Positions 1 to 64,000 of a stretch of DNA of 64,000 nt are shown piece after piece (position 1 is the stretch's first letter; the number at the start of each line of letters is the position of its first letter). The translations under genes and the position numbers were made by a program. Location of the stretch: contig SVNW01000010.1 in the NCBI GenBank assembly GCA_015066745.1, positions 1 to 64,000 on the forward strand, in the 5' to 3' direction. Source of the stretch: Ruminococcus sp. GTDB taxonomy: Bacteria > Bacillota > Clostridia > Oscillospirales > Ruminococcaceae. The notes under the pieces were generated by a model. It ran no database searches. It was not told where the DNA came from and saw nothing but the letters and a program-made list of their open reading frames with translations.

Positions 1-160
1 ATCCTGTACATAATTTTTTAATACATCACTTTTAAAGTCGATCATTTCATGAAGTGATGTAGGAGCGTCCCATTTATCGGGGCTAAAATTTATTACAAGT
101 GTTATGACAGGAATAAGTTTATCATCTAAAATTTTTGGTTACAGTATCGATCGTACTCAT
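1..160 (-). pseudogene. 5' remnant of an Rpn/PD-(D/E)XK-transposase-family gene, frame-broken and running off the left edge
   Basis: Reverse strand reads MSTIDTVTKNFR* and then, in another frame, DDKLIPVITLVINFSPDKWDAPTSLHEMIDFKSDVLKNYVQD, which resembles the 'PVITLVxxFxPxxWDxPxSLHEM' motif of this family. Confidence 0.6.
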
Positions 161-332
161 AATATCTCCTTTCTAAGTATAGCACAAAAATAAATGTAAC
201 ACAATATTTATGTATTATTTTACAAGGAATATTATAACATATATAAATTAAAATGTAAATACAAAATTCGATAAATTTCAAAAAAATCTAAAAAAGTTTT
301 TATGATGCATATTTGGTGATTGTATAAAAACC

Positions 333-377
333 AAAAAAAGCAGTATCCACTCAAACTCATGTGAATACTGCTTTTAC
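333..377. terminator. Hairpin, possible bidirectional terminator
   Basis: aaaaagcagtatccac ... gtgaatactgctttt inverted repeat with A/T tracts. Confidence 0.5.
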
Positions 378-671
378 TATTATAATTTGCGTTCAGGCTC
401 CCCCCATATATCCTCAGCATACTGTTTGTTCTGTTTGCTTCTGTACATTGCTTATAATATGAGAATAAAGGTAATTGAAATCTTTGTTATTTTAACTTAT
501 GATTAAAAAAGTAAAATTTTAATGATTATAACTATATATTTTATATAGACGATAAAAAATATATTATAAACTAATGAAAGTTTATAAATATATTGAAAAA
601 CACTTATAATTATGATAAAATAACTCTTGGTCTTATATATATATATAAATTTAATTTTGTAAAAAGGAGAA

Positions 672-3600
672 GTGAATTTGAAAAAGAGTAAAAGAATTCT
701 TTCAGGAACAATTGCAGCGTTGTTTACGTTTCAGATGTTAGTTTCAAGTGATGGAATGACGCCTGGAATTTTACACGCTCAGACAATCAATGACATCACT
801 CAGGGGATGTTGTTTAATGTTCAGAAACGCATACTTGCTAATGAGTATGAAGCAACTGTCGAAAATCTTGGTGAAATCGAGTATTTTGAAGACAGTGACC
901 CGGTTGTTTATACAACAGAAATAGCAACCGAAGAAGAAACAGAGGAAGTTCTGCAGTATCCCGAAACACTGACAATAACGGGATATATAAGCAAAGGTGA
1001 AGTTCCGGGACACACTGCAACAGATAATACGCCGATTAAAATACTGGTTTATGATGGTGAGTGGAATCTTCTTGAAGAGTATATTGCCGAAAATAATCAG
1101 GGCTATGAAATCACAACAAATGTAAGTGATGTTGTAAACATCAAGTTTGAGTGTGACGGATATCTTCCGATGTATCTTCGTGAATTCGGAACAGGTGCTT
1201 ATCTGCTTGGCTCAGGTGAATCAGAAGATACAATAACTCTTATACCCGGTGATACGAAGTATAATAAAGATACAGAAAACAGTTGGAGCGATGACAGACT
1301 TGATGAAAATGATGCATTGTTTGTGGAAAGCTGTCTTGGTGCAAAGTTGTTTGAATCAACTGATTTTAACTTTACTATGGATCTTGATGATGATGGTCTT
1401 ATCACTCAGGAAGAACTTGATAGTTTTTGTGAGTTATACAACAATGATTTAAATGTAGATGTTTCATCTGTAAATCAGTATGATGTAAATGATGACGGAG
1501 TAATAAATACTTATGACTATTCATTGCTTGAAAGAGCTGTGTACAAAGAAGAAGACAATGAAATTGTAAATGTTTCTGATTTTACAGGTGACGGATATTT
1601 TACAGGTGATGACCTTGAACCATATCTGAATTTCATGTATAGTTCTGATGAAGTTTATCTGTACAATCATGATATAAATCATGACGGAATACTTAATAAT
1701 GATGACTACATACCTGATTTGATAGATTATTATGCATCACTCAGACTGTCATCTGAAAATTATTTTTCGTACATGGATAAAAACGCTAACTATGAAATTG
1801 ATGAAAGTGATCTTGAATGGTTTAAGGTTGCTTTTGAACAGAATGGTTTTTGTGATTCATACAAAAGAACTATTACCATGTTTGACAATGGTTACTTTAA
1901 AAGAAACCTTGACTTGTATGACACAAACCTTGATCTTAACGGATGTGCGTTACACGTTGACGGAGATATGAACTTCCATACTCAGAAACAGAAATTCTGG
2001 GAAGACGGAAACGGAGCATATCTCAATATAAACGGCGGATATCTTGAAATAGAAAACTGTTTCAGATTCAGAACAACTACACCTGACGGATGGAATGAAG
2101 GTGTGACACCCGGACAGGAAATGAACCTCAACAATGGTGGTGTTGTGATAAACGGTCAGTTCGATTTCGGACAGCCGGGATGTTATGATACTATCATTAT
2201 GGATGATCCGGACGATACTCTTATTGTAAACGGCGACTGGAGATACGTAACAGCTACCGACATGGAGGGAAAATGGGTATCCGGTATAATATATTTTCTG
2301 GGAAAAGAATGGACAGTAAATGAGAAGTCCGGCGACAAGAGTATTTATTCGAGCGGAGAACATCAGATATATTTTTTCAATCCGGAAGGATTACAGACTA
2401 TCTTATGGGACAACCCGAATGAATATATAACAGATGATGGTTTTTCGCCCAAAGGAAGAAGATTTAACTTCGACTACGTAGATGAAGAAGGTAACTGTCT
2501 CGGTGTTATACTTCCCTATGGATTTTCTTCGGATCTTTACTGGTTCAGACCATGGTTTAAGATAAATGAAGAAGACTATACTCTGTACAGAGAAGGCTGG
2601 GATATCGGTGACGGTGTTCATGCAGCTACAGGAAACTTCAACAAGAGTTTTATGGACTATAGTGTTGTATCACCGGGTATAACAACTGATTTTGTAAGAA
2701 CATATAACTCTACAAGTACAGAAGAAGGTTCTTTTGGTGAAGGATGGGACTTTAACCTTGATGTAAGCCGTATAAATGCATATGATTACAACGGATATTA
2801 TCAGGTGGTGCTTCCCGATGGTTCAAATACAACTTTTGAACTTAAAGCAAATGGCGAATTCAAGTGTCTTAACGCCCACAGCAAACTCGAAAGAAAATCC
2901 TGCGGTAACGGAAAGTACGAATACACACTTACCAATTCAATGCAGGACAAATATCATTTTAACGTTGACGGCGAACTTGATAAGATTACCGATGCCAAAG
3001 GAAATGTTCTTGAAATATCACCTATGGAAGACGGAAAAAGAACTGTAACAGACTCTATAGGCAGAAAATATATCATATATTACAGTGATGATACCAAGCA
3101 CAGAAGAATAACCAAAATAGAAGACGTTGTATCTCAGAAAGTAATAGAGTATGAATATGACGCAGATAACAGACTTATTTCCGCATCAAACCCCAAAGGC
3201 GGAAAAGAGCATTATCGTTATGACGAAAACGGAAAACTGTGCGAGATATTAAATGCCTTCAATGAAACTACCTGTACAGTATCATATGCCGATGCAGGAA
3301 AAGTAGATTATCTTATAAACGAAGCAGGATTAAAACAGGTATACACATATTCTCCCGATAACAGGCAAACCGGACTTAAAGAATATGACGGTGACAGACT
3401 GATCAAGACAGTAACATATGAGTATGACAATCAGTATGCAATTGTAGGTAATACTGTACAAGCCGATAATATTCAGTACACTGACAGAACTTCATACAAT
3501 CAGGTAGACGGTAAAAACCGATATGATGAAGTTGAAAGAACAGTTGACGCTGCCGGAACAACTACAAGATATGAATATGATGACAGAGGAAACGCAATAA

Positions 3601-6600
3601 AGGTCATAAATCATGATGATTCATATACGCTTACAAGATACAACGAAAATAATATGCCTGTTGTAGAAGTAAACGAAACCAAATATGTTACTATATATGA
3701 ATATGATGATGCCGGAATAAATGTAAAAAAGGAATATGTAAGCTTCTATCCGGTAAATAACGCTGATGACATAGCCAAAAATGATTTTGATCTCAGCATA
3801 CTTGATTATACAGACTATGCAATGACTGTATATGAATATTGCGATATTCACACAGATAACGGAACAGATGTAATAGGTCTGGTAAGAAGTATAACCGACC
3901 CTGAAGGCAATACCACAATAAATTCATATAACGATAAGGCACTTCTTGAAAAACAGGCTCTTACCGACAAAAACGGAAATATTGTTCATGAAATACTTTA
4001 TACATACAACAAGGATCTACAGGTAACAAGAGCAGAAGAAAGTGTAGATCTTGAAAAAGGTATCTACTCTGTAACCGAATATGAATATGATGAACTTAAC
4101 AACATCACAGTTGTAAGAGATTACGGTACATCCGATACACCATACGAAGCATATGTTGAGTATGACGTTTTAGGACGAAAAACAGCAGAATATCAGCCAA
4201 AATATTCAGCTGACAAGAGTGTAAAGACTACATACACATACACAAGTGCGAACTATCCGGAAACAATAACAGATGCACTTGGAAATACAACAAGTTATGA
4301 ATATGATGTATACGGAAATGCAGTAACTGTAGTAAATCCTGACGGAAGTATAAATTCAAGTGAATACGATGCCTTCGGAAGAGAAATTGCTTCATATTTT
4401 GCAGAAAGTGCAGGAAGTACAAAGCAGATACTTGCAAAATACAAGTACGAATACACATGGGAAAGAAACGATATCTACACATCACTTGATGAATATGAAA
4501 CAAAATATTTCCCTGGCTTAAAAGAAACAGCGATATCATATATCACAGCCGACAAACAGGTAACAACAGAAACACAGCAGGATTTCAGAGGAAATACGCT
4601 GTATGAAAAGATAAACGGAAAATTAAAGAGAAGCAGTTCATATTACAAAGACGGAAGCCTTGCACGTCAGACAGACGCACTCGGAAACACAACAAAGTAC
4701 GAATACGGCTATCTCGGATTGCTCGAAAAAACATATGTTCCTTTTAACAAAGACGCAGAAGGAACTGTAAAATATGTTGTTTCCGAAAATGAATATGACA
4801 AAAACGGAAATGTAATAAAGAGCATTTATCCGGTGCAGGAGCAGGACAGTAAAAATGCAGAGTACAGAATAAGCAAAAATGAATACGATGCAGCCGGAAA
4901 CCTGATAAAGACAACTCTTGCAAATTCTGAAAACGGCAAAGAAAACATTACAAAGTACGAGTACAATAACATAGGAAATGTAATAAAGATGCACACAGGA
5001 CTTTCATCCGAAAGTGATGATGAATATCTTCTTACAGAATATTTCTATGACGAACACCAGCGACTCATAAAAACTTCCGACAGCACAGGATATGTTTCAG
5101 GAGAAACAGAGTATGACGCAAACGGAAATGTTATACGTTCTGAGGATGCAAACGGAAATGAAACAACTACGGAATATGACGTACTCGACAGAGTAGTAAA
5201 AACTGTAACAGTACATCCGGAAGATGCTGAAAAGAATGTAACAAGCACATACAAGTATGATGTAATGGGACGTATCACAACAGCTACTGTAAATGGTGTA
5301 ACCACAGCATACAAGTATGACAAACTCGGAAGAGTAATTTCCGAAAGCGAATACGGCAAAGACAATTCCACATTCAAGGGATATTTTTATGAAGGTATAT
5401 CAAGTTATATATCAAGGCACGTAACAGGTATAGAAAACCTTCTCATATATTCGGATATGACATACGAATATGATGATGAAATGCGTGTAATAAAGATAAG
5501 CGAAGCAGAAAAAGAAACAGTATCCTACGAATATGACGCAAACGGAAACAAGGCAAAAGAAAAGCTTGCAAACGGAGTAGAAACAAGCTATACATATAAC
5601 TGTGCAGATGCAATAACCGAAATCGTAAGCACAAAGAACAACGAAAAAGTATCATCATACAGTTACACATATTATACAGACGGTTCAGAGGCTTGCAAAG
5701 TAAGCGAAGAAAATGGTATAATAGAGACAGTCCGCTACGATTACAACGAATTCGGACAGCTCTCAACCGAAGAAAGAACAGTCGGAAGTCTTACAGACAA
5801 ATACACATACACCTATGACGATTACGGAAACCGTACAAAAATGACGGCAACCGGAACAGAAGTATTTACTACTGTATACAACTACAACAACAAATCAGGT
5901 AAATACACTTCCCTGCTCCAGAGCGAAAGCAAAAAGTTTATAAACGAACACACAGGCAAGGAAGAAACAAGCATAACGGCGTATGAGTATGACAAAAACG
6001 GAAGTCAGCTTGTAAAGACAAACAACGAGAAAACAGAACGCAACACTTACGACAGTACAGGACAGCTTATATCTTACACAGACGGAGAAACAACAGCAAG
6101 TTACACGTATGATGTAAACGGTCTTAGAAAAAGCAAAACTGTAGACGGTGAAACTATTACACATATCTGGAACGGAAACGGACAGATAATAGCAGACGTA
6201 ACCGAAGGTAAATACTATCAGGCAGACTGCTATGTTCAAAGCACAGGTATCACAGCAAAGTACAGCTTTACAAACGGAAGAAAGACAGCATATGAGTATT
6301 ATCTGAAAAATGCACACGGAGATGTAGTAGGAATAACAGATGATACGGGAGCAGTAAAGAAGATTTACAGATATGATGCTTTCGGTGTTGAAAAGAACAA
6401 AGACGAAAGCGATACAAATGCATTCAGATACTGCGGAGAATATTACGACAAAGAATCGGATACGATTTATCTGAGAGCGAGATATTATTCACCGACAACA
6501 GGAAGATTTATAAGCCGAGACAGCGATCCCGGAACATCAGCAGATCCGCTTAGTCTTAACTTGTATACATACTGTCATAACAATCCGGTACTTTATACTG

Positions 6601-7880
6601 ATCCGAGTGGGCATGGTGTATTCAGCAAAATCGGAAGCGGTATAAAAAAAGCAGCCAAAGCAGTAAAGAACTGGGCAAATGACCGAGTAGACGACTGGAA
6701 GACCGGAATAGTAATGCTCAAAGAAAGTGGCGGAGCAGGAGAAGTATTTGCAAGCTACAGTGAAGGTGTAGTAGATTCTCTTGGTTCTACCATAAGTGCG
6801 GTAAGACATCCGGTACAAACTGCGAAAGAGATTGGTGCAGGGTTTAAAGCAATAGCAAGTGACCCGACAGGAGCAGCTTCACAATTTGCGGCTTCTGTAA
6901 AAAGTACGATTTCAGATGTAGGTAAAGGCGATTATAACAGCGTTGCATATATGCTTGGCGGTTTATCTGTAGATGTGGTAAGCGGTGTAGCAGGAAATGC
7001 AGCCGGTCGTGTAGCAAAAGATGTAGCAAGCGGTGCAGCAGCGAAACTGGCAACATCAAAAATCGGTAACAAAGTAAGTTCTGCAAAATGTACCATACTC
7101 AATAATGGCTGTTTCGTTGCAGGAACACTCGTACTGACGATAGACGGTCATAAGCCTATAGAAACTATAGAATCCGGGGATTTTGTACTGTCATCCGATC
7201 CTGAAACAGGAGAAGTAACGTACAAAGAAGTGTTACAGACATATGTGTTTATCAAGGATGCACTTGTGTATGTGACGATTAACGGAGAAGTTATAGAAAC
7301 AACAAAAGAACATCCATTCTGGATTGAAGGACAGGGCTGGACAAAGGCTAAGTTCCTAAATACTGGTGATGTGCTTCGTGATGCTGATGGTAACAACATT
7401 ACTATCGACAATGTTGATATTGTTCCACTTCCTGAAAATCAGTACATTATTGTTTATAACCTTGAGGTTGCCGATTATCATACTTATTATGTGTCGGAAT
7501 CAAATATTTTGGTGCATAATACCTGCTATGATGATATTAAGTGGAAAGGATTTAGTTCAAGTAAAAAGGATGGTTTAAGCGGTTTACAACGTCATTATCA
7601 AAAACATGTTGTTAATAATGGTGAATTTGGAGGAGTGACAAAATTAAGCCAAAACCAGTATTTGAGTAAGGCAAGAGAATTTGCAAGGAACACTAGTCAA
7701 GAACTGCAACGTACAAAAGTTGGCAATTTCTATATAAAATATGATCCTAACTCACGATACACTTTCATTGGACATATTAAAAAAAGAGAAATTCGGACAT
7801 TCTATCAAGCAGATCTATCTATTGCAGCCGACCCTTTTAGTGCTGCAATAGAGTATGCTAAGGGTTTGATCAATGAATGA
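672..7880 (+). CDS. Secreted RHS/YD-repeat polymorphic toxin: signal peptide, EF-hand/dockerin-like repeats, YD repeats, RHS core (RYYSPTTGRFISRDS), pretoxin HINT domain, C-terminal putative BECR-like RNase toxin
   Basis: 2402-aa ORF with GTG start after an AAAAAGGAGAA RBS. Many YEYDxxGN repeats; LRARYYSPTTGRFISRD core; CFVAGTLVLT...HPFWIEGQGW...ILVHN HINT signature; tail LQRHYQKHVVNNGEFGG...YLSKAREFA...YIKYDPNSRYTFIGH...REIRTFYQAD. Confidence 0.93.
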   Translation: MNLKKSKRILSGTIAALFTFQMLVSSDGMTPGILHAQTINDITQGMLFNVQKRILANEYEATVENLGEIEYFEDSDPVVYTTEIATEEETEEVLQYPETLTITGYISKGEVPGHTATDNTPIKILVYDGEWNLLEEYIAENNQGYEITTNVSDVVNIKFECDGYLPMYLREFGTGAYLLGSGESEDTITLIPGDTKYNKDTENSWSDDRLDENDALFVESCLGAKLFESTDFNFTMDLDDDGLITQEELDSFCELYNNDLNVDVSSVNQYDVNDDGVINTYDYSLLERAVYKEEDNEIVNVSDFTGDGYFTGDDLEPYLNFMYSSDEVYLYNHDINHDGILNNDDYIPDLIDYYASLRLSSENYFSYMDKNANYEIDESDLEWFKVAFEQNGFCDSYKRTITMFDNGYFKRNLDLYDTNLDLNGCALHVDGDMNFHTQKQKFWEDGNGAYLNINGGYLEIENCFRFRTTTPDGWNEGVTPGQEMNLNNGGVVINGQFDFGQPGCYDTIIMDDPDDTLIVNGDWRYVTATDMEGKWVSGIIYFLGKEWTVNEKSGDKSIYSSGEHQIYFFNPEGLQTILWDNPNEYITDDGFSPKGRRFNFDYVDEEGNCLGVILPYGFSSDLYWFRPWFKINEEDYTLYREGWDIGDGVHAATGNFNKSFMDYSVVSPGITTDFVRTYNSTSTEEGSFGEGWDFNLDVSRINAYDYNGYYQVVLPDGSNTTFELKANGEFKCLNAHSKLERKSCGNGKYEYTLTNSMQDKYHFNVDGELDKITDAKGNVLEISPMEDGKRTVTDSIGRKYIIYYSDDTKHRRITKIEDVVSQKVIEYEYDADNRLISASNPKGGKEHYRYDENGKLCEILNAFNETTCTVSYADAGKVDYLINEAGLKQVYTYSPDNRQTGLKEYDGDRLIKTVTYEYDNQYAIVGNTVQADNIQYTDRTSYNQVDGKNRYDEVERTVDAAGTTTRYEYDDRGNAIKVINHDDSYTLTRYNENNMPVVEVNETKYVTIYEYDDAGINVKKEYVSFYPVNNADDIAKNDFDLSILDYTDYAMTVYEYCDIHTDNGTDVIGLVRSITDPEGNTTINSYNDKALLEKQALTDKNGNIVHEILYTYNKDLQVTRAEESVDLEKGIYSVTEYEYDELNNITVVRDYGTSDTPYEAYVEYDVLGRKTAEYQPKYSADKSVKTTYTYTSANYPETITDALGNTTSYEYDVYGNAVTVVNPDGSINSSEYDAFGREIASYFAESAGSTKQILAKYKYEYTWERNDIYTSLDEYETKYFPGLKETAISYITADKQVTTETQQDFRGNTLYEKINGKLKRSSSYYKDGSLARQTDALGNTTKYEYGYLGLLEKTYVPFNKDAEGTVKYVVSENEYDKNGNVIKSIYPVQEQDSKNAEYRISKNEYDAAGNLIKTTLANSENGKENITKYEYNNIGNVIKMHTGLSSESDDEYLLTEYFYDEHQRLIKTSDSTGYVSGETEYDANGNVIRSEDANGNETTTEYDVLDRVVKTVTVHPEDAEKNVTSTYKYDVMGRITTATVNGVTTAYKYDKLGRVISESEYGKDNSTFKGYFYEGISSYISRHVTGIENLLIYSDMTYEYDDEMRVIKISEAEKETVSYEYDANGNKAKEKLANGVETSYTYNCADAITEIVSTKNNEKVSSYSYTYYTDGSEACKVSEENGIIETVRYDYNEFGQLSTEERTVGSLTDKYTYTYDDYGNRTKMTATGTEVFTTVYNYNNKSGKYTSLLQSESKKFINEHTGKEETSITAYEYDKNGSQLVKTNNEKTERNTYDSTGQLISYTDGETTASYTYDVNGLRKSKTVDGETITHIWNGNGQIIADVTEGKYYQADCYVQSTGITAKYSFTNGRKTAYEYYLKNAHGDVVGITDDTGAVKKIYRYDAFGVEKNKDESDTNAFRYCGEYYDKESDTIYLRARYYSPTTGRFISRDSDPGTSADPLSLNLYTYCHNNPVLYTDPSGHGVFSKIGSGIKKAAKAVKNWANDRVDDWKTGIVMLKESGGAGEVFASYSEGVVDSLGSTISAVRHPVQTAKEIGAGFKAIASDPTGAASQFAASVKSTISDVGKGDYNSVAYMLGGLSVDVVSGVAGNAAGRVAKDVASGAAAKLATSKIGNKVSSAKCTILNNGCFVAGTLVLTIDGHKPIETIESGDFVLSSDPETGEVTYKEVLQTYVFIKDALVYVTINGEVIETTKEHPFWIEGQGWTKAKFLNTGDVLRDADGNNITIDNVDIVPLPENQYIIVYNLEVADYHTYYVSESNILVHNTCYDDIKWKGFSSSKKDGLSGLQRHYQKHVVNNGEFGGVTKLSQNQYLSKAREFARNTSQELQRTKVGNFYIKYDPNSRYTFIGHIKKREIRTFYQADLSIAADPFSAAIEYAKGLINE
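1370..1850 (+). other. Region encoding about five EF-hand/dockerin-like calcium-binding loops within the RHS protein
   Basis: DLDDDGLITQEEL, DVNDDGVINTYDYSLL, DFTGDGYFTGDDL, DINHDGILNNDDY, DKNANYEIDESDL. Confidence 0.7.
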
Positions 7881-8400
7881 ATATGCTAAAGCAAGAAAGG
7901 CAATTATATCAGAATTAGTAGAGTTCAAACTCACTCATTTAGATATTGACACCAAGGATCTATTAATAAATAATAATTGGGGACTGACGTTAGATGAATT
8001 TGATCAATGCGAGTACCCTCTCGAATTAAAAGAAGAACTATTAAACGAATATTCTCCGAAGCATGAAATTACATCCGATTTCTACGATCCATTGATAAGA
8101 GCAGTTATCAGTGTCGAGCTAAACGAATACACAAATTCCGAACTGGAACGCTTATACTACAAGTTATTTGGATATAGCGTAGATGTTAAAGGAGAAGAAA
8201 AAAATACGCGTTTGTATAATTGCCCATGTTGTCATAATAGTACATTGGATGAACGAGGTCAATATTATATTTGTCCAATTTGTGATTGGGAAGACGATGG
8301 ACTTGACTATGATCATATTAGTCATTGTAATGGTATGCGATTAAGTATCGCACAAAAAAAATTCAAAGAGTATGGTAGTATATACTATGAAGAAGATTGA
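7873..8400 (+). CDS. Predicted immunity protein with C-terminal cysteine-rich CPCC domain
   Basis: 175 aa; NCPCCHNSTLDERGQYYICPICDWEDDG. Overlaps the RHS toxin stop by 8 bp, as expected for a coupled toxin/immunity pair. Confidence 0.82.
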   Translation: MNEYAKARKAIISELVEFKLTHLDIDTKDLLINNNWGLTLDEFDQCEYPLELKEELLNEYSPKHEITSDFYDPLIRAVISVELNEYTNSELERLYYKLFGYSVDVKGEEKNTRLYNCPCCHNSTLDERGQYYICPICDWEDDGLDYDHISHCNGMRLSIAQKKFKEYGSIYYEED

Positions 8401-8534
8401 ATAATTGCACATATAATGAATTTGTCCATAGCCTAATGGCGCACTCAAAAACCTTTCCATATAAGTCTAATTCAGCATTGTGGAGCATACCACAATAAGC
8501 AGATACCCAAACGGAACTGAACACTTAACAGCAA

Positions 8535-8580
8535 GCTCTCAGAAACGCTCTGTAAGCGTTTCTGAGGGCTTTTCTTTTTC
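8535..8580 (+). terminator. Rho-independent terminator
   Basis: Perfect 12-bp inverted repeat CTCAGAAACGCT/AGCGTTTCTGAG (8538-8549 / 8555-8566) followed by gggcttttcttttt. Confidence 0.8.
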
Positions 8581-8596
8581 GGCAGTTAGTTTTCAG

Positions 8597-8753
8597 GTAA
8601 GCGATACGTTTAACCACGACTTCCACGAAGCACGAAATTATGCTATACTTGTGATACAAAAATAATTCAAGTATAGAAATGGAGCAGATCATATGGAAAA
8701 TAAGATCCCTGAAGAATGGACAGAAATGGTGAGAAGTCAGGAGTGCAGTGGGA
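8597..8753 (+). mobile_element. Possible IS66-family left-end remnant with a truncated accessory ORF
   Basis: GTAAGCG-type terminus at 8597, then MENKIPEEWTEMVRSQECSGK (ATG 8693), reminiscent of IS66 TnpA N-termini; abruptly joined to RHS sequence at about 8754. Confidence 0.35.
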
Positions 8754-10361
8754 AACTACAACAACAAATCAGGTGAATACACTTCCCTGCTCCAGAGCGA
8801 AAGCAAAAAGTTCATAAACGAACACACAGGCAAGGAAGAAACAAGCATAACAGCGTATGAGTATGACAAAAACGGAAGTCAGCTTGTAAAGACAAACAAC
8901 GAGAAAACAGAACGCAACACCTACGACAGTACAGGACAGCTTATATCTTACACAGACGGAGAAACCACAGCAAGTTACACGTATGATGTAAACGGTCTTA
9001 GAAAAAGCAAAACTGTAGACGGTGAAACTATTACACACATCTGGAACGGAAACGGACAGATAATAGCAGACGTAACCGAAGGTAAATACTATCAGGCAGA
9101 CTGTTATGTTCAAAGCACGGGTATCACAGCAAAGTACAGCTTTACAAACGGAAGAAAGACAGCATATGAGTATTATCTGAAAAATGCACACGGAGATGTA
9201 GTAGGAATAACAGATGATACGGGAGCAGTAAAGAAGATTTACAGATATGATGCTTTCGGTGTTGAAAAGAACAAAGACGAAAGCGATACAAATGCATTCA
9301 GATACTGCGGAGAATATTACGACAAAGAATCGGATACGATTTATCTGAGAGCGAGATATTATTCACCGACAACAGGAAGATTTATAAGCCGAGACAGCGA
9401 TCCCGGAACATCAGCAGATCCGCTTAGTCTTAACTTGTATACATACTGTCATAACAATCCGGTACTTTATACTGATCCGAGTGGGCATGGTGTATTCAGC
9501 AAAATCGGAAGCGGTATAAAAAAAGCAGCCAAAGCAGTAAAGAACTGGGCAAATGACCGAGTAGACGACTGGAAGACCGGAATAGTAATGCTCAAAGAAA
9601 GTGGCGGAGCAGGAGAAGTATTTGCAAGCTACAGTGAAGGTGTAGTAGATTCTCTTGGTTCTACTATAAGTGCAGTAAGGCATCCGGTACAAACTGCAAA
9701 AGAGATTGGTGCAGGGTTTAAAGCAATAGCAAGTGACCCGACAGGAGCAGCTTCACAGTTTGCGGCTTCTGTAAAAAGTACGATTTCAAAGGACAGGGCT
9801 GGACAAAGGCTGAGTTTCTGAAGGCAGGAGATGTTGTAAGGTCGGAAGATGGTTCGGGTATTGAGATAGATGATGTTGAAATATTTGAACTTCCGGAAGA
9901 TGAGTATGTTGTTGTTTATAACTTTGAGGTTACTGATTCCCATAGTTATTTTGTGTCGAAATTTGATGTTTTGGTGCATAATCGTTGTAATGTCCAAGTG
10001 AAGAAATTTACTCAGTATACAGGAAATTCTCCAATTGGTGAAGTGCATCATGGTCTTCCTGAACAGTATAGTAAATGGTTTGGAAGCAGAGTATACAACA
10101 AAAATAAAATGAAGATTGGGCAGACTATAGATATAAATTCCGGTGAGTTTTATTACGATTTACCTAAAGGGCTTCATCGTTTAAAATCAGGGCATGGAAT
10201 TCATACTAAATCCAGTTATACTGGGAAAAACATGGAATAAAGCTTGGGGAGAATATATTAGATTAAATCCAAATGCGACTGCTGAAGAAACATTAGCACA
10301 TCTAAGACAGCTGGAACGAGATTTTGGTATTGTAAAATATAAAGCGAAGAGAGGAAAATGA
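8748..10361 (+). pseudogene. Degraded orphan RHS-HINT-toxin cassette; toxin resembles the HHxLP...LPxxxHR...HG family (DUF2380-like)
   Basis: 8754-9787 nearly identical to 5880-6914 of the main RHS gene. About 412 bp of HINT is missing relative to the main gene, shifting the frame; HINT C-terminus (GQGWTKAEFLKAGDVV...SKFDVLVHN) and toxin follow in another frame; a second frameshift lies in an A5 run at 10226-10230. Confidence 0.8.
9953..10240 (+). pseudogene. Track ORF covering the truncated toxin part of the orphan cassette
   Basis: LVHNRCNVQVKKFTQYTGNSPIGEVHHGLPEQYSKWFGSRVYNKNKMKIGQTIDINSGEFYYDLPKGLHRLKSGHGIHTKSSYTG; removing one A restores KTWNKAWGEYIRLNPNATAEETLAHLRQLERDFGIVKYKAKRGK ending at 10361. 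Confidence 0.75.
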
Positions 10362-10933
10362 TGTATTACTTTATTGAACCTAAATATTTTGGAAAAAGAG
10401 AAATATACATTATTCCAAATGAAAATATATGGACGCCTAATATATGCACTATGTGTGGAGGGAATAATGTTATAACTTCAGTTCCAGCAAGTATAGAAAT
10501 AAAAGGAATACCGTGTGATTTTTATGAAAATTCAGGTAAGCTATTTATTTCTTCTAAATGTTTAGAAGTATTCAGAACTTTAGAGTTAACAGGATATTCA
10601 GTATTACCTGCACAAGCAAAATCAGAAAATAGTGTATTGTTTTCTAAGAACCTTGAATATTACGAACTGATTATTCAAGGAAAGTGTGGATATGCTAAGG
10701 ATCTTCATCATAATATTTTACCAAAGTGCGATTTGTGTGGAAGAAGATTTCCACTTAAAGAAAGTATCGCCGGGCTTTGCTTTGATAATGCTGATTATGA
10801 TGGAAGTAGTATTTTTGCGTTTAATAATCTTACAAATTTGCCGATTGTTGACGATGTGATAAAAAAACAACTTATAAAATTCAAACTATCCAACTTTAAA
10901 TTCACCGCTATATCAGAGATGATAATAATGTAA
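10358..10933 (+). CDS. Double-CXXCG-motif protein, predicted immunity protein for the orphan toxin
   Basis: 191 aa with CTMCG and CDLCG motifs; ATG overlaps the frame-restored toxin stop (ATGA). Confidence 0.7.
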   Translation: MMYYFIEPKYFGKREIYIIPNENIWTPNICTMCGGNNVITSVPASIEIKGIPCDFYENSGKLFISSKCLEVFRTLELTGYSVLPAQAKSENSVLFSKNLEYYELIIQGKCGYAKDLHHNILPKCDLCGRRFPLKESIAGLCFDNADYDGSSIFAFNNLTNLPIVDDVIKKQLIKFKLSNFKFTAISEMIIM

Positions 10934-10938
10934 AACAA

Positions 10939-10970
10939 ATATCCATATTCGAAAAAATGAATATGGATAT
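10939..10970. terminator. Hairpin downstream of the immunity gene
   Basis: atatccatattc/gaatatggatat inverted repeat, no strong U tract. Confidence 0.4.
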
Positions 10971-11012
10971 ATAGCATACTTGAATGTATATAATGAATGA
11001 AACTTCATTGGT

Positions 11013-11062
11013 ATAACTTCCGAAGTTGTGTAATTAAAACTTCGGGAGTTATATTTTTTATT
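11013..11062. terminator. Likely terminator
   Basis: ataacttccgaagtt ... aacttcgggagttat then attttttatt. Confidence 0.6.
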
Positions 11063-11350
11063 ATATCAGAGAATTTTTGATCTTTATAATTTCGTCAGCT
11101 GAAAAGCCTGTCTGAGAGATGATTTCATTGATATCGACGTTGTTTTTGATAAGGTAAGTAGCAAATCTGGTCAGTCCTTCATTTCTGCCAATCTCGATAC
11201 CTTCACTTTTTCCAATCTCGATACCCTTACTCTTGCCAATGATAACACCCTCTTCAAATCCTTCACTTTTACCAAGATTTTTATAATCTTCAAAAGCCTT
11301 GCACATATCAAATTCCTCCTCTTCTTTGGCATCAAAGTCAATGTAATAAA
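11061..11350 (-). pseudogene. C-terminal remnant of an Rpn/PD-(D/E)XK-transposase-family protein
   Basis: YYIDFDAKEEEEFDMCKAFEDYKNLGKSEGFEEGVIIGKSKGIEIGKSEGIEIGRNEG: repetitive GKSEG C-terminal tail typical of the family; no catalytic N-terminus upstream. Confidence 0.6.
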
Positions 11351-11506
11351 TATTATAACATATATTTATTTAAATGTACATATAACTGTTCAGATAACGC
11401 AAACGCTTGAAAAATACATATAAGAAGTGGTATAATTTATTTAAATAATGATGTTGTAAAAAATATCTTATTTTTGATATTTCAAAAGAATTTATAAGGT
11501 GATTCA

Positions 11507-12037
11507 TTGATGACAGACAGTAAAAATAACAGAACTGATATAATTAAAGAAATAATAGATTTCAAAATGTTAAGCATTGACTCTGATACCAGAGAACTAA
11601 TAATAAATAATAACTGGGGATTAGATGAAGAAGAATTTGATAAATGTGATTATCCTTATGAATTGAAGACAGAACTGCTGACAGAATGTTGGTCAAAGCA
11701 TGATGTATCTTCTGAATTTTACGATCCTTTGATAAGAAAAGTTCTTTTGAATGAATTTTTAGAATATACAAATCAGGAACTTAAATTGTTATATTATGAA
11801 ATAACAGGCGTTAAAATAGATATCATAGAAGAACAAAAGAAATCTGATGATTTTTTCTCTTGTCCATGTTGTCTTGGTAAAACATTAAGTGAACGTGGGC
11901 AGTATTTTATTTGTTCTGTGTGTGATTGGGAAGACGATGGCATCGATGCTGAACACTATAGTCATTGCAATGGTATGAAATTAAGCGTTGCCAGTGATAA
12001 TTACAGAAAAAGGGGAAGTATTTATAAAAATAAATAA
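11507..12037 (+). CDS. Orphan CPCC-domain immunity protein, paralog of 7873..8400
   Basis: FSCPCCLGKTLSERGQYFICSVCDWEDDG; closely matches the first CPCC protein along its length. Confidence 0.8.
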   Translation: MMTDSKNNRTDIIKEIIDFKMLSIDSDTRELIINNNWGLDEEEFDKCDYPYELKTELLTECWSKHDVSSEFYDPLIRKVLLNEFLEYTNQELKLLYYEITGVKIDIIEEQKKSDDFFSCPCCLGKTLSERGQYFICSVCDWEDDGIDAEHYSHCNGMKLSVASDNYRKRGSIYKNK

Positions 12038-12039
12038 TT

Positions 12040-12621
12040 ATGATTGAACTTGTTTTAAATGTGGTAAAAAGAATACAAAATGATAAATATAACGCAGATA
12101 TCAATATTCAATATAATGATACAACTGAAGATTTGCTGACTACTGAAAATAATATTGATATTACGTTGCCTGATGAATTGAAGATGATACATGATAAATT
12201 CAGTAAGGTACATATTTCATGGAAAAGAAATGATAAGAGAGGATATTTTGTTCTGCTTTCATTAAAGGAAATATATCGTGTAAAGGAAGATTTCAAAACA
12301 TTTGCAACAGATTTTTGTTTATATTCCGAACTTGATGAAAAAGAGAGCATAAAGCAAGATTTATTAAGTTGGATTCCTGTTTTGTATTTCCCTAACGGTG
12401 ACTATTTTTGTATAGATACTCGTACAGGTGCTATTGTTTTGTTTGACCATGAAATTACTGAGGATTATTTGAATCTGCATGGAATAAAGATAGCAAATAA
12501 TTTTAATGAATTGATTAAAAAGTGGAGTAAAGTTTTGTTTGTGGACATATACGACTGGAGTCTTGGCGTAGATGAAAATGGTCTTAATTTATCTGAGAAA
12601 ATATTTGATGGTATATTATAA
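12040..12621 (+). CDS. SUKH/SMI1-KNR4-like immunity protein
   Basis: LPDELKMIHDKFSK...WIPVLYFPNGDYFCIDTRTGAIVLFDHE pattern. Confidence 0.6.
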   Translation: MIELVLNVVKRIQNDKYNADINIQYNDTTEDLLTTENNIDITLPDELKMIHDKFSKVHISWKRNDKRGYFVLLSLKEIYRVKEDFKTFATDFCLYSELDEKESIKQDLLSWIPVLYFPNGDYFCIDTRTGAIVLFDHEITEDYLNLHGIKIANNFNELIKKWSKVLFVDIYDWSLGVDENGLNLSEKIFDGIL

Positions 12622-12663
12622 TGTTGATATTCAGAACAGAAAATATCTATTATGAGGTGAGTT

Positions 12664-13077
12664 ATGAGAAGGATTTTAGGTAATGTAGGTAGCTTTAAGT
12701 TGCCAAATGGCAAATATGGTTTTGGCAGAATATTTAAATCACCATGTGTGGCATTTTACAAACATATCGGTGAAACTGAAAAAGATGTACCTCCTACAGA
12801 AGACTATGCTTTTATAGTTGGTGTTTATGATTATGCCGTTACCGAAATGAAAATGGTTGAAAAGAGGAGGTTTGAAAGTATAGAAGAAGTAACTCCACCG
12901 CCATCGTACATAAAAGACCCTATTTCAAAAAAATTTTTTCTGTATATAGATGATGAAATACGCCCTGCTACACGTGAGGAATGCAGAAATCTTGAAGTGT
13001 GTGCAGTTTGGGACTTGGATCATGTCAGAGATCGTCTTATGGGAAATGATATATGGAACGATAAAGAGTGGGACTGA
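12664..13077 (+). CDS. Imm26-like immunity protein
   Basis: GNVGSFKLPNGKYGFGRIFKSPCVAFY N-terminal pattern; sits in the immunity gene string. Confidence 0.6.
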   Translation: MRRILGNVGSFKLPNGKYGFGRIFKSPCVAFYKHIGETEKDVPPTEDYAFIVGVYDYAVTEMKMVEKRRFESIEEVTPPPSYIKDPISKKFFLYIDDEIRPATREECRNLEVCAVWDLDHVRDRLMGNDIWNDKEWD

Positions 13078-13200
13078 AAATCTTTGAAATTCGACTTTTA
13101 TGTTGCAAGAGTGCAAAACGTCAAGCCTATGATTTTTAATGATATATGCGGTTATTATGAGGTTAATGACAGGTGCTATTGGTAATAAAACATAGAATAT

Positions 13201-13247
13201 AAATAAAAAAACAGCAAACTTTTGAAGTCTGCTGTTTTTTTATTTAT
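13201..13247. terminator. Bidirectional terminator between convergent genes
   Basis: aaataaaaaaacagca...tgctgtttttttattt inverted repeat. Confidence 0.75.
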
Positions 13248-15135
13248 CACGATTTTTCTTTTTAAGCATTTTCTTTTCATACATGATTTTGTCGGCTTCA
13301 GACAGGAGTTTGTTGAAGTCGCCGTATTCTTCGTATGGAACAGAGAATATTCCGACACTTGTAGAAACCTTGTATGGCTTTTTAGAAATAGAGTTGTATC
13401 TTTCAAGGAAAGCATGGATCTTATTTTCGATCTCATCTTTATCATATGTGCCGAAAAACCAGCTTATAAGTTCGTCACCGCCAAATCTTGAACACAAAGC
13501 ATTGTCAGGACAGCTGTGTTTGAGTGCGAGTGCTGATACCTTGATCGCGTTGTCACCTTCTTTGTGTCCGAAAGTGTCGTTTATATACTTTAGTCCGTCA
13601 AGGTCAGTTATGATGATATTCAGCGTTTCTCCCGTATGGTCTTCGTTTTTCAGGCACTTTGAAACAGCCTTGAAAAATCCGTGGCGGTTGTAAAGACTTG
13701 TGAGGGAGTCGTATTTGTACATATTTTCTACCTGGCTTATCAGGTGTTTCTGATATCTCATGTCACGGATACCGCCGATTGCGGTATTAAGCGCCATAGT
13801 AGCCCATGTAGTTTCCTGATAATCTGTTACTTTTGCATTTTTAAAGTGGAAACATACATAACCTATTGGTACATTCATGTAGTCGATAGCAAGAAAAAGC
13901 AGAGGTATTCCAAGTGCAAGTTTTGAGCTGAGATTTGGGATTATATCTTTTCTTTTGATTTCCTGCATATCCATAAGATCTTCAGAGTCGCAGAAAACAA
14001 ACATATTATCTTCAAAACCTTTGCATTCGTCACCAACAGGATTTATCGTATCGTCCATACATGATGCGTTTAATACACAACACATTTCAATATGATGTTT
14101 TGAAGATTTCCAGAGTTTTGAGGCATCTTCAAAAGAACATATCTGCATTTTATTTGATATACTCATCATGACGCAACCTTCGTCCTGATGTCTGAAAAAT
14201 CTGTTGTTAAGATTTGCAAAATACGTACTTAAATCTATTTTTGAATTTACAGTACAACCGCATGACTCAAAAATAAGAAGCTCGCAGTCAACTGTATTAT
14301 TTTCTTTTATTATTCCTGTCTCAAAATAATCTATTATAAGTTCGACCGCAACTTTTGCCATAGTTTTATAACTGCATGAAACTGTGGTTATTTTTGGACA
14401 GGTCAGATATACTTCATCTATACCGTCAAATCCTGTAACTATTACGTCCTGCGGAACAGAATATCCTGCCTGCTGAAGAATAGTACAGACTGTTATAGCC
14501 ATTATGTCATTTGCGCATATTATTGCACGAGGAATTTTTCCTGATTTTATAATTTTTTCTGTTGCAATTATGGTAGGTTCGGTCCAGAAGTCACCATAGC
14601 TTACCATACTTTCATCAAAAGGAATACCATGCTCTTCAAGTGTCTGCATAAAAACTTCACGTCTTGAATCAGCAAAAGGATTTCCTTTGCTTCCGCTCAT
14701 AAAGTGAATATCTGTAATGCCGTGTTCGACTATGATGTGTTCTATTACAGATTTCATACCTGTACGGTGATCGAAGTTTATGTTTATGCAGTTTTCATAG
14801 TAGCCTTCAATTATTACAGCAGGAATATTGTTGCTTCTTGCTCTGTCAATAATTCTTTGAGACAGAGGATGACATTTTAGTTTATCGTCCATAATAATAA
14901 CTGCATCCGTAATGTCATAATCTATCAGATCGTATACAGCGGCATCACCTCTGTCAACGTCTTCAAAACGGTGCAGTGCTTCGTCATACATATGAAGCTC
15001 AGTGCATATCGTGTAAACAAAAAGCCGGCATTTGTGCGGACATAGTAAATTATTTAGTGAGTTTATAAATTCGTAGTTTAGTAAATCATGTATACGTGAT
15101 ATACATAAAGCGATTATTTTGTAACCATCAATCAT
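13240..15135 (-). CDS. LacI-type periplasmic-binding-fold sensor fused to a GGDEF domain (diguanylate cyclase)
   Basis: Substrate-binding fold (AIICANDIMAITVCTILQQAGYSVPQDVIVTGFDGIDEVYLTCPKITTV), then YDSLTSLYNRHGFF...DLDGLKYINDTFGHKEGDNAI...CSRFGGDEL. No N-terminal HTH visible. Confidence 0.88.
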   Translation of the reverse strand: MIDGYKIIALCISRIHDLLNYEFINSLNNLLCPHKCRLFVYTICTELHMYDEALHRFEDVDRGDAAVYDLIDYDITDAVIIMDDKLKCHPLSQRIIDRARSNNIPAVIIEGYYENCININFDHRTGMKSVIEHIIVEHGITDIHFMSGSKGNPFADSRREVFMQTLEEHGIPFDESMVSYGDFWTEPTIIATEKIIKSGKIPRAIICANDIMAITVCTILQQAGYSVPQDVIVTGFDGIDEVYLTCPKITTVSCSYKTMAKVAVELIIDYFETGIIKENNTVDCELLIFESCGCTVNSKIDLSTYFANLNNRFFRHQDEGCVMMSISNKMQICSFEDASKLWKSSKHHIEMCCVLNASCMDDTINPVGDECKGFEDNMFVFCDSEDLMDMQEIKRKDIIPNLSSKLALGIPLLFLAIDYMNVPIGYVCFHFKNAKVTDYQETTWATMALNTAIGGIRDMRYQKHLISQVENMYKYDSLTSLYNRHGFFKAVSKCLKNEDHTGETLNIIITDLDGLKYINDTFGHKEGDNAIKVSALALKHSCPDNALCSRFGGDELISWFFGTYDKDEIENKIHAFLERYNSISKKPYKVSTSVGIFSVPYEEYGDFNKLLSEADKIMYEKKMLKKKNRDK

Positions 15136-15326
15136 GGTCTTCCCCCCCTTGCCCTATCATTATATATTATTTTAACATATTTATAATACTTTTTCAATTG
15201 TTTTTTTCGATATTTACTGATTGATAAATTTATAAATTTCAACAGTTGCTTTTGTGCATTATAACGGTTATAATTATATTATAAAATCAGAAAAAAGTAT
15301 ATATTTATCAATTGGGGGTGATTTGT

Positions 15327-16334
15327 ATGTTAATGACAGACCCGGCAGGTTTTAGTATCCTTGATATACTTTCAGAAAAACCGTCTGATATAACAGAACT
15401 TTCGGAAAAACTCAGTGCTGATATTGATAAAACAGGCGAAACTCTGACTGCTCTTGAGAAATCAGGTTATATATATAATAAAGAAAACGTTTATTATATA
15501 AACAAAAATTCTTTTAAAGAACTGTCCTGTAAAATAGAAAAATATTGCGCTGATGAAGAGGAGGAAATATATCAGCTTGACACCAAAAAAGCTTTGTCAG
15601 AACACTTTTTTGCCAAAAGAGAAAATGGGTTCTCATATGCGCCTTTTGAAAGGGAAATAGCTTTTTATGAAAGTGTACGTTCGGGAAGTCTTGAAACGGT
15701 AAAAACACTTTTTACACCACTTGGCGGAGAAGGTTTCGGGGTGTTGTGCAGTGATGAACTGAGAAATCTCAAATATCATCTGGTCATATCCATTGCTATG
15801 ATAACAAGATTTTGTATAAATGGCGGAATGACTCCCGAAGAAGCGTACAGCATGAGTGATGTGTATATAAGGAAAACTGACAACTGCCGTAGTCATAAAG
15901 AAATAAATGAAGTACATTATGAAATGGTAGTGGCTTTTACCAAAGAAATGCGCAGAATACGTAACAAGTGCATTTATTCGAGAACAGTTGTGCATATGAT
16001 AGACTATATAAGTGAGCATCTTCACGAAAAAATACTCATCACTGATATAGCGAAAGCAGTAAAATGCAGTGTTCCTTATCTTTCGAGAATTTTTCATGCG
16101 GAAACAGGAATGCCTGTGAGTACATACATAACTCAGAAAAAAATAGAGGCAGCTGCAAATATGATACAGTTTTCAAACTGTTCGGCTCTTGAAATAAGCA
16201 ACTACCTTCATTTCAGTTCGCAGAGTTATTTTATAAAACAGTTTAAAAATATCATCGGCATGACACCAAAAGAGTACAGAAACAAATATTATTCTGTCGG
16301 TTGGCTTACAAGCAAAATAAAAAAAGAAGGTTAA
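15327..16334 (+). CDS. AraC-family regulator with N-terminal winged-helix-like segment
   Basis: ATG 15327 after GGGGGTG; C-terminal HTH VKCSVPYLSRIFHAETGMPVSTYITQKKIEAAANMI...HFSSQSYFIKQFKNIIGMTPKEYRNKY. Confidence 0.85.
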   Translation: MLMTDPAGFSILDILSEKPSDITELSEKLSADIDKTGETLTALEKSGYIYNKENVYYINKNSFKELSCKIEKYCADEEEEIYQLDTKKALSEHFFAKRENGFSYAPFEREIAFYESVRSGSLETVKTLFTPLGGEGFGVLCSDELRNLKYHLVISIAMITRFCINGGMTPEEAYSMSDVYIRKTDNCRSHKEINEVHYEMVVAFTKEMRRIRNKCIYSRTVVHMIDYISEHLHEKILITDIAKAVKCSVPYLSRIFHAETGMPVSTYITQKKIEAAANMIQFSNCSALEISNYLHFSSQSYFIKQFKNIIGMTPKEYRNKYYSVGWLTSKIKKEG

Positions 16335-16539
16335 GATATTACTATTTTAGATGGTAAAATGATATTAATAAAATCATTGTAATGATATACTCAAAATATA
16401 CTGCAGAGTATGTTTTATACCCTGATAATACGAAGAACTACAACTTGTAATCAAATGAAATATTGTTTTTTTCTGCAGTCTGTTTTTTAGAGCAAAACTT
16501 TGAAGATTACTTTTTAAATCTGTCGGAGGTTATAAAGAA

Positions 16540-19002
16540 ATGAAGAAGTATATCAAAAATAAGATTTTTTTATTTTCGCTTTTAGCAAGTGTTTGTATGG
16601 GTGGCGTGTGTGTAAGTGCAGCCGGAAACCTTGATTTTGATGCTGATGGCAAAATAAGTGTAAATGATTTTAATGCTTATTGTAAATATTTCATAGGAAA
16701 AAGTACATATATTTCAGGAGATACAGATGTGAATAATGATGGTAAAGTAAATATTGCTGATGTCTGTGTGCTTAAAAATACAATTGCAGATCCACCGCAG
16801 ACTCCTTCCGGTTCGTCTATACCGGATTACGGAACAGCACCTGACACATCGGCAACGATATATTCCAACTTCAGACAAGGAGAAACTAAAGAATTCTTCG
16901 CATCAGACGGTTGGTCGAACGGTTCATGTTTTGACTGTGTATGGAGAGGTTCAAATGCAACATTTAAAGATGGTGCGTTAAACCTTACTATAGACAAGGA
17001 TTACAGCGGACAGTACAATTATTCCGGAGCAGAGTACAGAACATATGATTTCTATCACTACGGATATTATGAAACATCTATGCAGGCAATAAAGAATGAC
17101 GGTGTAGTATCATCATTCTTTACATACACAGGTCCTTCAGACAATAATCCGTGGGACGAAATAGATATCGAAATTCTTGGTAAGGATACCACAAAGGTAC
17201 AGCTCAACTATTACACAAACGGAGTAGGAAATCACGAATATATGTATGATCTCGGATTTGATGCTTCTGAGGGTTATCATACATATGGATTTGATTGGCA
17301 ACCTGACCATATCACATGGTATGTAGACGGCAAACCGGTATATACAGCTACTCAGAATATTCCTTCAACACCGGGAAAAATTATGATGAACACATGGCCC
17401 GGAACAGGTGTTGACGAATGGTTAAAGGCATATAACGGAAAGACTCCTCTCACAGCAAGATATCAGTGGGTAACATATAAAGAGAGTGCATCTTCCGGAA
17501 ATGGTAACAACAATACCGGAAACAATAATAACAATAACAATAATAATAATCAGAATAACAATTCATCTATGAAGGATTATGGTACAGCACCTGATACTTC
17601 GGCAACGATCTATTCCAATTTCAGACAGGGAGAAACTAAAGAATTCTTTGCGTCAGACGGTTGGTCGAACGGTTCATGTTTTGACTGTGTATGGAGAGGT
17701 TCAAATGCAACATTTAAAGATGGTGTGTTAAACCTTACTATAGACAAGGATTACAGCGGACAGTACAACTATTCCGGAGCAGAGTACAGAACATATGATT
17801 TCTATCATTACGGATATTATGAAACTTCAATGAAGGCAATAAAGAACGACGGTGTAGTATCATCATTCTTTACATACACAGGACCTTCAGACAATAATCC
17901 ATGGGACGAAATAGATATCGAAATTCTCGGTAAGGATACCACAAAGGTACAGCTCAACTACTACACAAACGGAGTAGGAAATCACGAATATATGTATGAT
18001 CTCGGATTTGATGCTTCTGAGGGATTCCATACATATGGATTTGACTGGCAGCCTGACCATATTACATGGTATGTAGACGGCAAGGCTGTATATACAGCAA
18101 ATCAGAACATTCCTTCAACACCGGGAAAAATCATGATGAATGCATGGCCGGGAACAGGCGTTGATGAATGGCTCAAGGCATTTAACGGAAAGACACCTCT
18201 TACAGCACAGTATCAGTGGGTAACATATAAAAAGAGTGGCTCTTCCGGAAATAATAACAACAATAATAACAATACCGGAAACAATAATAATAACAATACA
18301 GGCAACAATAATCAGAACACAGGTTCAGCTATAAAAGATTATGGTACAGCACCTGATACTTCAGCAACGATCTACTCCAACTTCAGACAGGGAGAAACTA
18401 AAGAATTCTTCGCATCAGACGGTTGGTCAAACGGTTCATGTTTTGACTGTGTATGGAGAGGTTCAAATGCAACATTTAAAGATGGCGCATTAAACCTTAC
18501 TATAGACAAGGATTACAGCGGACAGTACAACTATTCGGGAGCAGAGTACAGAACATATGATTTCTATCACTACGGATATTATGAAACATCTATGCAGGCA
18601 ATAAAGAATGACGGTGTAGTATCATCATTCTTTACATACACAGGTCCTTCAGACAATAATCCGTGGGACGAAATAGATATCGAAATTCTTGGTAAGGATA
18701 CCACAAAGGTACAGCTCAACTACTATACAAACGGAGTAGGAAATCACGAATATATGTATGATCTCGGATTTGATGCTTCTGAGGGTTATCATACATATGG
18801 ATTTGACTGGCAGCCGGATCACATCACATGGTATGTAGACGGCAAACCGGTATATACAGCTTATGACAATATTCCTTCAACACCGGGAAAGATCATGATG
18901 AACACATGGCCCGGAACAGGTGTTGACGAATGGTTAAAAGCATATAACGGAAAGACTCCTCTCACAGCAAGATATCAGTGGGTGACATATAAAAAGAAAT
19001 AA
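16540..19002 (+). CDS. Secreted GH16 beta-1,3-1,4-glucanase (lichenase) with N-terminal dockerin and three near-identical GH16 modules
   Basis: Signal peptide; [16 protein letters not shown]...[18 protein letters not shown] dockerin; three copies of [29 protein letters not shown]...[32 protein letters not shown]; Asn-rich linkers. Confidence 0.93.
16846..17490 (+). repeat. GH16 module copy 1
   Basis: Direct repeat with copies at about 17590 and 18352. Confidence 0.85.
17578..18234 (+). repeat. GH16 module copy 2
   Basis: Direct repeat of copy 1 with scattered, mostly synonymous changes. Confidence 0.85.
18338..18999 (+). repeat. GH16 module copy 3
   Basis: Direct repeat, closest to copy 1. 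Confidence 0.85.
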
Positions 19003-19063
19003 TATATATAACTTATTGATTTCTTGCAATCATTTTTGAAACTTTCTATATACACATTTGACA

Positions 19064-19110
19064 TACAATCAGAAATCCTGTCGGAATTTTTCGGCAGGAT
19101 TTTTGATTGT
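19064..19110. terminator. Terminator downstream of the GH16 gene
   Basis: acaatcagaaatcctgtcgga / tcggcaggatttttgattgt long stem followed by T-rich sequence. Confidence 0.75.
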
Positions 19111-19167
19111 ATTTTTGTGCTTTAAAAAAACTTGAAAAAATTGTGAGAAATGCATATAGAAAAAGTC

Positions 19168-19215
19168 TTGAAAACGATTAACAAAAGTGTTATAATAAGC
19201 ATGTAAACGATTAAC
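19168..19215 (+). promoter_or_regulatory. Sigma-A-type promoter with two 14-bp direct-repeat operators
   Basis: TTGAAA (19168-19173), 17-bp spacer, TATAAT (19191-19196); TGAAAACGATTAAC (19169-19182) and TGTAAACGATTAAC (19202-19215). Confidence 0.65.
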
Positions 19216-19265
19216 TTGTTAATATCCAAAATATTGTTTAAAAATTTGAAAGGATTGTGTATTAA

Positions 19266-21248
19266 ATGTTTAAGAAGAAAGGTTTGTCAATCGTTGCAGG
19301 AATGACCGCAGTTATCATGGGTGTTGGTTCGTTAGCATACTATCATGTTAATGAAAACATACCTGTTGTTGTAAATGCCGCAGCAGAAGAAATGAGAGAC
19401 ATCAGTTCGGCTGAACTCGTAAAGGATATGGGCCTAGGCTGGAATCTCGGAAATACATTTGACTGTATAGGTGACTGGATAACACCAGGAGCTACATCAA
19501 ATTATGAAACTGCATGGGGAAATCCTGTTACAGAGCAGGCTATGATAAAGCAGATCAAAAAACAAGGTTTCAAGACAGTAAGAATACCTGTTACCTGGAC
19601 ACATAATGTTGACTCTGATAATAAGATAAAAGCTGAATGGATCACAAGAGTAAAAGAAGTAGTTGACTGGTGCATCGAAGAAGATCTTTATGTAATAATA
19701 AATCTTCACCATGATGGTGGCGGAGATACTTCTGCATGGATAAGAAATGCACAGAAGGATTATGCGACTACCGAAAAGAAATTTGTTGATATATGGAAAC
19801 AGATTTGTGAGGAATTTAAAGATTATTCTGATTATCTTGTTTTTGAGTCAATGAACGAAGTTGAATTTACATCTGTTTCAAAGAGTGAAGCTTATGAACT
19901 CCTTAACAAACTCAATCAGTCATTTGTTGACACTGTACGTGCTTCAGGAGCAAACAATGCCAAGAGACATCTTCTTATTGCAGGATACAATACCGATATC
20001 GCACAGACAAGTGATTCAAGATATCAGATGCCAAGTGACCCTGAAAACAAGCTTATTTTATCACTTCACTACTATACTCCGTCTCCTTTCTGCGTAGCAG
20101 AAGCAAATGTATCATGGTGTACACCAAGAACCACATGGGGAACAGCGGATGATTATGCAGAACTTGAAGCTAATATGCAGAAGGTTTATCTTAACTTTAT
20201 AAACAAGGGTGTTCCTGTTATAATCGGTGAGTATGGTGTTCTTACAGAAGAAAAGAATCAGAAAGATCCCGAGTCTATAGAAAAGTTCCTCAGTGCAACT
20301 GCTTTGACAGCACTCGAATATGGCATATGCCCTGTTTTGTGGGATAGCGGAAACAGCGGAGATATGCAGTATTTTAACAGAAAAACTCTTGATTTCAATT
20401 CTCAGGACATAGAAGATGTATATTTCGGACTTTCAAAGAAAATTGAAAACAATGAAATAGACTACAGAGAAGTTGAAGTAACAACATATGATGAAAAAAC
20501 TGTTGATATTGCAGCAGATGGCTGGATAGATGTAAGTGGTTTTGAAAAGAAACCTATAGGTGTAAGATTCAATATCAGCTGTTCAACTGACTGGGACAGC
20601 CAGGGCGGTGGCGGAATAAATCTTACAGGCGACTGGGATAACTGCGCACAGTTCGGTTTTAACAGTGTATATGATACAGTTGAAGTAATGTTCAAGGAAG
20701 AAGAAATAGCTAATATGACAGACAGCATAGGTATGTGGTTCTGGTGGACATTGCTTGATGATCCGAATGATGAAAATTCCGGACATACTTCTGAACTTTC
20801 ATTTAAAAACAATAAAGTAACACTTCTTTTTGAAGGCACAAAGAAGCCGGCAGAAACAACAACTGTTACAACTACACAGAAACCCGAAGAAACAACAACT
20901 TCGGCTACAACAACACAGAAGCCTGAAGAAACAACGACTTCAGTTACAACAACACAGAAGCCTGAAGAAACAACAACTTCAGTTACAACAACACAGAAGT
21001 CTGAAGAAACAACAGTTACAACAAATAACGTTCCAGCACCACAGAATAAAGTAGGCGACTTTAATGCTGACGGTGAGACAGATCTTACAGACCTTACACT
21101 TTTATCATTATATCTTCTTGGAGATAATGATTTTAATGAAGTACAGCTTAGCTTAGCTGATGTAAATGCTGATGGCAGTATCGATGTTGCCGATCTTGCA
21201 CACTATAAACAGTTCGTTTCTAAGGATAATGTTGTTCTTGGTAAATAA
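19266..21248 (+). CDS. Secreted GH5 endoglucanase with CBM-like module, Thr-rich linker and C-terminal dockerin
   Basis: MGLGWNLGNTFD, NLHHDGG, ESMNEV (acid/base), IGEYGV (nucleophile); (TTTQKPEETTTS)n linker; DFNADGETDLTDLTLLSLYLL...DVNADGSIDVADLAHYKQ dockerin. Confidence 0.93.
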   Translation: MFKKKGLSIVAGMTAVIMGVGSLAYYHVNENIPVVVNAAAEEMRDISSAELVKDMGLGWNLGNTFDCIGDWITPGATSNYETAWGNPVTEQAMIKQIKKQGFKTVRIPVTWTHNVDSDNKIKAEWITRVKEVVDWCIEEDLYVIINLHHDGGGDTSAWIRNAQKDYATTEKKFVDIWKQICEEFKDYSDYLVFESMNEVEFTSVSKSEAYELLNKLNQSFVDTVRASGANNAKRHLLIAGYNTDIAQTSDSRYQMPSDPENKLILSLHYYTPSPFCVAEANVSWCTPRTTWGTADDYAELEANMQKVYLNFINKGVPVIIGEYGVLTEEKNQKDPESIEKFLSATALTALEYGICPVLWDSGNSGDMQYFNRKTLDFNSQDIEDVYFGLSKKIENNEIDYREVEVTTYDEKTVDIAADGWIDVSGFEKKPIGVRFNISCSTDWDSQGGGGINLTGDWDNCAQFGFNSVYDTVEVMFKEEEIANMTDSIGMWFWWTLLDDPNDENSGHTSELSFKNNKVTLLFEGTKKPAETTTVTTTQKPEETTTSATTTQKPEETTTSVTTTQKPEETTTSVTTTQKSEETTVTTNNVPAPQNKVGDFNADGETDLTDLTLLSLYLLGDNDFNEVQLSLADVNADGSIDVADLAHYKQFVSKDNVVLGK

Positions 21249-21296
21249 AATTTTTGATAAATTTATAAACATTTTTCAATTTTAAAAAATATAGCT

Positions 21297-21332
21297 AAAA
21301 AATCCTCACCGTTAAAAAAGTGAGGATTTTTT
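21297..21332. terminator. Terminator
   Basis: aaaaaatcctcac/gtgaggatttttt. Confidence 0.8.
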
Positions 21333-21562
21333 GTTTGCTAGATCTAAGATGAACATAAAAAGTAGAACTACAAAGATTATAAAAATATAAATGTCGAAAA
21401 TACGAGCTTTATTGAAAATGGTGTACAATAAATGTAGTTTTGCTTACTGCTTTAAAACTGAGATGTGTATACCATAGCATTTATAAAATGTCAACGATAA
21501 TGCGACCAACTCAAATGTGAACACAGTGTGTGCCGAATTGGATACGCCTGAGATACATATTT

Positions 21563-22657
21563 TTATACGTTAAATCTGAAAAGAACGATATCTCCGTCGT
21601 TCATTACATATTCTTTTCCTTCAAGTCTTACAAGACCCTTTTCCTTTGCAGCAGCCATAGTACCGCTTGCCATGAGATCGTCAAATGAGATAACTTCTGC
21701 TCTGATAAAGCCTTTTTCGAAGTCAGTATGTATTTTTCCGGCAGCCTGCGGAGCTTTTGTGCCTTTTGTGATAGTCCATGCACGTACTTCGGGAGTTCCT
21801 GCTGTAAGATATGAAATAAGACCGAGAAGTGAATAACCTTCCTTGATGATTCTGTTAAGACCTGATTCTTTAAGACCGAGATCGCTTAAAAACATTGCCT
21901 TGTCTTCAGCGTCCATGTCTGATATTTCGGCTTCTATCTGCGCGCAGATAGGGAATATAGCAGAGTTTTCGTCAGCAGCTATCTTGCATACTGTCTTATA
22001 GTGCTCGTTTGTTTCTATATTGTTTACAAAATCGTCTTCACTGAGATTTGCAGCATAGATTACAGGCTTTGCAGAGAGGAGCGGAGAAGTTTTGAGCATT
22101 TCGAGTTCATCATCTGTTGCAGGGTAGGAACGTGCCGGCTTTCCTGCTTCAAGGTGTTCTTTAAGAGCAGAGAAAAAGTCGATTTCAGCCTGATACTTTT
22201 TATCGCCTTTTACCATTTTCTTTGCTTTGTCTATTCTTCTGTCAACCATTTCGATATCGGAGAAGATAAGTTCAAGGCTTATTGTTTCTATATCACGTGC
22301 AGGATTTATTTCACCGTCAACATGAATAATATCCATGCTTTCAAAACATCTTACAACATGTACTATTGCGTCAACTTCACGTATATCTGCAAGGAATTTG
22401 TTTCCGAGACCTTCACCTTTTGAAGCACCTTTTACAAGACCTGCGATATCGACAAATTCAAGAGTAGCAGGTGTAAATTTTTCCGGATTGTACATCTTAG
22501 CAAGAGCGTCAAGACGTTCGTCCGGAACGGAAACGATGCCTATGTTTTTATCTATAGTGCAGAACGGATAGTTTGCAGATTCTGCACCTGCGTTTGTAAG
22601 GGCGTTGAATAATGTACTCTTTCCTACGTTAGGAAGTCCGACCATACCAAGTTTCAT
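21563..22657 (-). CDS. ychF: Redox-regulated ATPase/GTPase YchF (OLA1 family)
   Basis: MKLGMVGLPNVGKSTLFNALTNAGAESANYPFCTIDKNIGIV...RAWTITKGTKAPQAAGKIHTDFEKGFIRAEVI; start corrected to 22657. Confidence 0.95.
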   Translation of the reverse strand: MKLGMVGLPNVGKSTLFNALTNAGAESANYPFCTIDKNIGIVSVPDERLDALAKMYNPEKFTPATLEFVDIAGLVKGASKGEGLGNKFLADIREVDAIVHVVRCFESMDIIHVDGEINPARDIETISLELIFSDIEMVDRRIDKAKKMVKGDKKYQAEIDFFSALKEHLEAGKPARSYPATDDELEMLKTSPLLSAKPVIYAANLSEDDFVNNIETNEHYKTVCKIAADENSAIFPICAQIEAEISDMDAEDKAMFLSDLGLKESGLNRIIKEGYSLLGLISYLTAGTPEVRAWTITKGTKAPQAAGKIHTDFEKGFIRAEVISFDDLMASGTMAAAKEKGLVRLEGKEYVMNDGDIVLFRFNV

Positions 22658-22833
22658 ATTATTAAAGATCCTTTCAGTTGATAGATTTTGTCTGCATTCG
22701 AATATTTCGGGCAGTATTAATATAATCATATCATAATTTAATGAAAATAACAAGTGGTTTTTGAGTATTGGCAGATAAAATAAAATTTAGAAATTATAGT
22801 GAAATATATATGTAAAAAATATTTGTTATATAG

Positions 22834-22862
22834 TTGACATTTCGATTGTATAGTGCTAAAAT
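22834..22862 (+). promoter_or_regulatory. Sigma-A-type promoter
   Basis: TTGACA, 17 bp, TAAAAT. Confidence 0.65.
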
Positions 22863-22943
22863 AAAAGTATGTATCAGGGGGAGATACCCATAATAAAAAA
22901 CGAAGGTACAAATATATATAAAGTTGCAAGGGGGAAGAAACCC

Positions 22944-24005
22944 ATGGAAAAAAACATTATTGTGACAGACAGAACAGGCGAAAGATTAGGTTTTACCTAT
23001 CTTAAAAGAGCAAAAGGATTAGTTAAGAACGGCAGGGCGGAGTTTATAAGTGACAGAGAAATAAAGCTTCTTAGTGATGATTTTTCTCTTACAAGTGAAG
23101 ACTCTCAGCCGGATTCAACGGAGGTAAATAAAATGAGCGATATTAACTTAAATAAAGACGACAGCGTTTCTGTTTTGAATGAGGAAAACAACATTTACTT
23201 TAATGCAAGAGAGTGGTCGATTTGTTCAGATCCGGCTACTTCAAAGGGAGAACGTACATTTGTTACGGATTTTGAAAACAATCTTTCAGAATCATACTGT
23301 ATAGGAGATAAAACGCAGTCGGTTACCGAAATAGGTACAAAACAGCTTATATTAAACAAAAACACACAGTATATGTTTTACTTCTGGCTTAAACTGGATA
23401 AAAACATAAAATATGATGCAGTGTGTCAGTTACAGATAATATATAACAGTGACTTTGAAAACAAGCGAGTATATATGCTCAGTAACAACAACATCAGACC
23501 AATAAAAGCAACCGATGGTTGGCGACTTTACAAGATTCCTTTTACAACTGAGGAAAATGAATATACACAGCTTAGATTTTCAGTCAAGTCGGCCATATGT
23601 ACTATAATTCCGGGTAAGGAACTCAAGTATTATTCTGAGCTTCCTGATGATTACAGTTTTGAGACTGTTCGTGAAGAGAGTGAACCGGAAGAAGAGGCTG
23701 ATAACAATGATGTAAAGAATGCTTTTGAAAATATTTCAAATTCATTCAGGGACTTTTTTGGAAAGTTTGATACTTCAAATAAAAATCAGTCCGGCAGTAG
23801 TACTACAGATCAGGGCAGTGATGGAAACAGAACTGTAAAAGATCCGTTTACTGCGTTTAATGATTTTGCAAAACAATTAAAAAGAGATGTTCAGAGAGAA
23901 GTAAACAAAAATATACGTAATGACATTTACACTGACATCAAAGCAATGAAAGACGATATAGTAAACGAGATAAAAAATACTTTTAACAATAATAAAAATC
24001 AATAA
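22944..24005 (+). CDS. Uncharacterised protein with short N-terminal 'TDRTGERLGFTYLKRAKGLVKNGRAEF' module, middle beta-rich region, coiled tail
   Basis: ATG 22944 after GGGGGAAG RBS; 353 aa; no catalytic family recognised. Confidence 0.7.
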   Translation: MEKNIIVTDRTGERLGFTYLKRAKGLVKNGRAEFISDREIKLLSDDFSLTSEDSQPDSTEVNKMSDINLNKDDSVSVLNEENNIYFNAREWSICSDPATSKGERTFVTDFENNLSESYCIGDKTQSVTEIGTKQLILNKNTQYMFYFWLKLDKNIKYDAVCQLQIIYNSDFENKRVYMLSNNNIRPIKATDGWRLYKIPFTTEENEYTQLRFSVKSAICTIIPGKELKYYSELPDDYSFETVREESEPEEEADNNDVKNAFENISNSFRDFFGKFDTSNKNQSGSSTTDQGSDGNRTVKDPFTAFNDFAKQLKRDVQREVNKNIRNDIYTDIKAMKDDIVNEIKNTFNNNKNQ

Positions 24006-24050
24006 AAATAAAGCCGTTATTATTAAGAATGGCGGTTTAAAGCGATGTAT

Positions 24051-24083
24051 AAAGGTTACACAGAGATATTCTGTGTAACCTTT
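24051..24083. terminator. Terminator
   Basis: aaaggttacacaga/tctgtgtaaccttt. Confidence 0.75.
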
Positions 24084-24137
24084 TATTTTCAAATTGGGTC
24101 TTTGTGCTTAAAACAGTGACTGATATAGTTATGTAAA

Positions 24138-25697
24138 TCATGTTATATAAAATCCTGCGGAACAAGGTGAAACTATAATTTTTCCATCGGCATATTTTAA
24201 ATCACTGCCAAAAGAATAAACTTTTTCTTTTGGTGTGTATTTGCAGGAAAACGAAACTTCTTTCTTTGCAGGATTGATGATAATGAGTATTTTTTCATTT
24301 GATGAATTTCTTATATAAGCAAGAGGATAGGCATTCTTCTTAGCATATACAAATTCAATTTCTGAATAATTATGTAAGGCAGGGTGTGAACGGCGGATGG
24401 AAATAAGTTTTCTGACTTCGTTGTAGAGTGAATTTTTATCAGCAATTTGTGATTGAACATCAGGTCTGTCTTCACTTTCGTCTTGTTTTATATATAATTT
24501 TTCGGGAGATGCCAAACTGAATCCTGCATTGAGTGATTTGTCCCACTGCATAGGTGAACGAGAACCGGTTCTGTTATATCCGCCTTCGACAGATTGCAGG
24601 TTTTCTATATATCTCATACCGATTTCATCGCCATAGTATATAAACGGTGCACCGGGAACAGATAAAAGAAAAGCAAATGCAATTTTTAGATTATCTCCAT
24701 GTATACTTCTTGCAAGTCTGTCCATATCATGATTTCCTGATGGAATACATATAAGTCCGTTATGTTTTGATTTTTCATAGTTTATCATATACTTTTTTAC
24801 AAATTCACTTATGTCGCCTTTTCCTTCAGGGGAAAAGAAAGGTTCTTCGCATCTGAAAAGATCGTTGTAATGAGAAGAACCAAAATGCAGAAGAAAATCC
24901 ATATGAAAACCACTTTGTAATGATTTATCAGGTTCTCCCCATTCGGAAATTATTGCAGAATCAGGAAATTCTTCATCAAGAAATTTGCGGATTTTTTGCC
25001 ATAGAGCGATAGTTCCTTTTTTATCCTTGTCGTTTTTTACAAGAACTCCTGCCATATCGACACGAAAACCGTCACAACCCATTCGGAGCCAGAAACGCAT
25101 AATATTTTTTATTTCTTCAAGTGTAGACAAGGCTGCTTCGCTTTCAGTTGACATCTGCCACTTCTTTTTCGGATCGGGGTCATAAAAGCCGTAGTTTAAT
25201 GCGGGCTGATGTGAGAAAAAGTTTACTACGCAAGAACCGTCTCTGTCTGAGATTCCCCTTATAGTTCCCATGTTATCCGGTTCTTCCCAGATGCTGTCTG
25301 TCCATATATAACGGTCACTGAATTTATTTCTTTCTGCTTTAAGAGATTCTTTGAACCATGGGTGTTCAACCGACGTGTGTCCGGGAACTAAATCTAAAAG
25401 AATATGCATTTCTCTTTTGTGTACTTCTGAAAAAAGTTGTTTAATATCTTCATTTGAACCATATCTCGGAGCAACTGTATAATAATCTGAAATATCATAA
25501 CCTGCATCGCCGAAAGGTGATACATAGCAAGGGTTCAGCCATATTGCATTGCAACCAAGTTCTTTGATATAATCAAGTTTAGTTATAATTCCGTTTATAT
25601 CACCGATACCATCACTGTTGCTGTCACAGAATGACTGGGGATAAATTTCATAGAAAATTGCATCTGAAAGCCATGTTGGTCGATTGTTATTTTTCAT
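24138..25697 (-). CDS. GH13 alpha-amylase/alpha-glucosidase family protein
   Basis: DAIFYEIYPQSFCDSNSDGIGDINGI, GCDGFRVDMAG (nucleophile), IISEWGEP (acid/base), SGNHDMDR. Confidence 0.93.
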   Translation of the reverse strand: MKNNNRPTWLSDAIFYEIYPQSFCDSNSDGIGDINGIITKLDYIKELGCNAIWLNPCYVSPFGDAGYDISDYYTVAPRYGSNEDIKQLFSEVHKREMHILLDLVPGHTSVEHPWFKESLKAERNKFSDRYIWTDSIWEEPDNMGTIRGISDRDGSCVVNFFSHQPALNYGFYDPDPKKKWQMSTESEAALSTLEEIKNIMRFWLRMGCDGFRVDMAGVLVKNDKDKKGTIALWQKIRKFLDEEFPDSAIISEWGEPDKSLQSGFHMDFLLHFGSSHYNDLFRCEEPFFSPEGKGDISEFVKKYMINYEKSKHNGLICIPSGNHDMDRLARSIHGDNLKIAFAFLLSVPGAPFIYYGDEIGMRYIENLQSVEGGYNRTGSRSPMQWDKSLNAGFSLASPEKLYIKQDESEDRPDVQSQIADKNSLYNEVRKLISIRRSHPALHNYSEIEFVYAKKNAYPLAYIRNSSNEKILIIINPAKKEVSFSCKYTPKEKVYSFGSDLKYADGKIIVSPCSAGFYIT

Positions 25698-25823
25698 AGT
25701 ATATCCTCTCTTTCTTAAGATTATTGAAATATTGGTTTCTATATGATATAATACTACATAAAAGTCAGCATTTCAAATGAAATAATATGATTTTATGATA
25801 CTATAATATTTTTAGGAGGAATT

Positions 25824-26717
25824 ATGGAAAAATTAAGTCTACAGGAGAAAATACAGCACAGTTCCGGAAAAAAGCCTTTTAGTTATTATAAATGCAGGAT
25901 ACCTGATTATTTTCCGAACGTTCCTTTACACTGGCATAAAGAGATAGAAATAAATTATGTGATTTCCGGTACGGCAGAGTTTGTGTGTGGTGATGATAAG
26001 TTTATAACATCAGAGGGTGATATTGTTCTTGTTATGTCGGATATGGTTCATTCGGTTTATCCTCATAATAATTCTGAACAGTTTTATGATACAATAGTTT
26101 TTAGTCCTGATATGATAGGAGCATCCGTAAACGACCGTAGTTCAAATGAATATGTAAAGCCGTTTTCTGAAGGAATGGCTTATGTAAAACCGCTTATAAC
26201 GAGAAAACATGTATACTATGAAGAATTGAAATCTACTGTTGAAAATATATTTTCATGCGCAAAAGGTAATACTTCATCTCTTGATATTCTTTTGAAAAGC
26301 GAACTTATGAAGTTTTTCTGGATTTTGCTTGAAAATCATGATATAGATAAAAAAGAGTGTGCAGAAGGAAAAAATGAATTTTTAAAAACAATAATAGAAT
26401 ATATGAATAAAAATTATGATGAAAATATTACTATTTCAGACCTTGCTTGTGAAGTGTGTATGAGTAAGAGTTATTTTATGCAAAAATTCAGAGATTCTGC
26501 TGGAATGGGAGCTATTGAATATCTTTCACAGCTCAGGGTAAGAAAAGCATGTGAAATTCTAAGAGACAGTGATATATCATCTGGTGATACAGCATTTATG
26601 TGCGGATTTCGTAATATTTCAAATTTTAACAGACAGTTTAGAAAAATTGTTGGAATGACTCCGAGAGAATATAGACGAAAAAATAACATCAAATTTAGCT
26701 CAGATTATCGGCTTTAA
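25824..26717 (+). CDS. AraC-family regulator with N-terminal cupin, divergent from the GH13 gene
   Basis: LHWHKEIEINYVISGTAEFVCGD cupin; VCMSKSYFMQKFRDSAGMGAIEYLSQLRVRKACEIL...GFRNISNFNRQFRKIVGMTPREYRR. Confidence 0.9.
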   Translation: MEKLSLQEKIQHSSGKKPFSYYKCRIPDYFPNVPLHWHKEIEINYVISGTAEFVCGDDKFITSEGDIVLVMSDMVHSVYPHNNSEQFYDTIVFSPDMIGASVNDRSSNEYVKPFSEGMAYVKPLITRKHVYYEELKSTVENIFSCAKGNTSSLDILLKSELMKFFWILLENHDIDKKECAEGKNEFLKTIIEYMNKNYDENITISDLACEVCMSKSYFMQKFRDSAGMGAIEYLSQLRVRKACEILRDSDISSGDTAFMCGFRNISNFNRQFRKIVGMTPREYRRKNNIKFSSDYRL

Positions 26718-26775
26718 TTTTCTACATATCAGATAATTAAGTTTTATATTTTTGTGCATAATTAATCAAAATTAC

Positions 26776-26838
26776 GTAAGAAATTCTTACATATTTTTTG
26801 GGCGAACCGTTGAAAAAAAGCAAAAAATATGCTAAAAT
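26776..26838 (+). promoter_or_regulatory. Promoter of the giant surface protein with upstream palindrome
   Basis: TTGAAA (26810-26815), 17 bp, TAAAAT (26833-26838); palindrome gtaagaaattcttac 26776-26790. Confidence 0.5.
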
Positions 26839-26900
26839 ATATGTATGATATTATGATGTTGCCTAATAATATTAAAAAATTATAGGATGGAGGGAATTAT

Positions 26901-29900
26901 ATGAAGGAAAAAACTTTAAACATTGGTAAATCCATACGTAAAAAAAGATTTGTAAGTTTTTTTACAGCTATGTTTATAGTTGTTTCTGCACTCGGGGATT
27001 GTCTGCCTGTTCTTGCTGAATTTGCAAGTAATATTGACGGAATAGAAGATGTTACCGGAAATGCAGAAAAGAACAAGGAATTACTTGATGTTGAAAATCC
27101 GGATGATTTATTCTTGGGTATAGCCGGAAACTTTACGATTTTCGTAAAAGAAAAGTTTGTGATACCTGAGGCTTCGGCAGATATCGAAGGAAGACTCGCG
27201 GCAGGCGGAGGAATCGTCAATGAAAGAGGCGGAACTTCCACATATACTGTCGGTAATAAATATACCGGTAACGGAGCGACAGTGATTTTGGGTGGCGGAA
27301 CTCTGGATCGCCTTGATATAGGCACACCGGAGAAAAACAGAAAATTTGTGATCACATCAGACACAGATATAACACCTGAAACGATGTTAGTCAAAGAAAA
27401 CACATATATATCAGATGACATAGTTGATTTTGATGCTGAGTTCACCAAACTTGATTCATTAAGTTCATCACTTGCTGAAAAAGAAGTGACTGGAACTGTA
27501 GAACAAGGATTTTGGGGTGGTGTGGTATTAAGAGGAAATAATGAAGGACTTAATATATTTAATATCACAGAGGAACAATGGAAGTCCATACATGAAAATA
27601 AGAGTATGATATCAATATATGTTCCGGGCGATGCATACAAGTCATACGTAGTAATGAATATAGAAGGTACCGAAATAGAAATGCCGGCAACAAGTATAAG
27701 TTTCTTTGATGAGGTACATCAGGGTCCGGTATTGGTACATCAGGATACTAGTACAGAACCAAACGCACAGCTTTGTGGTAATATTCTCTATAATATTCCG
27801 CAGGCTCAGAGTGTTCATTATAACGGTTCTATTCAGGGTAGTCTTCTTGCTGTAAACGCAAATGTAAGCGGTGAAGAAGGCGGACACGTTTCAGGTTCTG
27901 TTATAGCAAAATCTGCTGAAAAATTTGGTATACAGGCAGGAAGTATAACATTTAATCCACCTGAATCTGTAATCGAAGATAGTAAACCGGTATCTAAGAT
28001 ATCGATATCAAAAATAGGCGGAGATAATGGAGCAGGACTTTCAGGCGCAGTAATGAAAATCACATCATCGGTTGATCTTTCAGAAGCAGGCGTGAAGTCG
28101 TTCTATGCTAAAGATGTAGTAGTAGAAGGAAATACTATTACATGGACAACAGAATTTTTCCCGGCTCAGTTTACACATCTTCCTGACGGAGAATATACTA
28201 TAACTGAAGTATCGGCTCCTAAAGGATATGAGTTAGCAAAACCGGTAAAATTCACTATTGTTGATGCCAAAGTTGATGGCGTTATAAATAAAACAATAAC
28301 TATAACAGATGAGATCAGAACTCCAAAAGATGTAAAATTTTCAAAGACAGATATTTCCGGAAAAGAATTGCCGGGTGCTGTACTTGTTCTTTCATCAACA
28401 AGCGGAAATGAACTTTCATCTTTTGTTACTGAGCAGATTAAGCATTATAATAGTATGGCAAATACATTGACATGGACAACTACGGATACTCCTGTCGTAT
28501 TTACCGACCTTCCGGACGGAGATTATACTCTTGAAGAAATTGACGTACCGGCAGGATATATGCTTGCTGAAAAAATTTCATTTAAAATAATCGGCGGTTC
28601 TGTTTATTATGAAACTTCAACTGTAGCAGAAGCTGACCAGAACAAAGTAGATTCCGATACAAATACTGTAACTGTAGTAAACAAAGTAATGCAGTTGCAG
28701 ATTCTTAAAAAAGATGAAAACGGAAATCCTTTACCGGGTGCTGATATGGCAATAACAAATACTGACGGAACATCTATGGTAGGTGTTGTGGCAGATACAG
28801 AAATTGTTGTCAAAGACACACCAAATGAAAAATATGTAATAAGATGGCATTCTACAGATAAACCTGTAGTATTTACAGGACTTCCTGACGGAAATTATAC
28901 TCTTTCAGAAGTAACTGCACCTGCAGGATATGAGCTTTTTGATAATGTTAAATTCAAAGTAGTAAACGGTATAGCTGAAGGATTTAACGGAAATGTTATA
29001 GAAGTTACAGACAGAAAGACACCTGAAGCATCACAGATATACATAAGCAAAACAGATATGAGCGGTGCTGACGAAGTAAATGGTGCTGTACTTAAATTAA
29101 CATTGTCAGGAGGCGGAAAACTTCCTGCTATAGAATCTTCAAATCCTACTCTTACTTCAGACGAAAATTCAATAATATTTACATCTCAGTCAGTTCCTAC
29201 AAGTATCAAGGGGCTTCCTGACGGAACATATGTTCTTTCAGAAAGCGTTGCTCCTGATAAATATACAATAACAGGAAGCATTGAATTTACAATAAAGAAT
29301 GGTAAAATAGAAGGAACTACTGACAATGCAGTAAAAATGAAAGATGAACTTTCAAAAATTACTGTAAGCAAAAAAGATATAAGCGGTACAAAGGAAATTG
29401 CCGGTGCAAGACTGGTAGTAACGCTTAAAGAAGCAACCAAAACAAAAATAGGTGCAGATCTTGGAGACGGAACAGTTACAGTAACAGGCGGTGCTTCTGC
29501 TGTAAGCACATCACCTGACAGTGTTACATTCCTTTCAGGAAATGAACCTGCTGTAATAACAGGTTTACCTGACGGTAAATATACACTTACAGAAATTACT
29601 TCACCTGATGGCTACACGATAAACGAAGAAACTGTAAACTTTGAAATAATAAATGGTGTCGTTGTATCGGGTGCATCTGTTCAGATGCTTGACAGACCAT
29701 CAGAAATAAAAATAAGTAAAACTGATGTAGCAGGCGCGGAAATTCCGGGAGCTACACTCACACTTACACTTACAAAACCGGCTAAAACAGAAAACGCTGA
29801 TCTTACAGGTACAGGTGAACCGACTGTTGAAGGAGATCCTAAGGCGGTAAGCTGGGTATCAGGTACATCACCTAAGGTTCTCACAAATGTTCCTGATGGC

Positions 29901-32900
29901 GAATATACACTCAGAGAAGATCAGGCACCGCTTGGATATGAAATCGCAGAAGAAATCACATTTACAGTGGTAAACGGAAAAGTATCAGAATTTGCAGATA
30001 ATACTGTAATAATGATAGATGCTCTGACACCCGAATTGTCAGAAGTAATCATAAGCAAGACAGATGTGACAGGTGCAACAGAAGTACCGGGAGCAAAACT
30101 CACACTTACAGGTACAGCTGACCTGAGTTCTGTAACATCTGACGGTGCAATAACAGTTAATTCAAATGTAATCACATGGACAAGTAGTGATAAACCTGTA
30201 AAATTTGTAGGACTTCCTGACGGTAAATACACACTCGAAGAAAGTGTAGCACCTGACGGATATACTATAACAGGTAAAGTAGAGTTTGAACTTGTTGATG
30301 GTAAGGTACAGGGTAGCGAAAGCAACACTGTAAAGATGATCAATGAGTACTCTAAAGTAACAATAAGCAAACAGGATATAGCCGGAGCGGAACTTCCGGG
30401 AGCGATCCTCACACTTACAGGTGAGAAATCACTTGCAAATGTTACCTCAGAAAGTGAAATCAAGGTAACAGAAAACAGCATAACATGGACAAGCGGAAAG
30501 ACACCAACAGTTTTGACAGGCCTTCCAAACGGCAAATACACACTCAGAGAAGACCAGGCACCACTTGGATATGAAATCGCAGAAGAAATCACATTTACAG
30601 TAGTAAACGGAAAAGTATCAGAATTTAAAGATGATACTATAATAATGACAGATGTTCTTAAACCTGAACCGTCAGAAGTACTTATAAGCAAGACAGATGT
30701 GACCGGTGTAACAGAAGTACCGGGAGCAAAACTCACACTTACAGGTACAGCAGATCTGAGTTCTGTAACATCTGACAGCGAAATAACAGTTGACGGAAAA
30801 GTGATCACATGGACAAGTAACGACAAACCTGTAAAACTTACAGGACTTCCTGACGGTAAGTATACACTTGAAGAAAGTGTAGCACCTGACGGATATACTG
30901 TAACAGGCAAGGTAGAGTTTGAACTTGTTGAGGGCAAGATACAGGGAAGCGAAAGCAACACTGTAAAGATGCTCGATGAATACTCAGAAGTAACAATAAG
31001 CAAAAAAGCAATCAATGGAACAGAAGAGTTACCTGGTGCAACACTTAAAGTAACACTTCTTGAATCCACAAAGACAAAAGACGCAACACTTGAAAATGCA
31101 AAGGTAAGTGGCGGAGCAGAAAATGTGAAAGTAAGCAAAAACGAAATCACATTTGTAACAGGCACAACCAATGCACAGATAACAATGCTTCCTGACGGAA
31201 AGTACACACTTACAGAAATAACATCACCTGATGGATATACAGTAAATGAAGAAACAATAACTTTTGAAATTTCAGAAGGTAAACTTGTTTCGGGTACAGA
31301 AGTAGAAATGCTTGACAAGCCGTCAGAAGTAAAGATAAGCAAAACAGACGTGGCAGGAAGTGAAGTACCTGGAGCGGTTCTTACACTTACACTCAAAAAA
31401 TCATCAAAGACAGCAGATGCAACACTTGAAAAGTTTGTAACCGAAAGCATTACACTTGCAGACGAAACAAACAAAAATGCAATCAAGTGGACAAGCGGAG
31501 AAACACCGACAGTATTTGCAGGACTTCCTGACGGTGAATATACACTTGCAGAAAGCGTAGCACCTGACGGATATACAATAACAGACAGCGTAGACTTTAT
31601 AATCAAAGACGGAAAAGTTCAGGCAGTTACAGCAACTGTTCCACACCCGACAGAAAGTAGGGTAGATGCAACACAGAATGCAGTAATAATGGTAGATGAA
31701 CTTTCCAAAGTAACAATAAGCAAACAGGATATAGCCGGAGCGGAACTTCCGGGAGCACTCCTCACACTTACAGGTGAGAAATCGCTTGCAAATGTTACCT
31801 CAGAAAGTGAAATCAAGGTAACAGAAAACAGCATTACATGGACAAGCGGAAAGACACCAACAGTTTTGACAGGCCTTCCAAACGGCAAATACACACTCAG
31901 AGAAGACCAGGCACCACTTGGATATGAAATCGCAGAAGAAATCATATTTACAGTGGTAAACGGAAAAGTATCAGAATTTGCAGATAATACTGTAATAATG
32001 ATAGATGCTTTGACACCCGAATTGTCAGAAGTAATCATAAGCAAGACAGATGTGACAGGTGCAACAGAAGTACCGGGAGCAAAACTCACACTTACAGGTA
32101 CAGCTGACCTGAGTTCTGTAACATCTGACGGTGCAATAACAGTTAATTCAAATGTAATCACATGGACAAGTAGTGATAAACCTGTAAAATTTGTAGGACT
32201 TCCTGACGGTAAATACACACTCGAAGAAAGTGTAGCACCTGACGGATATACTATAACAGGTAAAGTAGAGTTTGAACTTGTTGATGGTAAGGTACAGGGT
32301 AGCGAAAGCAACACTGTAAAGATGATCAATGAGTACTCTAAAGTAACAATAAGCAAACAGGATATAGCCGGAGCGGAACTTCCGGGAGCGATCCTCACAC
32401 TTACAGGTGAGAAATCACTTGCAAATGTTACCTCAGAAAGTGAAATCAAGGTAACAGAAAACAGCATAACATGGACAAGCGGAAAGACACCAACAGTTTT
32501 GACAGGCCTTCCAAACGGCAAATACACACTCAGAGAAGACCAGGCACCACTTGGATATGAAATCGCAGAAGAAATCACATTTACAGTAGTAAACGGAAAA
32601 GTATCAGAATTTAAAGATGATACTATAATAATGACAGATGTTCTTAAACCTGAACCGTCAGAAGTACTTATAAGCAAGACAGATGTGACCGGTGTAACAG
32701 AAGTACCGGGAGCAAAACTCACACTTACAGGTACAGCAGATCTGAGTTCTGTAACATCTGACAGCGAAATAACAGTTGACGGAAAAGTGATCACATGGAC
32801 AAGTAACGACAAACCTGTAAAACTTACAGGACTTCCTGACGGTAAGTATACACTTGAAGAAAGTGTAGCACCTGACGGATATACTGTAACAGGCAAGGTA

Positions 32901-35900
32901 GAGTTTGAACTTGTTGAGGGCAAGATACAGGGAAGCGAAAGCAACACTGTAAAGATGCTCGATGAATACTCAGAAGTAACAATAAGCAAAAAAGCAATCA
33001 ATGGAACAGAAGAGTTACCTGGTGCAACACTTAAAGTAACACTTCTTGAATCCACAAAGACAAAAGACGCAACACTTGAAAATGCAAAGGTAAGTGGCGG
33101 AGCAGAAAATGTGAAAGTAAGCAAAAACGAAATCACATTTGTAACAGGCACAACCAATGCACAGATAACAATGCTTCCTGACGGAAAGTACACACTTACA
33201 GAAATAACATCACCTGATGGATATACAGTAAATGAAGAAACAATAACTTTTGAAATTTCAGAAGGTAAACTTGTTTCGGGTACAGAAGTAGAAATGCTTG
33301 ACAAGCCGTCAGAAGTAAAGATAAGCAAAACAGACGTGGCAGGAAGTGAAGTACCTGGAGCGGTTCTTACACTTACACTCAAAAAATCATCAAAGACAGC
33401 AGATGCAACACTTGAAAAGTTTGTAACCGAAAGCATTACACTTGCAGACGAAACAAACAAAAATGCAATCAAGTGGACAAGCGGAGAAACACCGACAGTA
33501 TTTGCAGGGCTTCCTGACGGTGAATATACACTTGCAGAAAGCGTAGCACCTGACGGATATACAATAACAGACAGCATAGACTTTATAATCAAAGACGGAA
33601 AAGTTCAGGCAGTTACAGCAACTGTTCCACACCCGACAGAAAGTAGGGTAGATGCAACACAGAATGCAGTAATAATGGTAGATGAACTTTCTGAAACTAC
33701 AATAAGCAAGCAGAATGTTACAGGAAAAGAAATTCCCGGAGCAACTCTGATACTCACAGGTGAAAAACCACTTGGAAATATTACTTCAGAAACTGATATT
33801 ACAGTTGATGGAAATAAAGTAACATGGACAAGCGGAGAAACACCGACAGTTCTTAAAGGACTTCCGGATGGTAAGTATACACTTGAAGAAAGCGTAGCAC
33901 CTGACGGATATACAATAACAGATGCAATAACATTTGAAATTGAAAACGGAGTTCCTACTACAGAAAATATTGTTATGGTAGATGAACTCTCAAAGGTAAC
34001 AATAAGCAAGCAGAATGTAACCGGAGCAGAAATTCCGGGAGCAACTCTGATACTTACAGGAGAAAAACCACTTACAGATGTAACTTCTGAAACTGATATA
34101 AAGGTTGATGGAAATAAAGTAACATGGATAAGCGGAGAAACTCCAACAGTTCTCGAAGGCCTGCCTGACGGCAAGTATACACTTGAAGAAAGCGTAGCAC
34201 CTGACGGATATACAATAACAGACGCAATAACATTTGATATCAAAAACGGAGTACCAACACAGACAAATATCGTGATGGTAGACGAACTTTCAAAGGTAAC
34301 AGTAAGTAAACAGGACGTAACAGGAGCAGAAATTCCCGGAGCAACCCTGATACTTACAGGAGAAAAACCGCTTACAGGAGTAAAATCCGAAACAGCCCTT
34401 ACTGTAGCAGGTAACACTGTAAAATGGACAAGCGGAGAAACTCCGACAGTTCTCGAAGGCCTGCCGGATGGCAAGTATACACTTGAAGAAAGCGTAGCGC
34501 CTGACGGATACACAATAACAGATGCAATAACGTTTGAAATTAAAAACGGTGTACCGACTACAGAAAAGGTGGTAATGGTAGACGAACTTTCAAAAGTAAC
34601 TATAAGTAAGAAGGATATAGCAGGAGCAGAGCTTCCGGGAGCTATCCTCACACTTACAGGTGAAAAATCACTTGCTGACGTAACTTCAGAAAGTGAGATC
34701 AAAGTAACAGAAAACAGCATTACATGGACAAGCGGAAAAACACCTACAGTTTTAGCAGGACTTCCTGACGGCAAATATACACTCAGAGAAGATCAGGCAC
34801 CACTTGGATATGAAATCGCAGAAGAGATCACATTTACAGTAGAAAACGGAAAAGTGACAGAGTTTGCGGATAACACCGTAACAATGACAGATGTTCCGTT
34901 GCCCGAACCGTCAGAAGTACTTATAAGCAAGACAGATATGACAGGTGCAACAGAAGTACCGGGAGCAAAACTCACACTTACAGGTACAGCTGACTTAAGC
35001 GATGTAACATCAGACAGCAAGATAACAGTTGACGGAAAAGTGATCACATGGACAAGTAATGACAAACCTGTAAAACTTACAGGACTCCCGGATGGTAAGT
35101 ACACACTCGAAGAAAGTGTAGCACCGGATGGATATACTGTAACAGGCAAGGTAGAGTTTGAACTTGTTGAGGGCAAGATACAGGGAAGCGAAAGCAACAC
35201 TGTAAAGATGCTCGATGAATATTCAGAAGTAACAATAAGCAAAAAAGCAATCAACAAAACAGAAGAGTTACCTGGTGCAACACTTAAAGTAACACTTCTT
35301 GAATCCACAAAGACAAAAGACGCAACACTTGAAAATGCAAAGGTAAGTGGCGGAGCAGAAAACGTGAAAGTAAGCAAAAACGAAATCACATTTGTATCCG
35401 GCACAACCAATGCACAGATAACAATGCTTCCTGACGGAAAGTACACACTTACAGAAATAACATCACCTGATGGATATACAGTAAATAAAGAAACAATAAC
35501 TTTTGAAATTTCAGAAGGTAAACTTGTTTCGGGTACAGAAGTAGAAATGCTTGACAAGCCGTCAGAAGTAAAGATAAGCAAAACAGACGTAGCAGGAAGT
35601 GAAGTACCGGGTGCGGTTCTTACACTTACACTCAAAACACCGTTGAAAACATCAGGTGCGACACTTGAAAATGCAGTAAGCGATACAGTTAAGTTTGTTG
35701 ATCCTACAGGTGAAAACAAGAAATCTGTAACATGGGTAAGCTCTGATAAACCGGTGGTACTTACAGGAATACCTGATGGTGTGTATATACTTGAAGAAAG
35801 TGTAGCACCTGATGGATATACTGTAACAGACAGTATAAGCTTTACTGTAGATAACGGTAAGGTACAGAGTCTTGCTTCTACGGTTTCAAAACCGGGAGAA

Positions 35901-38900
35901 AGCAGAGTTGATACAGCAACATCAACAGTTATTATGGTTGATAAGATGTCAGAAGTATCTGTAAGCAAGCAGGACGTAACCGGAGCAGAAATTCCGGGAG
36001 CAACTCTCATACTTACAGGTGAAAGTGATCTTACAGATGTCAGATCAACAACAGAAATAACAGTTGACAAAAACAAAGTAACATGGATAAGCGGTGAAAC
36101 ACCAACTGTCCTCACAGGACTTCCTGACGGCAAATATACACTTGAAGAAAGTGTAGCGCCTGATGGATATACTATAACAGATGCGATCACTTTTGAAGTT
36201 GTAAACGGCGTGCCGACTACAAAGGAAATCGTGATGGTAGATGAACTTTCAGAAATACCGATAAGTAAGCAGGATGTGACAGGCCGTGAGATCCCCGGAG
36301 CAACACTGATACTTACAGGTGAAAAAGATCTTACAGGTGTTGATTCAATATCAAAGATAACAATTGATAAGAACACAATAACATGGAAGAGTACTTCAGT
36401 ACCTACAATTCTGAAAGGACTTCCTGATGGTAAATATACACTTGAAGAAAGTGTAGCACCTGATGGATACACAATAACAGATGCAATTACTTTTGAAGTT
36501 GTAAATGGTGTACCGACTACAGGAAATGTAGTAATGGTAGACGAACTTTCAAAGGTAACAGTAAGTAAACAGGACGTAACCGGAGCAGAGATTCCTGGAG
36601 CTACTCTTGTACTTACAGGTGAAAAATATCTTGCAAATATAAAATCAAATGCTGAAATAACAATCGACAGAAAAACTATAACATGGGTAAGTACAGATAC
36701 CCCGACAATTCTTGAAGGTCTGCCTGACGGCAAGTACACACTTGAAGAAAGCGTAGCACCTGACGGATACACAATAACAGACGCAATAACATTTGAGATC
36801 AAAAACGGAGTACCAACACAGACAGATATCGTGATGGTAGACGAACTCTCAAAGGTAACAGTAAGTAAACAGGATGTAACAGGAGTAGAAATTCCGGGAG
36901 CAACCCTGATACTTACAGGAGAAAAACCGCTTACAAATGTAAGATCTGAAACAGACCTCACAGTAGAGGACAACAAGATAACATGGACAAGTGGTAAGAC
37001 TCCGACAATTCTCGAAGGCCTGCCTGACGGCAAGTATACACTTGAAGAAAGCGTAGCACCTGACGGATATACAATAACAGACGCAATAACATTTGAGATT
37101 AAAAACGGAGTACCAACACAGACAGATATCGTGATGGTAGACGAACTCTCAAAGGTAACAGTAAGTAAACAGGATGTAACAGGAGTAGAAATTCCTGGAG
37201 CAACTCTGATACTTACAGGAGAAAAACCGCTTACAAATGTAAGATCTGAAACAGACCTCACAGTAGAGGACAACAAGATAACATGGACAAGTGGTAAGAC
37301 TCCAACGGTTCTCGAAGGCCTGCCTGACGGCAAGTATACACTTGAAGAAAGCGTAGCGCCTGACGGATATACAATAACAGACGCAATAACATTTGAGATT
37401 AAAAACGGAGTACCAACACAGACAGATATCGTGATGGTAGACGAACTCTCAAAGGTAACAGTAAGTAAACAGGATGTAACAGGAGTAGAAATTCCGGGAG
37501 CAACTCTGATACTTACAGGAGAAAAACCGCTTACAGGAGTAAAATCCGAAACAGACCTCACAGTAGAGGACAACAAGATAACATGGACAAGTGGTAAGAC
37601 TCCAACAGTTCTCGAAGGTCTGCCTGACGGCAAGTACACACTTGAAGAAAGCGTAGCACCTGACGGATACACAATAACAGATGCAATAACATTTGATATC
37701 AAAAACGGAGTACCAACACAGACAAATATCGTGATGGTAGACGAACTCTCAAAGGTAACAGTAAGTAAACAGGATGTAACAGGAGCAGAAATTCCGGGAG
37801 CAACCCTGATACTTACAGGAGAAAAACCGCTTACAGGAGTAAAATCCGAAACAGCCCTTACTATAGCAGGTAACACTGTAAAATGGACAAGCGGAGAAAC
37901 TCCGACAGTTCTCGAAGGCCTGCCGGATGGCAAGTATACACTTGAAGAAAGCGTAGCGCCTGACGGATACACAATAACAGATGCAATAACGTTTGAAATT
38001 AAAAACGGTGTACCGACTACAGAAAAGGTGGTAATGGTAGACGAACTTTCAAAAGTAACTATAAGTAAGAAGGATATAGCAGGAGCAGAGCTTCCGGGAG
38101 CTATCCTCACACTTACAGGTGAAAAATCACTTGCTGACGTAACTTCAGAAAGTGAGATCAAAGTAACAGAAAACAGCATTACATGGACAAGCGGAAAAAC
38201 ACCTACAGTTTTAGCAGGACTTCCTGACGGCAAATATACACTCAGAGAAGATCAGGCACCACTTGGATATGAAATCGCAGAAGAGATCACATTTACAGTA
38301 GAAAACGGAAAAGTGACAGAGTTTGCGGATAACACCGTAACAATGACAGATGTTCCGTTGCCCGAACCGTCAGAAGTACTTATAAGCAAGACAGATATGA
38401 CAGGTGCAACAGAAGTACCGGGAGCAAAACTCACACTTACAGGTACAGCTGACTTAAGCGATGTAACATCAGACAGCAAGATAACAGTTGACGGAAAAGT
38501 GATCACATGGACAAGTAATGACAAACCTGTAAAACTTACAGGACTCCCGGATGGTAAGTACACACTCGAAGAAAGTGTAGCACCGGATGGATATACTGTA
38601 ACAGGCAAGGTAGAGTTTGAACTTGTTGAGGGCAAGATACAGGGAAGCGAAAGCAACACTGTAAAGATGCTCGATGAATATTCAGAAGTAACAATAAGCA
38701 AAAAAGCAATCAACAAAACAGAAGAGTTACCTGGTGCAACACTTAAAGTAACACTTCTTGAATCCACAAAGACAAAAGACGCAACACTTGAAAATGCAAA
38801 GGTAAGTGGCGGAGCAGAAAACGTGAAAGTAAGCAAAAACGAAATCACATTTGTATCCGGCACAACCAATGCACAGATAACAATGCTTCCGGACGGAAAG

Positions 38901-40673
38901 TACACACTTACAGAAATAACATCACCTGATGGATATACAGTAAATAAAGAAACAATAACTTTTGAGATCTCAGAAGGTAAACTTGTTTCGGGTACAGAAG
39001 TAGAAATGCTTGACAAACCGTCAGAAGTAAAGATAAGCAAGTCTGATATAGCAGGAAGCGAAGTACCAGGTGCGGTTCTTACACTTACACTTGAAAAATC
39101 AGCTAAAACAGCAGGTGCAAACCTCGAAAAATATGTTGATTCAAAAGTTAAACTTGTAGATCAGACAAATAAAAATGTCATCACATGGACAAGTACAAGT
39201 GAACCTATGACATTTGCACAGCTTCCTGATGGTACATATACACTTGAAGAAAGTGTAGCACCTGATGGATATACTATCACAGACAGTATCGAATTTATAG
39301 TTGAAAATGGTGTAGTTCAGTCAGTCAAAGCTACAGTACCGCTTCCAAATGAAAGCAGAGTTGACAGCAACAGCAATACTGTAATAATGGTTGATGAACT
39401 TTCAGAAGTAGCTATAAGCAAAACTGATGTCGCAGGTGATGAACTTCCGGGTGCACTCCTCACTCTCACAGGCGAGAAGAGCCTCGAAAATGTAAAATCA
39501 TCATCAGATGTAGAAGTAAGCGGAAAATCTGTTTCATGGATCAGTGGCGATAAACCTGTAATTCTTTCAGGACTTCCTGACGGCAAATATACTCTTACAG
39601 AAAATCAGGCACCTATCGGTTATGAAATAGCAGAATCAATTACATTTACAATAAAATTTGGTATGGTTGAAGGCATGGCAGAAAATAAGATAGTTATGGT
39701 TGATGAACCTGAAGTGATTGTGACGACAACCACAACAGTAACAACCACTACAACGACTACTACTACAACACCACAGCCAACAACAACTGTAACAACAACG
39801 ACAACAACACCAGTTCCAACAACAACCGTAACAACGACAACAACACCAGTCCCAACAACAACCGTAACAACGACAACAACACCAAAACCGATAACAACCG
39901 TAACAACAACGACAACACCAAAACCGACAACAACTGTAACAACGACAACAACACCAAAACCAACAACAACTGTAACAACAACGACAACACCAAAACCGAC
40001 AACAACCGTGACAACAACGACAACACCAAAACCGACAACAACCGTAACAACGACAACAACACCAAAACCGACAACAACCGTAACAACAACGACAACACCA
40101 AAACCGACAACAACCGTAACAACAACGACAACACCAACTCCGACAACAACAGTAACAACAACAACGACACCGGCTCCGACAACAACTGTAACAACTACAG
40201 ATGACGATTTTAACATATCAATGGGAACATCGTCTGTATTTACAGGTGTAACAGTTACAGATGTTACAAGTGCATTTACAACAGCCGATAATCAGAGTAT
40301 GACTAATACAACAACAGCAACAACTGCCGACAATCAGAGTATGACTAATACAACAACGGCAACAACTGCTGATAATCAGAGTATGACTAATACAACAACT
40401 ACAGAAGGTACAACAGTAACATCTGTAACAGCTGATATCGAAAGTATGACAAATACCACTACATCTGAGACTGTGACAACAACTACTGATACACAAACAG
40501 TTGTAACCACAACAACACCAAAAGTTACAACAACTAAAAAATCCACTACAAAGCCACATTCATCATCAACTCCGAAAACAGGTGATACTGCCGGAATGGG
40601 CGTAGCATTTGTAATGGCAGGTGCGTTTGTATCTATGGTAGTAATGAGAAAAAAGAAGAACAATAACAAATAA
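26901..40673 (+). CDS. Giant (4590 aa) cell-wall-anchored SpaA/prealbumin-fold repeat protein with N-terminal choice-of-anchor-A-like domain and Thr-rich stalk
   Basis: Signal peptide; LGIAGNFTIFVKEKFVIPEASADIEGRLAAGGGI; dozens of 'ISKxDxxGxExPGAxLxLT...GLPDGKYTLEESVAPDGYTIT...F.I.NG....IVMVDE' modules; Thr/Pro stalk; sorting signal TPKTGDTAGMGVAFVMAGAFVSMVVMRKKKNNNK. Confidence 0.95.
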   Translation: MKEKTLNIGKSIRKKRFVSFFTAMFIVVSALGDCLPVLAEFASNIDGIEDVTGNAEKNKELLDVENPDDLFLGIAGNFTIFVKEKFVIPEASADIEGRLAAGGGIVNERGGTSTYTVGNKYTGNGATVILGGGTLDRLDIGTPEKNRKFVITSDTDITPETMLVKENTYISDDIVDFDAEFTKLDSLSSSLAEKEVTGTVEQGFWGGVVLRGNNEGLNIFNITEEQWKSIHENKSMISIYVPGDAYKSYVVMNIEGTEIEMPATSISFFDEVHQGPVLVHQDTSTEPNAQLCGNILYNIPQAQSVHYNGSIQGSLLAVNANVSGEEGGHVSGSVIAKSAEKFGIQAGSITFNPPESVIEDSKPVSKISISKIGGDNGAGLSGAVMKITSSVDLSEAGVKSFYAKDVVVEGNTITWTTEFFPAQFTHLPDGEYTITEVSAPKGYELAKPVKFTIVDAKVDGVINKTITITDEIRTPKDVKFSKTDISGKELPGAVLVLSSTSGNELSSFVTEQIKHYNSMANTLTWTTTDTPVVFTDLPDGDYTLEEIDVPAGYMLAEKISFKIIGGSVYYETSTVAEADQNKVDSDTNTVTVVNKVMQLQILKKDENGNPLPGADMAITNTDGTSMVGVVADTEIVVKDTPNEKYVIRWHSTDKPVVFTGLPDGNYTLSEVTAPAGYELFDNVKFKVVNGIAEGFNGNVIEVTDRKTPEASQIYISKTDMSGADEVNGAVLKLTLSGGGKLPAIESSNPTLTSDENSIIFTSQSVPTSIKGLPDGTYVLSESVAPDKYTITGSIEFTIKNGKIEGTTDNAVKMKDELSKITVSKKDISGTKEIAGARLVVTLKEATKTKIGADLGDGTVTVTGGASAVSTSPDSVTFLSGNEPAVITGLPDGKYTLTEITSPDGYTINEETVNFEIINGVVVSGASVQMLDRPSEIKISKTDVAGAEIPGATLTLTLTKPAKTENADLTGTGEPTVEGDPKAVSWVSGTSPKVLTNVPDGEYTLREDQAPLGYEIAEEITFTVVNGKVSEFADNTVIMIDALTPELSEVIISKTDVTGATEVPGAKLTLTGTADLSSVTSDGAITVNSNVITWTSSDKPVKFVGLPDGKYTLEESVAPDGYTITGKVEFELVDGKVQGSESNTVKMINEYSKVTISKQDIAGAELPGAILTLTGEKSLANVTSESEIKVTENSITWTSGKTPTVLTGLPNGKYTLREDQAPLGYEIAEEITFTVVNGKVSEFKDDTIIMTDVLKPEPSEVLISKTDVTGVTEVPGAKLTLTGTADLSSVTSDSEITVDGKVITWTSNDKPVKLTGLPDGKYTLEESVAPDGYTVTGKVEFELVEGKIQGSESNTVKMLDEYSEVTISKKAINGTEELPGATLKVTLLESTKTKDATLENAKVSGGAENVKVSKNEITFVTGTTNAQITMLPDGKYTLTEITSPDGYTVNEETITFEISEGKLVSGTEVEMLDKPSEVKISKTDVAGSEVPGAVLTLTLKKSSKTADATLEKFVTESITLADETNKNAIKWTSGETPTVFAGLPDGEYTLAESVAPDGYTITDSVDFIIKDGKVQAVTATVPHPTESRVDATQNAVIMVDELSKVTISKQDIAGAELPGALLTLTGEKSLANVTSESEIKVTENSITWTSGKTPTVLTGLPNGKYTLREDQAPLGYEIAEEIIFTVVNGKVSEFADNTVIMIDALTPELSEVIISKTDVTGATEVPGAKLTLTGTADLSSVTSDGAITVNSNVITWTSSDKPVKFVGLPDGKYTLEESVAPDGYTITGKVEFELVDGKVQGSESNTVKMINEYSKVTISKQDIAGAELPGAILTLTGEKSLANVTSESEIKVTENSITWTSGKTPTVLTGLPNGKYTLREDQAPLGYEIAEEITFTVVNGKVSEFKDDTIIMTDVLKPEPSEVLISKTDVTGVTEVPGAKLTLTGTADLSSVTSDSEITVDGKVITWTSNDKPVKLTGLPDGKYTLEESVAPDGYTVTGKVEFELVEGKIQGSESNTVKMLDEYSEVTISKKAINGTEELPGATLKVTLLESTKTKDATLENAKVSGGAENVKVSKNEITFVTGTTNAQITMLPDGKYTLTEITSPDGYTVNEETITFEISEGKLVSGTEVEMLDKPSEVKISKTDVAGSEVPGAVLTLTLKKSSKTADATLEKFVTESITLADETNKNAIKWTSGETPTVFAGLPDGEYTLAESVAPDGYTITDSIDFIIKDGKVQAVTATVPHPTESRVDATQNAVIMVDELSETTISKQNVTGKEIPGATLILTGEKPLGNITSETDITVDGNKVTWTSGETPTVLKGLPDGKYTLEESVAPDGYTITDAITFEIENGVPTTENIVMVDELSKVTISKQNVTGAEIPGATLILTGEKPLTDVTSETDIKVDGNKVTWISGETPTVLEGLPDGKYTLEESVAPDGYTITDAITFDIKNGVPTQTNIVMVDELSKVTVSKQDVTGAEIPGATLILTGEKPLTGVKSETALTVAGNTVKWTSGETPTVLEGLPDGKYTLEESVAPDGYTITDAITFEIKNGVPTTEKVVMVDELSKVTISKKDIAGAELPGAILTLTGEKSLADVTSESEIKVTENSITWTSGKTPTVLAGLPDGKYTLREDQAPLGYEIAEEITFTVENGKVTEFADNTVTMTDVPLPEPSEVLISKTDMTGATEVPGAKLTLTGTADLSDVTSDSKITVDGKVITWTSNDKPVKLTGLPDGKYTLEESVAPDGYTVTGKVEFELVEGKIQGSESNTVKMLDEYSEVTISKKAINKTEELPGATLKVTLLESTKTKDATLENAKVSGGAENVKVSKNEITFVSGTTNAQITMLPDGKYTLTEITSPDGYTVNKETITFEISEGKLVSGTEVEMLDKPSEVKISKTDVAGSEVPGAVLTLTLKTPLKTSGATLENAVSDTVKFVDPTGENKKSVTWVSSDKPVVLTGIPDGVYILEESVAPDGYTVTDSISFTVDNGKVQSLASTVSKPGESRVDTATSTVIMVDKMSEVSVSKQDVTGAEIPGATLILTGESDLTDVRSTTEITVDKNKVTWISGETPTVLTGLPDGKYTLEESVAPDGYTITDAITFEVVNGVPTTKEIVMVDELSEIPISKQDVTGREIPGATLILTGEKDLTGVDSISKITIDKNTITWKSTSVPTILKGLPDGKYTLEESVAPDGYTITDAITFEVVNGVPTTGNVVMVDELSKVTVSKQDVTGAEIPGATLVLTGEKYLANIKSNAEITIDRKTITWVSTDTPTILEGLPDGKYTLEESVAPDGYTITDAITFEIKNGVPTQTDIVMVDELSKVTVSKQDVTGVEIPGATLILTGEKPLTNVRSETDLTVEDNKITWTSGKTPTILEGLPDGKYTLEESVAPDGYTITDAITFEIKNGVPTQTDIVMVDELSKVTVSKQDVTGVEIPGATLILTGEKPLTNVRSETDLTVEDNKITWTSGKTPTVLEGLPDGKYTLEESVAPDGYTITDAITFEIKNGVPTQTDIVMVDELSKVTVSKQDVTGVEIPGATLILTGEKPLTGVKSETDLTVEDNKITWTSGKTPTVLEGLPDGKYTLEESVAPDGYTITDAITFDIKNGVPTQTNIVMVDELSKVTVSKQDVTGAEIPGATLILTGEKPLTGVKSETALTIAGNTVKWTSGETPTVLEGLPDGKYTLEESVAPDGYTITDAITFEIKNGVPTTEKVVMVDELSKVTISKKDIAGAELPGAILTLTGEKSLADVTSESEIKVTENSITWTSGKTPTVLAGLPDGKYTLREDQAPLGYEIAEEITFTVENGKVTEFADNTVTMTDVPLPEPSEVLISKTDMTGATEVPGAKLTLTGTADLSDVTSDSKITVDGKVITWTSNDKPVKLTGLPDGKYTLEESVAPDGYTVTGKVEFELVEGKIQGSESNTVKMLDEYSEVTISKKAINKTEELPGATLKVTLLESTKTKDATLENAKVSGGAENVKVSKNEITFVSGTTNAQITMLPDGKYTLTEITSPDGYTVNKETITFEISEGKLVSGTEVEMLDKPSEVKISKSDIAGSEVPGAVLTLTLEKSAKTAGANLEKYVDSKVKLVDQTNKNVITWTSTSEPMTFAQLPDGTYTLEESVAPDGYTITDSIEFIVENGVVQSVKATVPLPNESRVDSNSNTVIMVDELSEVAISKTDVAGDELPGALLTLTGEKSLENVKSSSDVEVSGKSVSWISGDKPVILSGLPDGKYTLTENQAPIGYEIAESITFTIKFGMVEGMAENKIVMVDEPEVIVTTTTTVTTTTTTTTTTPQPTTTVTTTTTTPVPTTTVTTTTTPVPTTTVTTTTTPKPITTVTTTTTPKPTTTVTTTTTPKPTTTVTTTTTPKPTTTVTTTTTPKPTTTVTTTTTPKPTTTVTTTTTPKPTTTVTTTTTPTPTTTVTTTTTPAPTTTVTTTDDDFNISMGTSSVFTGVTVTDVTSAFTTADNQSMTNTTTATTADNQSMTNTTTATTADNQSMTNTTTTEGTTVTSVTADIESMTNTTTSETVTTTTDTQTVVTTTTPKVTTTKKSTTKPHSSSTPKTGDTAGMGVAFVMAGAFVSMVVMRKKKNNNK
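29890..33682 (+). repeat. Two tandem copies of a 1986-bp block in the giant gene
   Basis: Identical landmarks offset by exactly 1986 bp (e.g. 30001 vs 31987; 31691 vs 33677), only scattered SNPs. Confidence 0.9.
33681..34581 (+). repeat. 300-bp tandem SpaA-module repeats, first run
   Basis: gatgaactt/ct landmarks at 33681, 33981, 34281, 34581: exact 300-bp period. Confidence 0.9.
35941..38041 (+). repeat. 300-bp tandem SpaA-module repeats, second run
   Basis: Landmark gaactctcaaaggtaacagtaagtaaacaggatgtaacaggag at 36841, 37141, 37441 and 37741, with diverged units at 36241 and 36541. Confidence 0.9.
39730..40200 (+). repeat. 36-bp tandem repeats encoding TTTVTTTTTPKP stalk
   Basis: acaacaaccgtaacaacgacaacaacaccaaaaccg units. 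Confidence 0.9.
40284..40405 (+). repeat. 42-bp tandem repeats encoding ADNQSMTNTTTATT
   Basis: Copies start at 40284, 40326 and 40368. Confidence 0.85.
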
Positions 40674-40734
40674 TTGTTGTTAATACTTCTTAAATCGGTA
40701 TACTCATATATGCTAAACCGGTGCATATAAAAAA

Positions 40735-40780
40735 ACAAAAAAACCGTAACACGTAAAAAAATTCGTGTTACGGTTTTTAT
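40735..40780. terminator. Terminator of the giant gene
   Basis: aaaaaaccgtaacacg...cgtgttacggttttt. Confidence 0.85.
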
Positions 40781-40842
40781 TGTTTTAACTATTTTCAACA
40801 AGAATTCCCCCACCTCTAATGTAGATAGTTATAAAGAAGTAT

Positions 40843-40874
40843 AACCCGTGAAGTTAATCCTTCACGGGTTATTG
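40843..40874. terminator. Hairpin, second terminator candidate
   Basis: aacccgtgaa/ttcacgggtt. Confidence 0.6.
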
Positions 40875-40923
40875 TAGTCTTTATCTTCTGTAGGCATACC
40901 CGATTTATTTAATGCTAGAAAGT

Positions 40924-42051
40924 TTATTTTTCATCCGAATATTCTATATAAACACCATCTCCGTAATGACGTGAATAGATAGAAAATTGATTCCACGAAT
41001 CTTCTATCTTGTATTCATCCACATCCAACTTCAGGTATTCCTCATATTCACGCAAGTCAACATATTCAGGATAACTAAGAAGAACATATGTTATTGTATG
41101 GTTTTTCTCATTGAGCAACGCATATTCATACTCATAATCCAAACCATCTATTGCAACATATGCCGGCACCGCATAACTTTCCTCATCATACTTAATTCCT
41201 ATTGTTATGCCATCCACCGTACATTCTATTGAAGAAAGTCTCTGTATTTCCGCATCGTAATCTTCTTCATTATATGTTCCTTGTAAAATTATATATCCGT
41301 CTGTATCAAAAAATCCCGTTTTTAAACTGGATACAAATGTCGGATCAATCATATTGGCTGTATCGTCAGGAAATATGAACAATTCACTGATATCACCGCC
41401 ATATTGTTCCAATATCTTAGTTTTATCATATTTTTCTATACCGGCTTGATTATTAAATGGTGCAGTTTCCATAAACAGAACCGGCACAAAAACCAACATA
41501 ATCTTCATTATAAATGATAGTACGCATACTCCGACGATAAGTACGAATATCTTACATCCTTTTACAAATTTCTTTCGTTTCGAATTTTCTTCAAGTAACC
41601 CATTGGTATAAAGCGACAATATTACCATTATAACAAATGCCAGAAAAGAAAATGCATAACATAAAAACGTTCCGATTCCGGGTTTGTAATCAAAACTTTG
41701 CAAACCCAGAACAATGGCCATCAGAACCACACCTACAAGACTAATCCGTCTAACCCAGATTAAAAGCTTACTCTTTTGTTCGACAGCATAATCTGCCATC
41801 TTAACAGCAACCTCTTTCACTTCTTCATTCATCATCTCGCTTTTCCTCGCTCCATCAATAATTTCTTTGATATCAACATTATAAAATTCTGCCAAATCTA
41901 CAAGAATACTCAAATCAGGCATATTGCTCCCGGTTTCCCACCTAGATACCGAACGTCGGGATACATTAAACTGTTCTGCAAGCTGTTCTTGTGTAAAGCC
42001 TTTTTCTTTACGAAGTTCTTTCAGGAATTCTCCGATTTTAATCTGATCCAT
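40924..42051 (-). CDS. XRE-family HTH regulator with C-terminal membrane and extracytoplasmic region
   Basis: IGEFLKELRKEKGFTQEQLAEQFNVSRRSVSRWETGSNMPDL; TM segments; start 42051 after GGAGGTC. Confidence 0.85.
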   Translation of the reverse strand: MDQIKIGEFLKELRKEKGFTQEQLAEQFNVSRRSVSRWETGSNMPDLSILVDLAEFYNVDIKEIIDGARKSEMMNEEVKEVAVKMADYAVEQKSKLLIWVRRISLVGVVLMAIVLGLQSFDYKPGIGTFLCYAFSFLAFVIMVILSLYTNGLLEENSKRKKFVKGCKIFVLIVGVCVLSFIMKIMLVFVPVLFMETAPFNNQAGIEKYDKTKILEQYGGDISELFIFPDDTANMIDPTFVSSLKTGFFDTDGYIILQGTYNEEDYDAEIQRLSSIECTVDGITIGIKYDEESYAVPAYVAIDGLDYEYEYALLNEKNHTITYVLLSYPEYVDLREYEEYLKLDVDEYKIEDSWNQFSIYSRHYGDGVYIEYSDEK

Positions 42052-42240
42052 TTTCTGACCTCCTTTAAAATCATTGTATCTCCAACCCATCAAAAAGTAC
42101 AGGACACAAAGCGAGCAATTAACTGTTTTTTCAATGAGACACTTAATGTCTCAATTTTATATCTGTTAAGAAAACTCTTAATATATCATTAAGTTAATTA
42201 TAGCAAGTATATAATAAATAATCAATGTCATAAGCAACGT

Positions 42241-42276
42241 AAAGCCGCTTTTGACATTAATATCAAAAGTGGCTTT
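42241..42276. terminator. Terminator
   Basis: aaagccgcttttga/tcaaaagtggcttt. Confidence 0.6.
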
Positions 42277-42320
42277 GTAATACTTCTATATCGTTACCTG
42301 TCTTAAGGTGGGGGAGGATG

Positions 42321-43415
42321 TCACGAAACCATAGTGGTGATCGTAGTAGTTTGAGTTTGTTCTGTAACAGGTTCTTCGATTTTTATTTTATCGGGTTCAG
42401 TTTCAGAATATAAGAGGTTTGCAGCATCAATATATCTTTGTCTTACAGAGCCTGCTTTCATTATTACAGCAACAAGCTTCTTTCCGTTATGGTCAGCAGT
42501 AGCAACCATACAATAACCTGCTTCATCAGTAAATCCGGTTTTGAGTCCGTCGGCAAAAGGAACATAATATTCACTGTCAGGTACTATAAGGCTGTTTCCG
42601 TTACTCCAGAAAAATTCTTCTCCGCTTTCGATATTTATGTGATGGTACTTAGCAGAAGATATCTCGGCTATAAGCGGTATCTCGGCAGATTTTAAGGCTA
42701 TTCTCAGAAGGTCTTCGGCTGTTGTGTAGTGATACAGATCGTGATAACCGTCGGGGTTGCAGAAATGTGTATTTTCCGCTCCTATTTCCGTTGCTGTTTC
42801 ATTCATAAGATTACAGAAATATTTTACAGCGTCCTCGTCAGTCATAGCAGGATCTTCTGATACATATCTTGCAGTATTAACAGCTATTGCATATGCTGCA
42901 TCATTTCCGGACGGGAGCATCAGAGCATATACCGCATCTTTTAATGATATAACATTTCCCTGACTCAGATATGCAATGCTGGAATCGGGTTTTATCAGAG
43001 TTATCTCTGTACCTACAGTTATGATGTAATCTTCAGGCAGATATTTTAAAGCCACATAGGCAGTCATTATCTTTGTAGTGCTTGCCGGAAAACTTATTTT
43101 ATCTTTATTTTTAGAAAACAATACGGTGTTTGAAGAAACGTCATATAGAATTGCCACTTCGGAACGTATATCATCATTAGTAAGTATATTGCTGTTTTTA
43201 TAATCAAAATTTATTCCGGGTTTTTGGGGCTGTGTAGTGGTTTCTTCGGAAATTGTTGTTTTTGACGGCTGATTTTTTACTGTCTGTTTTTCATTTGATT
43301 TATTGTTTTTTGACTTGATCATAAACGGTACAAAGCACAAGGCAAATATCACCAGAAATATGAGCATGAACGTTGATTCGCTGTTGTTCTTTTTATTATA
43401 TTTTCCTGTGTTCAA
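42321..43415 (-). CDS. D-alanyl-D-alanine carboxypeptidase (peptidase S11)
   Basis: FPASTTKIMTAYVAL (SxxK), LPSGNDAA (SxN), DGLKTGFT (KTG); TTG start after AAGGAGAT. Confidence 0.9.
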   Translation of the reverse strand: MNTGKYNKKNNSESTFMLIFLVIFALCFVPFMIKSKNNKSNEKQTVKNQPSKTTISEETTTQPQKPGINFDYKNSNILTNDDIRSEVAILYDVSSNTVLFSKNKDKISFPASTTKIMTAYVALKYLPEDYIITVGTEITLIKPDSSIAYLSQGNVISLKDAVYALMLPSGNDAAYAIAVNTARYVSEDPAMTDEDAVKYFCNLMNETATEIGAENTHFCNPDGYHDLYHYTTAEDLLRIALKSAEIPLIAEISSAKYHHINIESGEEFFWSNGNSLIVPDSEYYVPFADGLKTGFTDEAGYCMVATADHNGKKLVAVIMKAGSVRQRYIDAANLLYSETEPDKIKIEEPVTEQTQTTTITTMVS

Positions 43416-43437
43416 AATTGGTATCTCCTTTTGGTGG

Positions 43438-44568
43438 TTATATTATGGAATAAAACATCATGAAGATGTATAGAATAATGAGCAGATATATTGTAAATGT
43501 TCTGAAAATCAGCTTTGTAGAGCGATTTTTCTGAGGTTTTGTCGATTTTGGAAGTGGTTCCTTGAAAAATGAGTATATTGCAAAAAAACCTCCGCTTATA
43601 AAAGTTATAAAAGTCCATATCTGCGTAGCAAAAATATTTGAGTTAAAGAAAATATCGCCATATGCCAATATTATTGTGTTGCAAATATTTACAGTGACAT
43701 GCATTATGACAGAATGTGTAAGAGTTCCGTATTTGTTTGTTATTTTACAAAGCAGTACTGACATCATAAAGCATGGTATTATTTCAATAAATTGTCCGCA
43801 TGAAAGCGCACAAAGAAGTGAAGTAAATATGATTCCGAACCGTTGTCCTGCCCGTGACATATTTTTCAGTACCAGACCTCTGAATATAAATCCTTCGCAA
43901 ACCGGAACAATAATGCATGTATACATAGCAATCAGTAATGACTGAGGGATATTGTCGGTAAATATCGGTCTTGGATTTTTAAATATACCTGGAAAAAATG
44001 TTGCAGTAAGATACATCAGATTGTATACAGATGTTAAAAATATTCCGGTCATGAAAAATGAAATTATTTCAGAAGTGCGTGCGCTGTGGTTGTTTCTGAA
44101 AAAAGAACTTGTTTTCAGAGCAGAGTATCGGCAACCGACCTTAAAAACAAATGCGGAAGAAATTATTGCTGATATTGATAACAAACCGTATTTTACAGAA
44201 TTATCGCAAATAAACTGTCTGAAAAATCCTGAGATCGAATTTTTACTGTGATATAGCGAACCGGTGTACATCAGGATTAAAACATAGAAAATAAGATAAA
44301 GTATAGTTTTGATAAGTACACCTGATATAAGCAGTGTCCCTGAAAGACTGTAAAAATATCTGAGTCTGGAAGATTCATAACGTGACGGCTTTATAGAAAG
44401 CGGATCGTTCCTGAAGAAAAACGTCGGTATTACATGGGAATAACTCTCGTTGTATGAAGAATATTCAGAATCGTTACAAAAAGGATTTTTTTCTGTCGGC
44501 GTATCTTCATAATCACTAAAAATGTCAGTTTTCAGAGTCTGATCTTCAAATAAAAAATTTTCATTCAC
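43438..44568 (-). CDS. CPBP-family intramembrane metalloprotease
   Basis: PVCEGFIFRGLVLKNM motif; multiple TM helices. Confidence 0.8.
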   Translation of the reverse strand: MNENFLFEDQTLKTDIFSDYEDTPTEKNPFCNDSEYSSYNESYSHVIPTFFFRNDPLSIKPSRYESSRLRYFYSLSGTLLISGVLIKTILYLIFYVLILMYTGSLYHSKNSISGFFRQFICDNSVKYGLLSISAIISSAFVFKVGCRYSALKTSSFFRNNHSARTSEIISFFMTGIFLTSVYNLMYLTATFFPGIFKNPRPIFTDNIPQSLLIAMYTCIIVPVCEGFIFRGLVLKNMSRAGQRFGIIFTSLLCALSCGQFIEIIPCFMMSVLLCKITNKYGTLTHSVIMHVTVNICNTIILAYGDIFFNSNIFATQIWTFITFISGGFFAIYSFFKEPLPKSTKPQKNRSTKLIFRTFTIYLLIILYIFMMFYSII

Positions 44569-44801
44569 AACTTCATCTCCTTTACTGATTTTTAAAATTC
44601 ACATACACTTTAATTATAACATTTTATTGCTTTTGTGTCCAGAAAAATTTAAACGATATTATTCGTGGGATATGTATAAAAAGATATGAAGAACTTTACT
44701 GTTTAGTTGAAAAAAATATGGACATTAATTTCTTTTTGTGATATAATAAACTCAGTTAAGTTAAAACGCTCCGTATATATTTGCAGAAAGGAATATAATT
44801 T

Positions 44802-45218
44802 ATGCTTTATGAAAAATCATGCGGTGGAGTGGTGTATCGTAAATCACACGGAAACCTGGAAATACTGCTTATTAAACATATAAACAGCGGTCACTGGTCT
44901 TTTCCCAAAGGGCATATAGAGGCAAATGAAACAGAGCAGGAAACAGCTTTAAGAGAGATAAAAGAAGAAACAGGGATAGATGTTGTACTTGACCCGTCAT
45001 TTCGTGAAACAGTACATTATTCACCCAAAAAGGATACAAATAAAGAGGTTGTCTATTTTCTTGCCAAGCCCAAACAGTTTGAGATAATACCTCAGGAAGA
45101 GGAAATCGCAGATGCACGTTGGGTAGAGATAAATCATGCGTGTACCATACTCACATATGAAAATGACCGTATGGTTGTCGGAAAAGTAAGAAATGCAATA
45201 AAAGATATAATTTTCTGA
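44802..45218 (+). CDS. NUDIX hydrolase
   Basis: GHIEANETEQETALREIKEETGI Nudix box. Confidence 0.93.
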   Translation: MLYEKSCGGVVYRKSHGNLEILLIKHINSGHWSFPKGHIEANETEQETALREIKEETGIDVVLDPSFRETVHYSPKKDTNKEVVYFLAKPKQFEIIPQEEEIADARWVEINHACTILTYENDRMVVGKVRNAIKDIIF

Positions 45219-45320
45219 TAGTATTGACTTCGGTTTCAGATTTTAAGACAGCCGATAAACTAAGACAAGAGCCAGTAAGGTATTTTTCATAAATGCCTGA
45301 AATAATACAATAATGCGGAT

Positions 45321-45363
45321 AAAAAAACATTCCCTTTCCTTAGATGGATCGGGAATGTTTTTT
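45321..45363. terminator. Bidirectional terminator
   Basis: aaaaaaacattccc/gggaatgttttttt. Confidence 0.85.
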
Positions 45364-45365
45364 TC

Positions 45366-45983
45366 TTATGATGTTGTTACTGATGTTTCTGAAACCGTAA
45401 CAGCTGTTGTGGCTTCAGTTACTGCACTGCTTGTGACGGTTGAAGGATCGATTCCGCTTACAGGAGAATTATCAAGAAATTCACACGGAATATAGTAGTC
45501 ATTTTCTATACGATAATAATCGGTACTTGTTCTTGCGATGACATGAAGAGCTATTCCTGCATCAAATACAAGCTTAGCTTTGGCATCGCTTAACGCAAAT
45601 TCATATCCGATACAACGTGTGTTTGCGTACATAGTCTTGTCAAGGTTTACTTCAGTCCAGGCTACATACGGAATTGCAGCTTCTGTTACATTATAATCAG
45701 GATCGCCAAGCTGTGCGACAAGGCTTTGTTCTACAGCATCATAATCAGGAAGTGATACAGTAGTTCCTGATGTATCAGATGTGGTTTCTTCTGTAGTGAC
45801 TGAAACAGTGGTTGTTTTCTTTGGTGTAGTTGTAGTTGTTACTGTTGTAGATGGTGTAGTGGTAGTAAGTGCTGTTGTAGTTGTCATTTCAACTGTTGTA
45901 GTAGTGGTTTTTGCTGTATCACTGCATGAAATAAATGTAACAGTAAGTATAAATGCCATCAGCGATGATATTATATGTTTCAT
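45366..45983 (-). CDS. Putative lipoprotein with Thr-rich linker, function unknown
   Basis: MKHIISSLMAFILTVTFISCSDT lipobox, then Thr-rich stretch. Confidence 0.7.
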   Translation of the reverse strand: MKHIISSLMAFILTVTFISCSDTAKTTTTTVEMTTTTALTTTTPSTTVTTTTTPKKTTTVSVTTEETTSDTSGTTVSLPDYDAVEQSLVAQLGDPDYNVTEAAIPYVAWTEVNLDKTMYANTRCIGYEFALSDAKAKLVFDAGIALHVIARTSTDYYRIENDYYIPCEFLDNSPVSGIDPSTVTSSAVTEATTAVTVSETSVTTS

Positions 45984-45998
45984 ATCAGATTCACCGCC

Positions 45999-48365
45999 TT
46001 AACCGAGAACTTTTTTTGCTATATCAACGCTTTCTTTTGCGTCTTTTGCGTAAAAATCAGCACCTATCTGCATTGCATAATCGGGTGTGAGAACGGCACC
46101 GCCTACCATTACCTTGCAGTCAAGTCCGTTTTCACGTATAAGTTTTATAGTGTTTTCCATTGATACAAGAGTTGTTGTCATAAGTGCTGAGAGTCCTACG
46201 AGTTTTACATCATGCTTGATGATTGCATCAACAACAGCCTGATATTCAACATCTTTTCCGAGGTCTATAACAGTGTATCCGTAATTTTCAAGAAGAACTT
46301 TTACTATGTTCTTTCCGATGTCGTGTACATCACCTTTTACAGTAGCCAGAACTATTTTTCCTTTGCTTATTGATTTTTCACCGTTTGATGCCATTGCTTT
46401 TTTTATCTGTTCAAAAGATGCCTGTGAGGATTCGGCGGACAGTATAAGCTGAGGAAGGAAAGTTGTTCCTGCCTCAAATGATTTTCCGGCTTTATCGAGT
46501 GCAGGGATTATCATTTCATTTATTATTGTCATCGGATCTGTATTTTGGAGAAGTTCTGCAGTAATTTTTGAGGCTTCATTTTTAAGACCTTTTTCTATTG
46601 CTTCTTCAAGTGTAAGAGTTGAAGTGGCATTTGTTGATTTTGCAGGTTCATTTTGCTTGTTTCCGTAAGCGGAAATATATTCAGCAGAGTTTTTGTCAAT
46701 ATTTGAAAGAAGTTTAAAAGCTCTTACTGCACCTGTCATAGACGCAATATTTGGATTTATTATAGGAAGTGTCAGACCGTAAGAGAGAGCCATAGTGAGA
46801 AATGTGTGGTTTATAAGTTCTCTGTCAGGCAGACCAAAGGAAATATTTGATACACCAAGAACTGTATTTACGCCGAGTTCTTCACGTACACGCTTTACAG
46901 CTTTGAGTGTTTCCATAACTGCTTCCTGCTCTGCAGATGCAGTGAGTGTAAGACAGTCTATGTATATATCTGATTTGTTCATTCCTGCGTTTACTGCATG
47001 ATCTATTATTTTCTTTGCGATCTTAAATCTGTCATCGGCTTTTTTGGGTATTCCGTTTTTGTCAAGTGTCAGACCTACTACGGCTGCACCGTATTTTTTT
47101 ACTATCGGAATGATTGTTTCAAGTGATGAGTCTTCTCCGTTTACCGAGTTTACAATTGCTTTTCCGTTGTATACACGCAGAGCGGATTCTATTACTTCGG
47201 GAATAGTAGAGTCTATCTGCAGTGGAACATCTGTAATAGACTGTATGGCTTTGACAGCACTTATCATCATTTCTTTTTCGTCAATATTCGGGAGTCCTAC
47301 GTTTACGTCGAGTATATCAGCTCCTGCTCCTGTCTGTTCGAGAGCCTGTGACAGTATATAATCGATATCATGTGCCATAAGTGCTTCTTTAAAACGTTTC
47401 TTTCCTGTAGGATTTATACGTTCACCGATTATACGTGGTTCTGTTATAAAAGTTGCCTTTACAGGAGTACATACTGCAGAGATTTCTGTTTTTTCAGGAA
47501 GTGTGAAATCAGATGAAAGTGTAAGATTATCTTTCATTATTTTTATAAACGCAGGAGTTGTTCCGCAACAGCCACCAAGTATGGAGGCACCGGCATTTAC
47601 TATCTGCTTCATATATGAGAGAAAATCTTCGGGTGTGATTTCATATTTATTTGTTACAGGGTCAGGAAGTCCTGCGTTTGGCTTGACTATAAGAGGGAGT
47701 GAGGTATGCTTTCTCAGTTCTTCAACCAGAGGAAGAAGTTCACGAGGACCAAGAGAACAGTTTATTCCTATGGCATCAACTCCGAGTCCTTCAAGAGTCA
47801 TTGCCATTGACGGAATACAGCACCCTGTAAATGTACGCATATTTTCTTCAAAAGTCATAGTACAGAATACAGGCAGATCAGAGTTTTCCTTTGCTGCGAG
47901 TACACCGGCTTTTAGTTCGTAGAGATCTGTCATGGTTTCAAATACTATCAGGTCAGCGTCATCTCTTCCGGCGATTATCTGTTCTTTGAAGATATCATAT
48001 GCTTCTTCAAATTTTAAAGAACCTGTTGGTTCAAGTAACTGACCTATAGGTCCGATATCAAGTGCTACAAGTGCATTTGTGCCTTCAGTGGCTTTTTTGG
48101 CGTTTTTTATAGCTGCCTTGATTATTTCGGAGACGCTTTTGTCAGTATGTGACATTTTAAAACGGTTTGCTCCGAATGAGTTTGTATACACTATGTCTGA
48201 ACCGGCATCTATATATCTGCGGTGGATAGATGTGATAAGTTCCGGATTTGTGAAGTTGAGCATTTCGGGGATACCACCGAGTTCGAGACCGTTTTCCTGA
48301 AGTTGTGTTCCCATACCGCCGTCAAGGAACAGCATATGATTTTTTATATATGATTTAATATCCAC
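45999..48365 (-). CDS. metH: B12-dependent methionine synthase (homocysteine-, pterin- and cobalamin-binding modules), lacking a C-terminal activation domain
   Basis: LFLDGGMGTQLQENG; GGCCGTTP; INPTGKKRFKEAL; KGDVHDIGKNIVKVLLENYGY. GTG start at 48365. Confidence 0.9.
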   Translation of the reverse strand: MDIKSYIKNHMLFLDGGMGTQLQENGLELGGIPEMLNFTNPELITSIHRRYIDAGSDIVYTNSFGANRFKMSHTDKSVSEIIKAAIKNAKKATEGTNALVALDIGPIGQLLEPTGSLKFEEAYDIFKEQIIAGRDDADLIVFETMTDLYELKAGVLAAKENSDLPVFCTMTFEENMRTFTGCCIPSMAMTLEGLGVDAIGINCSLGPRELLPLVEELRKHTSLPLIVKPNAGLPDPVTNKYEITPEDFLSYMKQIVNAGASILGGCCGTTPAFIKIMKDNLTLSSDFTLPEKTEISAVCTPVKATFITEPRIIGERINPTGKKRFKEALMAHDIDYILSQALEQTGAGADILDVNVGLPNIDEKEMMISAVKAIQSITDVPLQIDSTIPEVIESALRVYNGKAIVNSVNGEDSSLETIIPIVKKYGAAVVGLTLDKNGIPKKADDRFKIAKKIIDHAVNAGMNKSDIYIDCLTLTASAEQEAVMETLKAVKRVREELGVNTVLGVSNISFGLPDRELINHTFLTMALSYGLTLPIINPNIASMTGAVRAFKLLSNIDKNSAEYISAYGNKQNEPAKSTNATSTLTLEEAIEKGLKNEASKITAELLQNTDPMTIINEMIIPALDKAGKSFEAGTTFLPQLILSAESSQASFEQIKKAMASNGEKSISKGKIVLATVKGDVHDIGKNIVKVLLENYGYTVIDLGKDVEYQAVVDAIIKHDVKLVGLSALMTTTLVSMENTIKLIRENGLDCKVMVGGAVLTPDYAMQIGADFYAKDAKESVDIAKKVLG

Positions 48366-49029
48366 AAGTATTACCAGCCTTTCTGTATTCGCAGGTTTGA
48401 TTATTTTTACAGCAACAGCAGCCACGTTTTTTCTGAGGAAGCTGATGCTTTGACAGTCCGACTATTGCTGTTACTGTTTTCATCGGATTCATTATATTTT
48501 CGTTGTTTATCGTAACACCTATTCTTTTTTGTGCGTCAAGGATATTTAAAAAGTTTTTCTGTATAGTGAGCGGAAAATCTCCGTATCCGGGACTGAAGCG
48601 TGAAGTCTGGAAGTAGTCGGGGAGCTTTTGATATATTTCTTCACACACCTTGTCACACACCTGCTCTATAGCTGCATTTGCAACAGCATCAAGTATCAGA
48701 GCTTTGGTTTTGTCTGTTACCTGTGTGATTTTTATAAGTCTGTCAGTTTCATGAGTAAGTGTCACACATATCATGAGGAGTTTTTCGCATTTGTCAAGGT
48801 GTTCTCTTATGTCATTTCCGCTTAGTATTATGTTTGTACCGCCGGGTTTTATTGTTTTGTCAGAAAGTATTTCTTTGTCAAAAATTTTATAAGTGAAAGC
48901 AGGAGTTATTTTCCTAAGCAGGATCTGTTCACATTCGTCTATCATATTCATAATGATTTCATCGGGTGTATGATTTCCGTATCTTAAATATCTGATGATT
49001 TCATTTTTATTTACAGGTTCAAGTTTCAA
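48355..49029 (-). CDS. Methionine synthase activation-domain-like protein (separate reactivation subunit)
   Basis: Overlaps metH start by 11 bp; EIIRYLRYGNHTPDEIIMNMIDECEQILL...RFSPGYGDFPLTIQKNFLNILDAQKRIGVTINN...MNPMKTVTAIVGLS. Confidence 0.8.
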   Translation of the reverse strand: MKLEPVNKNEIIRYLRYGNHTPDEIIMNMIDECEQILLRKITPAFTYKIFDKEILSDKTIKPGGTNIILSGNDIREHLDKCEKLLMICVTLTHETDRLIKITQVTDKTKALILDAVANAAIEQVCDKVCEEIYQKLPDYFQTSRFSPGYGDFPLTIQKNFLNILDAQKRIGVTINNENIMNPMKTVTAIVGLSKHQLPQKKRGCCCCKNNQTCEYRKAGNTCGY

Positions 49030-49046
49030 GTGAAAATTTCTCCTTT

Positions 49047-50210
49047 TTAATCTATTGACCAGTCAATAGGTACTATGTTGTTACTTGCAAGAAACTCGTT
49101 TGTTTTTGAAAAATGTTTACAGCCGAAAAATCCGTTATGTGCAGAGAGTGGGCTTGGGTGAGCAGCTGTAAGGATAAGGTGTCGTTTGTTTGTTATCAGA
49201 TTTGCTTTTGCTTTGGCATTTGCACCCCATAGGATAAATACAACAGGAGTTTCACGTTCGTTTAAAAGAGAGATTATTTTATCGGTAAACTGTTCCCAGC
49301 CTATATTTTTATGACTGTTAGGAGTGGCTTCTCTTACGGAAAGTACTGCGTTGAGAAGCAGAACGCCTGACTTTGCCCAGCTTGTGAGTTCACCATGTTT
49401 TCCGCTGTTGTCTATTCCGAGGTCGCTTTGTATTTCTTTAAAAATGTTTTTGAGTGACGGAGGTGGCATAACTCCTTTCTTTACAGAAAAAGAAAGACCG
49501 TGTGCTTGACCTGCACCGTGATATGGATCCTGACCTATTATTACCGCTTTTACATCAGAGTATGATGTATATTTGAGTGCATTGAAAAGGTCGTACATAT
49601 CGGGATAGATAGTTTGTGTTTTGTACTCTTTTATAAGTATTTTTCTAAGATTTGTATAATAATCTTTTTTGAATTCGTCAGCGAGCAGGTTATCCCACTC
49701 ATTTCCAAGGTTCACCATATTTCCTCCAAAGTGTTTTTGAATTTTACGTATATTTTTAAAAAATGCGGTAAGGAGACCGGCACATTCTTCTGCCATTATA
49801 CCCGGAAATATTTCGGGTCTGTGGTTATACGGCAAAGAAAACATATTCTGAACAGACATTACAGAACCTGCTTTTGTATCGTCAGCACCATATATGACAC
49901 GTTCTATACGGGAATTTATAATAGCACCGCAACACATAGGGCACGGTTCGAGCGTGACATACAGGTCGCAACCGGGAAGACGCCAGCCACCGAGATTTTT
50001 ACAGGCATCATTTATAGCCATTACTTCTGCATGGGCAAGGGCATTTTTATCTGTTTCACGTCTGTTGTAGCCTCTGCCGACAATTTCACCCGTAACTCTT
50101 CTTACAACAACAGCGCCAACAGGTATTTCGCCGATTGATGCAGCGTATTGTGCGAGTTTTATTGCCTCTTTCATATATTTGTGCATAATTTTTTTATTAT
50201 CCTTCCACAA
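49047..50210 (-). CDS. TadA (tRNA adenosine deaminase) fused in frame to Ung (uracil-DNA glycosylase)
   Basis: TadA: GEIPVGAVVV...NALAHAEVMAIN...VTLEPCPMCCGAI. Ung: VIIGQDPYHGAGQAHGLSFSV...HPSPLSAHNGFFGC. No stop between them; internal TTTGGAGGAAATATG at 49718. Confidence 0.88.
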   Translation of the reverse strand: MWKDNKKIMHKYMKEAIKLAQYAASIGEIPVGAVVVRRVTGEIVGRGYNRRETDKNALAHAEVMAINDACKNLGGWRLPGCDLYVTLEPCPMCCGAIINSRIERVIYGADDTKAGSVMSVQNMFSLPYNHRPEIFPGIMAEECAGLLTAFFKNIRKIQKHFGGNMVNLGNEWDNLLADEFKKDYYTNLRKILIKEYKTQTIYPDMYDLFNALKYTSYSDVKAVIIGQDPYHGAGQAHGLSFSVKKGVMPPPSLKNIFKEIQSDLGIDNSGKHGELTSWAKSGVLLLNAVLSVREATPNSHKNIGWEQFTDKIISLLNERETPVVFILWGANAKAKANLITNKRHLILTAAHPSPLSAHNGFFGCKHFSKTNEFLASNNIVPIDWSID

Positions 50211-50286
50211 AAAAAGTTAATATCTTTCATTGTAGCATAAAAATATTATATAATTGTGAACGAAACAGCATGGTGATGATTTTATA

Positions 50287-50333
50287 TAAATAAAAAATCA
50301 GTATTTCTGCATATGAAACAGAAATACTGATTT
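50287..50333. terminator. Terminator hairpin
   Basis: aaatcagtatttctg/cagaaatactgattt. Confidence 0.8.
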
Positions 50334-50347
50334 AAGTTATACTTCAA

Positions 50348-50503
50348 TTACTCCTGCGAGAACTGATCTTTGCCTACAGAGCAGAGAGGACATTCAAAGT
50401 CTTCAGGGAGATCTTCAAACTTTGTTCCGGGTGCTATTCCGTTTTCAGGATCGCCGAGTTCCTCATCATATACCCAACCACATACATCGCATACATACTT
50501 CAT
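50348..50503 (-). CDS. Rubredoxin (51 aa; missing from the supplied ORF track)
   Basis: MKYVCDVCGWVYDEELGDPENGIAPGTKFEDLPEDFECPLCSVGKDQFSQE: two CxxCG/CxxC knuckles. Confidence 0.93.
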   Translation of the reverse strand: MKYVCDVCGWVYDEELGDPENGIAPGTKFEDLPEDFECPLCSVGKDQFSQE

Positions 50504-50539
50504 AATAAATTTCCACCTTTCGATTTTTAAAAAATTTTT

Positions 50540-52330
50540 TTAGTTTATTGGTTCAAAATCAGCTGCACCGTGCTTGCAAAGAGGACAGATGAAATCTTCC
50601 GGGAGCTCTTCGCCTTCATGGATATAGCCGCATATTTTGCAGACATAGCCTTTTTTGCCGTCTGTTTCAGGCTTTGGCTTGACATTTTCATGATAGTATG
50701 AATATGTCATTGTTTCCTTTTCTGATATTACACGGGCTTCGGTAATACTGCATATGAACATTCCGTGAGTATCAAGGTCGATATACTGTTCAACTTTCAG
50801 TGACATAAATGAATTTATATATTTTGGTAAGAACACTAGACCGTTATCGCTGTACAGCTTGTCTGTTCCTTCAAATTTGTCAACATTTCTTCCGCTTACA
50901 AATCCGAAACGTTCAAATACTTTGAAAGGAGCATCTGTTGACAGGCAGTTTATATTCATAATGCCTGATTGCTTGATCACATGGTGAGAATAGTTCTGTT
51001 TGTTTATGGTAACAGCTATTCTGTCAGGGCTGTTTGTAACCTGTGTAACAGTATTTACTATAAGTCCGTTGTCACGTTTTCCATCGTTTGATGTAACTAC
51101 ATAAAGACCATAACCTATATTGAAAAGTGCTGTCATATCATTTTTATTTGCAGTTTCGTCCTGCATTGCAAGATAGTCCTGGCAGAGTTCATCGGAAAGT
51201 GCCTCGATCTGAGCCATGCTGTCTTCATTAAGAGCGGATTTTATCTGGACTGTTGTATCGGCAAATGTTATATTTTTGCTCTTTGCAAACATTTCTTTCA
51301 TTACCTTTGCGGCAAGAGGGGCCCAGCTTCCGTTTTCGATAAACGCAATTTTTCTGTTCTGATAATTTCTTTCGGTGAGATGTTCTATAAATGTTCTCAT
51401 AAACGGGAAGATATCAGCATTATAGGTTGTAGTTGCAAGTACAAGTCTTCCGTATCTGAAAGCGTCTTCTACAGCTTCTGCCATATCGCAACGTGCAAGG
51501 TCGTTTACTACTACTTTCGGGCATCCTTTTTCTCTGAGTTTTTCAGCGAGGAGATTTACAGCTTTCTTTGTATTTCCGTAAACTGATGTATATGCTATTA
51601 CTATGCCTTCGCTTTCAACATCATAAGATGACCATATGTTGTAAAGGTTGAGATAGTATCCGAGATTTTCAGTAAGTATCGGTCCGTGAAGAGGGCAGAT
51701 TTTTTCGATGTCAAGAGTTGAAGCTTTTTTGAGAAGTGCCTGTACCTGTGAACCGTATTTTCCTACTATTCCGATGTAGTATCTTCTTGCTTCGCAAGCC
51801 CAGTCCTGTTCAACGTCAAGAGCACCGAATTTTCCGAATCCGTCTGCAGAGAAGAGAACTTTGTCAAGGCTGTCATATGTTACTATTACTTCAGGCCAGT
51901 GTACCATCGGTGCAGTTACAAATGTGAGTGTGTGCTGACCGAGGTTCAATGTATCATTTTCGCCAACTACTATTCTTCTGTCAGCATAATCATTGTTAAA
52001 GAAGTTTTTCATCATTGTAAATGCTTTGGCAGAAGAAACAACTACAGCCTGTGGATATGTTCTGAGGAAAATATCTATATTTGCAGAATGGTCAGGTTCC
52101 ATGTGCTGAACTATGAGATAGTCGGGAGTTCTTGAACCTATAGCATTCTGGAGATTGTCGAGCCATTCATGAGTGAAGTTTGCATCTACTGTATCCATAA
52201 CGGCTATTTTCTCGTCAAGTATTACATATGAGTTGTAAGCCATTCCGTCAGGAACGATGTACTGTCCTTCAAATAAATCAACATTGTGGTCATTTACGCC
52301 TATATATTTTATTGTTTCTGTAATGTTCAT
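50540..52330 (-). CDS. Flavodiiron protein with C-terminal flavin-reductase and rubredoxin domains
   Basis: Beta-lactamase-like HMEPDHSANID, flavodoxin AYTSVYGNTKKAVNLLA, flavin reductase-like region, rubredoxin tail YVCKICGYIHEGEELPEDFICPLCKHGAADFEPI. Confidence 0.92.
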   Translation of the reverse strand: MNITETIKYIGVNDHNVDLFEGQYIVPDGMAYNSYVILDEKIAVMDTVDANFTHEWLDNLQNAIGSRTPDYLIVQHMEPDHSANIDIFLRTYPQAVVVSSAKAFTMMKNFFNNDYADRRIVVGENDTLNLGQHTLTFVTAPMVHWPEVIVTYDSLDKVLFSADGFGKFGALDVEQDWACEARRYYIGIVGKYGSQVQALLKKASTLDIEKICPLHGPILTENLGYYLNLYNIWSSYDVESEGIVIAYTSVYGNTKKAVNLLAEKLREKGCPKVVVNDLARCDMAEAVEDAFRYGRLVLATTTYNADIFPFMRTFIEHLTERNYQNRKIAFIENGSWAPLAAKVMKEMFAKSKNITFADTTVQIKSALNEDSMAQIEALSDELCQDYLAMQDETANKNDMTALFNIGYGLYVVTSNDGKRDNGLIVNTVTQVTNSPDRIAVTINKQNYSHHVIKQSGIMNINCLSTDAPFKVFERFGFVSGRNVDKFEGTDKLYSDNGLVFLPKYINSFMSLKVEQYIDLDTHGMFICSITEARVISEKETMTYSYYHENVKPKPETDGKKGYVCKICGYIHEGEELPEDFICPLCKHGAADFEPIN

Positions 52331-52485
52331 ATCAAGTAGGTCCTTTCAAAATTGATTGTGTTTTTATTATACATGAAAATAATTTTTTTGTCTGTGACAA
52401 AATCACATAAAGCTATTGACGTTAAAAATTTGTTATGATATCATTAAAATTACCCTGAGTATTAAAAAAAAGGAGATTTTAAAAA

Positions 52486-53160
52486 ATGAAGGATATTGAA
52501 TTAAATGATATGTATAAAGATGTTTTTCCGTTCTGGGACGGTCTTTCAGAAGAAGACAGAGCATATATATGTTCAACAACGCAGTATCTTCGGTATGACA
52601 AATCCAAAAACATTCATAACGGTAACAAATGTACCGGTGCTTTTGTAGTTAAATCAGGTTGCCTGAGAGTATATATAATGTCTGATGATGGCAGGGAAGT
52701 GACGTTATATAGATTATACAGCGGAGATATGTGTATGTTGTCAGCATCATGTGTAATTCAGGCGATAACTTTTGATGTATTTGTAGATGCTGAAGAAAAC
52801 ACTGAATGTCTGCTTATAAATGCCTCTGTCTATAATAGTATCTGCGAAAAATACACTGATATGAAAATATACACATTAGAACTTGCTGTAAGTCGTTTTT
52901 CAGATGTAATGTGGTCAGTTCAGGAGTTGCTTTTTAAGAGCCTTGACAAGCGTCTTGCTTCATTTTTATGGGACGAAACAAGGCGTTCAGGAAGTGACAC
53001 GCTGAAAATGACACATGAGCAGATCGCAAAATATATGAATTCGGCACGAGAAGTTGTATCAAGAATGCTTAAATATTTTGCTTCTGAAAAGATTGTTGAG
53101 CTTTCAAGAGGAGGGCTTAAAATTATTGACAGTGAAAAACTGAGGGAATTAGCCTTCTAA
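52486..53160 (+). CDS. Crp/Fnr-family transcriptional regulator
   Basis: Cyclic-nucleotide-binding-like fold plus KMTHEQIAKYMNSAREVVSRMLKYFASEKIVEL HTH. Confidence 0.9.
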   Translation: MKDIELNDMYKDVFPFWDGLSEEDRAYICSTTQYLRYDKSKNIHNGNKCTGAFVVKSGCLRVYIMSDDGREVTLYRLYSGDMCMLSASCVIQAITFDVFVDAEENTECLLINASVYNSICEKYTDMKIYTLELAVSRFSDVMWSVQELLFKSLDKRLASFLWDETRRSGSDTLKMTHEQIAKYMNSAREVVSRMLKYFASEKIVELSRGGLKIIDSEKLRELAF

Positions 53161-53457
53161 CATTGAAAGAATTGCACTTTTCGGATAAGCACCGATAAGC
53201 TGGTTTATGATCCTGCCGTTTTTTAAAGCTACCAGTGTCGGAATACTTGAAATATTAAAACTGTCTCTAAGTTCCGGTTCTTCATCGACATTTATCTTTC
53301 CGACAACAAACTGCGGATTTTCATTTGCTATTTCATCAACTATCGGTGAAACCATACGGCAAGGACCGCACCATGTTGCCCAGAAGTCGAGAAGTACCGG
53401 CTTTTCGCTGTTTATAACAATTTCTTCAAAGTTTTCTTTTGTGATTTTTATTGACAT
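53149..53457 (-). CDS. Thioredoxin
   Basis: VLLDFWATWCGPCRMVSPIVDEIA; SSIPTLVALKNG. Confidence 0.95.
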   Translation of the reverse strand: MSIKITKENFEEIVINSEKPVLLDFWATWCGPCRMVSPIVDEIANENPQFVVGKINVDEEPELRDSFNISSIPTLVALKNGRIINQLIGAYPKSAILSMLEG

Positions 53458-53472
53458 AATGATAATTCCTTT

Positions 53473-53682
53473 CTAGTCTTTGGTTTTATAATAAAGCATA
53501 CAATGACAGTACCCCTCAAAATCAGGGTCAGCCATCTGTTCTCTGAATTCCTTGCAGATGCATTTGTTTTCTTCGGTTTTTTCAATACGACACGGGCAGT
53601 AGCCATCTCTGGCTTTCAGCCCTTCTTTTATGCTTGCAACGAGTTCTGCATTTTCGTTTAGGTGTATTGCCAATTGTACCAC
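53473..53682 (-). CDS. Mini ferredoxin:thioredoxin reductase catalytic-subunit-like protein
   Basis: 69 aa with CPC-X9-CIC-X15-CHC; adjacent to thioredoxin. Confidence 0.75.
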   Translation of the reverse strand: MVQLAIHLNENAELVASIKEGLKARDGYCPCRIEKTEENKCICKEFREQMADPDFEGYCHCMLYYKTKD

Positions 53683-53736
53683 GTCCTTTCTGATTATTAT
53701 TATAAATCATACCAGCGGAATTATTCAGTGACTTTG

Positions 53737-55335
53737 TCACATGACTGTTTTTTCAATGATACACTCATGTTTTTTAGTGTCTTTATCATAATTTACGCCG
53801 ACAAGAAGAATTTCTTTGCCATACCCTTTAAGAGTACCTGAGTAACGTTTTTCTTTGATTTGTTTAATAGCAGTATTGGCATCTTTGTCCCATTTAAGTT
53901 CGATTATCATAGCAGGTTTGTTGCCCGAGTCGGCTCTTGGTATAAGTGCAATATCTGCAAAACCTTTGCCTGTCGGGAATTCACGAATGACAGTATAGTA
54001 TGCCGGAGCAGTAAAGTATGCCATTGTAATAGCGCAGCTAAGAGAATTTTCGTTATTGTATTCTATGATAGAAGTGAATGTTTCATGAGAAAGTTCAAGA
54101 AGTTCTGCAACCTTACGAGCATCACCACGTATTGTGGCATTAAGAGTATCATTGCACATACGATACATTTTAGCAACTTCACTCCAACTGCTTTTTTTCA
54201 TAGCCGCATGAAATGCCTTAGCAACTTCAAAGTTAGGGATATATGCAGTACCGTCTTCAGCGTCATACCCAAGATAACCAAGATGAATAAGAGCAGTCAG
54301 AGCATCATCTTTTGATTCGATTTCAGATAAATCGTTCTGAAATGTTTCTGGGTCAACCGATACTTTTTCACCTGAAAGCATTCTCATTACATCTTCTTTA
54401 AGTCCGTCAAAGTTAAGAGTGATAAAAGTGTTGATGGTATCAAAAGCCGAAGTGTTCTTCCAGTAGGATTCAAGATTTTGACGTGACATAGCCATATAAA
54501 CGGAATTAGGGTTGTACATATGTTTTTTATTTATAAGATAACCATTGTACCATTCTTTTACAGAACTCATATTCATTTCGTATTTCTGACAAAGAGTTTC
54601 TACTTCACTTTCTGTAAATCCGAAATATGTTGTAAGTTCAGCAGAATCAAGCATGGTGTATTCTGTAAAATTATTCAAAGCAGATTCTTTTTTTATTTTC
54701 TTGATAGGAAGTATTCCTGTGATATATCCGAGGGCGAGAAATTTTTGAGATTCTTCACTTTTAAAAAGTGAATGCAAAAACTGGAGATATTCATGTATAA
54801 GGTCGGGTCTGTCGGAAAACTCTCTTATAACGCAGTCCCATTCGTCTATTATTATGATAAATGGTGTTTTGATTTGTTTCCCGTCAATTTCAACTGCGGA
54901 TTTATCATATACTTGTTTGATAATTGTAGCAAATGGATTGTTTATATCTATAATATCCGGATATTCTTCCTTGAATTCGTTATAAAGAAGTTCGATAATT
55001 TTTGAAACCAGACCGTCTTTATAGTAATCGGCTATAGATGAAATATCGAGATGAATAACATTATATTTATTAAGATGCTTTTCAAAATCAGGAGATTTTG
55101 ATATTTCAAGAGAAGAAAAAAGTTCTTTTGAATCACAGCCTTTGCTGTAATAAGCATCGATCATACGAGCGGCTTGAGATTTTCCGAATCTTCGTGCATG
55201 GCTTACAGAGATACAATTTTTTTCAGAGCAAAGTTTTTTATTTAGTATATTTAAAAGACCGCTTTTATCAATATAAATTTCGTCTTGTGATGATTTTTGG
55301 AAACCTTCATTTGAAGGGTTGAAGTAAGTCCCCAT
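53737..55335 (-). CDS. AAA-ATPase-like / PD-(D/E)XK nuclease-like protein, copy 1
   Basis: YIDKSGLLNIL, HARRFGKSQAARMI (P-loop variant), IIIIDEWDCVIREF (Walker B); C-terminal ADIALIPRADSGNKPAMIIELKWDKDAN (PD-ExK). Confidence 0.88.
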   Translation of the reverse strand: MGTYFNPSNEGFQKSSQDEIYIDKSGLLNILNKKLCSEKNCISVSHARRFGKSQAARMIDAYYSKGCDSKELFSSLEISKSPDFEKHLNKYNVIHLDISSIADYYKDGLVSKIIELLYNEFKEEYPDIIDINNPFATIIKQVYDKSAVEIDGKQIKTPFIIIIDEWDCVIREFSDRPDLIHEYLQFLHSLFKSEESQKFLALGYITGILPIKKIKKESALNNFTEYTMLDSAELTTYFGFTESEVETLCQKYEMNMSSVKEWYNGYLINKKHMYNPNSVYMAMSRQNLESYWKNTSAFDTINTFITLNFDGLKEDVMRMLSGEKVSVDPETFQNDLSEIESKDDALTALIHLGYLGYDAEDGTAYIPNFEVAKAFHAAMKKSSWSEVAKMYRMCNDTLNATIRGDARKVAELLELSHETFTSIIEYNNENSLSCAITMAYFTAPAYYTVIREFPTGKGFADIALIPRADSGNKPAMIIELKWDKDANTAIKQIKEKRYSGTLKGYGKEILLVGVNYDKDTKKHECIIEKTVM

Positions 55336-55356
55336 TTTATCCTCCTCCTTTTTTAT

Positions 55357-56961
55357 TTAGTTACAGTTATCCACACTTTCAATGATACACTCATGCTTTT
55401 TAGTGTCTTTATCATAATTTACGCCGACAAGAAGAATTTCTTTGCCATACCCTTTAAGAGTACCTGAGTAACGTTTTTCTTTGATTTGTTTAATAGCAGT
55501 ATCGGAATCTTTGTCCCATTTAAGTTCGATTATCATAGCAGGTTTGTTGCCCGAGTCGGCTCTTGGTATAAGTGCAATATCTGCAAAACCTTTGCCCGTC
55601 GGGAGTTCTCTTATTACATTATAGTATGCAGGAGCGGTGTAGTAAGCCATGGTTATAGCACAGCTTAAAGCATTTTCATCATTGTATTTTAAAACCGAGG
55701 TATAGGTATCATGTGAAAGTTCAAGAAGTTCAGCGACTCTGTCAGAATTGCCACGTATAGTAGCAAAGAGAAGTTCTTCGCATCGTGAAATGGATTTTGA
55801 TATCTCTTTCCAGTTTCCTTTTGAAAGAGCGGACTGATATGCTTCTTTTACTTCATAGTTAGGTATATATGCGGTTTTGTCCTCTTTGTTATAACCAAGA
55901 TAACCAAGATGAATAAGAGCAGTCAGAGCGTCATCTTTAGTATTTATAACAGACAAATCATTTTCAAAGCCACGTACATCGACATATACAGGTTTGCCTG
56001 CAAGCATATCTGTTATATCCTGTTTTAATCCGTCAAAATCAAGCATTATATATGAGTTTATTGTATCAAAAGCAGAAGTATTTTTCCAGTAAGGTTCGAG
56101 GCTATGGTCAGACATAGCCTGATAAACGGAATTTGGGTTGTACATATGTTTGCCATTGATAAGGTAGCCGTCGTACCATGCTTTTACCGAATCTATATTC
56201 ATTTTGTATTTTTGGCAGAGAATTTCAACTTCAGATTCTGTAAATCCAAAATATTGAGTCAGGTCTTTTGAATCTAACATTGTGAATTCTTTAAAATTAT
56301 TCAGAGCAGATTCTTTTTTTATTTTTTTAATAGGAAGTATACCTGTTATATATCCAAGAGCTAGAAATTTTTGAGATTCTTCACTTTTAAAAAGAGAATG
56401 CAAAAACTGGAGATATTCATGTATAAGGTCGGGTCTGTCGGAAAACTCTCTTATAACGCAGTCCCATTCGTCTATTATTATGATAAATGGTGTTTTGATT
56501 TGTTTTCCGTCAATTTCAACTGCGGATTTATCGTATACTTGTTTTATGATTGTTGCAAATGGATTATTTATATCTATAATATCCGGATATTCTTCTTTGA
56601 ATTCGTTATAAAGAAGTTCGATAATTTTTGAAACCAGACCGTCTTTATAGTAATCGGCTATAGATGAAATATCGAGATGAATAACATTATATTTATTAAG
56701 ATGCTTTTCAAAATCAGGAGATTTTGATATTTCAAGAGAAGAAAAAAGTTCTTTTGAATCACAGCCTTTGCTGTAATAAGCATCGATCATACGAGCGGCT
56801 TGAGATTTTCCGAATCTTCGTGCATGGCTTACAGAGATACAATTTTTTTCAGAGCAAAGTTTTTTATTTAGTATATTTAAAAGACCGCTTTTATCAATAT
56901 AAATTTCGTCTTGTGATGATTTTTGGAAACCTTCATTTGAAGGGTTGAAGTAAGTCCCCAT
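55357..56961 (-). CDS. AAA-ATPase-like / PD-(D/E)XK nuclease-like protein, copy 2
   Basis: Same architecture; start exactly 1626 bp from copy 1. Confidence 0.88.
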   Translation of the reverse strand: MGTYFNPSNEGFQKSSQDEIYIDKSGLLNILNKKLCSEKNCISVSHARRFGKSQAARMIDAYYSKGCDSKELFSSLEISKSPDFEKHLNKYNVIHLDISSIADYYKDGLVSKIIELLYNEFKEEYPDIIDINNPFATIIKQVYDKSAVEIDGKQIKTPFIIIIDEWDCVIREFSDRPDLIHEYLQFLHSLFKSEESQKFLALGYITGILPIKKIKKESALNNFKEFTMLDSKDLTQYFGFTESEVEILCQKYKMNIDSVKAWYDGYLINGKHMYNPNSVYQAMSDHSLEPYWKNTSAFDTINSYIMLDFDGLKQDITDMLAGKPVYVDVRGFENDLSVINTKDDALTALIHLGYLGYNKEDKTAYIPNYEVKEAYQSALSKGNWKEISKSISRCEELLFATIRGNSDRVAELLELSHDTYTSVLKYNDENALSCAITMAYYTAPAYYNVIRELPTGKGFADIALIPRADSGNKPAMIIELKWDKDSDTAIKQIKEKRYSGTLKGYGKEILLVGVNYDKDTKKHECIIESVDNCN

Positions 56962-56982
56962 TTTATCCTCCTCCTTTTTTAT

Positions 56983-58587
56983 TTAGTTACAGTTATCCAC
57001 ACTTTCAATGATACACTCATGCTTTTTAGTGTCTTTATCATAATTTACGCCGACAAGAAGAATTTCTTTGCCATACCCTTTAAGAGTACCTGAGTAACGT
57101 TTTTCTTTGATTTGTTTAATAGCAGTATCGGAATCTTTGTCCCATTTAAGTTCGATTATCATAGCAGGTTTGTTGCCCGAGTCGGCTCTTGGTATAAGTG
57201 CAATATCTGCAAAACCTTTGCCCGTCGGGAGTTCTCTTATTACATTATAGTATGCAGGAGCGGTGTAGTAAGCCATGGTTATAGCACAGCTTAAAGCATT
57301 TTCATCATTGTATTTTAAAACCGAGGTATAGGTATCATGTGAAAGTTCAAGAAGTTCAGCGACTCTGTCAGAATTGCCACGTATAGTAGCAAAGAGAAGT
57401 TCTTCGCATCGTGAAATGGATTTTGATATCTCTTTCCAGTTTCCTTTTGAAAGAGCGGACTGATATGCTTCTTTTACTTCATAGTTAGGTATATATGCGG
57501 TTTTGTCCTCTTTGTTATAACCAAGATAACCAAGATGAATAAGAGCAGTCAGAGCGTCATCTTTAGTATTTATAACAGACAAATCATTTTCAAAGCCACG
57601 TACATCGACATATACAGGTTTGCCTGCAAGCATATCTGTTATATCCTGTTTTAATCCGTCAAAATCAAGCATTATATATGAGTTTATTGTATCAAAAGCA
57701 GAAGTATTTTTCCAGTAAGGTTCGAGGCTATGGTCAGACATAGCCTGATAAACGGAATTTGGGTTGTACATATGCTTTTTATTTATAAGATAACCATTAT
57801 ACCATTCTTTTACAGAACTCATATTCATTTCGTATTTCTGACAAAGGCTCTCTACTTCACTTTCTGTAAATCCGAAATATGTTGTAAGTTCAGCAGAATC
57901 AAGCATGGTGTATTCTGTAAAATTATTCAGAGCAGATTCTTTTTTTATTTTCTTGATAGGAAGTATTCCTGTGATATATCCGAGGGCTAGAAATTTTTGA
58001 GATTCTTCACTTTTAAAAAGTGAATGCAGAAACTGGAGATATTCATGTATAAGGTCGGGTCTGTCGGAAAACTCTCTTATAACGCAGTCCCATTCGTCTA
58101 TTATTATGATAAATGGTGTTTTGATTTGTTTCCCGTCAATTTCAACTGCGGATTTATCATATACTTGTTTGATAATTGTAGCAAATGGATTGTTTATATC
58201 TATAATATCCGGATATTCTTCCTTGAATTCGTTATAAAGAAGTTCGATAATTTTTGAAACCAGACCGTCTTTATAGTAATCGGCTATAGATGAAATATCG
58301 AGATGAATAACATTATATTTATTAAGATGCTTTTCAAAATCAGGAGATTTTGATATTTCAAGAGAAGAAAAAAGTTCTTTTGAATCACAGCCTTTGCTGT
58401 AATAAGCATCGATCATACGAGCGGCCTGAGATTTTCCGAATCTTCGTGCATGACTTACGGATATACGTTTTTCCTCGGTAAGAAGTTTTCTGTTAAGAAT
58501 GCTTATCATAGGCGTTTTATCTATATAAATCATGCTGTTTACGGTCTGCTGGTAACCTTCATTTGAAGGATTAAAATAAGTGCCCAT
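56983..58587 (-). CDS. AAA-ATPase-like / PD-(D/E)XK nuclease-like protein, copy 3
   Basis: Same architecture; start exactly 1626 bp from copy 2; divergent first ~45 aa. Confidence 0.88.
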   Translation of the reverse strand: MGTYFNPSNEGYQQTVNSMIYIDKTPMISILNRKLLTEEKRISVSHARRFGKSQAARMIDAYYSKGCDSKELFSSLEISKSPDFEKHLNKYNVIHLDISSIADYYKDGLVSKIIELLYNEFKEEYPDIIDINNPFATIIKQVYDKSAVEIDGKQIKTPFIIIIDEWDCVIREFSDRPDLIHEYLQFLHSLFKSEESQKFLALGYITGILPIKKIKKESALNNFTEYTMLDSAELTTYFGFTESEVESLCQKYEMNMSSVKEWYNGYLINKKHMYNPNSVYQAMSDHSLEPYWKNTSAFDTINSYIMLDFDGLKQDITDMLAGKPVYVDVRGFENDLSVINTKDDALTALIHLGYLGYNKEDKTAYIPNYEVKEAYQSALSKGNWKEISKSISRCEELLFATIRGNSDRVAELLELSHDTYTSVLKYNDENALSCAITMAYYTAPAYYNVIRELPTGKGFADIALIPRADSGNKPAMIIELKWDKDSDTAIKQIKEKRYSGTLKGYGKEILLVGVNYDKDTKKHECIIESVDNCN

Positions 58588-58862
58588 AATTCACCCTCCG
58601 TTTCATATATTATTCACTTTAAGTATAACATTTTTTTTATTTATTATCAATATAAAAAATGTCATTTGTGCAGACAAGCGTGTTTAGGATTGGTGTTACG
58701 GATTTTTGTGTGATTTTAATAAAATTTGAACGGTTTTATTGTTAAATAAGCGGAAGTTTCAGAGATGATGCAACATCTTGATAGTTGTTTACGATAGTTA
58801 TTTATGTACAGCAAAAATACAAAATTTTGTTGTGATTACTTACACGTTATGGAGGGGAAGTA

Positions 58863-59441
58863 ATGAATACAGAAGAAATAAATATTTCAAGGAAAGGAAC
58901 GTCAGATGAACTATACAGAGAACTTCTTAATGAATTAGGACGATATGTTTATGTTATAGTGTTTAATAAATTAAGAAGTTGTGGTACAAAAGAAGACGTA
59001 GAAGAATGTGTCAGCGATGTTTTTGCAGAGTTGTTTATTATTGCAGAAGACGGAAAATGTGATGATATAAGAAAGATGGCAGGAATTATTGCAAAAAGAA
59101 GGGCTGTAGATTATTTCAGAAAGCTTTCAGTTTCACAAAACAAGATGGTATGTGTAGAATATGAGGAGTTTTCAGAATTTGCAGACACGCTCAATGTTGA
59201 GGTTTTATCAGAAAGCAATGAAGTAAGAAGAGATATTTTAAGAGAGATCGAGGCACTCGGAGAGCCTGATTCAACTATTCTGATGCAAAAATTTTATTAT
59301 AATAAAACATCTTCGGAAATAGGAAAGACAGTAAAAATGACAGCTTCATCGGTTCGCTCACGATGTGCACGAGCAATAGAACGTCTTAAAATATCACTTG
59401 CGTCGATCGGAATAACAAGACAGGAGGGTAACTATGAGTAA
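58863..59441 (+). CDS. ECF-like RNA polymerase sigma factor, copy 1
   Basis: 192 aa; region 2 (EDVEECVSDVFAELF...RRAVDYFRKL) and region 4 (LMQKFYYNKTSSEIGKTVKMTASSVRSRCARAIERLK). Confidence 0.88.
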   Translation: MNTEEINISRKGTSDELYRELLNELGRYVYVIVFNKLRSCGTKEDVEECVSDVFAELFIIAEDGKCDDIRKMAGIIAKRRAVDYFRKLSVSQNKMVCVEYEEFSEFADTLNVEVLSESNEVRRDILREIEALGEPDSTILMQKFYYNKTSSEIGKTVKMTASSVRSRCARAIERLKISLASIGITRQEGNYE

Positions 59442-62394
59442 ACAAAATATATTTGATTTGCTTGAAGATGCTAATGAAAATGAAATAGAAACACTTGAAC
59501 GTATGACTCCGGAATTTAGTGAAGAACAGTTTGAAAGAATACTTAAAATGAGTGTTGCCAAAAAAGAGAGCATAAGAAAAGAAAAAGAGAAAAAGCAGGA
59601 TACAGACAGTGTTGAAGTATCGGAAGTGAGAGTACATAAATTTTCAATATGGAAAAGGTTTTTGTCGGTTGCGGTGTTGTTTGTTTTTATTGTCGGTTAT
59701 CTTGTAACAAAAGTTGTTCTTGTTAAAAATTCACCGATACAATTGTCAACAGCCGATATTATGTATAGCGCTGATAATTATTTGCTACAAGCTGTTGAAC
59801 TTGAAGAGTATATTACAACTATCAGCGATGTAAGATATAATGAAAATACAGAAAGCTTTGACATTTATGGTAATATTAGAGGTGCAGGTGCTTGTGTTTA
59901 TCTTAAAAATGGTGGTAATTTTGATGAGTTTGAGATTTTAGGTGAGCATGCAAATGAACCATTTTTGTATCATAACGGAGAATTTTATGGTGGTGGGCTT
60001 AATCTTGACGGAAGTCAGGATAATATTTTTCCGGAAAGTGCCGAGGTTAAAAGTATTTGTGTTGATGACAACGGATATGAATACAGGCTTTTGGAAGTAA
60101 ATGGTTTTCAGGATATACTTGATGTGAGAAATAAAGAAAATGATGTACGATATTTTGGGAAAATTTCAGATATAGACGGACTCAAAGAATATATAAGCTA
60201 TACAGGTGAACAACGAAGTATCTTAAAAACGATAAAAGTTTATGATGAAAAAATATATATAGGCGGATTTTTAGTAGATGTTATTGATAATAATAAATAT
60301 TATTCGCCTTTTATCATTGTTCTAAGCAGTAAAGATTTTACGCTTGTAGACGTAATTACTGAAATTGATGATGATATCAAAATGTTAGAAGATATATTGA
60401 TCAATGAAAACGGTGAAATAATAGCTGTGTATTATGATTCTGAAACTGCTGTGTATTATGATTCTAAAACTACCGTTGCATATGTGTGTGATGTTGTAAG
60501 AAATAATACAGTAGAGATTGAATATTGTCAGAAAGTAATTTCATATGCTGAAAATTCGTTTGTGTATGCTGATGATATAGGCAGAATTTATGAATATGAC
60601 TTTGAAGAAAATGAAAGTATTCTTATAGATGAAATATCGGAATTAAAAGATAAAGATAACGATACACTTATGACCATGTTAAGTTATGATAGTAATGGTT
60701 ATGCATATGTATTGTTTTATAATAATATTTTAAAAAATACAGCTATTAGTTATTCAGAAGACGGTGCTGTTGGCGAAAGCAAGAATACTGATGATGTGTT
60801 TATTTTAAAAAAAGAAAATAAAGTATATCATGCTGTAAATTATACAGGTGACAAGAAAATAATTTTTGAGAATGAAGATTATACAAATATAAAATCTATG
60901 GACTTTGATGAAGAATATTTTTATCTTTCCGATGAAAATATGTTGTATGTTTATGATTATGATGGAAAACTGCATTTTCAGAAAAAAATAAAAAATACAA
61001 CAGGTATAAAATTATTCGGGAACTCAAAACAACATTATGTTGCAACAGTTGATAATAAAAACAAGTGGAAAATAAGTTCTGTAAATACTGAAGAAAAAGA
61101 AATATCAGAAGAATGTACAGTCAATATCAATAAAAATGCAGAGTTTATTGACGGTGACAATAATTATGATTTTTATATATTTGCAGATGAAATATTATAC
61201 GGATATAGGGGAAATAAAGAACTTGTTCCGCTTATTGATCTGTCATCATATGCTTTATCAGGTGAAATAAAAGGGATCAATATATCAAATGAGAAAATAG
61301 AAATAGTGACATCTTACGGAATTAGTATATTAAAGCCAAGAGATACTAAGGTTTCAGAGCATAAGACAATAAAAATACTTGTTCCGCCATCATCGTACAA
61401 ATACAGTGAAATATTAAAAAGATACAAATCTGAAAATGGAAATATAGATTTTATAATTGATTATCCTGATTCTTATGATATAACAGAAAAGATGCCCGAT
61501 ATTGATATTGTTATAGCTGATGATTATATAGATATAACAGGTCTGATGGAACAGGGAGTTTTTGAAGACATTTATAAATATATTTCAGACAATGACCTGA
61601 TATTACCTGAATATACAGATAATATAGTAAATGCGTATTCTGATGATTATGCATTTCCGCTTACTTTCGATATAAAAGGTGTTGATATTATATCAGACTC
61701 TGTGATAGATAAGAAAACATTTTGCCTGAATGATCTGAAACTTCTGGTTGAAAATGGTGATTATAGTATAGGTTATGTACCTTCAATATTTTTGCTTGAT
61801 AATAACAAGAGGTTTATAGATTATGATAAACATAGCGTTGATTTTGAAAATGATGATTTTATCAGTATACTTGAAATTATGGAAAAATGCCCGTATCTTA
61901 ACCTGGAACATAGTATTTATGAGTCTTCACTCTCATATAAATCAGCTACAGAAAATTTAAGATTTGGTGATGACTTTAACTTTATCGGTGTTCCTTCATC
62001 AAGTGGAAATGATTATTATGTGCATTCGGATGATTTATTTATGATTTGTAAAAATTCTGAAAATAAAGATATATGTTTTGATGTTTTAAAATTCCTTTTG
62101 GGCGAAGAAGTACAGGAAACAATAACAGATAGTAGATGGAAGTTCCCTGTAAATAGGAGTTTGTATCAGAAATATATGAATGAGCTTGCATGGAGTACAG
62201 ATGAAGAGTATACAAAAGAAGTTATGGATATTATAGAAAATACGCATAATGTTTATATAGCCAATAATAAAGTGAAACATATATTGGGAGAAGAAATATT
62301 AAAGTTTGAAAGTAAAGCTCAGAATGCAAATGAAACAGCGGAAAGTGTACAGAAAAGAGTAAAAGTTGATATTATCAATACTACAAACTCTTAA
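59434..62394 (+). CDS. Single-pass membrane protein: cytoplasmic putative anti-sigma region, TM, large ectodomain with C-terminal extracellular solute-binding-protein-like domain
   Basis: Overlaps sigma stop by 8 bp; WKRFLSVAVLFVFIVGYLVTKVVLV TM; C-terminal TIKILVPPSSYKYSEILKRYKSENGNIDFII...YVHSDDLFMICKNSENKDICFDVLKFLLGEEVQETITDSRWKFPVNRSLYQKYM. Confidence 0.8.
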   Translation: MSKQNIFDLLEDANENEIETLERMTPEFSEEQFERILKMSVAKKESIRKEKEKKQDTDSVEVSEVRVHKFSIWKRFLSVAVLFVFIVGYLVTKVVLVKNSPIQLSTADIMYSADNYLLQAVELEEYITTISDVRYNENTESFDIYGNIRGAGACVYLKNGGNFDEFEILGEHANEPFLYHNGEFYGGGLNLDGSQDNIFPESAEVKSICVDDNGYEYRLLEVNGFQDILDVRNKENDVRYFGKISDIDGLKEYISYTGEQRSILKTIKVYDEKIYIGGFLVDVIDNNKYYSPFIIVLSSKDFTLVDVITEIDDDIKMLEDILINENGEIIAVYYDSETAVYYDSKTTVAYVCDVVRNNTVEIEYCQKVISYAENSFVYADDIGRIYEYDFEENESILIDEISELKDKDNDTLMTMLSYDSNGYAYVLFYNNILKNTAISYSEDGAVGESKNTDDVFILKKENKVYHAVNYTGDKKIIFENEDYTNIKSMDFDEEYFYLSDENMLYVYDYDGKLHFQKKIKNTTGIKLFGNSKQHYVATVDNKNKWKISSVNTEEKEISEECTVNINKNAEFIDGDNNYDFYIFADEILYGYRGNKELVPLIDLSSYALSGEIKGINISNEKIEIVTSYGISILKPRDTKVSEHKTIKILVPPSSYKYSEILKRYKSENGNIDFIIDYPDSYDITEKMPDIDIVIADDYIDITGLMEQGVFEDIYKYISDNDLILPEYTDNIVNAYSDDYAFPLTFDIKGVDIISDSVIDKKTFCLNDLKLLVENGDYSIGYVPSIFLLDNNKRFIDYDKHSVDFENDDFISILEIMEKCPYLNLEHSIYESSLSYKSATENLRFGDDFNFIGVPSSSGNDYYVHSDDLFMICKNSENKDICFDVLKFLLGEEVQETITDSRWKFPVNRSLYQKYMNELAWSTDEEYTKEVMDIIENTHNVYIANNKVKHILGEEILKFESKAQNANETAESVQKRVKVDIINTTNS

Positions 62395-62462
62395 AAAATA
62401 TTAATTTTGTGGTTTAGTATATAGTTTTGTCATGGTTACTTACAAATTGTGGAGGGGAAGTA

Positions 62463-63041
62463 ATGAATACAGAAGAAATAAATATTTCAAGGAAAGGAAC
62501 ATCAGATGAACTATACAGAGAACTTCTTAATGAATTAGGACGATACGTTTATGTTATAGTGTTTAATAAATTAAGAAGTTGTGGCACAAAAGAAGACGTA
62601 GAAGAATGTGTCAGCGATGTTTTTGCGGAGTTGTTTATTATTGCAGAAGACGGAAAATGTGATGATATAAGAAAGATGGCAGGAATTATTGCCAAAAGAA
62701 GGGCTGTAGATTATTTCAGAAAGCTTTCAGTTTCACAAAACAAGATGGTATGTGTAGAATATGAGGAGTTTTCAGAATTTGCAGACACGCTCAATGTTGA
62801 GGTTTTATCAGACAGCAATGAAGTAAGAAGAGATATTTTAAGAGAGATCGAGGCACTCGGAGAGCCTGATTCAACTATTCTGATGCAAAAATTTTATTAT
62901 AATAAAACATCTTCGGAAATAGGAAAGACATTAAAAATGACAGCTTCAACAGTACGTTCACGATGTGTACGAGCAATAGAACGTCTTAAAATATCACTTG
63001 CGTCGATCGGAATAACAAGACAGGAGGGTAACTATGAGTAA
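62463..63041 (+). CDS. ECF-like RNA polymerase sigma factor, copy 2
   Basis: Nearly identical to copy 1; start exactly 3600 bp downstream; same GGAGGGGAAGTAATG RBS. Confidence 0.88.
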   Translation: MNTEEINISRKGTSDELYRELLNELGRYVYVIVFNKLRSCGTKEDVEECVSDVFAELFIIAEDGKCDDIRKMAGIIAKRRAVDYFRKLSVSQNKMVCVEYEEFSEFADTLNVEVLSDSNEVRRDILREIEALGEPDSTILMQKFYYNKTSSEIGKTLKMTASTVRSRCVRAIERLKISLASIGITRQEGNYE

Positions 63042-64000
63042 ACAAAATATATTTGATTTTCTGGAAGATGCTAATGAAAATGAAATAGAAACACTCGAAC
63101 GTATGACTCCGGAATTTAGTGAAGAACAGTTTGAAAGAATACTTAAAATGAGTGTTGCCAAAAAAGAGAGCATAAGAAAAGAAAAAGAGAAAAAGCAGGA
63201 TACAGACAGTGTTGAAGTATCGGAAGTGAGAGTACATAAATTTTCAATATGGAAAAGGTTTTTATCGGTTGCGGTGTTGTTTTTGCTGATATCAGGAAGT
63301 TTTCTTACAGTAGGACATTTTGTGAGAAATTTGAATTTATCTTCTGCTAAACCCAAACCTTTTGATGTTCCGGTTACTTCTGTAACAGATGAAACAGAGA
63401 CAACAGCCAAAACAGTTACTTTGGCTACTGAAGCATCAATTGTTACAACAGATGTGGCAGATAATGATATTTCGAATACAAAAGAACTGAATACAGAAAC
63501 TCTGATTAATGAATATTTTGAATCAGTAATATCTATATCATCTTTTAACGAAAATATTTATGTGTCCGGAAATATGATTTCAGAAAAAACTTATGAATTT
63601 ACATGTCCTGAAAACAACAAAAGAATCGTATTTTCAGCTGAAAGTGATCAGATTTATTTCTTTGATGATAGGTTATGTACAGTTTATCAAAGCAGTGAAA
63701 ATTATTACGGAGTACAGCTGATAGATAGAAACAATGGAGAAACAAGATACTTTCCTTTAGAGCAAACGGATATATCTGATTTAATGTTTTTGAATGATGA
63801 TATATTTTATATATCAGAGCAAAATAATCTGTGTGTAGTTGATATGGTGACAAACGAGAAATCAGAATATGCTTTACCTGCAGAATTTAAAAAGTTCTCA
63901 GAAAAGTGTTTTACAGTTGATGAAAATGGATATATATATTTCTTTTGTTCAGATACTTCTGATAATAAAGTTCTTTACAAATTTGATAATGAACTTAATG
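63034..64000 (+). CDS. Second membrane regulator: same cytoplasmic N-terminus, different ectodomain; open at window end
   Basis: MSKQNIFDFLEDANENEIETLERMTPEFSEEQFERILKMSVAKKESIRKEKEKKQ...FSIWKRFLSVAVLFLLISGSFLTVGHF, then unrelated Thr-rich/propeller-like sequence; no stop before 64000. Not in the ORF track. Confidence 0.8.
   Translation, partial: MSKQNIFDFLEDANENEIETLERMTPEFSEEQFERILKMSVAKKESIRKEKEKKQDTDSVEVSEVRVHKFSIWKRFLSVAVLFLLISGSFLTVGHFVRNLNLSSAKPKPFDVPVTSVTDETETTAKTVTLATEASIVTTDVADNDISNTKELNTETLINEYFESVISISSFNENIYVSGNMISEKTYEFTCPENNKRIVFSAESDQIYFFDDRLCTVYQSSENYYGVQLIDRNNGETRYFPLEQTDISDLMFLNDDIFYISEQNNLCVVDMVTNEKSEYALPAEFKKFSEKCFTVDENGYIYFFCSDTSDNKVLYKFDNELN

Follow-up and report, generated by a model that had tools for sequence, protein, structure and literature searches.

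Two adjacent gene units of a Ruminococcus sp. share a near-identical signalling core and carry different outer domains (heads). They are likely to be sigma/anti-sigma pairs that captured heads from a family of solute-binding-protein (SBP) type, were duplicated, and had one head swapped; sigma binding, proteolysis, a ligand, and a pooled output of the two units would all be parts of such a system. The window analysed comprises 64,000 nt (contig SVNW01000010.1, positions 1–64,000), and the rest of unit 2, which runs past its end, was taken from the contig sequence that follows. The features are collected in Table 1.

Anatomy and shared core of the two units

Each unit consists of a sigma factor gene and, behind it, a gene whose product spans the membrane once (regulators 1 and 2). 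As the sequence-only reading had claimed, the starts of the sigma genes are separated by exactly 3600 bp, with an 8-bp overlap between each sigma gene and the gene downstream. Since 3600 bp is the length of one unit, the exact figure was given no meaning. The extent of near-identity, said to run from the RBS into the membrane helix, was also borne out. The two cores align at 98% DNA identity over 831 bp; in a direct comparison they differ at 16 of 833 positions, with 13 of the 16 substitutions at third codon positions, while the identity profile stays high until 59682/63282 and then collapses, within the membrane helix, to only ~45%. On the 5' side of the RBS there is a flank of ~25 bp that is partly common to both units.

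Based on profile matches, both sigma factors are assigned to the ECF type. Sigma 1 scored 55.3 bits against the NCBIfam ECF model TIGR02937 (cut-off 42.9), and the Pfam model of sigma region 4 (Sigma70_r4) gave 26.1 bits (sigma 1) and 31.5 bits at a cut-off of 24.1; the Pfam model of region 2 gave 14.0 bits, under its cut-off of 24.0. The two sigma factors, as well as the N-termini of the two regulators, are 98–99% identical.

Table 1. Features of the two units and associated sites (positions in the window unless a contig is named)
Feature	Position	Strand	Basis
Near-identical core, unit 1 (RBS, sigma, N-terminus, first part of membrane helix)	58850..59682	+	Comparison with 62450–63282
RBS of sigma 1, GGAGGGG, inside shared block	58851..58857	+	Sequence, identity profile
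ECF-type sigma factor 1, 192 aa	58863..59441	+	TIGR02937 and Sigma70_r4 matches
Regulator 1, 986 aa, single-pass membrane protein	59434..62394	+	ORF, hydropathy, model
Regulator 1 cytoplasmic N-terminus, residues 1–78, putative sigma-binding region	59434..59667	+	Motif, sigma correlation, low-to-medium-confidence model
Regulator 1 membrane helix, residues 79–97	59668..59724	+	Hydropathy; modelled helix 70–97
Regulator 1 all-beta, propeller-like part, residues 98–645	59725..61368	+	Family homology, family model, profile search
Regulator 1 SBP domain, residues 646–986	61369..62391	+	Model and Foldseek, phmmer
Regulator 1 last codons and following DNA, source type of the 3' relic	62374..62413	+	Local alignment with contig 65234–65272
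Near-identical core, unit 2	62450..63282	+	Comparison with unit 1
RBS of sigma 2	62451..62457	+	Sequence
ECF-type sigma factor 2, 192 aa	62463..63041	+	Mechanical ORF begins at TTG 62427; ATG matching the sigma 1 start is 62463
Regulator 2, 728 aa, same N-terminus, beta-only head	63034..64000 in window, end at contig 65220	+	Contig sequence, tree, alignment
Promoter-like sites before free propeller-SBP lipoprotein genes	G000 C24:19381–19413, C77:81286–81318; G009 C105:14677–14709, C39:42974–43006

The arrangement recurs in a second genome of the genus (G009; contigs under isolate RGIG8538 from water deer caecum, JAGAKZ01), whose 3.6-kb contig C94 starts inside a sigma copy, continues through regulator 1 and a further 70 bp, and ends with the start of the next sigma copy. 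Because the order is the same, the tandem arrangement cannot be put down to assembly of the source genome alone, and a contig ending within sigma copies at both sides is what short-read assembly makes of a near-identical tandem repeat. The regulator 1 heads of the two genomes are 98% identical. At sites where the window copies differ, unit 1 of the second genome agrees with window copy 1 in 9 of 11 cases; its next unit is of the copy-2 type over most of the upstream flank and of the copy-1 type at four of five sigma-gene sites. Given these mosaic core alleles, the duplication seems to predate the divergence of the two genomes, and exchange between the copies seems to hold the cores alike.

Cytoplasmic N-terminus and related sigma pairs

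Relatives of the window sigma in the genus, selected solely for an adjacent downstream gene, yielded 22 pairs (class A). The partners in these pairs have a membrane helix after an N-terminus of 65–98 residues, and most share an N-terminal motif of the approximate form F-x-x-L-E-N-A-D-x-x-T...S-x-x-E-K-x-R-I. The heads differ among the pairs: some match M23 peptidase or PASTA, some give weak matches to PepSY or endopeptidase-inhibitor models, and others resemble nothing known. In the 17 pairs retained after thinning, sigma distances were correlated with N-terminal distances (r 0.68, a value reached in 0 of 5000 permutations) and more weakly with head distances in the same pairs (r 0.37). The correlated divergence fits binding of the sigma by the N-terminus. 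In a model of low-to-medium confidence, the N-terminus of regulator 1 forms three helices (residues 3–12, 15–23, and 30–55) ahead of the membrane helix. Anti-sigma models of Pfam and NCBIfam gave no match to the regulator N-terminus, which contains no cysteine and hence no Hx3Cx2C zinc motif.

A separate set of sigma-coupled proteins with propeller-SBP heads was also seen in the genus (class B: L102, L104, L109, L114, L115, L118, L124, L138, L139, L142–L147, L150, and L153). Most of these have a different short N-terminus, approximately N-I-x-D-K-Y-I ... R-K-K-K, ahead of the membrane helix.

A promoter-like motif, TGTnACACT-N12-TACGATTGTATA, was found upstream of many class-A sigma genes. When up to three mismatches were allowed, the source genome contained four sites, against 0 for the reversed-pattern control; genus-wide the control also yields a few matches, and the pattern is not clean at this threshold. 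Two of the four sites precede class-A sigma genes that helped define the motif, and the other two lie 88–103 bp before propeller-SBP lipoprotein genes that were not used in its definition. The same two lipoprotein loci carry the motif in the second genome, so that across both genomes it stands 82–103 bp ahead of the gene. As a general trait of the lipoprotein family the motif was rejected (rank test p 0.40; only two loci, each in two genomes). Upstream of either window sigma the class-A motif did not rise above chance, the best-scoring site being no better than shuffles, and the look-alike TGCAACATC-N12-TACGATAGTTAT at 58769 is unsupported as a window sigma promoter (matrix score −5.1).

Fold and lineages of the heads

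The sequence-only reading held that the first ectodomain ends in an SBP-like domain, and structure prediction followed by a Foldseek search agreed with it. The domain was modelled with a pLDDT of mostly 80–95, and the top match was CbpC of C. thermocellum (PDB 7x0o; E 1.5e-15, TM 0.68 by target length), which was again the best solved match when phmmer was run with sequence alone (1.6e-8). Pfam SBP_bac_8 or SBP_bac_1 exceeded the cut-off in several relatives; in regulator 1 itself the Pfam SBP model scored 16.5, under the cut-off of 26. By modelled fold and family match the C-terminal domain of regulator 1 is a real SBP domain, which may bind a solute. CbpC, the closest relative of the domain in fold and in solved sequence, is a stand-alone SBP, whereas the window SBP is the C-terminal part of a membrane protein. 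None of the sugars tested was bound by CbpC, in which a loop obstructs the pocket (PMC9601137). Plant glycans or sugars, the inputs suggested in the sequence-only reading, are hypothetical ligands of the window heads. Since regulator 2 lacks an SBP domain, the signalling step must be able to do without one.

The long part between the membrane helix and the SBP domain is predicted to be all-beta and propeller-like. Residues 96–440 of regulator 1 were modelled poorly, and a class-B relative (L142) was modelled with good confidence, showing ~48 strands within residues 98–660; natural as well as designed propeller chains were matched in a profile search with the family.

The two ectodomains had been described as looking unrelated, a reading that was ruled out by direct and family comparisons. 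Aligned directly, they are 21% identical over 502 columns (E ~1e-7), and sequence comparison places both heads in one genus-wide family of ~1,000-residue proteins made of a beta-rich part and an SBP domain. Most members are free lipoproteins with a signal peptide and a lipobox. The regulator 1 head had 11 matches in the source genome (one gene can yield more than one match). Residues 81–978 of regulator 1 match lipoprotein pieces of genome G001 at ~40% identity, with the match starting in the signal peptide; the two pieces, each at the end of a different contig, are assumed to represent one gene. The regulator 2 head is 36% identical to the beta part of lipoprotein L107 over 629 columns.

In a quick tree of the beta part (49 rows), which has long branches in the regulator 1 group, regulator 1 groups with the free lipoproteins L111, L112, and L113 (SH-aLRT 99), while regulator 2 groups separately with L107 and L120 (SH-aLRT 100). 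A third sigma-coupled set, which has a different N-terminus, is placed elsewhere. The starred branches of the tree require three or more transitions between free and sigma-coupled forms, suggesting at least three origins of sigma coupling for this head family within the genus.

Named genomes with the family include those of Ruminococcus, R. flavefaciens, and Butyrivibrio, besides others. Of 80 named loci, those with sigma coupling all came from records corresponding to genomes of this genus, and no case outside the genus appeared in the inspected loci from 149 family genomes, a similarity-based sample with short flanks in which rare cases could be missed. At the inspected loci of free lipoproteins, which include Ruminococcus and Butyrivibrio, the genes follow ABC-permease-like and MacB/HlyD-like or MacB/FtsX-like genes, the permeases being recognized by reading of the sequence and not by domain search. 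A propeller-SBP lipoprotein of the Ruminococcus type was also seen in a record labelled as an Alistipes senegalensis MAG (L187, JAMPEF010000004.1), which is possibly a mislabelled or mixed bin.

A probable trace of head exchange is visible on the 3' side. Downstream of the regulator 2 stop codon, at contig positions 65234–65272 outside the window, there is a ~40-nt relic of the unit 1 3' end, with 34 of 40 aligned columns identical and a local alignment score of 48, compared to a best score of 37 in 5000 shuffles. The presence of unit-1-type DNA on both sides of the regulator 2 head fits head replacement within an already duplicated unit, and cassette-like replacement of the head is probable. 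A frameshifted SBP remnant behind regulator 2 was considered and rejected, as the 195 bp left on the contig contain no visible SBP sequence and only the relic of the unit 1 end.

Two further cases of mosaic structure were observed. Another tandem pair of class-B sigma/propeller-SBP regulators (L118, 1198–8978, genome G008) has ~180 bp around the membrane helix at 92–95% identity inside otherwise diverged genes; exchange at the membrane-helix joint is therefore not unique to the window units. Beside the sigma units, on the minus strand of the window (53737–58587), there are three tandem AAA-ATPase/PDDEXK_9 genes that are mosaics, with stretches of 93–100% identity alternating with stretches of 62–82% in a pattern that differs from pair to pair. 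The region may thus be prone to exchange between copies.

Proposed mechanism, alternatives, and known systems

We propose that the short cytoplasmic N-terminus of the regulator tethers the sigma to the membrane until a signal reaches the outer head. The regulator would then be cleaved or inactivated, the sigma would be freed, and transcription would start. The heads would have been taken from propeller-plus-SBP lipoproteins, with the core's membrane helix replacing the signal peptide. The unit would then have been duplicated in tandem and one head replaced, as a cassette, from another lipoprotein lineage (beta part only), with copy-to-copy exchange keeping the cores alike. The earlier proposal of one signalling core with exchanged sensor heads is supported by the breakpoint in the helix, the 3' scar, and the position of the heads in different lipoprotein lineages. 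Because sigma factors and N-termini are so similar in the two units, both receptors should act on one sigma pool, giving two inputs and one output. The site-2 protease family (M50) is present; it was also found in 14 of 14 control genomes and, being near-universal, lends proteolysis weak support. Only tentatively do we extend this to a cassette system, in which the genus recombines heads of numerous propeller-SBP lipoproteins onto conserved cores, two receptors serve one sigma pool, and related sigmas drive free propeller-SBP lipoprotein genes; this wider picture is possible rather than probable.

A simpler history would be plain tandem duplication followed by fast divergence, in which both heads descend from one duplicated head, gene conversion keeps the cores alike, and no swap took place. 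The mosaic core alleles do show exchange between copies, the heads are distant homologues, and the L118 pair combines a similarly conserved membrane-helix block with diverged heads, all of which such a history would explain. It would not explain why the heads fail to group, each being nearer, with strong support, to its own lineage of free lipoproteins, nor why regulator 2 lacks an SBP domain and nevertheless has a unit-1-type 3' end behind its stop codon, and we consider it improbable. Still less probable is that the membrane proteins are co-transcribed targets or co-activators of the sigma instead of anti-sigma factors. The failure of known anti-sigma models to match the N-terminus is in keeping with that idea; the overlap of the genes, the short cytoplasmic motif that most class-A pairs have in common despite varying heads, and the correlated divergence of sigma and N-terminus all speak against it.

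The remaining alternative concerns what the heads do. The propeller or SBP part could serve as a docking platform that monitors an ABC transporter, a wall polymer, or another lipoprotein and relays its state to the sigma, without sensing a free ligand alone. Free lipoproteins of the family adjoin ABC-permease-like and MacB/FtsX-like genes, the closest SBP structure, CbpC, is blocked at its pocket and did not bind the sugars tested (PMC9601137), and regulator 2, if functional, works without an SBP domain. The window units, however, have no transporter genes next to them, their upstream neighbours being the AAA-ATPase/PDDEXK genes, and we regard docking as somewhat unlikely, though clearly less so than the two preceding alternatives.

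The analogy with SigI/RsgI of C. thermocellum, drawn in the sequence-only reading, holds for the architecture and does not extend to the protein families, since no RsgI or SigI model match was seen. Both systems have several pairs per genome in which a membrane anti-sigma (putative in the window) combines one cytoplasmic core with varied heads and is presumed to sense outside substrates (PMC12203970). SigI, however, belongs to a separate sigma group (Group V), whereas the window sigma matches the ECF model. RsgI carries an autocleaving domain in the periplasm; models of this domain and of the RsgI N-terminal domain (Pfam, NCBIfam) matched neither regulator, regulator 2 having been scanned to the window end. 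The RsgI heads listed are CBM, PA14, GH10, peptidase-like, and NTF2-like; a propeller-plus-SBP head is not among them, and adjacent near-identical cores with different heads are not described (PMC12203970).

ECF sigma factors paired with class I anti-sigma factors (ASDIs) offer a second comparison: the gene for an ECF sigma adjoins that of a membrane protein whose N-terminus is cytoplasmic, and the sigma and this N-terminus diverge together (PMC7406223). The window regulators differ in having no zinc motif, no ASDI model match, and a shorter N-terminus; some ASDIs also lack the zinc motif (PMC7406223). Ahead of the membrane helix of regulator 1, the low-to-medium-confidence model shows three helices and not four. 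In the ASDI survey head domains are well conserved within a group (PMC7406223), in contrast to the different heads on almost identical cores in the window. The sigma24C-Rsi24C pair of C. thermocellum likewise combines a sigma with a membrane anti-sigma whose head is related to a carbohydrate-active protein (GH5-like); that head is enzyme-like, with no SBP or propeller, and a tandem head swap is not mentioned (PMC3990059). Open-access papers were searched for anti-sigma factors bearing an SBP or a propeller as head; none described this arrangement, and an earlier description elsewhere is possible.

If the preferred reading of captured and swapped heads is correct, joining a transport-type binding protein to an anti-sigma factor could give a signalling pathway new inputs, and could have done so more than once, with the sequence scars of one such event still visible. 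The side-by-side position of near-identical cores with different heads would provide a natural test of a shared sigma pool and of anti-sigma modularity.

Elsewhere in the window, two very long open frames were observed on the plus strand, at 26901–40673 (4590 aa) and at 672–7880 (2402 aa).
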